Shown in pieces: positions 1 to 41,384 of a stretch of DNA of 41,384 nt. The translations under genes and the position numbers were made by a program. Position 1 is the first letter of the stretch. The number at the start of each line of letters is the position of its first letter. The DNA is from Candidatus Solibacter sp. (GTDB taxonomy: Bacteria; Acidobacteriota; Terriglobia; Bryobacterales; Bryobacteraceae): the NCBI GenBank assembly GCA_025361425.1, contig JANYAH010000048.1:1-41384 (forward strand). The letters are read 5' to 3'. The notes beneath the pieces were generated by a model. The model made no database searches and had not been told where the DNA came from. It saw nothing but the letters and a program-made list of their open reading frames with translations.

Positions 1-2
1 AC

Positions 3-182
3 CACCGCGGACGCGTCGACGTGGCCATCCACCCGGATCAGCCCGAAGGCCGCTGGCTGCTGGAGTACCTCGTGGAGAAGCACATTCCCTACTTCGCCTT
101 CCGCCAGGCCGTACCCGGCAGAGCTACCGGAGCGCATATTCATATCGGTCCCATGAGCACGCGCTTCAAACTCGGCGGATAA
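3..182 (+). CDS. C-terminal fragment of an unknown protein (5' end outside window)
   Basis: An open frame enters from the left edge and ends at the TAA at 180-182, eleven bases before hpt. About 59 residues are visible. The last part contains GAHIHIGP, an HxH pattern that resembles the terminal zinc-binding histidines of M15-type peptidases and related phage-like hydrolases. The fragment is too short to assign a family, and the catalytic part would lie outside the window. It probably precedes hpt on the same transcript, since the gap is very short and no terminator is visible between them. Confidence 0.5.
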   Translation, partial: HRGRVDVAIHPDQPEGRWLLEYLVEKHIPYFAFRQAVPGRATGAHIHIGPMSTRFKLGG

Positions 183-192
183 TGTAAGCTCC

Positions 193-729
193 ATGACTGA
201 TCCAAAGCTCCGGGTTCTGATCTCCGCCGAACAGATCCAGGCCCGCATCAAGGAACTAGGCGAAAAGATCTCCGCGGATTACCCCACCGGGAATCTTCAC
301 ATGATTTGCATTCTCAAGGGTGCGGTTTTCTTCATGACGGATCTGGCGCGCGCCATGACACGCGACGTCCAGGTCGATTTCATGGGCATCTCCACCTACG
401 GCAAGGGCAAGACCAGCTCTGGCGAAGTCAAGGTCACCAAGGATCTCGACATCTCGCTGGAGGGCGCCGACGTGCTGATTGTGGAAGACATTGTGGATAG
501 CGGCGTAACGCTGAACTACTTAATGCACGTCCTCGATCAACGCAAGCCCCGGTCCATCCGCATCGCCGCCCTGATGGATAAGCCCGATCGCCGCCTCCGC
601 CCGGTACACGTGAGCTATGTCGGCTTCCAGATCCCCGACGAGTTCGTGGTGGGCTACGGCCTGGACTACGCCGAGAGATATCGCAATCTCGACGACATCT
701 GCGTGCTGGACAATCCCGACGAGGCATAG
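193..729 (+). CDS. hpt: Hypoxanthine phosphoribosyltransferase
   Basis: This is a 178-residue cytosolic enzyme of purine salvage that transfers the phosphoribosyl group of PRPP to hypoxanthine or guanine. The length is typical of bacterial Hpt. The PRPP-binding loop VLIVEDIVDSGVTL sits at about residues 94-107 with the adjacent acidic pair E98/D99. The LKGA segment near residue 41 and the flexible-loop STYG region near residue 67 are also present. The ATG at 193 is the first sensible start after the upstream stop; no strong Shine-Dalgarno sequence is visible. A short hairpin region follows the gene. The assignment is secure at family level; preference between hypoxanthine and guanine cannot be read from sequence. 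Confidence 0.95.
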   Translation: MTDPKLRVLISAEQIQARIKELGEKISADYPTGNLHMICILKGAVFFMTDLARAMTRDVQVDFMGISTYGKGKTSSGEVKVTKDLDISLEGADVLIVEDIVDSGVTLNYLMHVLDQRKPRSIRIAALMDKPDRRLRPVHVSYVGFQIPDEFVVGYGLDYAERYRNLDDICVLDNPDEA

Positions 730-767
730 GGCGGCAAGCAAAAGATGAACATGTGTGCCACTTGTGA

Positions 768-806
768 GGCAGCCAATCTTGGCTGCCGCCGGTTTTTAGC
801 CGGCGA
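768..806. repeat. Two back-to-back hairpins after hpt
   Basis: A perfect 9-bp inverted repeat (GGCAGCCAA with TTGGCTGCC, 768-787, two-base loop) is followed at once by CGCCGG/CCGGCG around a T-rich loop (about 786-806). The position between hpt and the permease suggests transcription termination or a REP-like element. There is no U-tract after the stems, so the terminator reading is weak. Confidence 0.45.
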
Positions 807-817
807 CGTGGCATAAG

Positions 818-1711
818 TTGCTCACCGCTCTCTTCGTAGTGGCGAGGATCCTCGCCAATCCGGTTTCCAACGTCTTCCAGAAACAACTGACGCAGCGCTC
901 CGCGAATCCCCTCTTCATCATCGGCGCTACGGACGCGCTGCTGACACTGGGCGTTCTCCCCCTCTTCGTGTTGGGTGCGCTCCCGCTGCCACTTGGGGCG
1001 GAGTTCTGGACGAACATGGTGGTTGCCGCGTCGCTCGGCGTCGCCAGCAACGTGCTGCTGGTCTACGCGCTGCAATCCACCAGCCTCTCCGTCCTCGGCC
1101 CCATCAACGCCTATAAGTCGGTGGTCAGCCTGGTGTTGGGGGTGTTCCTCCTGGGCGAGGTTCCGGCGCCGCTGGGCGTGGCCGGAGTCCTGCTGATTGT
1201 GGCGGGGAGCTACTTCGTCGTCGATCGCGACGCCAACCAACCGCGAAGCAACGCCTTTGTACGGTTCTTTTGCGAGCGAGGCATCCAGTTCCGCTTTGCG
1301 GCGTTGGCACTATCCGCCACCGAAGCCATTTTCCTGAAGAAGGCCCTGCTGCTCTCTTCTCCCCTCACCACGTTCGTTTTCTGGGCGATTCTCGGCCTTC
1401 CCACCGCCGCGGCGGCCAGTGCGCTGCTCGCCAGGGGGCGGCTGGCGAAGGAAGTGGTGCTACTCCGCCACAACTGGCCCACCTACCTGTGGCTCGCCAT
1501 CACCACCGGCGTCATGCAACTGACCTCGCTGTTGACTTTCGGAAGGCTGCAGGTCGGGTACTCGCTGGCCCTCTTCCAGTTATCTACCCTGATCGGCGTG
1601 TTTCTCGGATACCGCTACTTCCAGGAGGGCCATATTCGGAAGCGCCTCCTCGGGTCGGCGATCATGGCCGCCGGCGCCGCGCTGATCGTGCTTCAGGGCC
1701 GCCGCCCCTAG
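818..1711 (+). CDS. EamA/DMT-family permease
   Basis: This is a 297-residue, very hydrophobic protein of the drug/metabolite transporter superfamily, expected to have about ten membrane helices arranged as two EamA repeats. Typical signs are the SVLGPINAYKSVVSLVLG helix of the first repeat and the mirrored LALFQLSTLIGVFLGYRYF of the second, plus a basic end (GRRP). The start used is TTG at 818, directly after the hairpins; no good Shine-Dalgarno sequence is visible, so the true start could lie slightly downstream. The substrate cannot be predicted. It is likely transcribed from its own promoter or by read-through from hpt. Confidence 0.85.
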   Translation: MLTALFVVARILANPVSNVFQKQLTQRSANPLFIIGATDALLTLGVLPLFVLGALPLPLGAEFWTNMVVAASLGVASNVLLVYALQSTSLSVLGPINAYKSVVSLVLGVFLLGEVPAPLGVAGVLLIVAGSYFVVDRDANQPRSNAFVRFFCERGIQFRFAALALSATEAIFLKKALLLSSPLTTFVFWAILGLPTAAAASALLARGRLAKEVVLLRHNWPTYLWLAITTGVMQLTSLLTFGRLQVGYSLALFQLSTLIGVFLGYRYFQEGHIRKRLLGSAIMAAGAALIVLQGRRP

Positions 1712-1845
1712 TCGAGGTGGATGTCCAATTGCGTGCGCGTTCGGTTCATGTCAACCATTCGGCGAGCGCAATACCGCTTCCTCCGATGATGCGGCACAAT
1801 GACCTGCTTAGCGCTAGCCGAATTTCGCCTTTTCTGATGCCGCGA

Positions 1846-2049
1846 TCACCCAATAGTCACCCCGACCAGCTTCGCATCTTCAGGCAGTTCGATATCGCGG
1901 GGCGCTACATAGCGTTCAATGGCTTCTCGGATGTTTAGGCGGGCTTCCTCCTCGGTTTCGCCAGCAGACGCGCAACCGGGAAGTTTGGGGCACACGGCCG
2001 AATAGTCACCGGCCTCGCGATCATGTTCCAGAACGACTCTGAAGGTCAT
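1846..2049 (-). CDS. HicB-like antitoxin-family protein, no HicA partner seen
   Basis: A 67-residue protein with the partial RNase-H-like HicB fold. The N-terminal strand TFRVVLEHDREAGDYSA is followed by CPKLPGCASAGETEEEA and a helix NIREAIERYV, which is the standard HicB signature. It lacks the C-terminal DNA-binding (HTH or RHH) segment found in longer HicB proteins. No HicA-like double-stranded-RNA-binding ORF lies on either side, so this is a solitary HicB. Such solitary copies are common and their role is unclear. It begins the accessory segment that continues to about 5.7 kb. Confidence 0.8.
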   Translation of the reverse strand: MTFRVVLEHDREAGDYSAVCPKLPGCASAGETEEEARLNIREAIERYVAPRDIELPEDAKLVGVTIG

Positions 2050-2259
2050 CGCAGCAGTATAGGACTGCGGCCACAGCCTCGGCTAACCGGGTGTCCCATC
2101 GCACGGCCGTGATGTCGTGCATCCAGCGCTATGGTATCGGCGTTCACGGGACTCATCCGCAGAGCGCCACGTCTGCAGGACTCAACAAGCCGCCATCCGC
2201 GGCGACCCAATCACGGCCGCCTATTGCTCCGCCTCAAGCGCGAGGGCACTACACCGGTC
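2050..2259. other. Non-coding stretch left of the PARIS-like pair
   Basis: This gap lies between the divergently oriented 5' end of the HicB-like gene and the 3' end of the DUF4435 gene. Base composition changes from GC-rich to AT-richer toward the right. No convincing gene, terminator or attachment site was recognised. Short frames on the plus strand here lack protein-like composition. Confidence 0.4.
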
Positions 2260-3222
2260 TTAGCCTGTACGCGCATTGATGTATGCACAAAAGGTCGACT
2301 CCAGAAATGCTCTGAGCGAACTTGGAACCCTCGCACGTGTTCCGATCACCGCCATGCCGTTCGTGGGGGACAACGTTACGTTCAGCTTGGGAACACCCGC
2401 GCAGCCCGGAAACAACGCGGAGGCACCCTGGTGAACGGACTCGCAAAACTTGACCAAAAACCAAAAGACGTATTTTCCGCGGACGAGAGTTCTGTAAACG
2501 TTCCCCTGCTCGAATTCGGCCATTATCGGAGTTATTTCCACGCCTGGATCGAAGGTAATCTTGCATCGGTCATGAATGTACAACGATACGTTCCCTTTTC
2601 CGCTTGGCGTTGGATTGCATTGAAGACGGCCCTCTACGAAGACAAAAAGGTCACGCATCAGGATGTCATTCAAGTTCGGCCTCTCTCCTCGTCTCCTCCA
2701 ATGAACAATCCAGGTCATGATTGGGACCATCTTGCGGAGAAATACTTCGAGTTCTTTCTCAAACAGACTCGCTACGGCATCTAGCGCCTTGTGATCAGCA
2801 ACTGCGAAGCCATACAGCTCAGTGAGCAGCCGTCTGCAGACCGCCTTCTTTACCACGTCGTTTTCGATTGAATAACCATTCGTCACATATATGTTCCTGT
2901 CCAAGATGAGTCGCTCCGGAATAATGTCGGACAAATCTCTATCTACGAAGAAACAGATACGAGACTTCGGGAAGCGTCGCCAATCAATACTCGAGTGGAT
3001 TCGATAAACTTGATCCTTATTGCCAGCAGGCCAAAGTTCGACATCCCACTCGTCCGGCAGCATATGGTCGATAAAGCCACGATAGAAACACGGGTCTTCC
3101 TTACCCTCGACAAAGGCGTAAACAACACTAGCTCCCTTCGAGTAGCGAGCAAGAAACTCATGGTAGCTCGCTAGTTTGCTGCCGAGCGCAGCCAAATGAA
3201 CAGCAAGCATCGACATAGACAC
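2260..3222 (-). CDS. ariB: DUF4435 TOPRIM-type effector, AriB-like (PARIS)
   Basis: This 320-residue protein carries the DUF4435/TOPRIM core. FVEGKEDPCFY holds the predicted catalytic Glu39, and FFVDRDL holds the Asp94/Asp96 pair, followed by GYSIENDVV. In PARIS, AriB is the nuclease effector held by AriA and released on phage anti-restriction triggers; it cleaves host tRNA. Function here is inferred from those motifs and from the neighbour. The start used is GTG at 3222, with AAGGA six bases upstream; in-frame ATGs two and four codons later are alternatives. It follows the ATPase gene by 17 bases, so the two are very likely co-transcribed. Composition is AT-richer than the flanks, which fits acquisition by transfer. 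It could also belong to a DUF4435 pair outside PARIS. Confidence 0.8.
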   Translation of the reverse strand: MSMSMLAVHLAALGSKLASYHEFLARYSKGASVVYAFVEGKEDPCFYRGFIDHMLPDEWDVELWPAGNKDQVYRIHSSIDWRRFPKSRICFFVDRDLSDIIPERLILDRNIYVTNGYSIENDVVKKAVCRRLLTELYGFAVADHKALDAVASLFEKELEVFLRKMVPIMTWIVHWRRRGERPNLNDILMRDLFVFVEGRLQCNPTPSGKGNVSLYIHDRCKITFDPGVEITPIMAEFEQGNVYRTLVRGKYVFWFLVKFCESVHQGASALFPGCAGVPKLNVTLSPTNGMAVIGTRARVPSSLRAFLESTFCAYINARTG

Positions 3223-3239
3223 TCCAGGTCCTTGTGGGA

Positions 3240-4601
3240 CTAAACGACAAACTCTCCGAGGCCATGAGCGTACTTCCTTAGTCCATTGTCATAAATGAAT
3301 GGAGAGTGAGTCACCGCTACAAGACCCATGCAAAAACTGGCATTCCTAATGTCAACGAGGAATTTCCTCTGCCACGGAACCGAGAGAGACAGCTCAGGCT
3401 CGTCGATTAAGACGAAGTACCTATTCCCGCCCGAGAGGTACAGATGGCTGAACAAGGAGACAATCTGCTTTTCGCCCGAAGATAAGTGTTGAAGCTTGAT
3501 TTCCTTGGATGGATTCTTGTCGTTCTTGGACCGAATAGTAAAACTGAAATTCGAGATGTCATATTTGAACTCCTTATCCACCATGTATTCATTGCAGACC
3601 GCGCAGAAACGCGTTATTTGAGACTCTTTAGCCTCGAGATCTTTTTGAAAAGCCATCAGTTTGGTGAAGTAATGGCAAATGACCTTGGTGTGTTCGCTCT
3701 GTTGTCCGCTTGTCTTTACAGCTTTTATAAGTTCTCTCAGGTGTTGTTTGTTTTTTGAAGATAAAATGTGTTCCTGAATTCTATTCAAGATGTTATCAAT
3801 GGTTTGGTCATCAGCCTCTTTGATCGCGTTCAAGTCCACAGTCGTATATTGCTCTTCAACGATATCGCCTAGATAGCCGAACGTCAGATTATTTAGACTC
3901 TCCCTGGCGAACTTGTTGAGCTGAGATAGTGTCTCGTTGATTGCGGTGTCCACGTCCTTCATCCCGAATTCAATCAACTCCACGTAAGCTTGATCGCCTC
4001 GCCGTGAGGTCAGAAGTTCGCGTCGGCTCTTGAGTTCTCGGTCGTCGAGACCCTTGAATATAAGATTCAGTTCGTGCTCGATTCTTCTGTATGTTGGCAA
4101 GAAAAGAATTTGAACGTCCAGCGATTCTTTGATAGCATCAAAAGTCTGCCTCAGTGCTTCCTTTTTTTTACCCGGCTGATCACGAGCGACATCTAAGTCT
4201 CGCAATAGGTATTCAAGGGGAACTCCATATTCATGACAGAGCATCTCCAGCTCACGTGTGCCGAGGTGCCCCTCCCGCTCTTCCATTAACGAGAGAACTC
4301 TGTGCCTGATCGATAGAGGTAGGCGGTGGAGAACACGGGGATCGATATCCTGAATAGGTCGGCTTAGATCCGAAGAACGCAGTCTGTAGGTCTTTTGTCC
4401 AAGCGTTATCGAGACCTCTTCAAAGTCATACTTCACCATCGAACTCCACTGCCCGGAGAGCATATAATAGAACAGATTCAGGACGGTGGTCTTGCCAGCG
4501 CCATTCTCTCCAACTAGAATCAGCGTATTGTCTACAAATCGTAAGTCGACATGTCTGTAGCCATGCAGTTTCTTGATCTCAAATCGTGTGATTGGGTTCA
4601 T
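3240..4601 (-). CDS. ariA: ABC-type AAA ATPase, AriA-like (PARIS)
   Basis: A 453-residue SMC/RecF-like ATPase. Walker A is GENGAGKTT (Lys37), the ABC signature is LSSGEKQ at about 373-379, Walker B is LIDEPELSLS (Asp400/Glu401), and a switch histidine lies in AVTHSPF (about 432). Between them is a long charged, coiled-coil-like insert. This architecture, plus an adjacent DUF4435 gene, is that of AriA, the sensor ATPase of PARIS, which forms a large assembly sequestering AriB. Unlike OLD/GajA proteins, it has no fused C-terminal TOPRIM domain; that function is in the next gene. The start is ATG at 4601, without a clear Shine-Dalgarno sequence but just below a possible promoter. All ATPase motifs are intact, so it appears functional. 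Confidence 0.82.
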   Translation of the reverse strand: MNPITRFEIKKLHGYRHVDLRFVDNTLILVGENGAGKTTVLNLFYYMLSGQWSSMVKYDFEEVSITLGQKTYRLRSSDLSRPIQDIDPRVLHRLPLSIRHRVLSLMEEREGHLGTRELEMLCHEYGVPLEYLLRDLDVARDQPGKKKEALRQTFDAIKESLDVQILFLPTYRRIEHELNLIFKGLDDRELKSRRELLTSRRGDQAYVELIEFGMKDVDTAINETLSQLNKFARESLNNLTFGYLGDIVEEQYTTVDLNAIKEADDQTIDNILNRIQEHILSSKNKQHLRELIKAVKTSGQQSEHTKVICHYFTKLMAFQKDLEAKESQITRFCAVCNEYMVDKEFKYDISNFSFTIRSKNDKNPSKEIKLQHLSSGEKQIVSLFSHLYLSGGNRYFVLIDEPELSLSVPWQRKFLVDIRNASFCMGLVAVTHSPFIYDNGLRKYAHGLGEFVV

Positions 4602-4604
4602 GGA

Positions 4605-4622
4605 GCCGTCCAGTATACTACC
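4605..4622 (-). promoter_or_regulatory. Possible extended -10 promoter for the ariA-ariB pair
   Basis: On the minus strand the bases just upstream of the ariA ATG read TGGTAGTATACT, which contains an extended -10-like TGnTAGTAT and a palindromic AGTATACT (4612-4619). Transcription from it would start only a few bases before the ATG, giving a nearly leaderless message. No good -35 box is visible. This is a visual match only. Confidence 0.3.
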
Positions 4623-4981
4623 ATGACTGGCTAAGCCGCGCGCGAAGATTCAGACCACTTTGTTGCAGCTTGTTGTTTTGTCTCAGGTTTTTTGTCATAG
4701 GTTCTTGTCCGACTACGGGTTTCATTGACCGTAAGCGGTCGAGTCCTGCTTTACGCTCTCGGAAACTGTGCAACCGGGCGGAAACCGGTCTATCGAAAAC
4801 CGTGTGGGTATTCGCAGCGACACGTTACCGAATGAGGTCAAGTCGGCCCGCCGCCACCAGTCCTCAGACTCATCGGTCACGCAAATATTTGTTTTCTTTG
4901 CCGTTTCCCCTCAATCACTTCCCCTCCGATCCCCCGAAAACGCCCCCGCTGGCCTGCTACCGTCGGGCTATCGGAGGCCCT
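4623..4981. other. Non-coding stretch between ariA and the STGPR-family gene
   Basis: The frame read from the plus strand is open across this region but has no family-like protein content and no credible start. Composition is mixed: AT-richer next to ariA and GC-rich from about 4900. It marks the right edge of the low-GC island. No inverted or direct repeat at the junction was recognised by eye. Confidence 0.4.
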
Positions 4982-5609
4982 ATGGCAGCCCAGAAACTAA
5001 TTCACGCCAATTGCTCCAACGCACAACTCTCCACCGGTCCTCGCGCCGAGCAAGGCAAAGCCATCTCGCGCAGGAATGCTCTCAAGACCGGCATCGACGC
5101 CAGAAACGAAGCCGCCTCCGGCAAAGACCTCGCCGCGCTCACCGCCCTCGCCGCCGTGTACGACCACGAGTTCCACCCCATCGGCGTCCTCGAGCGCCTC
5201 CTCGTCGATATCAAGAACGACTGGTTCCTGCGCCGCTACCGCTTCCTCGCCGCCGACCTCGTCAACCACAGGGTGAGCATCGCTGACGAAGCTAAAAGGG
5301 GCGCCGATTCCGTTGCCGGCTTCGCCGCCAACACCAACACCAACACCAACACCAAAACCAAAACCTTCCACCCTCTCCATCGTCACATCCTCGATACCGA
5401 GCGATCCTTCTTCACCCACCTTGCGGAACTGGCGGGCCGCCAAACTCTCCGCCAGCAGCACCCACGCCGAAGCGGACTCCTCCGTAACCCGTTCTCCCGA
5501 AACGGAAAACCCGGGAATTGGGTTCGTTCCGCAACCCACCCCCGCCATCGCTCCCCCATCTGCGCCCGCTCAACGGAACGGCTCAGCGAACCCGAGATCC
5601 TCGAAATGA
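4982..5609 (+). pseudogene. STGPR-family hypothetical protein, probably frameshifted
   Basis: From the ATG at 4982 the protein begins with HANCSNAQLSTGPRAEQGKA and NALKTGIDA, the hallmark of a large uncharacterised family common in Acidobacteria and Planctomycetes. The family-like reading (charged ERSFF segment, then LAEL) runs to about 5433. There the typical continuation, rich in Ser/Pro with PETENPGIGFVPQP, switches to the frame that ends at the TGA at 5607-5609. This suggests a one-base insertion near 5433-5440, or a sequence error. The original frame stays open past 5609, carries another family-like tail (SEPNEPNQPE, about 5700-5730), and runs in frame into the ArsR gene, so a caller may report one fused 376-residue protein. 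Function unknown. Confidence 0.55.
5328..5365 (+). repeat. ACCAAC hexanucleotide microsatellite
   Basis: About four to five copies of the six-base unit ACCAAC, followed by two ACCAAA variants, encode an alternating Asn-Thr then Lys-Thr tract inside the STGPR-family gene. Unit length is a multiple of three, so copy-number change would alter the length of the tract without shifting the frame. Confidence 0.75.
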
Positions 5610-5776
5610 AGGGCTACCGCCGGGATCTTGACAGGTACCACTCAAAAATGCCAGCCGAACCCAAGAACTCTCTCATTTACAACAACATCCATTTCAAGAG
5701 TGAACCCAACGAACCCAACCAACCCGAAGTCGATTGCATATTTGCGAAAATTCGAGAAATCGAATACGCTAATATT

Positions 5777-6112
5777 ATGCCCAATCACCTCCGGGCTTAC
5801 AAAGCAAGCGTCTTTCAAGCTCTGGCGCATCCCACGCGCATTGCCATCGTCGAAATCTTGCGCCACGGCGAGCTTTCCGCCGGCGCCCTGCAGGCCCGGC
5901 TCGGCATTGAGCAGGCCAACCTCTCCCAGCACCTCACCATCTTGCGCAGCCGCCAGATCGTGGTCAACCGCAAGGGCGGTAATCAGGTGTTCTATTCCTT
6001 GCCCAATCCGGTCCTGGGCGAGGTGCTCGACATCATGCGCCATTATTGCCAGACGAATCTCAACCAGGCCATCCAGATGATGGGCGAAATGAATCGCGAG
6101 GCGCAGGGTTGA
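5777..6112 (+). CDS. ArsR/HTH_5-family transcriptional regulator
   Basis: The 111-residue protein from the ATG at 5777 is a compact winged-helix regulator: FQALAHPTRIAIVEIL, recognition region ANLSQHLTILRSRQIV, and wing KGGNQVFYSL. The ArsR metal site in the recognition helix (the CxC of ELCVCDL) is absent; the equivalent here is ELSAGAL, and only one Cys remains (RHYC). Metal sensing of the classical type is therefore unlikely. Its TGA overlaps the ATG of the first complex gene (TGATG), so it is the first gene of the Ehr operon and is translationally coupled to it. It probably controls that operon; the signal is unknown. The frame is open upstream into the STGPR gene, so the start is chosen by family length. 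Confidence 0.85.
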   Translation: MPNHLRAYKASVFQALAHPTRIAIVEILRHGELSAGALQARLGIEQANLSQHLTILRSRQIVVNRKGGNQVFYSLPNPVLGEVLDIMRHYCQTNLNQAIQMMGEMNREAQG

Positions 6113-8145
6113 TGGGCTCGCCCGACCCGTTCCTCGCAGCCGGATTGGCTTCGTTCTTCTTAGGTGCCGTCTCCGGACTCGCCACCTGGAAACGCCCGGC
6201 CACCGCCCGGATTGTGGCATTCGCCTTTGCCGTGCTCGGCAGTCTGCTGCTGGCAGTGGCTTCCTGTCTCGCCCTCGCCCGCCCCAGCAGCGCGACCTGG
6301 AGTCTGCCGCTGGTCACGCTCTTCCAATGCACCGTGCGGCTCGATCCGCTGTCGGCCTGGTTTACCCTCACCCTGGCGATTCTGGCGTTGGCGGTCTCCG
6401 TCTACTCCTTCGGCTACCTGCGTCCCCTGGAGCGCACCCGCAATTTGGGAGCGCTGGGCTTTTTCTACAACGCCCTGCTGCTTGGCCTGGCCCTGGTCTT
6501 CACGGCCGCCAACGCGTTCTTCTTCCTCTCCGCCTGGGAAGTGATGGCGGTTTCTGCCTTCTGCCTGGTCGCGTTCGAACACGAGAAAGCCGAAACCCGT
6601 AGCGCGGCCGTCGTCTACCTCATCATGTCCCACGCGGGAACCGTCATGATGCTCGCCGCCTTCCTGCTGCTGGCCGCGTTCGCCGGCAGCACGGATTTTG
6701 CCAGCTTCCATCTGCTGGCATCGAAGCTTCCTCCCGGCGAGCAGGGCGCCGTCTTCCTCCTGTTCTTCGCCGGATTCGGCGTCAAGGCCGGCATTGTGCC
6801 GCTGCACATCTGGCTGCCCGACGCCCACCCCGTGGCCCCTAGCAACGTCTCGGCGCTCATGTCGGGCATCGTCATCAAGTGTGGGATCTATGGGATGGCT
6901 CGCGTCTTCTTCGACTTCTTCGGCCCGCCGCCCTTGTGGACCGGAACCGTGGTTCTCGCCGTGGGCGTGGTCACGGCGTTGGTGGGCGTTCTGTACGCGC
7001 TTCAGGAGCACGACCTCAAGCGCCTCCTGGCCTACCACAGCATCGAAAACATCGGCATCATCGTCATGGGTTTCGGCGCCGCGTTGATGTTCCGTACTCT
7101 GGGGCATCTCAATCTGGCGGCAATGGCCATCATCGGCGCCCTGTACCACACCGTGAACCACGCCATTTTCAAGGGTCTGCTGTTTCTGGCCGCCGGCAGC
7201 GTGGTGCAGAGCGTCCGCACCAGGAACATGGAAGAGATGGGCGGCCTGATCCGCCGCATGCCCGGCACCGCCCTCTTCTTCCTCGTCGGCGCCATCGCCA
7301 TCTCCGGCCTGCCGCCCTTGAACGGATTCGTCAGCGAGTGGCTCACCTATCAGGCGCTGCTCGCCGGCTTTGGCACCACGCACAGCCTCACACGGATGAT
7401 GTTCCCGATTGCGGGGGCGCTCCTCGCCTTGACCGCCGCGCTGGCCGCGGCCTGTTTTGTGAAAGCTTTTGGAATCCCCTTTCTGGCCTTGCCGCGCAGC
7501 GAAGCGGCGGCCAACGCGCGGGAAACCGCGCCTGAAATGCAATACGCCATGGCTCTATTGGCCGCCGCGTGCTTCGTGCTGGGTCTGGGCGCCACCTGGA
7601 TTCTTCCGGTGTTTGACCCCATCACGCAGCAGGCCTTGGGCGTGCAGGTCAGCCAATCGTTAGTCGCCCATGGTTTTGCCCTGCAGGCGGGCACCGCGCA
7701 GAGTGGCACCGTCTCTCCCGCGGGAATCGCGCTGGTGTTCCTCGCGCTCGTGGGCACCGCGGCATTTCTGGTCAACCGGCGCCTGCGCCGCGCCCGCGTT
7801 GCCACCGGGCCCGCCTGGGATTGCGGCCTTCCCGGGCTCACCTCCGATAACGAATACACCGCTACCGCCTTCTCCAAGCCGCTGCGATTGATCTTTAGCG
7901 CCTTCTACCGGCCGAACCGCGAGATTCGCCCGGAGTACGATGTCTCGCCCTACTACCCCAGCGCCATCCGCTTTGAAAGCGGCATCGAGCCCACCTTCGA
8001 GAAACACATCTACGGCCCGCTCAAAGACTGGGTCTTTGGGCTCTCGCGCCGGATGCGCGCCATTCAGGCCGGCAGCATCCACGCATACCTGGCGTATATC
8101 TTTGTCACGCTGATCGTGCTTCTGCTCTTCGGAGTGCGCGAATGA
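6112..8145 (+). CDS. HyfB/HycC-like (NuoL-type) antiporter subunit of Ehr complex
   Basis: A 677-residue integral membrane protein of the Mrp/NuoL proton-pump family. The proton-pathway residues are recognisable: Glu143 in SAWEVMAV, Lys225 in GFGVKAGIVPLHIWLPDAHP and Lys256 in the following helix, then LKRLLAYHSIENIG and the LNGFVSEWL loop. In group 4 hydrogenases and their relatives this subunit couples electron transfer to ion translocation across the cytoplasmic membrane. The ATG at 6112 overlaps the regulator's stop. Its TGA overlaps the next ATG (ATGA at 8142). The C-terminal part, with PNREIRPEYDVSPYYPS and a last transmembrane helix, is typical of HyfB rather than NuoL. Confidence 0.9.
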   Translation: MGSPDPFLAAGLASFFLGAVSGLATWKRPATARIVAFAFAVLGSLLLAVASCLALARPSSATWSLPLVTLFQCTVRLDPLSAWFTLTLAILALAVSVYSFGYLRPLERTRNLGALGFFYNALLLGLALVFTAANAFFFLSAWEVMAVSAFCLVAFEHEKAETRSAAVVYLIMSHAGTVMMLAAFLLLAAFAGSTDFASFHLLASKLPPGEQGAVFLLFFAGFGVKAGIVPLHIWLPDAHPVAPSNVSALMSGIVIKCGIYGMARVFFDFFGPPPLWTGTVVLAVGVVTALVGVLYALQEHDLKRLLAYHSIENIGIIVMGFGAALMFRTLGHLNLAAMAIIGALYHTVNHAIFKGLLFLAAGSVVQSVRTRNMEEMGGLIRRMPGTALFFLVGAIAISGLPPLNGFVSEWLTYQALLAGFGTTHSLTRMMFPIAGALLALTAALAAACFVKAFGIPFLALPRSEAAANARETAPEMQYAMALLAAACFVLGLGATWILPVFDPITQQALGVQVSQSLVAHGFALQAGTAQSGTVSPAGIALVFLALVGTAAFLVNRRLRRARVATGPAWDCGLPGLTSDNEYTATAFSKPLRLIFSAFYRPNREIRPEYDVSPYYPSAIRFESGIEPTFEKHIYGPLKDWVFGLSRRMRAIQAGSIHAYLAYIFVTLIVLLLFGVRE

Positions 8146-9083
8146 TAGCCGTATTCCTCACCGCCGTCGTGCAGTTGCTGCTGTTGTTGACGGTGGCTCC
8201 GCTGGTTGGCGGCCTAATCAAAACGCTCAAGGCGAGGCTTCAGATTCGCCGCGGACCCGGCATTCTGCAGCCCTACCGGGACCTCCTCAAGCTGTTTCGC
8301 AAAGGCATGGTCCTGCCCGGCACGGCCTCCTGGGTCTTCACCGCTACGCCCTACGTCGTGTTTGCCGCCACTGCCATCGCGGGCCTGATGATCCCCATGA
8401 TTTCCGCCAAGGCGCCGCTCGGCCTGTTCGGCGGCGTGCTGGCCGTGGTGTACCTGCTCGGGCTGGGCCGCTTCTTTCTCGCCCTCGCCGGCTTGGATAC
8501 CGGCAGTTCCTTCGGCGGCCTCGGCAGCAGCCGTGAAATGACCATCGCCGCCCTCGCCGAACCCGCCATGATGCTGGCCGTGTTTACGGTGGCCATCGGC
8601 GCCAATTCCACCAGCCTTTCCGAAATCGCCAAAGTGGCTACCTCCACTACCTGGCATTTCCTCGCGCCCGCCCAAATGCTGGCTTTCGCCGCCATGTTTT
8701 TGGTGCTCATCGCGGAGACCGGCAGAATTCCCGTCGACAACCCCGCTACCCATCTGGAGTTGACCATGATCCACGAGGCCATGATTCTGGAGTACTCCGG
8801 ACCCTACCTGGGCCTCATCGAATGGGGCGCGTCCATCAAACAACTATTGCTGATGACCCTGCTCATCAACGCCTTCCTGCCCTTCGGCCTTCAGTCGAAA
8901 TGGTCGCTCGGCGGCGTGCTCGTCAGCCTGGCCTACCTCCTCTTGAAGCTGCTGGTGCTGGCTGTTTCCATCGTCCTGGTGGAAACCACCAATGCCAAGA
9001 TGCGGTTCTTCCGCGTTCCAGACCTACTCGCCATGGCATTCACGTTGGCGGCGCTTGGCCTCGTGTCCACGTTCCTGTTTTGA
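8142..9083 (+). CDS. HyfC/HycD-like (NuoH-type) membrane subunit of Ehr complex
   Basis: A 313-residue membrane protein of the NuoH/HycD family, which anchors the hydrophilic module to the antiporter-like subunits. Family signs are IRRGPGILQPYRDLLKLF near residue 36, the central AEPAMML region, and AETGRIPVDNPATHLE followed by MIHEAMILEYSGP, the loop that faces the large subunit. It starts within the stop of the preceding gene (ATGA), implying translational coupling. Length fits HyfC/HycD. Confidence 0.92.
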   Translation: MIAVFLTAVVQLLLLLTVAPLVGGLIKTLKARLQIRRGPGILQPYRDLLKLFRKGMVLPGTASWVFTATPYVVFAATAIAGLMIPMISAKAPLGLFGGVLAVVYLLGLGRFFLALAGLDTGSSFGGLGSSREMTIAALAEPAMMLAVFTVAIGANSTSLSEIAKVATSTTWHFLAPAQMLAFAAMFLVLIAETGRIPVDNPATHLELTMIHEAMILEYSGPYLGLIEWGASIKQLLLMTLLINAFLPFGLQSKWSLGGVLVSLAYLLLKLLVLAVSIVLVETTNAKMRFFRVPDLLAMAFTLAALGLVSTFLF

Positions 9084-9089
9084 GACCCG

Positions 9090-9776
9090 ATGCATACTTT
9101 ACAAGATCCCGAATTCGGCAACAAGATGGTCACCCTGATGGCTGCGCTCGTGCTCGTGCTGCAGATCGCCATGGTGGCGCAGCGATGGATTGTGACCAGC
9201 ATCCGGATCTTCGCCGCTCAGTCCTTTTTATTGGCCGCCATCGCCAACACCATCGCCTATTACAATCACGCCCCGCACATTTACGCCGCCGCGGCCCTGA
9301 CCTTGCTGGCTAAGGGCATCCTCGTCCCCATCGTGCTAGAGCGCCTCGTGGCGCGGATCGGGATTCGTCAGGAGATCAAGCCCATTCTCAACGTTCCGCT
9401 CTCCATCGTGATCTCGGGCGGCCTGACGCTGGTGGGTTACGTCCTCGCCGAACCGTTCTATCGTCCGGACGAAGCCCCGGGCGCCGCCACCTTGGGCCAC
9501 AACGCGCTGGCCGTGGCGATTTCACTCTTCCTGATCGGTTTTTTCATGATGATCAACCGGCGGAATGCTCTGACTCAGGTGCTCGCCTTATTGTGCCTGG
9601 AAAACGGTTTGTTCCTGGCCGCCATTTCCCTGACTTACGGAATGCCGCTGATTGTCGAACTAGGCGTCCTGTTCGATGTCCTGGTGGCCGTGATGGTCCT
9701 CGGAATTCTGGTCTATCGCATTCGTGAGACCTTCGAGTCCGTCGATGTGAGCCGCATGCGGAGACTGCGCGGATGA
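9090..9776 (+). CDS. HyfE-like membrane subunit of Ehr complex
   Basis: A 228-residue hydrophobic protein with about six to seven helices. The second half (LIGFFMMINRRNALTQVLALLCLENGLFL, shown here only as its pattern of a basic pair between helices) matches the NuoK-like portion of HyfE. The gene sits six bases after the NuoH-like gene and overlaps the next by ATGA. HyfE is part of the membrane arm of hydrogenase-4-type and Ehr complexes. There is no separate HyfD gene in this operon, as in other Ehr clusters known to me. Confidence 0.85.
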   Translation: MHTLQDPEFGNKMVTLMAALVLVLQIAMVAQRWIVTSIRIFAAQSFLLAAIANTIAYYNHAPHIYAAAALTLLAKGILVPIVLERLVARIGIRQEIKPILNVPLSIVISGGLTLVGYVLAEPFYRPDEAPGAATLGHNALAVAISLFLIGFFMMINRRNALTQVLALLCLENGLFLAAISLTYGMPLIVELGVLFDVLVAVMVLGILVYRIRETFESVDVSRMRRLRG

Positions 9777-11263
9777 TCCTGGCTCTTCTTTTGGCGATTC
9801 CCCTGGCCGCGTGCGCGGTGTCGGCCGTGGCGCGCCGGCGCTCCGTACTGGAGGCCGTCAACGTCACCGCTTTCGCCCTCACGTTTCTGCTGGCTCTCGG
9901 CGTGGCGTCTCAAGTGCTCCGCTCTGGCTCCATCTCCCTGTGGAACGGTTTCCTTTACGCCGATTCGCTCAGCGCTTTGGTCATCCTGCTGAACGCGTCG
10001 GTGGCCCTGGTGTGCTCGGTTTATGCCGTCGGCTACCTCCGCGAAGACGAACGCAGCGGCGCCCTCGATGACGATGGGGGGACCAATACCCCAAGTTTCA
10101 AGCTGCGGAAATACTACAGCCTGACACCGCTGCTGGTGTTTGCCATGCTGCTGGTCACTCTGGCGAATAACCTCGGCGTCATGTGGGCGGCCATTGAACT
10201 GACCACCCTCGCCTCCGTCTTCCTGGTCACCTTTTATGGCAATGTGACGTCGCTCGAAGCTGCCTGGAAATACGCCATGATCGGTGGCGTAGGCCTCTCG
10301 ATGGCGCTGTTCGGCACCATCCTCACCTACTATGCGGGCCACAGGCTCCCTGGTTCCGAGGGCCTGGCCGGTTTGAATTGGTCCATCCTGGTGGGCCAGG
10401 CGGCGCAACTGGACAAGACCAGCATGCGGATGGCATTCATTTTGGTGTTGCTCGGCTACGGTACCAAAGCCGGCCTCGCGCCCATGCACACCTGGAAACC
10501 GGATGCCTACAGCGAAGCGCCGGTGCCCTCGGCCGCCATTCTCTCCGCCGCCATGTTGAACTGCGCCGTCTACGGATTGATCCGGTTCTACGTCCTCACC
10601 AGCCGGTGTCTGGGCGCGGAGTATCCCGGAAACCTGCTGCTGCTGCTCGGTCTCTTTTCCATGGGGATCGCGGTCCCGTTCGTTCTGGTCCAGAAGAACT
10701 TCCGCCGCATGCTGGCCTATTCCACCATCGACCAGGCGGGCATGATGATTACCGCTCTGGGCATCGGCGGCCAACTCGCCGCGTTTGCGCTGATGTTGCA
10801 TATGACGTTTCACACGGTGGCGAAATCGCTGCTCTTCCTTTCCGCCGGCAATATTTATCAATGTTTCAAAACCGACCTGTTCCAGAAGCTCAAGGGCGGC
10901 GTGCTCCGCGTACTCCCGCTGACGGGCGCCGCCTTCTGCCTGGGTACGATGGCGATTATCGGGATGCCGCCGTTCAGCCTGTTTCAGAGTGAATTCCTCA
11001 TGATCCGTGCCGCTTTCGGTACCGGCCACTTCCTGGTGGGCGCCCTCTTCATCCTGTTTGGACTCGGCGTGTTCACTGGCGTCACGCTGCATGTCAGCGG
11101 CATGCTTCTCGGCACCTCGGAGGAACCCCGGGCCGCTTGGCATCCATGGCGCGATTCGCCCATTGTGATCCTGGCCGTCCTCCTGATTGCGATCGGCTTC
11201 TGGCTGCCCGCGTCGCTGTTGGAACTCGTTCAACGCGCGGCCCTTGTGGTGAGTGGAGAGTGA
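9773..11263 (+). CDS. HyfF-like (NuoN/NuoM-type) antiporter subunit of Ehr complex
   Basis: A 496-residue proton-pump family membrane protein, the second antiporter-like subunit of the complex. Visible key residues are Glu142 in WAAIELTTLAS, Lys232 in GYGTKAGLAPMHTWKPDAYS and the loop NFRRMLAYSTIDQAGMM. The HYF-type feature AYSEAPVPSAAILSAAM is preserved. Two antiporter-like subunits (HyfB and HyfF) indicate that the complex may move more ions per electron pair than single-antiporter types; this is inference. It overlaps the HyfE-like gene by ATGA. A 100-bp gap containing a dispersed-repeat-like sequence follows, unlike the other tight junctions. Confidence 0.9.
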   Translation: MILALLLAIPLAACAVSAVARRRSVLEAVNVTAFALTFLLALGVASQVLRSGSISLWNGFLYADSLSALVILLNASVALVCSVYAVGYLREDERSGALDDDGGTNTPSFKLRKYYSLTPLLVFAMLLVTLANNLGVMWAAIELTTLASVFLVTFYGNVTSLEAAWKYAMIGGVGLSMALFGTILTYYAGHRLPGSEGLAGLNWSILVGQAAQLDKTSMRMAFILVLLGYGTKAGLAPMHTWKPDAYSEAPVPSAAILSAAMLNCAVYGLIRFYVLTSRCLGAEYPGNLLLLLGLFSMGIAVPFVLVQKNFRRMLAYSTIDQAGMMITALGIGGQLAAFALMLHMTFHTVAKSLLFLSAGNIYQCFKTDLFQKLKGGVLRVLPLTGAAFCLGTMAIIGMPPFSLFQSEFLMIRAAFGTGHFLVGALFILFGLGVFTGVTLHVSGMLLGTSEEPRAAWHPWRDSPIVILAVLLIAIGFWLPASLLELVQRAALVVSGE

Positions 11264-11300
11264 AATTGGGGCATAGTAGAGTACAACTCCAGGGCTCTTG

Positions 11301-11345
11301 GTGGGGCGGACGCCCTCGTCCGCGCGCGACCCCCTGGTCGCGCTG
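11301..11345 (+). repeat. Dispersed REP-like GC-rich element inside the Ehr operon
   Basis: The 45-bp stretch between the HyfF- and HyfG-like genes starts GTGGGGCGGACGCCC and ends near CCCCTGGTCGCG. It contains complementary halves (GGGCGT/ACGCCC-type, GGACG/CGTCC) and resembles the inverted ends of the larger element at 35325-35464, which also start GTGGGGCGG. It is probably one end of a dispersed palindromic repeat that entered the operon. The large-subunit frame is open through it, but the natural start lies after it. Confidence 0.6.
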
Positions 11346-11363
11346 TTGCTCGGTAAACTGAAC

Positions 11364-12947
11364 ATGGATCTCTTCGAAGAGTTGCGTGACAAATTTCCGC
11401 TCCTGGTCAGCGCCGCGCAAGCGCCGCCTCAGGTATCCCACAACCAGGTCTCCATCGCTCTCCGCGGGCCGGACGTGCGGCCGCTCGCGGAGCACTTGCA
11501 GTCGGCGTATCAGTCCCGTTTGGTGGCGGTGTTCGCCGAAGATCGCGTTGCCGCCGAAAGCGTCTTCTATAACTACTACGTTTTCGAACAGCCCGCGGAA
11601 CCCTGCTATCTGATCTTGCAGGCGCCCATTGCCGCGGACCAGCCGCGATTCCCTTCACTCGCCGCCGGCTTGCCCGCGGTGAACTGGCAGGAACGCGAGA
11701 TCCAGGACTGGTTTGGCCTCGAAGCCACCGGTCATCCCAATCCCCGCCGCGTCGCCCTCCACGATAACTGGCCCGACGTGCATCCCCTGCGTAAGAGTTT
11801 TCCGTTGCGCCAGGTCTTGCCGCCGTTCGAAGGCGAGCGCCACGTCTATCGCCCCACCCTGGGGGAGGGAGTCTTCCAGATTCCCGTCGGCCCCGTGCAT
11901 GCCGGCATCATCGAGCCCGGCCATTTCAATTTCGCGGTCGCGGGTGAGCCGATTCTATATCTGCAACTGCGCATGTTCTATACCCACAAGGGCACCGAGA
12001 AGCTGTTCGAAGACATGCCCATCCATCGAGCTGTATTCCTGGCGGAGAGCATCTCGGGCGATTCCGCTTTTTCGCACGGAACCGCATTCTGCCAGGCTAT
12101 AGAGAACGCGTCCGATACCGAAGTTCCCCAGCGCGCCCGCGTCATGCGGACCATCCTGCTGGAATTGGAGCGCGTCTGCAACCACATCGGCGATATTGGG
12201 GCAATTTCGACCGACGTCGGCTTTATGGTGGCCAACGCCCATGCCAGCCGGCTGCGTGAGATGGTGGTGCGCCTGAATGAGGGCTTGACGGGGAGCCGGT
12301 GGCTCCGCGGCATGGTGTGCGTCGGTGGAGTGCGCCGCACATGGTCTTCCGCCCAACGCGATCTGCTGCGCGATACCGTAAACCAGGTGGAGCGGGAATT
12401 TGATTCTCTCGTCGCCCTCGTTCAGTCTTCCGATTCCACCCGCGACCGCCTGGAACAGACCGGTATTCTGCTTCCCGAAACCGCCAAGGTCCTGGGCATC
12501 GTCGGGGTTGCCGGCCGCGCTTCCGGCGTCGATCTGGACGTCCGCCGCGACCACCCGTACGCCGCCTACGAACGCTACCCCTTCCAGGTGCCGGTGTATC
12601 GGGCGGGAGACGTCTTGCACCGCATGCTGGTGCGCGTCGATGAGGTGAAGCAGTCCTTTGCCATCCTGCGAGCCGCCGCCGATGACCTGCCGGAAGGCCC
12701 CCACTGTGCTCCGCTGCAACCCGTGCCGCCCGGCCGTTGCGCCCTCAGCGCCGTCGAAGGCTGGCGCGGTGAGATTCTGCATTGGGTGCGTACCGCGGAC
12801 AACAATCGCCTGGAGCGCTGTAAGATCAAGGACCCATCGGTGAATAATTGGGCCGCCATTGTGGAGGCGGTGCAGGGCAACATCGTCGCGGATTTTCCGG
12901 TGATCAACAAGAGTTTCAATCTCTCCTATTCGGGTACGGACCGCTGA
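11364..12947 (+). CDS. HyfG/HycE-like large subunit lacking [NiFe] ligands (Ehr)
   Basis: This 527-residue protein has a NuoC-like N-terminal domain (WQEREIQDWFGLEATGHPNP, about 108-127) fused to a NuoD/HycE-like domain (PVGPVHAGIIEPGHFNF, about 174-190). In true group 4 hydrogenases the first metal motif reads ERxCGxC; here the aligned residues are ESISGDSAFSH (228-238), with Ser231 and Ser234 in place of the cysteines. The C-terminal DPCxxC-TDR motif is NLSYSGTDR, with Ser521 and Gly524. All four Ni-Fe cysteines are gone, so it cannot bind the hydrogenase metal site. The protein also ends at TDR, with no processed extension. The ATG at 11364 is chosen over in-frame upstream codons lying in the repeat. 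The redox partner is unknown. Confidence 0.9.
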   Translation: MDLFEELRDKFPLLVSAAQAPPQVSHNQVSIALRGPDVRPLAEHLQSAYQSRLVAVFAEDRVAAESVFYNYYVFEQPAEPCYLILQAPIAADQPRFPSLAAGLPAVNWQEREIQDWFGLEATGHPNPRRVALHDNWPDVHPLRKSFPLRQVLPPFEGERHVYRPTLGEGVFQIPVGPVHAGIIEPGHFNFAVAGEPILYLQLRMFYTHKGTEKLFEDMPIHRAVFLAESISGDSAFSHGTAFCQAIENASDTEVPQRARVMRTILLELERVCNHIGDIGAISTDVGFMVANAHASRLREMVVRLNEGLTGSRWLRGMVCVGGVRRTWSSAQRDLLRDTVNQVEREFDSLVALVQSSDSTRDRLEQTGILLPETAKVLGIVGVAGRASGVDLDVRRDHPYAAYERYPFQVPVYRAGDVLHRMLVRVDEVKQSFAILRAAADDLPEGPHCAPLQPVPPGRCALSAVEGWRGEILHWVRTADNNRLERCKIKDPSVNNWAAIVEAVQGNIVADFPVINKSFNLSYSGTDR

Positions 12948-12950
12948 ACC

Positions 12951-13799
12951 ATGTTTAAGATACTCCAAAAGGCCCTCGCCACCGGCATCGCCACCGTCGC
13001 GTACCCGGACGTGCCCGCCGTGGTCTCCCCGCATTTCCGCGGCCGGCCTGAATTTGATTTCGCATCCTGGCGCGACGCCCGCCCCGCCGCCGAGGTCTGT
13101 CCCACGGGAGCCATCCTGGTGGGACAGGCGCTTTCGCCGGCCAACCGCCGCGTGACCGTCGATTACGGCCTGTGCGTCTTCTGCGGCCAGTGCGCCGATG
13201 TTTCACCCGATGGCGCGGTGCGCGTCACCACGGAGTTTGAACTCGCCACTCACAATCGCGCCAGGCTGATTCGCGCGGCGGACTACAGCCTGAATGCCGA
13301 TGGTACTCACCAGCGTTTGATTGCCGAGTATGAGGCCGAGGCCACGGCGGAAGAGGCGGGTGGCAAAGTCAGCGAAGCAATCCGCAACACGCTGGGGCGC
13401 TCGCTCGCCATCCGCCAGGTGGACGCCGGTTCGTGCAACGGGTGCGAAATGGAAATAGTGGCGCTCAATAATCCCATTCACGATATCGAGCGTTTCGGCA
13501 TTCAATTTGTGGCCTCTCCGCGGCATGCCGACATGCTGCTGGTCACCGGGCCAGTCACGCGCAACATGGAGCTGGCGTTACAGAAGACCTATGCCGCGAC
13601 CCCGGACCCAAAGGTGATCGTGGCCGTGGGTGCATGCGGCATCAGCGGCGGCATTTTCGGTACGAATTATGCCTCCCGGGGTGGCGTCGATGCCACCATC
13701 CCGGTGGATGTCTACATCCCCGGATGCCCGCCGCGTCCCGAAGCGCTGCTCTACGGCATCCTGCTCGCCGTCGGCAGGCTGGCGGAGAAAGTGCGGTAG
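12951..13799 (+). CDS. Fused ferredoxin (HyfH-like) and NuoB-like (HyfI) small subunit of Ehr
   Basis: A 282-residue fusion. Residues about 1-95 are a degenerate HycF/HyfH ferredoxin: Cys50 (EVCPTGA) and Cys75/78/81 (CVFCGQC) would bind one [4Fe-4S] cluster. The first CxxCxxC is missing (Trp40, Ala43, Ala46) and the last Cys is Ser85, so the second cluster is lost in a self-consistent way. Residues about 145-282 are the NuoB/HycG domain with Cys162/165 (SCNGC), Cys229 (GACGIS) and Cys259 (PGCPPRPE), enough for the N2-type cluster. The subunit would carry electrons through two clusters to the large subunit at the membrane surface. It starts three bases after the large-subunit stop and ends the operon. 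Confidence 0.88.
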   Translation: MFKILQKALATGIATVAYPDVPAVVSPHFRGRPEFDFASWRDARPAAEVCPTGAILVGQALSPANRRVTVDYGLCVFCGQCADVSPDGAVRVTTEFELATHNRARLIRAADYSLNADGTHQRLIAEYEAEATAEEAGGKVSEAIRNTLGRSLAIRQVDAGSCNGCEMEIVALNNPIHDIERFGIQFVASPRHADMLLVTGPVTRNMELALQKTYAATPDPKVIVAVGACGISGGIFGTNYASRGGVDATIPVDVYIPGCPPRPEALLYGILLAVGRLAEKVR

Positions 13800-13823
13800 C
13801 GCAATCGAGCACGATCGCGGCTC

Positions 13824-14171
13824 TTAGTCCGGATCGAAGTGGCGATCCAGGTAGAGCCATAGGACGCGCGCGAAGCGCGTTACGGCGGGCACCAAAGGCA
13901 GATACGCCACAAAGGCCGCCACTATCACCAGGTCGAAGCGCCACGGTGTCAGCCACCAAAGCAACAGCACCAGCGCCATGACCGGCGGAATTGAGAGCAT
14001 GTAGCTGAAATACATCGCGCCCAGAAAATACCCGGGTTCGCGGTCGTACTTCAACCCGCACTCCGCGCAGCGCTCGTGCATGGCAAGATAGGTGCGCCAC
14101 AGCGGTCCTCGGAAGATCTTTCCCGTGTGGCAGCGAGGGCACAATTCGCGGACGATGGCTTGAATTTGCAT
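13824..14171 (-). CDS. DUF983 membrane protein
   Basis: A 115-residue protein from the ATG at 14171. Two CxxC pairs, CPRC (11-14) and CAEC (35-38), form a small zinc-ribbon-like head. They are followed by EPGYFLGAMYFSY and two hydrophobic helices (about 54-75 and 80-100). This is the DUF983 pattern, a family often found near cytochrome oxidase and other respiratory genes, with no settled function. It lies five bases downstream of the methyltransferase on the same strand, so both are probably co-transcribed. It converges with the Ehr operon, with 24 bases between the two stops. Confidence 0.85.
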   Translation of the reverse strand: MQIQAIVRELCPRCHTGKIFRGPLWRTYLAMHERCAECGLKYDREPGYFLGAMYFSYMLSIPPVMALVLLLWWLTPWRFDLVIVAAFVAYLPLVPAVTRFARVLWLYLDRHFDPD

Positions 14172-14176
14172 GGGAG

Positions 14177-15142
14177 CTATTCGAAGTTCGGACCGATGCC
14201 GAGCTTTCTCCCCAGCCGGACCCATCGCGAGCTTGATGCCAGGCGGATGCGTTCGGCCAGCACGTCCGCGCGCTCTTTTTCCTGGCGCGCTTTGGCTTCC
14301 GCCGTCTGCCAGGCATCTACCATCTGATGGCCGGCGCAGTGGTCGAAAATGAAGTCGTGGTTTCTGGCGATCAGGGGCTGGGAAGTATCGTTGTCGAACA
14401 GAATTCCGTTTTCCGGTACGTTCTCCGTCATAAAATGAACCGCGCGGAATCCGGCGGCCAGCAGTTGGGCCAGTAGGGCTGTGGCGCCGAATTCGCGCAT
14501 TTCGAGAGTGGCTCCGCTGCCGCCATGAAACGTGAGATCGTCGCGGATCTCTAGAGTGCCATCCGGGCGGCGATTGATCAGCACGCTGCAATCGCCCAGC
14601 GGCACGATGCGGAATTCGTGGAGTTCCGGGAAATGTTCGCGCAACCGGTCCTCGAGGTTGCAGTACACGGTGATGCCCAGGAACCCGTGGGGCTTCAGCA
14701 TGCGGTGGGTTTCTTCCAACGCGCGCTCCACCGGGGGCGCGATGTGCTCCAGCACGTCGGCGCAGAGAATGAAGTCGTACTGCCCGGCAAGCTCGGGGTG
14801 AGATTCGGTGAAATCGAGCCGGGGTTCGCGGTCGTAAAAGGTGTTGGTGTACTCGAACTTCTCGGCCAAAAGCCCGTTGTAGCAATCCTTGTCGCTCATG
14901 CCCAGGCCGCGGATGGCCTTCATCCTGGGGAACCCGGGCAACGGCAAGCTGCGTCCAAACAGCTCGATGGAGAGCAGATGGATTAACGCCCGGATGCGCA
15001 CGTTGGACCCGCAGGCGCAGGTGGCGGGCTCGCTGGCGAAGTGCTCGACCTCGTTAAAGGCGCCGCAGATGTTACAGGTGAAGCAAACCATCGGGACTTT
15101 CAGGGTACCAGCGCCCGGGTCTTCCATGTCATGCGCCTTCAT
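14177..15142 (-). CDS. Zinc-ribbon SAM-dependent methyltransferase
   Basis: A 321-residue soluble protein. The N-terminus has a Cys cluster (Cys20, 23, 26 and Cys42, 44) suggestive of a zinc ribbon. The middle has a class I methyltransferase core with QYDFILCADVLEHI, followed by the MLKPHGFLGITV strand typical of Methyltransf_11/23 domains. The C-terminus is a charged helix (AEAKARQEKERADVLAERI) ending in SSRWVRLGRKLG, a tail often seen on methyltransferases and glycosyltransferases of polysaccharide synthesis. The substrate is unknown; surface sugar or lipid modification is plausible but not shown by the context. Its promoter should lie in the 127-bp divergent gap to the cytochrome gene. Confidence 0.8.
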   Translation of the reverse strand: MKAHDMEDPGAGTLKVPMVCFTCNICGAFNEVEHFASEPATCACGSNVRIRALIHLLSIELFGRSLPLPGFPRMKAIRGLGMSDKDCYNGLLAEKFEYTNTFYDREPRLDFTESHPELAGQYDFILCADVLEHIAPPVERALEETHRMLKPHGFLGITVYCNLEDRLREHFPELHEFRIVPLGDCSVLINRRPDGTLEIRDDLTFHGGSGATLEMREFGATALLAQLLAAGFRAVHFMTENVPENGILFDNDTSQPLIARNHDFIFDHCAGHQMVDAWQTAEAKARQEKERADVLAERIRLASSSRWVRLGRKLGIGPNFE

Positions 15143-15269
15143 CCTCCCCCAACTTGCGCCATTTCACCCACTTGTCACGGCATCCGGCAGCACTGATTGT
15201 TGAATATTTCCATAAAACGGACCAATTTAAGCACAAAAGACTGTTTGGTCTGCTCCGTGCAATACCGCA
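15143..15269. promoter_or_regulatory. Divergent promoter region (methyltransferase / tetraheme cytochrome)
   Basis: This 127-bp gap separates divergently transcribed genes and is AT-richer than its surroundings, especially 15195-15250. It must hold both promoters. No single -35/-10 pair or operator stands out by eye. Confidence 0.4.
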
Positions 15270-15758
15270 ATGTTCACATTCCGCGCAGTGGGGGTTCGAG
15301 TGGGTAAGTTCTTTCGGGATTCAGGACACCTGATCCGGCCGGCCATCGTGCTGCTCGCCGGCCTGGGTCTCTTTATGGTGATTCGCGGCGCCGTGGTTCC
15401 CAAGGGATTCGGTCAGTACGGCCACTACCGCCCAGGCGCGCTGGCCGCCATCCGCCAACATCCGGTTGTCTACGCCGGGCAAGCCACCTGCGTCCTGTGC
15501 CACGAAGAGGAAGGCAAGGTCCGCGCCACCGGCAAACATGCCCACGTGGCCTGCGAAACGTGTCACGGACCGCTCGCCAAGCATGCCGACGACCCGGCGG
15601 CGAATGTCCCCACACTGCCGGCCGTCGCCACCCTCTGCGCCCGGTGCCACGAAAAGGACACCGCCAAACCCAAGACCTTTCCGCAGGTGGTCACCGCCGA
15701 GCACTCCGGCGGCATGGCCTGCAATGACTGCCACAAGCCGCATAATCCGCACCTCTGA
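15270..15758 (+). CDS. Membrane-anchored tetraheme c-type cytochrome
   Basis: A 162-residue protein with an uncleaved-looking membrane anchor (about 22-40) and four CxxCH heme-binding motifs at 74-78 (CVLCH), 95-99 (CETCH), 123-127 (CARCH) and 151-155 (CNDCH). The domain would face the periplasm. The heme spacing resembles small NapC/Nrf-type and class III-like multiheme cytochromes. It is followed 17 bases later by an FeS protein and then by an NrfD-type protein. In such modules the cytochrome passes electrons between the quinone-linked membrane part and periplasmic partners. The start at 15270 is the first ATG that includes the anchor. Confidence 0.88.
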   Translation: MFTFRAVGVRVGKFFRDSGHLIRPAIVLLAGLGLFMVIRGAVVPKGFGQYGHYRPGALAAIRQHPVVYAGQATCVLCHEEEGKVRATGKHAHVACETCHGPLAKHADDPAANVPTLPAVATLCARCHEKDTAKPKTFPQVVTAEHSGGMACNDCHKPHNPHL

Positions 15759-15775
15759 GGGACAAGAGCAGACAT

Positions 15776-16519
15776 ATGGAAATCACCCGTCGAGACATGT
15801 TGAGCGTGGGCGGCAAGCTCCTCATGATTGCCAGCGTGGGCGCAACCTTTGAACAGATCACCGGCGCCGAACCGCCGCCCGATACCTACCGCATGGCCGA
15901 CCACTGGTGGGGCATGATTATCGATATCGATAAGTGCATCGGTTGCGGTAACTGCGTGCGCGCCTGCTCCGATGAAAACCAGGTCCCGAAGGACTATTTC
16001 CGCACCTGGGTGGAGCGTTATGAAGTCCCCGAAGGCTACGTAAACCCCCGCGTGAGTTCCCCACAGGGAGCCATCAACGGCTTTCCGCCCTCCCAACAGA
16101 CCAGCCTCAAGAGCTTTTTCGTTCCCAAGCTCTGCAACCACTGCGCGGATTCCCCCTGCGTGCAGGTCTGCCCGGTGGGCGCCACCTTCGTCAGCCCGGA
16201 CGGTGTGGTGCTGGTGGACAAGGACTACTGCCTGGGCTGCCGCTACTGCGTGCAGGCCTGCCCCTACGGCTGCCGCTATCTGCACCCCGAAACCGAAACC
16301 GTGGACAAGTGCACCCTCTGCTACCACCGCATTACGCAGGGCTTGACCACGGCCTGTTGCGAGAATTGCCCCACCGGCGCGCGCCAACTGGTGGATTTCA
16401 AGGACCCCAAGGACCCGGTGCATGAGTTTCTGCGCGAAAACAAAGTCGCGGTGTTGAAGCCGAATATGGCAACGGAAGCCAAGGTCTATTACAAGAACCT
16501 CGACGGCTCGGTGCGATAG
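15776..16519 (+). CDS. Tat-exported 4x[4Fe-4S] ferredoxin-like subunit (NrfC/HybA/DmsB type)
   Basis: A 247-residue iron-sulfur protein. The twin-arginine-like start TRRDML (residues 4-9) and a hydrophobic stretch suggest export by Tat. Four cysteine groups are visible: CIGCGNCVRAC (54-64), CNHCADSPCVQVCP, CLGCRYCVQACP and CTLC with a later CCENCP. This fits the four-cluster electron-transfer subunit of complex iron-sulfur molybdoenzyme (CISM) families. Its usual partners are an NrfD-type membrane protein, present next, and a molybdopterin catalytic subunit, absent here. The gene is 17 bases after the cytochrome and 13 before the NrfD gene. Confidence 0.9.
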   Translation: MEITRRDMLSVGGKLLMIASVGATFEQITGAEPPPDTYRMADHWWGMIIDIDKCIGCGNCVRACSDENQVPKDYFRTWVERYEVPEGYVNPRVSSPQGAINGFPPSQQTSLKSFFVPKLCNHCADSPCVQVCPVGATFVSPDGVVLVDKDYCLGCRYCVQACPYGCRYLHPETETVDKCTLCYHRITQGLTTACCENCPTGARQLVDFKDPKDPVHEFLRENKVAVLKPNMATEAKVYYKNLDGSVR

Positions 16520-16532
16520 AAGGAGCGAAACG

Positions 16533-17702
16533 ATGATTCCTGGCGTAGACGGTTTCATGTACCCCAACGAGGTGGAGTTGCAGTGGAGCGTGCTGATCGT
16601 GCTCTACCCGTTTGTCACCGGCCTGGTGGCCGGAGCCTTCATCCTGGCGTCGTTGGAGCGCGTCTTCAAAGTGGAAGCTGTGCGCCCTACCTACCGGCTG
16701 GCGCTGCTCACCGCGCTCTCGTTCCTACTGGTGGCGCCGCTGCCGCTGCAACTGCACCTGGGCCACCCCGAACGCTCCTTCGAAATGTACACCACGCCGC
16801 ATCGTTCCTCGGCCATGGCCATGTTCGGCTTCATTTACCTGTGGTACCTCACGGTGGTGCTCTTACTGGAAATCTGGCTGGAGTATCGCAGCGATATCGT
16901 GCGCCTGGCGCAATCCTCCAAGGGCTTCCCGCGGCTGGTCTATCAGGCACTCACCCTGGGTTCGATGAACGTCAGTCCGGCGGCTCGCGCGATTGACGAT
17001 AAGGTGGGCTACGCGGTCACAGTGATCGGCATTCCGTCGGCATTTCTGCTGCACGGATACGTGGGCTTCATCTTCGGTTCCATCAAGGCCAACCCTTGGT
17101 GGAGCACGCCGCTGATGCCGATCGTGTTCCTGTTTTCCGCCATGGTGTCGGGCATCGCGGCGGTTCTGCTGCTCTATATGGCCTCCATGAAGCTGAAGAA
17201 ATGGCCGATCGACATGCGCTGCGTGGACACCATCGCCAAGTATCTGTTCTACGCATTCGTGATCGCTTTCAGCCTGGAAATGCTGGACTTGATCCACCGC
17301 ACCTACGAGAGCGACGAAAGCTTCCGGAGCCTGGATTTCATGGTACACACGCGCCTGTGGTACTCCCATGTCGTCCTGCAGATTGGCGTGGGTACGTTGA
17401 TTCCGCTGGCGCTGCTGGCAGCCAACCAACTCTGGAAATTCAGCGAGGCGAAGCGGCGCGTGATGTATGTGACGGCGTGTTCGCTGACCATGATCGGGAT
17501 CTTCGCCATGCGCTGGAACGTAGTCATCGGCGGCCAGTTATTTTCCAAAAGCTTTCTGGGCTATACCACTTACAAAGTGGAGTTAGTCACCCGCGAAGGC
17601 TTGCTCGCGGCAATCGCGCTGATGCTGCTGCCCTTCGTCATCTTTTTCGTGCTGGTAAAAATTCTGCCCCCCTGGCAGGAGACCGAGGCTCATAAGGCCT
17701 GA
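16533..17702 (+). CDS. NrfD/PsrC-family quinone-interacting membrane subunit
   Basis: A 389-residue polytopic membrane protein, within the long-form range of the NrfD/PsrC family. The first helix (VLIVLYPFVTGLVAGAF) and the LHLGHPERSFEMYTTPHRSS loop are typical, and the protein ends in a short charged cytoplasmic tail. The family oxidises or reduces menaquinol at the membrane and hands electrons to the FeS partner; it binds no heme itself. A good AAGGAG Shine-Dalgarno sequence precedes the ATG at 16533. Together with the two preceding genes it forms a cytochrome-FeS-NrfD unit comparable to Qrc/Nrf-like modules. Confidence 0.88.
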   Translation: MIPGVDGFMYPNEVELQWSVLIVLYPFVTGLVAGAFILASLERVFKVEAVRPTYRLALLTALSFLLVAPLPLQLHLGHPERSFEMYTTPHRSSAMAMFGFIYLWYLTVVLLLEIWLEYRSDIVRLAQSSKGFPRLVYQALTLGSMNVSPAARAIDDKVGYAVTVIGIPSAFLLHGYVGFIFGSIKANPWWSTPLMPIVFLFSAMVSGIAAVLLLYMASMKLKKWPIDMRCVDTIAKYLFYAFVIAFSLEMLDLIHRTYESDESFRSLDFMVHTRLWYSHVVLQIGVGTLIPLALLAANQLWKFSEAKRRVMYVTACSLTMIGIFAMRWNVVIGGQLFSKSFLGYTTYKVELVTREGLLAAIALMLLPFVIFFVLVKILPPWQETEAHKA

Positions 17703-17712
17703 GGAGGTTGCC

Positions 17713-19452
17713 GTGCCGCAACCCGAGTGGGACGCCCTGGTCGAAGAAGTTCGCGACCTTCGGGGTCGCGTAGCCCGCATAGAGATGGCGACGGGCATGT
17801 CTGCCCACGCCGCACCAGGCGCCGCGCCGCCGGGATGGGACGCGGCGGAGCGTGCCCCGGCAGCGCCAGAGACGCCGGGGATCCTGGAATCCCCTAGCTC
17901 GCTCTTGCCCGTTTTGGGACGCGCGCTGCTCGGCCTGGCAGGCGCTTTCCTGCTGCGCGCACTTACCGAAGGTGGGACTTTCTCGCCCAGGATGGGCGTC
18001 GCGGTGGGCTTGGTCTACGCCATGCTATGGCTGGTCTGGGCGGCACGCACTCCGGCCGCGCACCGCTTGGAAGCCGCGCTGCACGGGCTGACTTCCGTGC
18101 TGGTGCTCTCACCGCTGCTCTTCGAGGCCACCACGCGCCTCCACGCCATCTCCACCTGGACGGCGGGGGCGCTGCTGCTGACGTTTACCCTATTCGGCCT
18201 GGCGGTCTCCTGGCGCAAGGATCTGCTGATTGTATCCACCTTCGCCACGCTAGCCGGACTCGGTACCAGCGCCGCCCTCCTGCTGGCCACTCACGATGTC
18301 CTGCCCTTTACCCTGGTGTTTCTGGCCATCGCCCTGGCGATGGAAGTCTCCGCCTGCCTGAATCACTGGCTGAGCGAGCGCTGGCTCACGGCCACCGCCG
18401 CCGATCTGGCGGTGCTGCTGGCCACCTGGCTGGTGGCCGGCGAGCGCGGGCTGCCGGAAGGCTATGCGGCGATACCGCATGCTGCCCTGCTAGGCGCGCA
18501 GGTGGCGCTGTTGAGCATTTATCTCTCCAGCACCATCGTGCGCACCCTGCTGCGCGGCTTCACCTTCACCTGGTTTGAGACCGCACAGTGCGCGCTGGCG
18601 TTCCTCATCAGCGTGGGCGGTGGACTGCAACTCACTAACGGCGATGCCCGCGTAGCGCCCGCGTTGGGGCTGCTCGCGCTGCTGTGCGCGGCTGCCTGCT
18701 ACCTGGTTTCCTTCCTGATGCTGGACCGCGGCGGGGAACACGGCCGCAACTTCCACACGTATTCCACCTTCGGCATTCTGCTGGCTGTGGCGGGCAGCCG
18801 CATTCTGCTTTCTGGCGCAGCCGCGGCCGTGGCGTGGAGCGTGCTGGCCGTGGCCGCCATTTGGGTGGGGGGCATTTTCCTACGTCTGACGCTCAAGGTA
18901 CACGGCGCCATTTTCCTGCTGCTCGCCCTGACTGCTTCGAGCGCGCTGGAACAGGCGGCGGGCCTGCTGTTAGGTTCCCGGACGTGGCCCGGAGGCGCCC
19001 CCTGGGCCATCTGGAGCGGCGCGCTCACGGCATCGTTGTGTTATGCCATCGGAACCCGCCATGCCGCGGCGGTGACGCCTAGCTGGAGTTCGCGCACGCT
19101 GCGCATCCTGGTGGCCGGGACCGCGGTCTGGCTGGCGGCGGGCATTTTCGCCGGCCTCCTCACCGCGGGATATCACCTATTGTTCGGCGCGGAGGCGACC
19201 CACGCCTATTGCGCCACCTTGCGCACCTTGGTGCTCTCGGCCACAGCCCTGCTGCTCGCCTGGGCGGCCGGCCGCTGGGACCGCCAGGAGTTTGGGCGTC
19301 TGGTGTACCCGGTGATGGCGCTGGGCGCGTACCGCATGATCGGCGTGGATCTGCAACAGGATCGCACCGCGGCCCTCTTCCTCTCGCTCCTGCTCTACGG
19401 CGCCGCGCTGATCCTGCTGCCCAGGCTGATTCGCGCACAGGCGGCGGCATAG
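17713..19452 (+). CDS. Large predicted membrane protein (DUF2339-like)
   Basis: A 579-residue protein with a short N-terminal coiled-coil-like helix (LVEEVRDLRGRVARIEMA), a Pro/Ala-rich linker, and then about fifteen or more hydrophobic segments to the end. This layout resembles DUF2339 membrane proteins, but I could not confirm the family from motifs. The GTG start at 17713 is supported by GAGGAGG just upstream. It lies ten bases after the NrfD gene and is probably in the same transcript, although nothing in it indicates a redox role (no heme or cluster motifs). Function unknown. Confidence 0.7.
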   Translation: MPQPEWDALVEEVRDLRGRVARIEMATGMSAHAAPGAAPPGWDAAERAPAAPETPGILESPSSLLPVLGRALLGLAGAFLLRALTEGGTFSPRMGVAVGLVYAMLWLVWAARTPAAHRLEAALHGLTSVLVLSPLLFEATTRLHAISTWTAGALLLTFTLFGLAVSWRKDLLIVSTFATLAGLGTSAALLLATHDVLPFTLVFLAIALAMEVSACLNHWLSERWLTATAADLAVLLATWLVAGERGLPEGYAAIPHAALLGAQVALLSIYLSSTIVRTLLRGFTFTWFETAQCALAFLISVGGGLQLTNGDARVAPALGLLALLCAAACYLVSFLMLDRGGEHGRNFHTYSTFGILLAVAGSRILLSGAAAAVAWSVLAVAAIWVGGIFLRLTLKVHGAIFLLLALTASSALEQAAGLLLGSRTWPGGAPWAIWSGALTASLCYAIGTRHAAAVTPSWSSRTLRILVAGTAVWLAAGIFAGLLTAGYHLLFGAEATHAYCATLRTLVLSATALLLAWAAGRWDRQEFGRLVYPVMALGAYRMIGVDLQQDRTAALFLSLLLYGAALILLPRLIRAQAAA

Positions 19453-19455
19453 CCG

Positions 19456-19479
19456 GCAGGCGCGGACCGCGGCGCCTGC
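19456..19479 (+). terminator. Hairpin after the NrfD-module operon
   Basis: A perfect 8-bp stem (GCAGGCGC with GCGCCTGC) around an 8-base loop begins four bases after the membrane-protein stop. There is no T-run behind it, so it may be a Rho-assisted stop or only a structured 3' end. Confidence 0.45.
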
Positions 19480-19673
19480 GTCAATTCGAGAGGTAGGCGA
19501 ACATGGTTAGCGCGATCGACATTCCGCCAGGCACAGCCAGCCAGATTGGCGGCTGAAGGCTCGCGCGCTCCGTGTGGGGTTCGTGCCTCACTGGCAAGCC
19601 GGTACCGAGCAAGTCGCGAAAGTCCCGGACTCTATCCGCGAGAGATGCCGATCACTGCGTGCGGCTTCATGGT
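19480..19673. other. Intergenic stretch, nothing recognised
   Basis: About 190 bases between converging genes hold no gene-like frame and no clear terminator for the minus-strand DUF1080 gene. Confidence 0.4.
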
Positions 19674-20477
19674 TTACAGCTTCCTTATCTTGAGATTCTT
19701 GAACCACGCGTCGCTGGAGTGATTCTGTATGGAGATCTGACACTCCTTCTTCGGATGCTTGACCAGCAAGTCGTAAACCGGCGAAGCCGTCCCCCAGCGC
19801 GCGCCCGTGCCCTTGGCGACTTCCGGGGCATTCAGGCTGCCATCCACCACCTTCACGCCATTCAGCCAGTGCTCGACCGCATCGCCCTTGACCACCAGGC
19901 GCGAGTGATTGAACTCGCCCACCGGCTTCGTCGCATCCTTCAGCGGCGAGAGCATGTCGTATAGCGCGCCCGCCTGATGGTTGGCGCCGCGCAGAGCATC
20001 GGGATTCTTGGCGTTGTCCAGCACCTGGTATTCGAAACCTATGACGTACTCTTGCCCCTTCGCCGGGCGGTCCTGGCGCCGGTTCTTCATGGACGCGTTT
20101 ACCCGGTCCTCGAACTTTTGTCCGGGGACTTCGTCGGCCAGCATGACGCGCTGCTGTATGCGGTACTTCACGCCGCTATTGCCGGCGGGAGAAATCTTCC
20201 AGTCGAACTCCATTTCGAAATCGCGATAAAGGGCCTGGGTGAACAGGTCCTCATCGATATTCGGGTGGGGCAGCGCTTTGAGACATCCGTCCTCGATGGT
20301 AAACCCATGGCTCGGCGGCGACTTTTTGGTGGGGTCTTCCCAACCGGCGTAACTCTTGCCGTCGAACATCAGGCGCCATCCGGCGGATTTCTCTTTGGCG
20401 GTCAGTTGGTTGTCGGCCGCAGCGGCGGCCAGCACGGCCGCACACCCGAGCAGGGTAATCCTTAGAACATGGGTCAT
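19674..20477 (-). CDS. Secreted DUF1080 (3-keto-disaccharide hydrolase-like) protein
   Basis: A 267-residue protein from the ATG at 20477. The first about 21 residues (MTHVLRITLLGCAAVLAAAAA) form a signal peptide. The rest is the concanavalin-like DUF1080 domain: WRLMFDGKSYAGWEDP at the start, GNSGVKYRIQ in the middle, EYQVLDNAKNP, HSRLVVKGDAVEHWLNGVKV, and the terminal SIQNHSSDAWFKNLKIRKL. The family is very abundant in Acidobacteria, Planctomycetes and Bacteroidetes. Some members cleave 3-keto-glycosides, but the substrate here is unknown. The gene is divergent from the TIGR03437 gene and shares a 124-bp promoter region with it. Confidence 0.88.
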   Translation of the reverse strand: MTHVLRITLLGCAAVLAAAAADNQLTAKEKSAGWRLMFDGKSYAGWEDPTKKSPPSHGFTIEDGCLKALPHPNIDEDLFTQALYRDFEMEFDWKISPAGNSGVKYRIQQRVMLADEVPGQKFEDRVNASMKNRRQDRPAKGQEYVIGFEYQVLDNAKNPDALRGANHQAGALYDMLSPLKDATKPVGEFNHSRLVVKGDAVEHWLNGVKVVDGSLNAPEVAKGTGARWGTASPVYDLLVKHPKKECQISIQNHSSDAWFKNLKIRKL

Positions 20478-20601
20478 CGCTTCCAATCTACAATGTTCAG
20501 GCGCATCTTGTAAGGCTGGTTTTCTTTTTGACCCGCGCGGCGGCATCGGCCCAGGACACGCGCGTCATCTTGCAAGGCGCCAAAGGGTCTATGATTGAGT
20601 C

Positions 20602-22407
20602 ATGACCGCAAGGTATAACCGCGGAATCCTTGCGATTGCATGCCTCATCATTGCCGCACCGTTTTTGCGCGCGCAGACCGCGACGCCGCTGCAAATTGTC
20701 ACCGATTCGCTCCCTTCCGCTTTGGTGGGCGCCCCGTACAACCAGCAACTCGTCACCACCGGAGGTGTCTGCACGGCCAACGGCACCGCGTCCAGCACGA
20801 TTGATGGCGGCGCGCTGCCGCCCGGACTCTTCATCACCTCTCCGCCGTCCACCGAGCAATGGTCGCTGCAAGGGACTCCCTCCGCGGCAGGAACCTTCAC
20901 TTTCACCGTCCACTTGACCTGGACTCACGTCCGCACCACCCCCTGGCAGCTCTCCGATTGCCACGAGGATGCGGTCAAGACTCTCACCCTCGCCGTGCAG
21001 GGCGGCGGACTTCCCCCTCCCCCTCCCCCTCCCAACCCCACCCTTTCCGCCGATCGCCCACAAATCACTACCACCTATTACACCGGCACCTTTCCTCCCG
21101 TCCCGGACACCGTGAACGTAACCGCCACCGGAGGCGCCGCCGTCGCAATCACTGTTCAATCGGTTACCGACACGGGGGGCCTTTGGTTGAGTGTGACGGC
21201 GCAGAGATCCACCACTCCCGCTGCGCTTAGCATCAGCTACTCGGACGCGGTTAGCGGTCTGGCGCAGGGCACTTACACCGGCCGCGTGACCGTTACCACC
21301 GGTGATCTGGTTCCCTTGACCATCCCAGTCACGCTCCACGTGATCACGGAGAACGTGCGACTGCTCTTGACCCCGTCGTCCCTGGTGTTTTCCGCCGTCG
21401 CCGGAGGCCCGGACCCGCCCACTCAGCCCATCGGCGTCACGGTCGCCGTCCGGAACGTGATCTTCCAGGCGACTGTGTCCGCCCCGCCGAATGGCAAATG
21501 GCTCAGCGTCAACCAGTCCGCCGCCCTCACGCCACAAACGCTCTTCGTCAAGGTCACCGGCAAGGATCTGGGCGTGGGCGTGTACAACGGCAGCCTCACG
21601 CTGGCCGTCAGCGGCATCCCCAACAGCTCCGTCACCATCCCCGTCACGTTTACTATCCAGGCACCCTTGCAGAAGCCCACCATCTCAGCCGGCGGAGTGA
21701 TCAACGCGGCCGGAAGCGGCAACGCGATTGCTCCCGGGACCTGGGTTTCCCTCTTTGGCACTTCGCTCGCCGCCACCACGCGCGCCTGGCGCGACACCGA
21801 TTTCCAGAACGGGCGCTTGCCCCTTGCCCTCGACGGCGTCAGCGTCACCATTAACGGAAAACCGGCCGCCGTCGCCTTCGTCAGCCCGCTCCAGATCAAC
21901 GTGCTGGCTTCCGATGACGCAGCCACGGGTTTTGTGCCGGTGCAGGTGAAGAACGCGCTGGGCACCAGCAATATCGTGCTCGCGCTGCAACAGACTGCCG
22001 CTCCTCAGTTCTTCCAACTCAACACCGCCAACGCCAGTTATGCCGCCGGAGTCCACGCCGATGGAAGCTATCTCGCGGGGCCAGCCCTGGTTCAGCAGGG
22101 CATCCCCGGCAGCGCCGCCAGAGTGGGCGAAACCATCGTTCTATTCGGCACGGGCTTCGGCGCCACTCAACCCGCGATCTCCGCCACGTCGCTGGTGCCT
22201 GCCCCCCTGCCGCTGGCCCGCCTTGAGGATCTCCGCGTACGCATCGGCGGGCTCGACGCCGCCATCTATTTCGCCGGCCTGATCTCCCCGGGCGTCTATC
22301 AGTTCAACGTGGTGGTGCCGCAACTCGGCGAGGGCGACCAACCGGTGGTCGCGGAACTGCGCGGCCTGCTCACCCAGTCGGGTCTCCTACTCACCATCCA
22401 GCGCTGA
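20602..22407 (+). CDS. Secreted Ig-like protein with TIGR03437 (Solibacter) C-terminal domain
   Basis: A 601-residue exported protein. It starts with a signal peptide ending near FLRAQ (about residue 23). It then has a putative Ig/cadherin-like repeat (LPPGLFITSPPSTEQWSLQG near residue 72), a Pro tract, and BACON/Ig-like segments. The C-terminal ~220 residues carry the TIGR03437 hallmarks: GVINAAGSGNAIAPGTWVSL, FGTSLA, VSPLQINVLA, FGTGFGATQP and GVYQFNVVVP. This domain is largely confined to Solibacter and relatives and is a strong lineage marker. The protein is probably surface-exposed or secreted; its role is unknown. The start is ATG at 20602. Confidence 0.88.
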   Translation: MTARYNRGILAIACLIIAAPFLRAQTATPLQIVTDSLPSALVGAPYNQQLVTTGGVCTANGTASSTIDGGALPPGLFITSPPSTEQWSLQGTPSAAGTFTFTVHLTWTHVRTTPWQLSDCHEDAVKTLTLAVQGGGLPPPPPPPNPTLSADRPQITTTYYTGTFPPVPDTVNVTATGGAAVAITVQSVTDTGGLWLSVTAQRSTTPAALSISYSDAVSGLAQGTYTGRVTVTTGDLVPLTIPVTLHVITENVRLLLTPSSLVFSAVAGGPDPPTQPIGVTVAVRNVIFQATVSAPPNGKWLSVNQSAALTPQTLFVKVTGKDLGVGVYNGSLTLAVSGIPNSSVTIPVTFTIQAPLQKPTISAGGVINAAGSGNAIAPGTWVSLFGTSLAATTRAWRDTDFQNGRLPLALDGVSVTINGKPAAVAFVSPLQINVLASDDAATGFVPVQVKNALGTSNIVLALQQTAAPQFFQLNTANASYAAGVHADGSYLAGPALVQQGIPGSAARVGETIVLFGTGFGATQPAISATSLVPAPLPLARLEDLRVRIGGLDAAIYFAGLISPGVYQFNVVVPQLGEGDQPVVAELRGLLTQSGLLLTIQR

Positions 22408-22527
22408 GCGCCGTCTCCGGCAACATGGAGTATGGCGGTGCGCCGTGCCGATTGAATAGCTGTCGCCGCCGGCCGCCAGCCGCCAGCGTGCGCGCCAGCA
22501 GCTCATCAAAATACCCACGAGGGGAGC
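22408..22527. other. Spacer before the G-rich array
   Basis: The stretch between the TIGR03437 stop and the repeat array has no supported gene. Both strands are open here only because of GC bias, and the translations are low-complexity. Confidence 0.4.
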
Positions 22528-22924
22528 CGCGATGCGGCGAGGGGGGCGAAGGTAGCCGCGACGCGGCGAGGGGGGCCGCAGGAGGAGCCGCGATGCGGCG
22601 GGGAGTCGCGATGCGCCGAGGAAAGGGGCGCGATGCGCCGCGGGGAGCCGCGATGCGCCGGGGGGGCCGCGGGAGGAGCCGCGACACGCCGAGGGGGACC
22701 GCGATGCGCCGGGGGGAGTCGCGATGCGCCGAGGAAAGGGGCGCGATGCGGCACGGGGGGCGAAGGTAGCCGCGACGCGGCGAGGGGGGCCGCGATGCGC
22801 CGGGGTTGAGTCGCGATGCGGCGAAGGGAGCCGAGGGGGACCGCGATGCGCCGAGGGGGGCCGCGATGCGCCGCGGGGGGGGTGTGATGCGCCGGGGGGA
22901 ATCGCGATGCGGCCAGGGGGGCGG
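22528..22924. repeat. G-rich degenerate tandem array with 20/30-bp spacing
   Basis: I count 17 copies of a core close to CGCGATGCGSCG, starting near 22528, 22557, 22588, 22607, 22629, 22649, 22679, 22700, 22720, 22742, 22771, 22791, 22811, 22841, 22862, 22883 and 22903. Successive spacings cluster at about 20 or 30 bases. Cores are separated by plus-strand G-runs of four to eight. Larger blocks are duplicated: a 39-bp block at 22541-22579 recurs at 22755-22793, and a 34-bp block at 22604-22637 recurs at 22717-22750. The array lies between the TIGR03437 gene and the ECF sigma gene. It is not a CRISPR array, because the spacers are not unique and the units are too short. Confidence 0.85.
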
Positions 22925-23055
22925 TCTATTTTTTCGGTGCGCGCCGATCCAAACGAGCCATCGCGACGTATCCACGTACAGAGGCGGCATATCCCCCCGG
23001 TGGCATGAGCCCCTCCGCCTGAGCTATGCTAGCAACTTCGGTTGTTGACATACTC
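22925..23055. promoter_or_regulatory. Upstream region of the ECF sigma gene
   Basis: This AT-richer stretch separates the G-rich array from the sigma gene and should hold its promoter. No clear conserved ECF-type -35/-10 pair was recognised, and no strong Shine-Dalgarno sequence precedes the ATG at 23056. Confidence 0.35.
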
Positions 23056-23691
23056 ATGAACGACGAATATCTGCCGCCGGGCGCATTGTCCAGAGGCGCA
23101 GCAACTCGCCTCGATGCCAGTGCGGCCACTGCGCCGCTTTCCGGGCTGGTGGCACTGGTGGAGCAAATGGCGCAAGGGCGGCAAGACGCGCTCGCCCGGC
23201 TCTACGACGCGACTTCGTCGATGCTGAACGGCTTGCTGCTGCGCATCCTGGAGCGGCCCGAAGATGCCGAAGAGGTACTGCTCGATGTCTATATGAAAGC
23301 CTGGAAGTATTCCGCGCGTTATTCGGACAAGCGGGGCAGCGTGCAGGCGTGGCTGATGATTATGGCGCGCAACGCCGCTATCGACCGGATCCGCCAGAAA
23401 CGCGTGCAACCGAAGACGGCGGCCTTTGAACCGGAGAACATGGCGGAGGCGAAATCCACCGAGGCTTCGCCTGAAGAACAAACCGCCGAGCGGGAAAGAC
23501 GGAGGAGAGTGCAAATCGCATTGAGGGAATTACCCCCGGAACAGCGTGAGGTGGTGGAGTTGGCATTTTTCGGCGGCCTGACCCACGCGGAACTGGCGGA
23601 GCGTTTGCGGGAACCGCTCGGCACCATCAAAAGCCGGATCCGCATGGGGCTGGTGCGCCTGCGCGGATTGATGGAGGAGCCTGGCGTATGA
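23056..23691 (+). CDS. ECF-type RNA polymerase sigma factor
   Basis: A 211-residue sigma-70-family factor from the ATG at 23056; an in-frame codon ten positions earlier is an alternative. Region 2 is seen as LARLYDATSSMLNGLLLRIL with EDAEEVLLDVYMKAWKY and the -10-recognising AWLMIMARNAAIDRIRQKR. Region 4 is ELPPEQREVVELAFFGGLTH with the helix-turn-helix AELAERLREPLGTIKSRI. The linker is charged (EEQTAERERRRR). Its TGA overlaps the ATG of the cupin gene (ATGA), the usual arrangement of a sigma factor with its anti-sigma. It resembles ECF groups paired with ChrR/RskA-like regulators. Confidence 0.92.
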   Translation: MNDEYLPPGALSRGAATRLDASAATAPLSGLVALVEQMAQGRQDALARLYDATSSMLNGLLLRILERPEDAEEVLLDVYMKAWKYSARYSDKRGSVQAWLMIMARNAAIDRIRQKRVQPKTAAFEPENMAEAKSTEASPEEQTAERERRRRVQIALRELPPEQREVVELAFFGGLTHAELAERLREPLGTIKSRIRMGLVRLRGLMEEPGV

Positions 23692-24245
23692 GCATTTCGA
23701 ACATGTCTGCCGCCGCAACCGTGGAACAGCAGGAGACCGCCGCCTTGGCCGCGATGGACCTCGCGGCGCCATTGGATGCCGCGTCGGTGCCCAAGCAACT
23801 GGTGGCGGAGATGCGCGAGGCGGTGTGGTTGCTGGCCGAAACCCTGACGCCCGTAGCGCCCGCGCCCTCATTCAAGAGCCTCGTGCTCTCGCGTGTGGCC
23901 CAGTTCGAACAATTGAAACCGCAGCGAGATGTGCGGCGCAGCGAAGAGCACTGGGTCAGCGCCGGCATGCCCGGAATCGATATCAAGACGTTGTTCCAGG
24001 AGGACGAAACCGGCCGTTCCACCTATCTGGTTCGCATGCAGCCCGGGGTTCGTTTTCCCGCTCACTATCATCACGACCCGGAGCAGTGCCTGGTCCTCAA
24101 AGGCGATCTATGCTGGGGCGATCTAGTCTACGAGGAAGGCGATTTCATCTTGATGGACAAGGGTACGGAGCACCCGGAGATTCACACGGTCCACGGCAAT
24201 CTTCTCCTCATCGTGGCGGGCCACAACGAGTTCCTGGTGGCATAA
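23688..24245 (+). CDS. Cupin anti-sigma factor (ChrR-like), no zinc motif in N-terminal domain
   Basis: A 185-residue protein whose first ~85 residues form the helices of an anti-sigma domain (VAEMREAVWLLAETLTPVAP then PSFKSLVLSRVAQFE, like RskA/ChrR). Its last ~95 residues are a ChrR-type cupin. The cupin metal set looks complete: HYHHDPEQ and a later GTEHPEIHTVHG. The HxxxCxxC zinc motif of classical ZAS anti-sigma factors is absent; there is no Cys or His in the first ~80 residues. It probably holds the preceding sigma factor and releases it on a chemical signal sensed by the cupin, such as an oxidant or metal. That is inference from ChrR. Confidence 0.85.
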   Translation: MSISNMSAAATVEQQETAALAAMDLAAPLDAASVPKQLVAEMREAVWLLAETLTPVAPAPSFKSLVLSRVAQFEQLKPQRDVRRSEEHWVSAGMPGIDIKTLFQEDETGRSTYLVRMQPGVRFPAHYHHDPEQCLVLKGDLCWGDLVYEEGDFILMDKGTEHPEIHTVHGNLLLIVAGHNEFLVA

Positions 24246-24342
24246 GGCTCCGCCTTGTGCATGGGAGTGAAGGTCGCGCGCCGGGCGCATCGCGGGTATG
24301 ACCGGCTCCGATTCTCCGCGTCAAAATCGACCGCTTGCCTGT

Positions 24343-25977
24343 CTAATCCGGGAGCGCGAACAGGTACGACGTCAGATTCTCCAGGTCCTTGGGCGCCAGT
24401 TTATAGGACGGCATGATCGACCCCGGCGCCATCTTCCGCGGATCCGCGAAGTGGTCCTCTACCCAACCGCGGCTCTGGCGTTTGGAGAGTCCGTTGAGCG
24501 GCGGACCGATTCTCATGCCCCCTCCGTTGACCAGATGGCAGGTCCCGCAGCGGTTCGTCTGGTAAACCAGCGCACCCTGCGCGGCAAAATCCGGCGCATT
24601 GTCGAGAGCCGTGGCGTTCTTCTCATTCAGCTTCAGCAGAAACGCCGCGAGCGAATTCAACTGCGCATCGGTCAACTGGATGGGTGGCATCGAAGTTCCG
24701 GGACGCATCGCCGACGGCCGTTTGAAATGCTGGATCATCCACGCCGCGTCTTTGTGGATGGATGCCTTCGTCAGGTTTGGTCCCACTGCCGCACCCTGGT
24801 CGCCGATGGCATGGCAGCTCACGCAGTTCTCCTTGCGGAAGTAAGCGATGCCCACCATTTCCTCGGGCGACAACTGCATCCAGTCGGTTGGCCCCGAGTA
24901 ATCCACCGCCGCCAACGGGTCCTTGGGCGTGGACCTTACGGCCGCGGCGGTCAACCCGCCCCAGCCGATGGCGGCCAGCAGCACGACCGCGAATGCCACG
25001 GTGCGGCGCGTGACTTTGACCATCTGACCGCGGTCGATGAAGGGCACCAGGATGAGCAGAAGCACGGCCAGGGCCGGCAACACCACGCTTCCCAGCACTT
25101 CGAGCGGTCCGCTGAACAGCTTCAGGGTCTGGAACAGGAACAGGAAATACCATTCCGGCCGTGGGATGTAAGAGGTGTCGGTCGGGTCGGCCAACTGCTC
25201 GAGCGGCACACGCACCGCCACTGCCATCATGAACAGGATCGCAAAGGCGATGAAGATGGCCACCGTGTCTTTGAAGACCTGCCGCGGGTAGAACTTCTTC
25301 TTGGGCTTCAACTCATCGCCCGGCAGCGGAGCCACCCCGTGCTTGCGCACGAGGAAGATGTGGAGCACCAACAGGAAGATAGTGGCCGGCGGCAGCAGCA
25401 GCACGTGCAAGCCGTAAAACCGGGCAAACGTCACCACGCCGATTTCGCCCTCGCCACCGAGCAATCGCGACAAATATGGCCCCAGCAGCGGCGCATGTCC
25501 GGCGATCTGCGTGGTGACCACGGTTCCCCAATACGCGCGGTTGTCCCAGGGCAGCAGATACCCGGTGAGGCCATACGCCAGTGTGAGCAGCAGGAGCACC
25601 ACCCCCACCATCCAGGTAGCTTCCCGTGGTTTCTTGTACGCCCCGTACAGGAAGACCTGCACCATGTGCAGCACCACCACCACGACAATCATGCTGGCGC
25701 CCCAGTGATGCAGCCCGCGCATCAAGCGGCCCCCGGTCAACTCCGTCAGGATATAGCGCAGGCTGTTATAGGCATCGCCCGGCGTGGGCGCGTAGTTGAA
25801 GGCCAGCAGGGCACCGGTGAAAGCCTGCACCATGAACAGGAACACGGCGACGCTGCCGAACACCTGGTGCCACCCGCTCGATGCCGGAATTTCTTCGTAG
25901 AGGAATTGGCGCACCGCGCTTTGGATGCCGGTGCGATGTTCCACCCAGTTGTTGACCCCGCGGATGCGGCGCCTCAC
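24343..25977 (-). CDS. Cytochrome b6-type / subunit IV protein fused to two cytochrome c domains
   Basis: A 544-residue fusion. Residues ~1-345 are the cytochrome b core of a quinol:acceptor oxidoreductase. The heme ligands are probably His90/His104 and His191/His206; the 15-residue step in the second pair is that of b6 rather than mitochondrial b (14). The Qo motif is PEWY (274-277). The C-terminal third, after a last helix (~326-346), holds two cytochrome c motifs, CVSCH (385-389) and CGTCH (477-481), with probable Met ligands Met430 and Met522. The fused diheme domain would replace cytochrome c1 or f. It starts at GTG 25977, overlapping the Rieske stop (GTGA). Confidence 0.92.
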   Translation of the reverse strand: MRRRIRGVNNWVEHRTGIQSAVRQFLYEEIPASSGWHQVFGSVAVFLFMVQAFTGALLAFNYAPTPGDAYNSLRYILTELTGGRLMRGLHHWGASMIVVVVVLHMVQVFLYGAYKKPREATWMVGVVLLLLTLAYGLTGYLLPWDNRAYWGTVVTTQIAGHAPLLGPYLSRLLGGEGEIGVVTFARFYGLHVLLLPPATIFLLVLHIFLVRKHGVAPLPGDELKPKKKFYPRQVFKDTVAIFIAFAILFMMAVAVRVPLEQLADPTDTSYIPRPEWYFLFLFQTLKLFSGPLEVLGSVVLPALAVLLLILVPFIDRGQMVKVTRRTVAFAVVLLAAIGWGGLTAAAVRSTPKDPLAAVDYSGPTDWMQLSPEEMVGIAYFRKENCVSCHAIGDQGAAVGPNLTKASIHKDAAWMIQHFKRPSAMRPGTSMPPIQLTDAQLNSLAAFLLKLNEKNATALDNAPDFAAQGALVYQTNRCGTCHLVNGGGMRIGPPLNGLSKRQSRGWVEDHFADPRKMAPGSIMPSYKLAPKDLENLTSYLFALPD

Positions 25978-26519
25978 GACTGCTTCTCCGGCGTGCCCAG
26001 TAGTTTGCCAATCAGCAGCTTGGTGCCGTTAAGCTTGGTTTGGTAGCGGTCCAGTGGCCGCGGCGCGGGGCCGGCCACCACCTTACCGTCGCTAGAGAAG
26101 AGAGAGGTGTGACAGGGGCAGAGGAACACCCCCTTGGCGTCTTCCCAATGATAGGCGCACCCCAAATGCGTGCACTGCGGACCGAAGGCCGTCACCTGGT
26201 TGGCGGCTGTCTTGACCACCCAGGCGGTGCTTTTTTCGCTGATCACTTTCCAGCCGTCGATGCGGGTTCGCCGGTAGGTGAGCTCCACCGGCGAGTTCGG
26301 CGCCATGTGTTCGATATCGCCGATCTCGATCCACGGGTCGCTCTTTTTCGCTTTGGGTGGGAACAGCAAATAGACCAGGGCAGGCAGACCGAGCGCGGCC
26401 GAGATGGCTGCCCAGAGGCCGTAAATCGCCAGCACATAGAAATTGCGGCGGCTGGAGCCTTCGCCCTGGGCTGGGGGGACTGTTTGCACGTTACCCATCG
26501 TAAACCGCGACCCCTTCAT
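25974..26519 (-). CDS. Rieske iron-sulfur protein of the bc-type complex
   Basis: A 181-residue protein with an N-terminal membrane anchor (about 28-53) preceded by the twin-arginine-like SSRRNF. The [2Fe-2S] site is complete: CTHLGC (Cys116, His118, Cys121) and CPCH (Cys134, Cys136, His137), with the Pro-rich loop GPAPRPLDRY after it. It accepts electrons from quinol at the Qo site of the cytochrome b encoded next. Start ATG at 26519; an ATG seven codons later is an alternative. The two-gene operon lacks a separate cytochrome c1 gene, which the fused protein explains. Confidence 0.93.
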   Translation of the reverse strand: MKGSRFTMGNVQTVPPAQGEGSSRRNFYVLAIYGLWAAISAALGLPALVYLLFPPKAKKSDPWIEIGDIEHMAPNSPVELTYRRTRIDGWKVISEKSTAWVVKTAANQVTAFGPQCTHLGCAYHWEDAKGVFLCPCHTSLFSSDGKVVAGPAPRPLDRYQTKLNGTKLLIGKLLGTPEKQS

Positions 26520-26593
26520 ATTTGTCGCTCAATTGTATAGAGTTTGCAAAAACTGACAAGGTTACCCGGGGCAGGTGGCCCAAAAACGTCCGG

Positions 26594-27058
26594 CTATTTC
26601 AATTCCGGACTGTTGATGGTGGCAGGTTCCTGGCCGATATTCTGGCGTACGACGAAGGATTGATCGGAATAAAAGGTCCGGCTTCCGACATTGATGGCCT
26701 CTGGAACGACGGTAATCACGTAGCCGGCGGCATTTCCGGTCATCGTGAACTTGTGGCCGCTCTTCGAGCCGGAAGCCAGGGTGCCATCGATTAAGTCGGC
26801 AGCCCCCGGACCCGCCGCGCCGCTAGTGGGCGGGCCGAGCTCCATTAGCGAGGCAGCGTACTTGCCGTACTGGGAATAGTATTGCGTTTGAGCCACGTGG
26901 AGCGTCCGGATGGTGGCGAGGGCCGCCGTTTGCTGCGAGAGGGTGAGCGCTTGCTTATACTTTGGCGCCGCTATCCCGATGATAATCATGATAATTGCGA
27001 CAACAATCAGCAATTCGATCAGGGAAAAGCCGCGGCGGCGCCGCTGTAGGTTCAGCAT
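26594..27058 (-). CDS. Type IV pilin-like protein (prepilin)
   Basis: A 154-residue protein with a class III signal: a basic leader MLNLQRRRRG, cleavage predicted after Gly10, then FSLIELLIVVAIIMIIIGIAAP with Glu at mature position 5. The remainder has Tyr-rich SQYGKYAASL and a beta-rich C-terminus, like major pilins or pseudopilins of the general secretion type. It would be processed by a prepilin peptidase at the membrane; none is in the window. It stands alone in this region with no pilus-assembly neighbours, so its role (pilus, pseudopilus, uptake) cannot be decided. Confidence 0.88.
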   Translation of the reverse strand: MLNLQRRRRGFSLIELLIVVAIIMIIIGIAAPKYKQALTLSQQTAALATIRTLHVAQTQYYSQYGKYAASLMELGPPTSGAAGPGAADLIDGTLASGSKSGHKFTMTGNAAGYVITVVPEAINVGSRTFYSDQSFVVRQNIGQEPATINSPELK

Positions 27059-27126
27059 ACAGAGTCTTCCTTCCTACTTTACGACGTTGCGGACCCGCTC
27101 CGCGTGGAGACTACTTCGCCGCGGGC

Positions 27127-27519
27127 TCAAACCTTCGGCAGCGGGTAGAGCGAAAGGCCGGCCACGGGGAAATCTTTGGTGTTGTCGGTGAGCAGCGTCA
27201 GCCCACCGCGAACAGCGACGGCCGCAATGATGACGTCGCCGAGATTAAGCGTGGTCCCCTTGCGGGCGTAATCGCGTTTGTACTCGCCAGCCAGGCGAGC
27301 GGCGGCCGGCGCAATCGGAATGTGTTGGAGGCTGGCGAAAAATCCTTCAGTCGCAGCTTGTTCCTTGGGCCGCCTGCCGGCGTAAACTTCGGTGATGTTG
27401 ATGGGGCAACAAGCCAAAAGATGGCCGGATTTCACCAAATCCAACAGTAGGGCTGGGCGTTCCCGTTTATTGTTGAGCACGTCGACGATGACGCTGGTAT
27501 CCAGAAGGAAGGTGGCCAT
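27127..27519 (-). CDS. PIN-domain ribonuclease toxin, VapC-like
   Basis: A 130-residue PIN-domain protein with the expected acidic set: Asp7 (LLDTSVIVDVL), Glu44 (NITEVYAG), Asp95 (LNLGDVIIAA) and Asp112/Asp116 (TDNTKDF). VapC-type proteins cleave specific RNAs and are neutralised by the partner antitoxin. The ATG follows the antitoxin's stop by one base (TGA-C-ATG), a typical coupled arrangement. The target RNA cannot be predicted. Confidence 0.9.
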   Translation of the reverse strand: MATFLLDTSVIVDVLNNKRERPALLLDLVKSGHLLACCPINITEVYAGRRPKEQAATEGFFASLQHIPIAPAAARLAGEYKRDYARKGTTLNLGDVIIAAVAVRGGLTLLTDNTKDFPVAGLSLYPLPKV

Positions 27520-27520
27520 G

Positions 27521-27787
27521 TCAGCGGCTGGTCACTTTTTCGAAGCGCTGGTCGTACTCCTGGCGCAGCATTTTGACCCATTTGGCAGCCCCCTCCTTGA
27601 GCTCGGGATGGTCCTTATCTTTCCAAGAGCCGGCGGCGGATTCCAAGGCTTTGATTTGGCGCAGGCGCATCAGTTCCTTCTCTGCCGCCTGGGTGAGAAA
27701 AGCACTGCGACCGCGCTTGCCGACGATGGTGTCGATCTCGGCAATCAGTTGCTGGGGGATGACGATGTGGGTACGTTTGGTGCCCAT
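27521..27787 (-). CDS. Ribbon-helix-helix antitoxin, VapB-like
   Basis: An 88-residue small protein upstream of the PIN toxin. The N-terminus KRTHIVIPQQLIAEIDTIVG followed by RSAFLTQAAEKELMRL is a ribbon-helix-helix DNA-binding pattern. The C-terminal half (SWKDKDHPELKEGAAKWV...) is charged and probably wraps the toxin. The pair is expected to repress its own promoter, which should lie in the short gap to kdsA (27788-27822). That gap is short, so read-through from kdsA is also possible. Confidence 0.85.
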   Translation of the reverse strand: MGTKRTHIVIPQQLIAEIDTIVGKRGRSAFLTQAAEKELMRLRQIKALESAAGSWKDKDHPELKEGAAKWVKMLRQEYDQRFEKVTSR

Positions 27788-27822
27788 AGCGACTTCCCTA
27801 GGCCCACTGGTAGTTTAACAGG

Positions 27823-28620
27823 CTATGGGATTTGTGGAGAGACCAGCGCGTCGATCGCCAACAAGCTCCGCCACAAATCGGCCAGCAGACCGAGACTTAA
27901 GGCGTTGGCGCCGTCGGAGAGCGCCTTCTCGGGGCAATCGTGAACCTCTAAGAACACGCCGTCGATGCCCACCGCCACGGCCGCGCGCGCCAAAGGAGCG
28001 ATGAACTCGGGCTGGCCGCTCGACGCCGCGCCCGCACCGCCGGGCAACTGAGCGCTGTGGGTGGCGTCGAACACCACCGGCCAGCCGGCGTCGCGCATGG
28101 TCTTCAGGCCGCGCATGTCCACCACCAGGTTGTTGTAGCCGAAGCTGGACCCGCGCTCCGTGAGCACCACGCGGCTGTTGCCCGTGGATGCCACCTTCTC
28201 CGCCGCGCGGTGGATATCGTGCGGCGCCACGAACTGCCCCTTCTTGATGTTTACGATGCGGCCCGTCCGTCCGGCGGCCGTCAGCAGGTCCGTCTGGCGG
28301 CAGAGGAATGCGGGAATCTGCAGGATATCGGCCACCTCCGCCGCGGGCTCGGCCTGCCACGCCTCGTGAATATCGGTCAGAATGGGGAAGCCTTCCGCCT
28401 TCACCCCCGCGAGGATGCGCAGCCCTTCCTGCAAGCCCGGACCGCGATAGGCGCCGCCGCTGGTCCGGTTGGCCTTATCGAAACTCGCCTTGAAGACGAA
28501 CTCGCCCACCGCTTGGCGGATGCCGCGGGCCATGCGGTGAACGTGCTCCTCGCTTTCGATCACGCAGGGCCCGGCGATCAAAACCAGGCGCTTGCCGAAA
28601 TCCGCAAATTCAATCGGCAC
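27823..28620 (-). CDS. kdsA: 3-deoxy-8-phosphooctulonate synthase (Kdo-8-P synthase)
   Basis: A 265-residue cytosolic TIM-barrel enzyme that condenses phosphoenolpyruvate with arabinose-5-phosphate to Kdo-8-phosphate, a step of lipid A/core biosynthesis. Recognisable segments are [40 protein letters not shown] and [14 protein letters not shown], near the full family length. The gene begins inside the last codons of pyrG (11-bp overlap), so it is translated from the kdsB-pyrG-kdsA operon. Presence of Cys in CVIE does not by itself decide the metal-dependent or independent class. Confidence 0.95.
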
Positions 28621-30250
28621 GGGAGAATAACGGCTCCTCGATAGCCGACTGGCGCCGATCGCGCTGCTTTTCCGCGGCGGCGATGAAGCTCTTAAACAGG
28701 GGGTGCGGCTCCATCGGCTTGGACTTGAACTCGGGATGGAACTGGCAGCCGAGATACCACGGATGGCCGGCGAGTTCGCAGATCTCGACGTAAGTATTGT
28801 CGGGCGTTTCGCCCGTGATCTTGAGGCCGGCTGCCTTCAAGCGCCCTTCATATTCGCGATTAAACTCGTAGCGGTGGCGATGGCGCTCATTGATTTCGCG
28901 CATGCCGTAGGCGCTGTAGGCCACGCTGTCTTCGGCGAGACGGCAAGCCCAGCTTCCCAGCCGCATGGTGCCGCCCAATTCGTCAATACCCTTCAGCTCG
29001 CGGAGCTTGAAGATGACGCGGTGCGGGGTGCCGGAGTTGAACTCGGTGGAATCGGCGGCATCCAGCCCGCACACATTGCGCGCGAATTCGATCACCAGGG
29101 TCTGCATGCCGAGGCAGATTCCGAAGTAAGGGACCTTGCGCTCGCGCGCGAACTTGATGGCGTTGAGCATGCCATCGATGCCGCGCTTGCCGAAGCCGCC
29201 GGGCACCAGGATGCCGTCGAAATCTTCCAGTTGCCGCTCCCAGTTCTCGCCGGCCACGCCTTCGGCCTCGATCCAGTGGATGTTGACCTTCAACTGGTGC
29301 GCCAGGCCGCCATGCAGCAGCGCTTCCTTGAGGCTTTTGTAGGAGTCTTCGTATTCGACGTACTTGCCCACCAGCGCGATCGAGACCTCGCCTCGCGGGT
29401 TATCCAGGCGCTCCAGCATTGCCGTCCACCGGGCGAGATCGCGCGGGCCGGCGTCGAGCTTGAGCAGGCGGAGGACGATTTCGTCCACGCCCTCGGCGGC
29501 GAACCCCACGGGTACGGCATAAACGCTGTTGACGTCGCGGGCGGTGATGACGGCGCGCACGTCCACGTCGCAGAAGAGGGCGATCTTCTCCTTCATCTCC
29601 TGCGGGATGAAGCGCTCGCAGCGGCAGAGCAGAATATCGGGCTGGATGCCGAGGGAGCGCAGTTCCTTCACGCTATGCTGGGTGGGCTTGGTTTTAAGTT
29701 CCTGGGCCGCCGCGATCCACGGCACCAGGGTCACGTGGATGAACAGGGTGTTGACGCGCCCCTCTTCGTGGCGCATCTGGCGGATGGCTTCGAGGAACGG
29801 GAGCGATTCGATATCGCCCACGGTGCCGCCGATCTCGGCGATCACCACGTCCACGTCGGCGGAGACCTTCTTGAGCGCGGCTTTGATCTCATTAGTTACG
29901 TGGGGAATCACCTGCACGGTCTTGCCCAGATAATCGCCGCGCCGCTCGCGGGCGATGATCTGCTCATAGATGCGGCCGCTGGTGAGATTATTGCTCTGGG
30001 TGAGCCGGGAGTGCGTGAAGCGCTCATAGTGGCCCAGGTCGAGATCGGTCTCCGCGCCGTCATCGGTGACGAAGACTTCGCCGTGCTGGAAGGGGCTCAT
30101 CGTGCCGGGGTCCACGTTCAGGTACGGATCGAACTTGAGGCACGTGACCTTGAGTCCGCGGCTTTCCAAGAGGCAGCCGATGGACGCGGCCGCAATCCCC
30201 TTCCCCAACGAAGAGACCACGCCGCCCGTTATAAATATGTATTTAGCCAT
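28610..30250 (-). CDS. pyrG: CTP synthase
   Basis: A 546-residue enzyme making CTP from UTP with glutamine. The synthase domain starts [19 protein letters not shown] (P-loop-like) and includes [20 protein letters not shown]. The class I glutaminase domain, in roughly the last 250 residues, has GICLGMQT with the nucleophile Cys and the His-Glu pair in [11 protein letters not shown]. The ATG at 30250 is used; the long upstream in-frame extension is antisense to kdsB and is not protein-like. It overlaps kdsB by 8 bases and kdsA by 11. The position between two Kdo genes makes sense because KdsB needs CTP. Confidence 0.96.
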
Positions 30251-31016
30251 TTCCCATTTCCTGTAAGATTGAGGCGTCGAATAACCGGGACACCCGTGCC
30301 AGATCCTCCGGGGTATCCACACCCAGCGATTCGTATTCCGTTTCCACCACGCGGATTCGAAAACCGTTCTCCAAAGCGCGCAACTGCTCCAGGCGTTCGG
30401 CGGCTTCCAGCGGACCCACCGGGAGCGCCGAATAGGCCAGCAGAAAATCCCGCCGGTATACATATAACCCGATGTGCTTGAAATAAGGCGTGACGGCGGA
30501 TTTTTCCCGCTCGAAGGGAATCGGGTAGCGCGAGAAATAGATGGCATCGCCGCCGCCATTCGTCACCACCTTCACCACGTTGGGGTCGCCAATTTCGCGC
30601 GGATCTTCAATGCGTTTCTTGAGCGTCCCCATGACCAGTTCCGGTTCGTGGACCAAGGGCAGGATGGCGGCGTCGATGGCGGCGGGGTCGATCAGAGGCT
30701 CGTCGCCCTGGATGTTGACCACAATTTCGGCGTCCTCGGCGGAGGCGGCTTCGGCCACCCGGTCTGTGCCGGAAAGGTGATCGGAGCGTGTCATGCGGAC
30801 GCGCGCGCCGAAACTTCTTGCGACGGAATACACGCGGTCGTCATCCGTAGCAATGAGGACGCGGGTGAGATAGGTGCATAGAGAAGCACGGTCATACACG
30901 TGCTGTAGCATGGTCTTACCGGCGATGAGAGCCAGTACCTTGCCGGGGAAGCGAGTGGATGCAAATCTGGCAGGAATGACGCCGAGAATTTTACGCGGCA
31001 CAGAAAATATTAACAT
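30243..31016 (-). CDS. kdsB: 3-deoxy-manno-octulosonate cytidylyltransferase (CMP-Kdo synthetase)
   Basis: A 257-residue nucleotidyltransferase activating Kdo with CTP. The N-terminal nucleotide loop is [14 protein letters not shown], followed by ATDDDRVYS, the [10 protein letters not shown] motif and the family's [11 protein letters not shown] segment. It is the first gene of the kdsB-pyrG-kdsA operon; the ATG lies at 31016, and a short AT-rich divergent gap to the VWFA gene must contain its promoter. Together with kdsA it shows that the organism makes LPS containing Kdo or a related sugar. Confidence 0.95.
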
Positions 31017-31061
31017 AAATCGCCTATGTTATTCTTGGGAAAGAAAGGCTGGCCAGCCGCT

Positions 31062-32033
31062 ATGCTGCCCTCCTCGGCTAAGCTGTTGATTCGTTGCGCC
31101 GTCGGGATTTGCCTGGGCTGTGTCATCTGGGGACAGGCAAGCCTGGAAGTCCGGACGAAACCTGGCGAGAAGCTGGAGTCGCGCCCACGCCCTAACATCC
31201 GCGTGGACAGTACGCTGGTGCTGATCCCGGTCACCGTCACCGACCCCTTGAACCGTTTTGTCACGGGACTGGAAAAGGAGAATTTCAAAGTGCTGGAGGA
31301 TAAGCTACCGCAGGAGATTACTCAGTTCTCCAGCGAGGACGCGCCGCTCTCTGTGGGCGTGGTCTTCGATTGCAGCGGCAGCATGGGCAGTAAGCTCGAC
31401 AAATCCCGGCAGGCAGTGGCGCAGTTTTTCAAGCTGGCCAATCCGGAGGACGAGTTTTTCCTGGTTCAATTCAACGATTCAGCCAACCTGATTCAGCCCT
31501 TCACGCGGAACCTGGAGGAGATCCAGAACAAGCTCGCCTTTACCCAGTCCAAGGGCAGAACCGCGCTGCTGGACGCGGTCTACATGGCGGTACATGAAAT
31601 GAAAAAAGCCAAGAATCCGCGTAAGGCGCTCCTGTTGATCTCCGATGGCGGCGATAACAGCAGCCGCTACAGCGAGGCGGAAATCAAGAAGCTGGTAAAG
31701 GAAGCCGACGTGCAGATTTACGCCATCGGCATCTACGAATCCGCCGGGGCGCGCAACCGTACGCCGGAAGAGACTTCGGGACCCGCGCTGCTCACCGAAA
31801 TCGCCGAGCAGACCGGGGGGCGGCAGTACCAGGTGGACAATTTGAATGAGTTGCCGGACGTGGCGGCAAAAATCGGCGTCGAACTGCGCAACCAGTACAT
31901 ACTGGGCTACTCCCCGAAGAACCTGAGCCGCGACGGCAAGTACCGCAAGGTCCAGGTCAAGCTGGTGCAACCGCACGGCATGCCGCTTTTGCGGCCATTT
32001 TGGAAACAAGGCTACTATGCGCCGGCACAATAA
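31062..32033 (+). CDS. Exported acidobacterial VWFA-domain protein, copy 1
   Basis: A 323-residue protein if started at the ATG at 31062; an in-frame codon at 31026 is an alternative. It has a signal-like segment (IRCAVGICLGCVIWGQA) and a von Willebrand A domain. The MIDAS metal motif is complete (FDCSGSMGSKLD), with FFLVQFNDSANLI and a later TGGRQYQVDNL. This matches the TIGR03436 'VWFA-related Acidobacterial domain' group, whose members are exported and act in unknown protein-protein contacts. It is the most diverged of three tandem copies. It overlaps the next gene by 17 bases. Confidence 0.88.
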   Translation: MLPSSAKLLIRCAVGICLGCVIWGQASLEVRTKPGEKLESRPRPNIRVDSTLVLIPVTVTDPLNRFVTGLEKENFKVLEDKLPQEITQFSSEDAPLSVGVVFDCSGSMGSKLDKSRQAVAQFFKLANPEDEFFLVQFNDSANLIQPFTRNLEEIQNKLAFTQSKGRTALLDAVYMAVHEMKKAKNPRKALLLISDGGDNSSRYSEAEIKKLVKEADVQIYAIGIYESAGARNRTPEETSGPALLTEIAEQTGGRQYQVDNLNELPDVAAKIGVELRNQYILGYSPKNLSRDGKYRKVQVKLVQPHGMPLLRPFWKQGYYAPAQ

Positions 32034-32979
32034 GCAGGCGCTGCTCGCCGGCGCGGGGCTGCTGGCCGCTGCCGCAGGGGTACTGTGGGCGCAGCAACCG
32101 GTCTTCAGCGTCGATACGCGACTGGTGGTTTGCCACACCACGGTGGTGGACAAGAACGGCCACCTGGTCACCACTCTGCCGCAGGACGCCTTCACGGTTT
32201 ATGAAAACGGCGTACAGCAGCCGATCAAGGTTTTTCGCCGCGAAGACGTTCCGGTTTCCATGGGACTCATCGTGGACAACAGCGGCAGCATGCGGGACAA
32301 GCGCGCGAAGGTGGAATCCGCGGCGCTGACACTGGTCAAGGATTCCAACCCCGAGGACGAGGTCTTCATCGTCAATTTCAACGACGAAGCCTTCCTGGAC
32401 CTGCCTCATGGCAAGTTCTTCACCAGCGACATTAAGGAAATGGAAGAAGCGCTGACGCGCATCGATTCGCGCGGCGGCACGGCCATGCGCGACGCGATAC
32501 GCATGTCCATCGACCATTTGAAGGAGAAGGCCCACAAGGACAAGAAGGTTCTGGTGGTGGTCACGGACGGCAACGACAATGCCAGCGTGGTCAGCCTGGA
32601 AAACCTGGTGAAGGCATCGCAACAGAGCGAAGTGTTGATCTATGGCGTCGGCTTGCTGGGAGAGGAAGAGCGCAGGGAAGCGCAACGCGCGCAACGCGCG
32701 CTCAAGGCGCTGGGGACGGCTACGGGGGGCGAGGTCTTCTTCCCCAAGGACGCCGGCGAAGTCGAAAAGATCGCCCACCAGGTGGCGCGCGACATCCGCA
32801 ACCAGTACACCATTCAATACACGCCGACGAATACCGCGATGGACGGCACCTTCCGCCAGATTAAGATCACGGTCAAAGCTCCGGGCAACCCCACGGTTCG
32901 CACGCGCAGCGGGTATTACGCGACTCCCGACCAAGCCGGTGCGAGTGTTCCGGGAGGAAAAGGGCCTACTTCCAAATAA
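32017..32979 (+). CDS. Exported acidobacterial VWFA-domain protein, copy 2
   Basis: A 320-residue protein with a signal peptide (QALLAGAGLLAAAAGVLWAQ) and a VWFA domain with MIDAS VDNSGSMRDK, then FIVNFNDEAFLDL and VVTDGNDNASV. It ends in the NPTVRTRSGYYATPDQ tail shared with copy 3. Copies 2 and 3 align along almost their entire length by eye, so they arose by a recent tandem duplication. The stop TAA overlaps the next ATG (TAATG), which implies coupled translation. Confidence 0.9.
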   Translation: MRRHNKQALLAGAGLLAAAAGVLWAQQPVFSVDTRLVVCHTTVVDKNGHLVTTLPQDAFTVYENGVQQPIKVFRREDVPVSMGLIVDNSGSMRDKRAKVESAALTLVKDSNPEDEVFIVNFNDEAFLDLPHGKFFTSDIKEMEEALTRIDSRGGTAMRDAIRMSIDHLKEKAHKDKKVLVVVTDGNDNASVVSLENLVKASQQSEVLIYGVGLLGEEERREAQRAQRALKALGTATGGEVFFPKDAGEVEKIAHQVARDIRNQYTIQYTPTNTAMDGTFRQIKITVKAPGNPTVRTRSGYYATPDQAGASVPGGKGPTSK

Positions 32980-33899
32980 TGCGTTTCTTCACACTCTGTC
33001 TTCTCATGGCGGCCGCGCCGATGGCTCAGCGGGCGCAGGAAACCGCCACGGTCTTCCGGGCCGACACGCGCATCGTAGTTTGCCACACTACGGTGATCGA
33101 TAAGAACGGCCATCTGGTGACGACGCTTTCGCAATCCGCGTTCACAGTTTATGAGAACAAGATCAAGCAGGAGATCCGCAAGTTCAAGCGCGAAGACGTT
33201 CCGGTTTCGCTCGGCCTGGTGATCGACAACAGCGGCAGCATGCGCAATAAACTGGGCAAGGTCTCAGCCGCGGCTCTGGCGCTGGTGAAGGATTCAAACC
33301 GCGACGACGAGGTGTTCATCGTCAACTTCAACGACACCGCGTACCTGGACAACCCCAAGGACAAGGATTTCACCAACGACATCGGGGAACTCGAAACCGC
33401 GCTGGGCAAGATCGATGCCCGCGGCGGAACCGCCATGCGGGACGCCATCGAAATGTCGATCCAACACCTGAAGAAAGGGCACCGCGACAAAAAGGTATTG
33501 GTGGTGATCACGGACGGCAACGACAATTCGAGCCTCCTCACGCTGGAATGGATCATGAAGAGCGCGCACCAGAGCGACGTGTTAATTTACGGTGTCGGGC
33601 TGCTGAGCGAAGAAGAGCACCGCGAAGCCGGGCGCGCCAAACGCGCGCTCAACGACCTGGCGGAGGCCACCGGAGGAAGAACGTTCTTCCCCAAGGAAGT
33701 GGAGGAAGTGGATGCGATCGCGCATCAGGTGGCGAAGGATATCCGCAGCCAGTACATCATTGAATACTCGCCCTCGAAATCGGCGATGGACAACACGTTC
33801 CGGGCGATCCGGATCGCCGCCAGGGCTCCGGGCAACCCAACCGTGCGCACGCGCAGCGGCTACTACGCCACGCCGGACACTAAGACGACGGACAAGTAA
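32979..33899 (+). CDS. Exported acidobacterial VWFA-domain protein, copy 3
   Basis: A 306-residue protein, the closest relative of copy 2. It has a short signal peptide (RFFTLCLLMAAAPMA), MIDAS IDNSGSMRNKLG, FIVNFNDTAYLDN, VVITDGNDNSSLL and the NPTVRTRSGYYATPDT tail. Both copies begin their mature part with the same RADTRIVVCHTTVIDKNGHL-like strand. It starts in the stop of copy 2 and ends one base before the next small ORF. Possible ligand-binding differences lie outside the MIDAS region. Confidence 0.9.
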   Translation: MRFFTLCLLMAAAPMAQRAQETATVFRADTRIVVCHTTVIDKNGHLVTTLSQSAFTVYENKIKQEIRKFKREDVPVSLGLVIDNSGSMRNKLGKVSAAALALVKDSNRDDEVFIVNFNDTAYLDNPKDKDFTNDIGELETALGKIDARGGTAMRDAIEMSIQHLKKGHRDKKVLVVITDGNDNSSLLTLEWIMKSAHQSDVLIYGVGLLSEEEHREAGRAKRALNDLAEATGGRTFFPKEVEEVDAIAHQVAKDIRSQYIIEYSPSKSAMDNTFRAIRIAARAPGNPTVRTRSGYYATPDTKTTDK

Positions 33900-34094
33900 A
33901 TGATCCGCATCCTGTGGCGACTCTCGCGCGGCTACCGGCTGTGCCCGTGGCGCAGTCCGTATCTGCGATGGCGCATCGAGACCTACTGGGGACTGCACGC
34001 GGAAACGGTCACGTTCGCGCAGTTCTGGAGTTTCGCGTGGCGGCAGAGGCGCGAACTGCTGCGCTATATCCGCTGGGCGGAGCGCATGAGTTAG
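33900..34094 (+). CDS. Small Trp/Arg-rich hypothetical protein
   Basis: A 64-residue ORF starting directly at the stop of VWFA copy 3 (TAA then ATG). It is very rich in Arg and Trp (LWRLSRGYRLCPWRSPYLRW and FAWRQRRELLRYIRWAERM) with no membrane helix. The adjacent position and coding-like composition support a real gene, and I recall similar short ORFs beside such VWFA genes in Solibacter relatives, though this is not checked. Function unknown. Confidence 0.65.
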   Translation: MIRILWRLSRGYRLCPWRSPYLRWRIETYWGLHAETVTFAQFWSFAWRQRRELLRYIRWAERMS

Positions 34095-34139
34095 GGCCGA
34101 TTCCGTCGCCTGCCCCACGCCGCTTGCTATTCTGCATTT

Positions 34140-35270
34140 GTGCTGCTGCTGTTGAAAATCTGGTGGCAACCCGCCGGCGCGATGAGCGCGATCCTGGATC
34201 GCGGTAGTCTCTTGTTCGCAAGTGCGGCGGTGCTGGCCGCGACTCTGCTGTTGAAGTTCACGGCCCCAGGGCTGCCCATCAGTTTCTTTACGCCCCTGCT
34301 GGTACTGGCGGTGGTCTATGTTCCGGGAACGCTGCTGCTGGCGACGCTGCTCGGCAGGCTGGGCGGAGTGGGCGTGGTCTTCCAACGCGACTATTCGCCG
34401 CTGTTGACGTGCGCCGCCATGGGGTTCGCGGCCGCCGAAATCCCTCTGGCGCTGGCGGCATGGTTGGTACCCGTGGGTTACCTGCTAATTGCCGCCGTGC
34501 TCTACTTCGCGCTGCTGATGTTCTTCGCGGTGCGCACGGTATTTGGGGTGGGAAGTGGAACGGCCGCCGGCGTGGTGGCGCTCTCTTGGATTCCGCTGGC
34601 CGCCGCCGCGTTCTTCTGGGGACCGCTGCGCTTCCTGCTGGGCATGCTGGCGTCGCCCTTCTTCCTGTTTTTCGCCTGGTATTACCTGGGGAGCGAACTT
34701 TCCGGCCTGGGCGCGGGATTGCGCAGCCGGCAGAGCTTCCGGCGCATGCTCGAGGCCGCCACCGTCAATGTTCACGACGGCGAGGCGCAGTACCAACTGG
34801 GCCTGATTCACCAGCAGCGCCACCAGTATACCGAGGCCGCCGCCCGTTTCGAGAAGGCGATCGCGATCGACCCCACGTTGACCGACGCCCACTTCCAACT
34901 GGGGCGCATGGCGCGCGAACAGGGACGCCTGCGCGATGCGCTCAGCCACTTCCAGACCGTGGTCAGCCAGGACGAGCGTCACAGTTTCAGCGAGGTGCTG
35001 CGCGAACTCGGCGGCATTTACGTGGCGGCGCGACAGTATGCCGATGCGAGGCACGAATTGGCGATTTACACCGAACGCCGCCCGTACGATCCGGAAGGGC
35101 TCTACTACTACGGGCAGTCGCTCGAAGGGCTCGGCGATACCGCCGCCGCGCGCGACGTCTTTGCCCGCGCCGTGGAGGCCGACCGCACCGCGCCGCGCTA
35201 TCGCCGCCGGTATACGGCCCGCTGGAGCCGGCTGGCGCAGAAGCAACTCGGCAAGTTAGTGGGGGCATAA
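34140..35270 (+). CDS. Membrane protein with Yip1-like N-terminus and TPR C-terminus
   Basis: A 376-residue protein. The first ~195 residues hold about five hydrophobic helices in a Yip1-like arrangement (LFASAAVLAATLLLKF, PLLVLAVVYVPGTLLLATLL). The last ~170 residues are tetratricopeptide repeats: YQLGLIHQQRHQYTEAAARF, FQLGRMAREQGRLRDALSHF and others ending near YYYGQSLEGLGDTAAARDVF. The TPR part would face the cytoplasm and bind partners. The start used is GTG at 34140; the ATG at about 34182 is an alternative. It may be the last gene of the VWFA operon. Confidence 0.78.
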   Translation: MLLLLKIWWQPAGAMSAILDRGSLLFASAAVLAATLLLKFTAPGLPISFFTPLLVLAVVYVPGTLLLATLLGRLGGVGVVFQRDYSPLLTCAAMGFAAAEIPLALAAWLVPVGYLLIAAVLYFALLMFFAVRTVFGVGSGTAAGVVALSWIPLAAAAFFWGPLRFLLGMLASPFFLFFAWYYLGSELSGLGAGLRSRQSFRRMLEAATVNVHDGEAQYQLGLIHQQRHQYTEAAARFEKAIAIDPTLTDAHFQLGRMAREQGRLRDALSHFQTVVSQDERHSFSEVLRELGGIYVAARQYADARHELAIYTERRPYDPEGLYYYGQSLEGLGDTAAARDVFARAVEADRTAPRYRRRYTARWSRLAQKQLGKLVGA

Positions 35271-35324
35271 GATTAATGGGGCCAATGCCGCTCGTTTTTT
35301 GCGGTGCGGGCACCTGCAAAAATC

Positions 35325-35464
35325 GTGGGGCGGTCTTGCTGGACCCGGGGTCCTCCATGGGGACGACGCTTTCGTCGGCCTGGTCGCGCCTTGCAGAATG
35401 CGGGATCCCGTTGTTCCGGCTGCGGGACGGGGGCGTCCCGCGCGGACCAGGGGGTCCGCCCCAC
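35325..35464. mobile_element. 140-bp REPIN/MITE-like inverted-repeat element
   Basis: The element is bounded by GTGGGGCGG at 35325-35333 and its perfect reverse complement CCGCCCCAC at 35456-35464. Inside, further GC-rich inverted pairs occur (GGGACGGGGGCGTCCC, GGACCAGGGGGTCC). No gene is present. A related single end is found at 11301-11345. The structure fits a short non-autonomous repeat or a REPIN (two REP sequences in inverted orientation). Confidence 0.6.
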
Positions 35465-35472
35465 AATGCAAG

Positions 35473-35513
35473 AAAGCCCCGCGGGCGCGATTGACGCGCC
35501 GGCGGGGCTTTTT
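35473..35513. terminator. Strong bidirectional intrinsic terminator
   Basis: A stem of about 17 base pairs with one mismatch (AAAGCCCCGCGGGCGCG with CGCGCCGGCGGGGCTTT) around a short loop ATTGA ends in TTTTT on the plus strand. The minus strand gives TTTCTT after the stem. It lies between the plus-strand TPR gene and the minus-strand small protein gene, so it can serve both. Confidence 0.85.
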
Positions 35514-35527
35514 GAAGAGCACTAGAA

Positions 35528-35731
35528 CTACTGCTTGACCGGGACCGGCACAGCGCTGGCGGCTGGCGTCTTCACGGTCTTCTTGGCCGCTCTCTTGTGG
35601 TGCTTCTTGGTCACCTTCGCGGTCACGGGCGGCTTGGTGTCGGGGGCGCCGGTGGCGGGTGTCTGGGTTTTGGCGAACGTCAGGGGCATGGTGGCGAGTG
35701 CCAGGGCAAAGGTCAGGATAGTCGTTTTCAT
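35528..35731 (-). CDS. Small exported Lys/Pro/Ala-rich protein
   Basis: A 67-residue protein from the ATG at 35731. The first ~20 residues (MKTTILTFALALATMPLTFA) are a clear signal peptide. The mature part is low-complexity, with Thr/Pro/Ala and a basic stretch KVTKKHHKRAAKKTVK, suggesting a periplasmic or secreted nucleic-acid- or polyanion-binding peptide; that is inference. Such short basic proteins are common in Acidobacteria and have no assigned role. It ends just before the bidirectional terminator. Confidence 0.65.
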   Translation of the reverse strand: MKTTILTFALALATMPLTFAKTQTPATGAPDTKPPVTAKVTKKHHKRAAKKTVKTPAASAVPVPVKQ

Positions 35732-35928
35732 TTTGTTTATTTTCCCTCGCGGGCCTTGTCGCCCGCTCACAATTCCATACTGCGCTTTGTTCAAGGGAAA
35801 CTCGATAGCCTCCGTAGGCTACGCGAGCCAACGAAATCGGGCGTACCGGGGTTAATGTTCATTAGGATTGTTATTAGCCTGAGTTGGGGATGTGCCCAGA
35901 GCCGCCACCGCGCGATACTGATAACGCG

Positions 35929-37251
35929 ATGCTACCTCGGCAGATCACCCACCAGAATATCTTCAGGGTCCTGATGGCCGGCTTCACGCTGGTGACTGTG
36001 CTGCTGGTGGGCGCGGCCATCGTCGGCATTCGTAATATTCAGTCGATTCAGGGAAATGCCAAGAACTTGGTGCGCGAGCAATCCCTCACCAACCGGCTGG
36101 TTGACGAGTTGCACAGCCAGCAGACCACGCTGAGCGAAGTCTTTTCCGTGCTGGCGCGCGATCCCGATTCGGTGGACTACTACAAGATCACGAGCCAGTT
36201 GGACGAAGCGGATCGCGATCTCGCACGGATCTCCGAGGAAGGTGCGCGCACCGCCGAGCACGGTCTCTGGCAGCGGCTCAACCGCTCGTCGCTGGATTTC
36301 TCGCGGGAGGCGCGGCGCCTGCTGTCCATCGAGGCGCCCGAGACTTTTTCCTCGATCGATCTCTTCCGCTTCCACGGGGCCTTTGCGAGCGTAGTTGCGC
36401 GCCTGTTGGAAGCCGAGTATCGCAAACTGAATGCCGCGCAGGCGCAGATTGAGCGCCGCACCTCGCGCCTGCGCGACATCTCCCTGCTGTTCGCGGCGGC
36501 CAGCGTCTTGCTGGCGCTGATCTTCGCCGTGGTCACGGTGCGCATGGTATCGCAGTTGATCCGCCGGCTGGAGTGGCAGACCGCGGAACTGGGCCGCGTG
36601 TCCTGGCACATGCTGGAAGACCAGGAGGCGACGGCCCGCCGATTCTCGCACGAATTGCACGACGAACTGGGGCAATCGCTGACGGCGGTGAAGACGAATC
36701 TCAGCGCGCTGGCCGCGGCCGGCGGCGGGGGCGCGGCGCAGACCGGCCCGCGACTGGCGGATTGCCTTCACCTGGTGGATGAAGCCATCGGCAACGTGCG
36801 CCAGATGTCGCAACTGCTGCGCCCCACCATCCTGGACGATTTCGGACTGGAGGCCGGATTGCGCTGGCTGGCGGAGGGCTTTGCCACGCGCACCGGAACG
36901 GAGGTAGCGGTGGACTCCAGTTACTCCGGCCGCCTGCCGGATGAAACCGAAACTCATCTTTTCCGCATCGCGCAAGAGGCGCTGACCAATATCGCGCGCC
37001 ATGCCAAGGCGCGGCATGTGCAGATGAAACTCACCTCTAGCGGTGGGGAAATTTGCCTGTCGATGCAGGATGACGGCTGCGGGCTGAGCACGGCACCCGC
37101 GGCCGGACGCGGCCTCGGCATGATTGGGATGCGCGCCCGGGCGCGCAGCGCCGGCGGCGACGTCACGGTGCGGTCCCGGCCGGGCGAGGGTGTTCTAATT
37201 GAGGTTCGGGTACCGCTCCGCCATGAAACGCACTCGCATCCTGCTGGCTGA
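35929..37251 (+). CDS. NarX-like sensor histidine kinase
   Basis: A 440-residue membrane kinase from the ATG at 35929. Two helices (about 12-34 and 184-206) flank a ~150-residue sensor region of helical, four-helix-bundle type. The HisKA_3 phosphoacceptor lies in SHELHDELGQS (His244), and the HATPase part shows RIAQEALTNIARHAKA (N box), DDGCGLS (G1) and GRGLGMIGMRARA. This is the HPK7/NarX architecture that pairs with NarL-type regulators, and the regulator follows with a 29-base overlap. No ligand motif such as a NarX P-box was recognised, so the signal is unknown. An in-frame ATG at 35884 is a less likely start. Confidence 0.9.
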   Translation: MLPRQITHQNIFRVLMAGFTLVTVLLVGAAIVGIRNIQSIQGNAKNLVREQSLTNRLVDELHSQQTTLSEVFSVLARDPDSVDYYKITSQLDEADRDLARISEEGARTAEHGLWQRLNRSSLDFSREARRLLSIEAPETFSSIDLFRFHGAFASVVARLLEAEYRKLNAAQAQIERRTSRLRDISLLFAAASVLLALIFAVVTVRMVSQLIRRLEWQTAELGRVSWHMLEDQEATARRFSHELHDELGQSLTAVKTNLSALAAAGGGGAAQTGPRLADCLHLVDEAIGNVRQMSQLLRPTILDDFGLEAGLRWLAEGFATRTGTEVAVDSSYSGRLPDETETHLFRIAQEALTNIARHAKARHVQMKLTSSGGEICLSMQDDGCGLSTAPAAGRGLGMIGMRARARSAGGDVTVRSRPGEGVLIEVRVPLRHETHSHPAG

Positions 37252-37858
37252 CGACCATGCCGTAGTCCGGCAAGGGTTCAAGATGATCCTCAGCGCGCAG
37301 GCCGATATGGAGATTGTCGGCGAGGCTGCCAATGGACGCGAAGCCGTGGAACTCGCCGCGCAACTAAATCCCGATATCGTGGTGATGGACGTGGCGATGC
37401 CCGAGTTGAACGGCATCGAAGCCACGCGGCGGGTGTTCGCGGCCAATCCGCACATCCGCGTGATCGCGCTCAGTATGCACAAGGACTCGGTATATGTGCG
37501 CGAGATTCTGCGCGCCGGCGCGCGCGGCTATCTGCTGAAAGATTCCGGCGCGGACGATCTGGTGAAGGCGATCCGCGCAGTGGCGGGCGGTGAAAGCTAT
37601 CTCAGCCCCGCGGTCTCTAATGCCGTGCTGGACGATTACCGCAAGCACGTCACCAACCCGATCGACCTGCTGACCAGCCGCGAAAGGGAAGTGCTGCAGA
37701 TGCTGGCCGAGGGGAAGACCAACAAGGAAATCGCCGTGGTGTTGAATCTCAGCGTGTACACGGTGGACGCGCATCGCGGCCGCATCATGGAAAAGTTGAA
37801 CCTGCACAGCATCAACGAGCTGGTCCGCTTCGCGCTGCGCAATGGGCTGATCGATTAG
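37223..37858 (+). CDS. NarL/LuxR-family response regulator
   Basis: A 211-residue DNA-binding regulator. The receiver domain has the acidic pocket Asp10/Asp11, phosphoacceptor Asp56 (VVMDVAMPELNG), Ser84 and Lys106 (GYLLKDS). The C-terminal LuxR-type helix-turn-helix is LTSREREVLQMLAEGKTNKE with LNLSVYTVDAHRGRIMEKL. The ATG at 37223 lies inside the end of the kinase gene, giving strong translational coupling. It is presumably phosphorylated by that kinase. Targets cannot be predicted here. Confidence 0.94.
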   Translation: MKRTRILLADDHAVVRQGFKMILSAQADMEIVGEAANGREAVELAAQLNPDIVVMDVAMPELNGIEATRRVFAANPHIRVIALSMHKDSVYVREILRAGARGYLLKDSGADDLVKAIRAVAGGESYLSPAVSNAVLDDYRKHVTNPIDLLTSREREVLQMLAEGKTNKEIAVVLNLSVYTVDAHRGRIMEKLNLHSINELVRFALRNGLID

Positions 37859-37967
37859 CCGGGAAACGCCTTTACCGCAGATGCACAGAGACCGCGGAGG
37901 AAGCAGCGTTGACGCGTGCCCGGCGTGGCGGAGCGCGGAGGAAGCGGTTGTGCCGGGAGTACTTCGC

Positions 37968-40409
37968 TCAATTCCCGGTTGCGGCGATGGCGCGCAGCAG
38001 CGCTCCCACTCTTTCCGGAGAGCCCGTGAACAGGCCTCGCGGCATCTGGCGGTACTTCAGGATCTGCCGGTACAGGGCGTCTTCCATGGTGGAATTGATG
38101 CCCCAGCCGCCCAGGTATTGCAGGCGGAGGTCGATATCGCGATTGATTTCGGCGCCGGCGCTCCAGGCGCTGAGGTCGGCATTCTGGCCGGCGTAATTGG
38201 AGAGCAGGTCGACAATCGAGGTGACGCCGATTTCGTACAGGGACTGCGCCACCGGCGCGTAATCGGGACGATTGAGCCGCTGCTGGATCTCGTCGAGGTT
38301 GATGGTGGGCGCTTCCAGGTGACCCATGAACACCATGTCGTAGCCCTGGCCGTTGACCGTGTTGGCCCAGATGGTGGAGTGCGGGAAGGCTGCGAAGAAA
38401 GTGGCCAGCTCGCTCTTCACGGTGCGCACATCGCTTTCGTACAACGGAACGTACAGCGTGAACAGGCCGCCCGGATTGAGGTGGCTCTTGACGGATTCGA
38501 AGTACTCCTTCGAGTAGATCGCGGCGGTGCCTTTGGCGAAGACATCCAGCGGATCGCTGGCGATGATGTCGAACTTATCGGTGGTGGTGAGCAGGTAGTG
38601 GCGCGCGTCGTCGAACACCACGCGGGTCTTGGGATTCTGGTAGACCTGGTAATTCTGCTTGCCGAAAAAACGCGTGGAGGTGGGTGGGATCACGGGCTCG
38701 ATTTCGCAGATGGTGATGTGCTCGATCGCCGGATACCTGGTGAAGGCGCCGGCGCTGACTCCGGCGCCGAAGCCTATGCCAAGGACGGATTTCGCCGCCG
38801 GGTGCAGTATGCCGGGCAGGTGGCCCACCATGCGCTGCAGCTTCATGTCGTAGGGCTCGGTGGTGGCTTCCACGTGGCCGTTCACGTCAATCTCGATGGC
38901 GCCATCGTTCCAGCGCGTGATGGCCACCGACGAATTGCGGCCTTCGATGGTGTAAAGCACTTCGCTCTTGCCCGCGTTCAGCGCCATGCGGCGTCCGTAA
39001 GCGATGAGTTCGCCGGGAATAGGCGCGAGGTTGCTGGATAGCCAGGCGGCCAGCAACACGGCGGTGGCGAGTGCGGCGGACACCCCCAGTGAGCGCGTCG
39101 CGCGCACGAAGGGCACCAGGATCAGGACGCCGCTGGCGAGGGCGGCCCAGATGAGGACGCGCTGCGAGTTCTGCGTGCCGATCCATGGAATGAGGCCGAG
39201 AGAGACCGTCAGCGCGCCGAAAATCGCGCCCAGGGTATTGGCGGCATAGACCCTGCCCACGGTTTGTCCGGGGTCCTCGCCCGGGCGCGCGAGAGAAGCG
39301 ACGGCCAGCGGAAAGCTCGCGCCCCATAGAATAGTGGGCGGCAGAATGGCCCACAGACAGCGGACCATGTCGAGTTGGAACGTATGCCAAGGGCTGATCG
39401 TGAGCAGCGGATTGATGGGCCAGTAGGGGAGCGACGTGGAGACGATCCACGCGGTCCACGCGATGCCTAGCGTGAGCAGCACTTGCGACCATGCCAGGGC
39501 CAGGCGCGGGCGCACGGAGCGCAGCAGCATGGCGCCCAGCCCGCTGCCCAGCGCGAGCCCGGTCAGGAAGACCGCCAGAATGATGGAGAAGATATAGACC
39601 GTCAGGCCCAGCAGCATGCCGAGAAGCCGGGTCCACACCACCTCGGCGCCGAGCGCGGTGGCGCCGGAGAGCCCGATGGCGGCATAGATGGTCCAGCGCG
39701 GAATGCCGTCGCCGGCATCGGGGGCGGCTGCGGCGGAGCGGAGCGCGGTTTCCGGGACGCTGGCCTCGGCAGGCGTGTGGGCAGCCAGGGCGAAACTGGC
39801 CAGCGCCACGGCGACGTTGATGGCGGCGGCTGCGTAGGTGGCGACGGACATGTTGTAGATGCGCAGCAGGTAGAATCCGGCAAGCAGGCATCCAAAGACG
39901 GCGCCCGCCGTGTTGCCGGCGTAGAGCAGGCCGTACCAGGAGACGCCGCTCGGCGTGGACTTTAGCCAGCGGACGATGGCGGGCAGCGACGCGCCCATCA
40001 AGATGGTGGGCGGCAACAGGCAGATGGCGGAAAGGAAACCGCGCAGCAGAAATCCCGGCATACCGTGCTCGGCGCCGGCGATGTAGGCGAGATTTACGAG
40101 GGGCAGCAGCAGGTGCACCAGCAGGGCGGAGGCGGCGATGCCGAGTTCCAGGTACCCATAAATGCGCAGCGGATGCTGCCCGGCCAGGCGCAGCCGGGGG
40201 AACCACACACTGCCGATGCACAGGCCGCCCATGAAGGTGGCCAGCAGGCAGCCGAGCGACACGGCGGTGGATCCGATGGCCAGTTGCAGCGACTGATACC
40301 AGACGGTTTCGTAAATCAGCGCGGAACATCCGCTGCCGGCGAACAGGACTAGCAGCAGAGGAAGATAGCGCGAGGCGTCGCCGGGCGCCGCTTGCGTGGG
40401 TTGGGACAT
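37968..40409 (-). CDS. Membrane protein fused to spermidine-synthase-like domain
   Basis: An 813-residue fusion. The first ~450 residues form about 12-14 membrane helices of an MFS-like or polytopic type, beginning GSGCSALIYETVWYQSLQ, the typical start of this family. The last ~330 residues resemble spermidine synthase/Rossmann methyltransferases: GIGFGAGVSAGAF, ITICEIEP, VVFDDARHYLLT and FDIIASDPLDVF. The family is often annotated 'fused MFS/spermidine synthase'; real polyamine synthesis is unproven, because some members lack the aminopropyl-acceptor residues. The start is ATG at 40409. The gene stands alone and converges with the response regulator. Confidence 0.85.
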   Translation of the reverse strand: MSQPTQAAPGDASRYLPLLLVLFAGSGCSALIYETVWYQSLQLAIGSTAVSLGCLLATFMGGLCIGSVWFPRLRLAGQHPLRIYGYLELGIAASALLVHLLLPLVNLAYIAGAEHGMPGFLLRGFLSAICLLPPTILMGASLPAIVRWLKSTPSGVSWYGLLYAGNTAGAVFGCLLAGFYLLRIYNMSVATYAAAAINVAVALASFALAAHTPAEASVPETALRSAAAAPDAGDGIPRWTIYAAIGLSGATALGAEVVWTRLLGMLLGLTVYIFSIILAVFLTGLALGSGLGAMLLRSVRPRLALAWSQVLLTLGIAWTAWIVSTSLPYWPINPLLTISPWHTFQLDMVRCLWAILPPTILWGASFPLAVASLARPGEDPGQTVGRVYAANTLGAIFGALTVSLGLIPWIGTQNSQRVLIWAALASGVLILVPFVRATRSLGVSAALATAVLLAAWLSSNLAPIPGELIAYGRRMALNAGKSEVLYTIEGRNSSVAITRWNDGAIEIDVNGHVEATTEPYDMKLQRMVGHLPGILHPAAKSVLGIGFGAGVSAGAFTRYPAIEHITICEIEPVIPPTSTRFFGKQNYQVYQNPKTRVVFDDARHYLLTTTDKFDIIASDPLDVFAKGTAAIYSKEYFESVKSHLNPGGLFTLYVPLYESDVRTVKSELATFFAAFPHSTIWANTVNGQGYDMVFMGHLEAPTINLDEIQQRLNRPDYAPVAQSLYEIGVTSIVDLLSNYAGQNADLSAWSAGAEINRDIDLRLQYLGGWGINSTMEDALYRQILKYRQMPRGLFTGSPERVGALLRAIAATGN

Positions 40410-40673
40410 ATGGATGACGAATGCCTATCTTAGCGGGTTGGACGCGCTCATGAGTACATCGAGGCGGCGATTCGGTGGACAACGGCTTTAGGGCGGCGCC
40501 GCCCGGGGCGGAAGCGCCCGCGCCTCCTGTAGACACCCCCGATGCCGATGGCCGAGATGCCGCGCGCAGGAGTCGGCGCCCCAGCCGAGACAGGGCGGGA
40601 GCCGTGTGAGGCTTGAACTGCAGCCGGCCCATGCTGACATGCTTTTCACGTACTCTGAAAGCAGCAGGAATTG
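40410..40673. other. Intergenic stretch with a GC palindrome
   Basis: A 264-bp divergent gap. It contains the perfect 14-bp palindrome GGGCGGCGCCGCCC at 40491-40504 and nearby GC-rich inverted pairs, which look like a dispersed repeat. The segment must hold the promoters of the membrane-fusion gene and the small toxin-partner gene. No other gene was recognised. Confidence 0.5.
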
Positions 40674-40889
40674 ATGACCAGCGGACTGCCACCATCAGGA
40701 GATGTCGTGAGCCTCTACCGCCGCGCCTTTGCGGAGTACGGGTCTCGCGCGCTGTGGAACATGCGTCCCAGCGATGATCCTACCGCTGCGGACGCCTTGG
40801 CGATTACGAAGGCATTGAGAACCTATGGCGGCATGGAAGGCCGCCGGTTGGCGGAAAGCATCGAAAGGCTTTGCCGTGCCGCTCACTAA
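40674..40889 (+). CDS. Small partner protein of an AbiEii-type locus (putative antitoxin)
   Basis: A 71-residue acidic-basic helical protein from the ATG at 40674 (or 40671). Segments such as VVSLYRRAFAEYGSRALWNM, PTAADALAITKALRTYGG and GRRLAESIERLCRAA recall a small family that lies directly before DUF1814 nucleotidyltransferases; this is from memory and is unconfirmed. Its TAA overlaps the toxin's proposed GTG start region by 14 bases, so the two are co-translated. A role as antitoxin is inferred only from the order. Confidence 0.6.
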   Translation: MTSGLPPSGDVVSLYRRAFAEYGSRALWNMRPSDDPTAADALAITKALRTYGGMEGRRLAESIERLCRAAH

Positions 40890-41384
40890 ATTGCAGACCC
40901 ACGCTTTGCGCGTACTTGCGGCGCAACGGAGCCCCGACAGCTATGTTGCGGGGGGGGTTGCGTTGAATCGCGCTGGTCCCCGTTTTTCCGCTGACATCGA
41001 TATTTTTCAGGACTCGGAGGAACGCCTCGCCGGGGCTGCCGAAGCGGATGGCGCCGCCCTGGTCGAAGCGGGGCTCGCCTTGTCATGGGGAAAAGTCCAA
41101 ACGGGCAAGCGTCAGGCGCAGATTGAGGGTCTGGGCGAGACGATGCAGCTCGAATGGGTTGCCGATAGTGACTTCCGTTTTTTTCCCGCCCAACAGGATG
41201 AACTATTCGGCTACGTGCTGCACCCGGTTGACCTTGCTACCAACAAAGCCTCGGCGGCGGCGGACCGGAGGGAGCCCCGCGACATCGTTGACCTGGTCAC
41301 CATCCACCAGACCATTCTGCCGCTTGGCGCCGTAATCTGCGCGGCGGTTGGGCGCTTTCCTGGATTGTCGCCGGAAGAAATGCT
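40876..41384 (+). CDS. AbiEii/DUF1814-type nucleotidyltransferase (truncated by window end)
   Basis: The frame from GTG 40876 runs off the right edge without a stop; 169 codons are visible. The nucleotidyltransferase-fold motif is intact: VAGGVALNR (Gly26/Gly27) and RFSADIDIF (Asp40, Asp42). The conserved C-terminal pattern HPVDLATNKASAAADRR with EPRDIVDLV is also present. This is the AbiEii/AbiGii toxin family, whose members are found in abortive-infection and toxin-antitoxin loci and modify tRNA or other targets by nucleotide transfer. The start codon was chosen from the Lys/Leu-rich N-terminus after the partner gene; no strong Shine-Dalgarno sequence is visible. Confidence 0.8.
   Translation, partial: MPLTKLQTHALRVLAAQRSPDSYVAGGVALNRAGPRFSADIDIFQDSEERLAGAAEADGAALVEAGLALSWGKVQTGKRQAQIEGLGETMQLEWVADSDFRFFPAQQDELFGYVLHPVDLATNKASAAADRREPRDIVDLVTIHQTILPLGAVICAAVGRFPGLSPEEM

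Follow-up and report, generated by a model that had tools for sequence, protein, structure and literature searches.

The window, a 41,384-nucleotide stretch of DNA from Candidatus Solibacter sp., carries an intact operon of hyfB, hyfC, hyfE, hyfF, hyfG and a fused hyfH+hyfI gene (6112-13799), and the complex that it specifies is almost certainly a member of the known family of energy-converting-hydrogenase-related (Ehr) complexes. The sequences point to a working Ehr complex in which the Ni-Fe cysteines appear to have been replaced by a conserved polar, acidic pocket that gained Asp233 and Asp284. We favour, with a probability of about 0.5 for the reading as a whole, a ferredoxin-fed redox ion pump that acts on a substrate held in this pocket.

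The operon and its genes

Open reading frames and family profiles bear out the gene set given in the preliminary description, HyfB-C-E-F-G-(H/I), except that H and I form one fused gene (Table 1). HyfE also matches PRK11492, at 112.6 bits and under the cut-off of 136. The stop codon of the regulator gene overlaps the hyfB start (TGATG), and an ArsR-like gene lies directly upstream of the Ehr operon at 15 distinct loci, the window counted; ORFs of the relatives were drawn from stop to stop, which places their starts and the gaps between them only roughly. Rv0081 is presumably an ArsR-type regulator too. A regulator together with an Ehr gene set is also found in the M. tuberculosis complex (Rv0081-Rv0087), according to the available parts of PMC6728331 and PMC6901956. 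The ArsR gene, the gain of Asp233 and Asp284, the lost HyfH cluster and the relatives without N2 all go beyond the preliminary description.

Table 1. Features of the Ehr operon and its upstream regulator (window coordinates).
Feature	Coordinates	Strand	Match or remark
ArsR/SmtB-family regulator	5777..6112	+	NCBIfam HTH_metalloreg 84.4 bits, cut-off 55
HyfB, antiporter-like (NuoL type)	6112..8145	+	NCBIfam PRK06521 719.5 bits, cut-off 667
HyfC/HycD, NuoH-type membrane anchor	8142..9083	+	PF00146 157.9 bits
HyfE, NuoK-type membrane subunit	9090..9776	+	PF00420 30.7 bits, cut-off 26.1
HyfF, antiporter-like subunit	9773..11263	+	PF00361 160.8 bits
HyfG/EhrL, fused NuoC+NuoD-type large subunit	11364 (ATG)..12947	+	PF00329 and PF00346
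Former L1 metal motif I-S-G-D-S (residues 230-234)	12051..12065	+	C-G-x-C in hydrogenases
Former L2 motif N-L-S-Y-S-G-T-D-R (519-527)	12918..12944	+	HycE: D-P-C-Y-S-C-T-D-R
HyfH+HyfI fusion (NuoI-type + NuoB-type domains)	12951..13799	+	PF01058 and Fer4 models

Both antiporter-type subunits keep the Glu and Lys residues first ascribed to them: alignment places E143, K225, K256 and K354 in HyfB, and HyfF has E142, K232 and K351 in 20/20 aligned rows and E407 in 19/20. The HyfC glutamates E192, E206, E212, E217 and E281 are likewise present. Comparison with two same-genus copies gives dN/dS of about 0.12 (0.054/0.453 and 0.060/0.496), a selection result that rejects a pseudogene. It is extremely improbable that the complex is a non-functional hydrogenase remnant: the cysteines and one cluster have been lost, but the genes are open and under selection, SGDS at 231-234 occurs in all 19 rows with at least 64% identity to the window (window included, one genome twice), and the coupling residues are conserved. 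Selection, the invariant motif and the intact antiporter residues thus argue for a working complex.

The large subunit and its former Ni-Fe site

Residues C241, C244, C531 and C534 of HycE align to S231, S234, S521 and G524 of the window HyfG, which agrees with the initial claim that all four Ni-Fe cysteines are gone; with every ligand missing the complex is not a hydrogenase. Nor is there a hydrogenase C-terminal extension, as had been noted, HyfG stopping at TDR where HycE carries it. The C-terminal motif is NLSYSGTDR in 18 of the 19 near rows (at least 64% identity) and SLSYSGTDR in one. A search for CxxC elsewhere in HyfG found none formed by its seven cysteines (82, 244, 273, 320, 449, 460 and 487 in the 528-letter count, one above the numbering used for other residues). 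The best PDB match is HycE (7z0s_E, E 4.6e-83), and an AlphaFold model (pLDDT 92.0; loop 178-185 not confident), used for fold comparison, matches HycE with Z 50.5 and rmsd 1.9 over 519 residues and complex I subunit D with Z up to 47.0 over about 355 residues.

The Ehr of the window lies beside, and in both trees outside, the group-4 [NiFe] hydrogenases. It falls in a 58-row branch (support 95; 57 rows S-G, one CASA) together with Nitrospira moscoviensis and N. defluvii (L074, L076), and the starred sets that hold it in the second tree (3, 13 and 16 rows) are all S-G; the deepest forks are weaker, with support of 83 for the 72-row Ehr side and 88 for the hydrogenase side. The first tree was built without L039 (from the same contig as L046), L075, L079 and L116, and the second without 24 further rows; E. 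coli NuoCD was the complex I comparator. Subunit set and branch together uphold the initial assignment to Ehr. The window shares its set of subunits, the antiporter type among them, and the absence of both CxxC motifs with the Ehr of Nitrospira, Geobacter, Sulfobacillus, ammonia-oxidising archaea and the M. tuberculosis complex; of these, our sequence comparison covers Nitrospira and the ammonia-oxidising archaea. The window differs from Nitrospira Ehr in its HyfH+HyfI fusion with a single HyfH cluster, whereas no HyfH was seen in the Nitrospira stretches examined.

Two sister group-4 [NiFe] hydrogenases, L034 (in a same-genus genome) and L125, share the architecture of the window, including the one-cluster H+I fusion, but have all four cysteines. 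The Hyc (formate hydrogenlyase) and Hyf systems of E. coli have the same kinds of genes, and HyfG finds its best match there in both sequence and fold; relative to them the window lacks the Ni-Fe cysteines, the C-terminal extension and any HycB or FDH gene, and has one HyfH cluster fewer. HypD was not found in the Ehr-bearing genomes G058 (100% complete) and G029 (87%), so the complex does not need Ni-Fe maturation.

Among 95 large-subunit rows, 77 have S231-G232, 15 have all four cysteines and three show other patterns. Alignment columns were compared between two groups, 69 Ehr rows chosen by S231-G232 and 14 sister NiFe rows chosen by CCCC, so that these columns themselves prove nothing. HycE, HyfG, L063b, L035, L036 and L114 stand outside both groups, as do four Nitrospirota rows (L100, L105, L117 and L123) in which S231, S521 and G524 are combined with V/T233 and G284, and which the first tree places on its hydrogenase side (support 88). 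Exceptional rows are L114 (CASA), L035 and L036 (SSSE) and L080, with Cys at 234. Asp233 is present in 69/69 Ehr rows, where the sister rows have V or A; position 284 is Asp in 68/69 and Gly in 14/14 sister rows; position 519 is Asn in 59/69 against Glu in 14/14; and position 490 is Asp in 61/69 against Ser in 14/14. S521 and G524 each occur in 67/69 Ehr rows. Retained throughout or nearly so are E184 and H274 (68/69 each) and R385, E427 and R468 (69/69 each), the equivalents of HycE E193, H284, R395, E437 and R478, whose roles we take from the accessible part of PMC9474812; E193, the proton-transfer glutamate of group-4 [NiFe] hydrogenase, is thus present in the window as E184.

A possible, though doubtful, reading of this pocket is that quinone occupies the former Ni-Fe cavity in the manner of complex I, making the complex a small ferredoxin:quinone pump. 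The complex I core has homologous subunits, the fold matches that of subunit D, and Asp284 matches the Asp of NuoCD where the sister hydrogenases have Gly; the operon has no NADH module. We take certain NuoCD residues to be the equivalents of Nqo4 His38 and Tyr87, and at these positions the window has Ile183 and Gly232, invariant in 56 aligned sequences, with Glu184 retained instead. His38 and Tyr87 are the quinone headgroup residues of Nqo4 in the part of PMC7684303 available, by which source the CxxC spacing of the N2 cysteines in the window is also that of MBH, not the adjacent arrangement of complex I.

The same portion of PMC7684303 describes the MBS sulfane-sulfur reductase as another group-4 relative without a Ni-Fe site, which would favour a polysulfide reductase. 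This is very unlikely for the window: two of the four cysteines survive in MBS and none in the window, and MBS lacks the equivalent of MbhL E21 where the window has Glu184, and has a three-cysteine proximal cluster where the window has four N2 ligands with CxxC spacing.

Iron-sulfur clusters and candidate partners

The NuoI-type (HyfH) domain of the fusion has one remaining [4Fe-4S] site (C50, C75, C78 and C81) and, to judge from its sequence, one of its two clusters is lost; these clusters, with their ligands, are conventionally those called N6a and N6b. The NuoB-type (HyfI) domain has intact N2 ligands (C162, C165, C229 and C259), spaced CxxC (CNGC). All eight cysteines are invariant in 28 aligned sequences, and the N2 ligands are intact in 76/82 rows; L050 lacks the CP before its cluster motif. 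All 50 of the listed fold matches of the HyfHI model are NuoB/HycG-type chains, so the fold of the HyfH part rests on sequence.

A formate dehydrogenase-linked complex (FDH-Ehr, or a formate hydrogenlyase) has very little probability here. Formate hydrogenlyase is the nearest solved relative, higher levels of Ehr subunits on formate are reported for Geobacter in the available part of PMC7894505, and an FDH-Ehr is proposed in that of PMC6349859; however, no FdhF-like protein occurs in 92 loci or the window, which rejects an FDH partner by neighbourhood. Fdh-alpha is above the cut-off (666 bits) in 2/61 genomes, neither of them Ehr-bearing. Ten of the 61 relatives, those carrying the S-G-D type, count here as Ehr genomes (G026, whose two copies are divergent, is uncounted); six, including G000 (95% complete), have no Fdh-alpha match above 200 bits, and the best match in the other four, near 600 bits, falls short of the cut-off. 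In the usual order of the clusters, an FDH module would lie on the side of the HyfH cluster that is missing here. This narrows the choice of electron partner, to which the preliminary description gave no name: with an FDH partner unlikely, the wiring left is one ferredoxin-type cluster plus N2.

Other partner candidates were sought. PF01558 (oxoacid:ferredoxin oxidoreductase) has four matches in G000, but it does not discriminate because it is near-universal (57/61 genomes, with or without Ehr) and not found in Ehr-bearing G029. A conserved flanking partner was rejected, the largest cluster among 657 flank ORFs having 27 members at 16 loci; one scanned member (L080:10656-12191) is a histidine kinase. 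Pfam matches for 37 + 2 flank proteins are to transporters, kinases, porins, transposase, Hsp90 and radical SAM proteins, with many unmatched. The cytochrome c, FeS and NrfD genes of the window are not beside Ehr in the stretches examined, apart from one weak FeS match at L093.

Three distant Ehr, two of them from candidate-phyla bacteria, have N2 positions of DCDD (L088), TCDD (L120) and SEGD (L122), and no CxxCxxCxxxC protein occurs in their loci. All three retain E184, S231, D233, H274, R468, N519 and S521 and nearly all antiporter and HyfC residues, the deviations being G284 and M273 in L122, Ala524 in L120 and Lys at HyfF 407 in L088. These complexes thus retain most of the pocket, with no core redox centre to be seen, so some Ehr may use the pocket for chemistry other than redox; a limited search of the open literature found no description of N2-less Ehr.

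These relatives allow a redox-independent ion transporter, in which the pocket would bind or convert a small non-redox molecule or ion, such as CO2 or bicarbonate, coupled to ion flow. The DAB inorganic carbon pump already shows non-redox chemistry coupled to a subunit of the NuoL kind (PMC13144422, in part), although its catalytic subunit is different and G000 has no DabA. The Ehr genes of L088 and L122 lie after atpD-atpC; PF20393 ('putative carbonic anhydrase') is downstream in L122 and a similar fragment is present in L118; four Ehr loci contain or adjoin SulP transporters (L047, L049, L065 and L071, those of L049 and L071 called by similarity to L047 and L065, not by Pfam); and DabA and a DabB-like gene precede the sister hydrogenase locus L064. 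We nonetheless regard such a transporter as unlikely. The window complex retains N2 and one further cluster, each N2-less form has a deviation in pocket or arm, no locus protein, that of L122 included, has a full beta-carbonic-anhydrase motif, the flank pattern was noticed post hoc, and the N2-less forms may simply have switched function. The SulP genes are of unlike subfamilies, L047 and L049 with other SulP, L065 alone and L071 with DabA-adjacent SulP (support 93, long branch), and SulP is absent from G000, so SulP as an obligatory partner was rejected. SulP lies within 2 kb of DabA in eight Ehr-less relatives (G038, G040-G043, G045, G046 and G048). DabA occurs in 1/10 Ehr genomes (G029, where the end of a contig truncates it) and 21/51 others, a distribution that follows taxonomy and so proves nothing for Ehr.

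Proposed mechanism and meaning for the Ehr family

For the ferredoxin-fed pump, we infer the donor, the direction of electron flow, the pumping and the regulation as follows. A soluble low-potential donor, most likely a ferredoxin, would reduce the single cluster of the HyfH domain; from there electrons would travel by way of N2, the cluster of the HyfI domain, and reduce a small substrate lodged in the cavity that once held Ni-Fe. The loading of protons at E184, D233, D284, R468 and H274 in the pocket would be relayed along the glutamates of HyfC to the antiporter-like HyfB and HyfF, and these may move H+ or Na+; the pumping role is suggested by the conserved residues. The ArsR-type regulator would control the operon, and the complex would descend from a group-4 hydrogenase whose Ni-Fe site was swapped for the polar, acidic pocket. 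Ehr expression is reported not to have risen with H2 in Nitrospira moscoviensis (PMC12342949, in part). The literature, available in part, yielded no experiment demonstrating pumping or a donor for an Ehr, and Ehr function is called unknown in the parts seen of PMC10284858, PMC12342949 and PMC4378227 and undetermined in that of PMC6728331.

A purely redox role does not explain the three relatives that keep most of the pocket with no visible core redox centre. We give low probability to the wider proposal that Ehr is not fundamentally a redox enzyme, and that the S-G-D / S-Y-S-G pocket serves non-redox chemistry or ion binding coupled to the antiporter arm, with CO2/bicarbonate the one concrete candidate. 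Fe-S clusters would then have been shed stepwise, the stages being one HyfH cluster (window clade), no HyfH (Nitrospira stretches) and no N2 (L088, L120 and L122), while pocket, E-channel and antiporters stayed; if true, Ehr would amount to a machine of the complex I type that runs without electrons.

Ehr complexes are already known and widespread, and the window adds a further member. Their gene sets were found here in nitrifiers, methane-oxidising archaea, ammonia-oxidising archaea and soil Acidobacteria, and are reported from Geobacter (PMC7894505) and the M. tuberculosis complex (PMC6728331, PMC6901956) in the available parts of those papers. The alignment narrows the question to the few positions that separate Ehr from its sister hydrogenases, S231, D233, D284, N519, S521 and G524, and the natural N2-less variants offer a way to tell whether electrons are required by Ehr in the first place.

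The Ehr operon and its place in the family

The genome that carries the energy-converting hydrogenase-related (Ehr) operon comprises 5.3 Mb in 377 contigs (95% complete), and the closest named records to the window are metagenome assemblies of Bryobacterales/Terriglobia (Acidobacteriota). Open reading frames and family models place an ArsR-type regulator gene overlapping the start of hyfB, followed on one strand by hyfC, hyfE, hyfF and hyfG and then by a fused hyfH-hyfI gene; no gap exceeds about 100 bases. HycE of formate hydrogenlyase is the best match of the large subunit HyfG both in sequence and in the fold of its model (Z 50.5, rmsd 1.9, 519 residues). S231, S234, S521 and G524 align with HycE C241, C244, C531 and C534, bearing out the loss of Ni-Fe cysteines claimed in the preliminary description; the missing C-terminal extension is likewise confirmed, as the window chain stops after TDR whereas E. 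coli HycE and HyfG continue beyond it. Three other gene groups of the window are tabulated, of which the first is probably a PARIS-type anti-phage defence pair.

Coordinates of features in the window and in relatives' loci
Location	Source	Feature	Pattern
Window 6112-13799	Candidatus Solibacter sp.	hyfB-C-E-F-G-(H+I) operon	
Window 2260-4601 (minus)	Candidatus Solibacter sp.	DUF4435 protein and AAA ATPase, matching AriB and AriA models	
Window 15270-17702	Candidatus Solibacter sp.	Separate respiratory module: multihaem-type cytochrome c, FeS protein with several Fer4 domains, NrfD membrane protein	
Window 31026-33899	Candidatus Solibacter sp.	Three tandem von Willebrand factor A proteins	
L035:4820-6544	G026, same family	Divergent Ehr-like large subunit	SAKS
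L036:8430-10130	G026, same family	Divergent Ehr-like large subunit	SATE
L064:1-3603	Planctomycetota	DabA (PF10070, 525 bits) and DabB-like gene directly upstream of group-4 hydrogenase operon	
L088:3256-3816	Ca. Magasanikbacteria	N2-less NuoB-type subunit of Ehr operon	DCDD
L120:3259-3804	Ca. Levybacteria	N2-less NuoB-type subunit of Ehr operon	TCDD
L122:2968-3516	Uncultured	N2-less NuoB-type subunit of Ehr operon	SEGD
L093:10205-11305	Chloroflexi	Group-4 hydrogenase; four Ni-Fe cysteines kept, three N2 ligands of NuoB part lost	DCED

With the eight motif columns removed, trees place the window in a branch of 58 rows (support 95) that also holds Verrucomicrobia, Nitrospira and Rokubacteria and consists of 57 rows with S231-G232 and one with CASA; Methanoperedens and Nitrosotalea attach farther out at a weaker fork (support 83). 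Group-4 hydrogenases of Bacillota, Planctomycetota, Chloroflexota and two Acidobacteria stand beside the Ehr branch (support 88), and the window subunit is thus not inside a functional hydrogenase clade. One of these enzymes, L034, comes from a same-genus genome that also carries an Ehr copy. A single origin for all S231-G232 rows is not rejected (p-AU 0.112). Four Nitrospirota rows also without cysteines (L100, L105, L117 and L123) share the hydrogenase-side group (support 88); they have S231, S521 and G524 but V/T233 and G284, possibly reflecting independent or intermediate loss.

Published reports describe Ehr complexes without CxxC or Ni-Fe ligands in Nitrospira (PMC10284858, PMC12342949), ammonia-oxidising archaea (PMC10432482), Sulfobacillus (PMC4378227) and Margulisbacteria (PMC6349859), and Ehr also from Geobacter (PMC7894505) and the M. 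tuberculosis complex (PMC6728331). The window complex therefore belongs to a known kind, loss of the cysteines is usual for an Ehr, and the Ehr-type reading proposed earlier is supported and narrowed.

The former Ni-Fe pocket and the membrane arm

S231-G232 is present in 77 of 95 large-subunit rows (92 loci plus the window, two loci having two rows each and one contig being counted twice), with D233 in 73 of those 77; all four cysteines occur in 15 and other patterns in three. Two divergent subunits of one genome are tabulated. We set 69 Ehr rows against 14 sister hydrogenases. S231-G232 defined the first group and the four cysteines the second, so these columns carry no weight as evidence. 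Other columns switching in Ehr are D233 (69/69), D284 (68/69), S521 and G524 (67/69 each), D490 (61/69) and N519 (59/69). Equivalents of the HycE proton-path residues E193, H284, R395, E437 and R478, as described in PMC9474812, are kept in Ehr. Judged from these alignments, the former Ni-Fe pocket was rebuilt rather than just emptied.

In the membrane arm, HyfB E143, K256 and K354, HyfF E142, K232 and K351, and HyfC E192, E206, E217 and E281 are identical in all aligned rows (19 or 20, with E. coli among them). A single exception each occurs for HyfB K225 (HycC), HyfF E407 (Lys in L088) and HyfC E212 (one undetermined residue).

Electron wiring, maturation and flanking genes

C50, C75, C78 and C81 of the HyfH-HyfI fusion are invariant in 28/28 aligned sequences, and the window and its clade lack the remaining four ligands that a two-cluster ferredoxin would have; therefore one cluster (N6b) is kept whole and one (N6a) lost whole. 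This pattern occurs in 25 rows, including the window and one contig twice, and the window N2 ligands are intact. Such wiring fits a soluble donor more readily than it does an FDH module. The loci contain no FdhF-like protein, and six of ten Ehr genomes, the window's included, gave no Fdh-alpha match above 200 bits; the other four have a match near 600 bits, under the cut-off of 666.

HypD is present in eight of ten genomes with S231-G232-D233 among the 61 relatives; the window's own genome has it, together with two other large-subunit genes above the PF00374 cut-off. Because HypD was not found in two of the ten, G029 (87% complete) and G058 (100% complete), Ni-Fe maturation is not needed by Ehr.

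Counting the window, 15 distinct loci from Acidobacteriota, Rokubacteria, Chloroflexi and Methylomirabilis have an ArsR-like gene immediately upstream of the operon; in six more (L042, L054, L085, L091, L099, L114) it lies elsewhere. Rv0081 of the M. tuberculosis complex is also an ArsR-type regulator. It is reported to adjoin and regulate Ehr-like genes (PMC6901956, PMC6728331).

Some flanks may point towards inorganic carbon. In L047 and L049 a SulP transporter gene separates ArsR from hyfB; L065 has one within its operon, and L071 has one downstream, as does the L064 sister hydrogenase locus in addition to its tabulated DabA and DabB-like genes. A PF20393 putative carbonic anhydrase lies downstream in L122, in which the full beta-type motif was not found, and a fragment resembling it in L118. 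Against this lead count the failure to find SulP or DabA in the window's genome, the unlike kinds of the SulP genes near Ehr and the post hoc recognition of the pattern.

Relatives without the N2 cluster

All four N2 cysteines are present in 76 of 82 small-subunit rows; the exceptions are L110 (PCCC), L035 (CCCD), hydrogenase L093 and the Ehr of three loci, a small sample (L088, L120 and L122) in which Asp mostly stands in for the cysteines. The L120 small subunit is 61% identical to L088, 48% to L122 and 45-51% to other aligned ones, and the fold is therefore kept. No CxxCxxCxxxC protein was found in these three loci. Their large subunits retain E184, S231, D233, H274, R468, N519 and S521, with deviations at M273 and G284 in L122 and Ala524 in L120, and in L088 and L122 the operon comes immediately after atpD-atpC (ATP synthase beta and epsilon). 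Neither an N2-less Ehr nor the one-cluster HyfH-HyfI fusion appears in the portions of the Ehr literature consulted. A sharply defined new pocket, and relatives that keep this pocket without N2, make these complexes worth pursuing.
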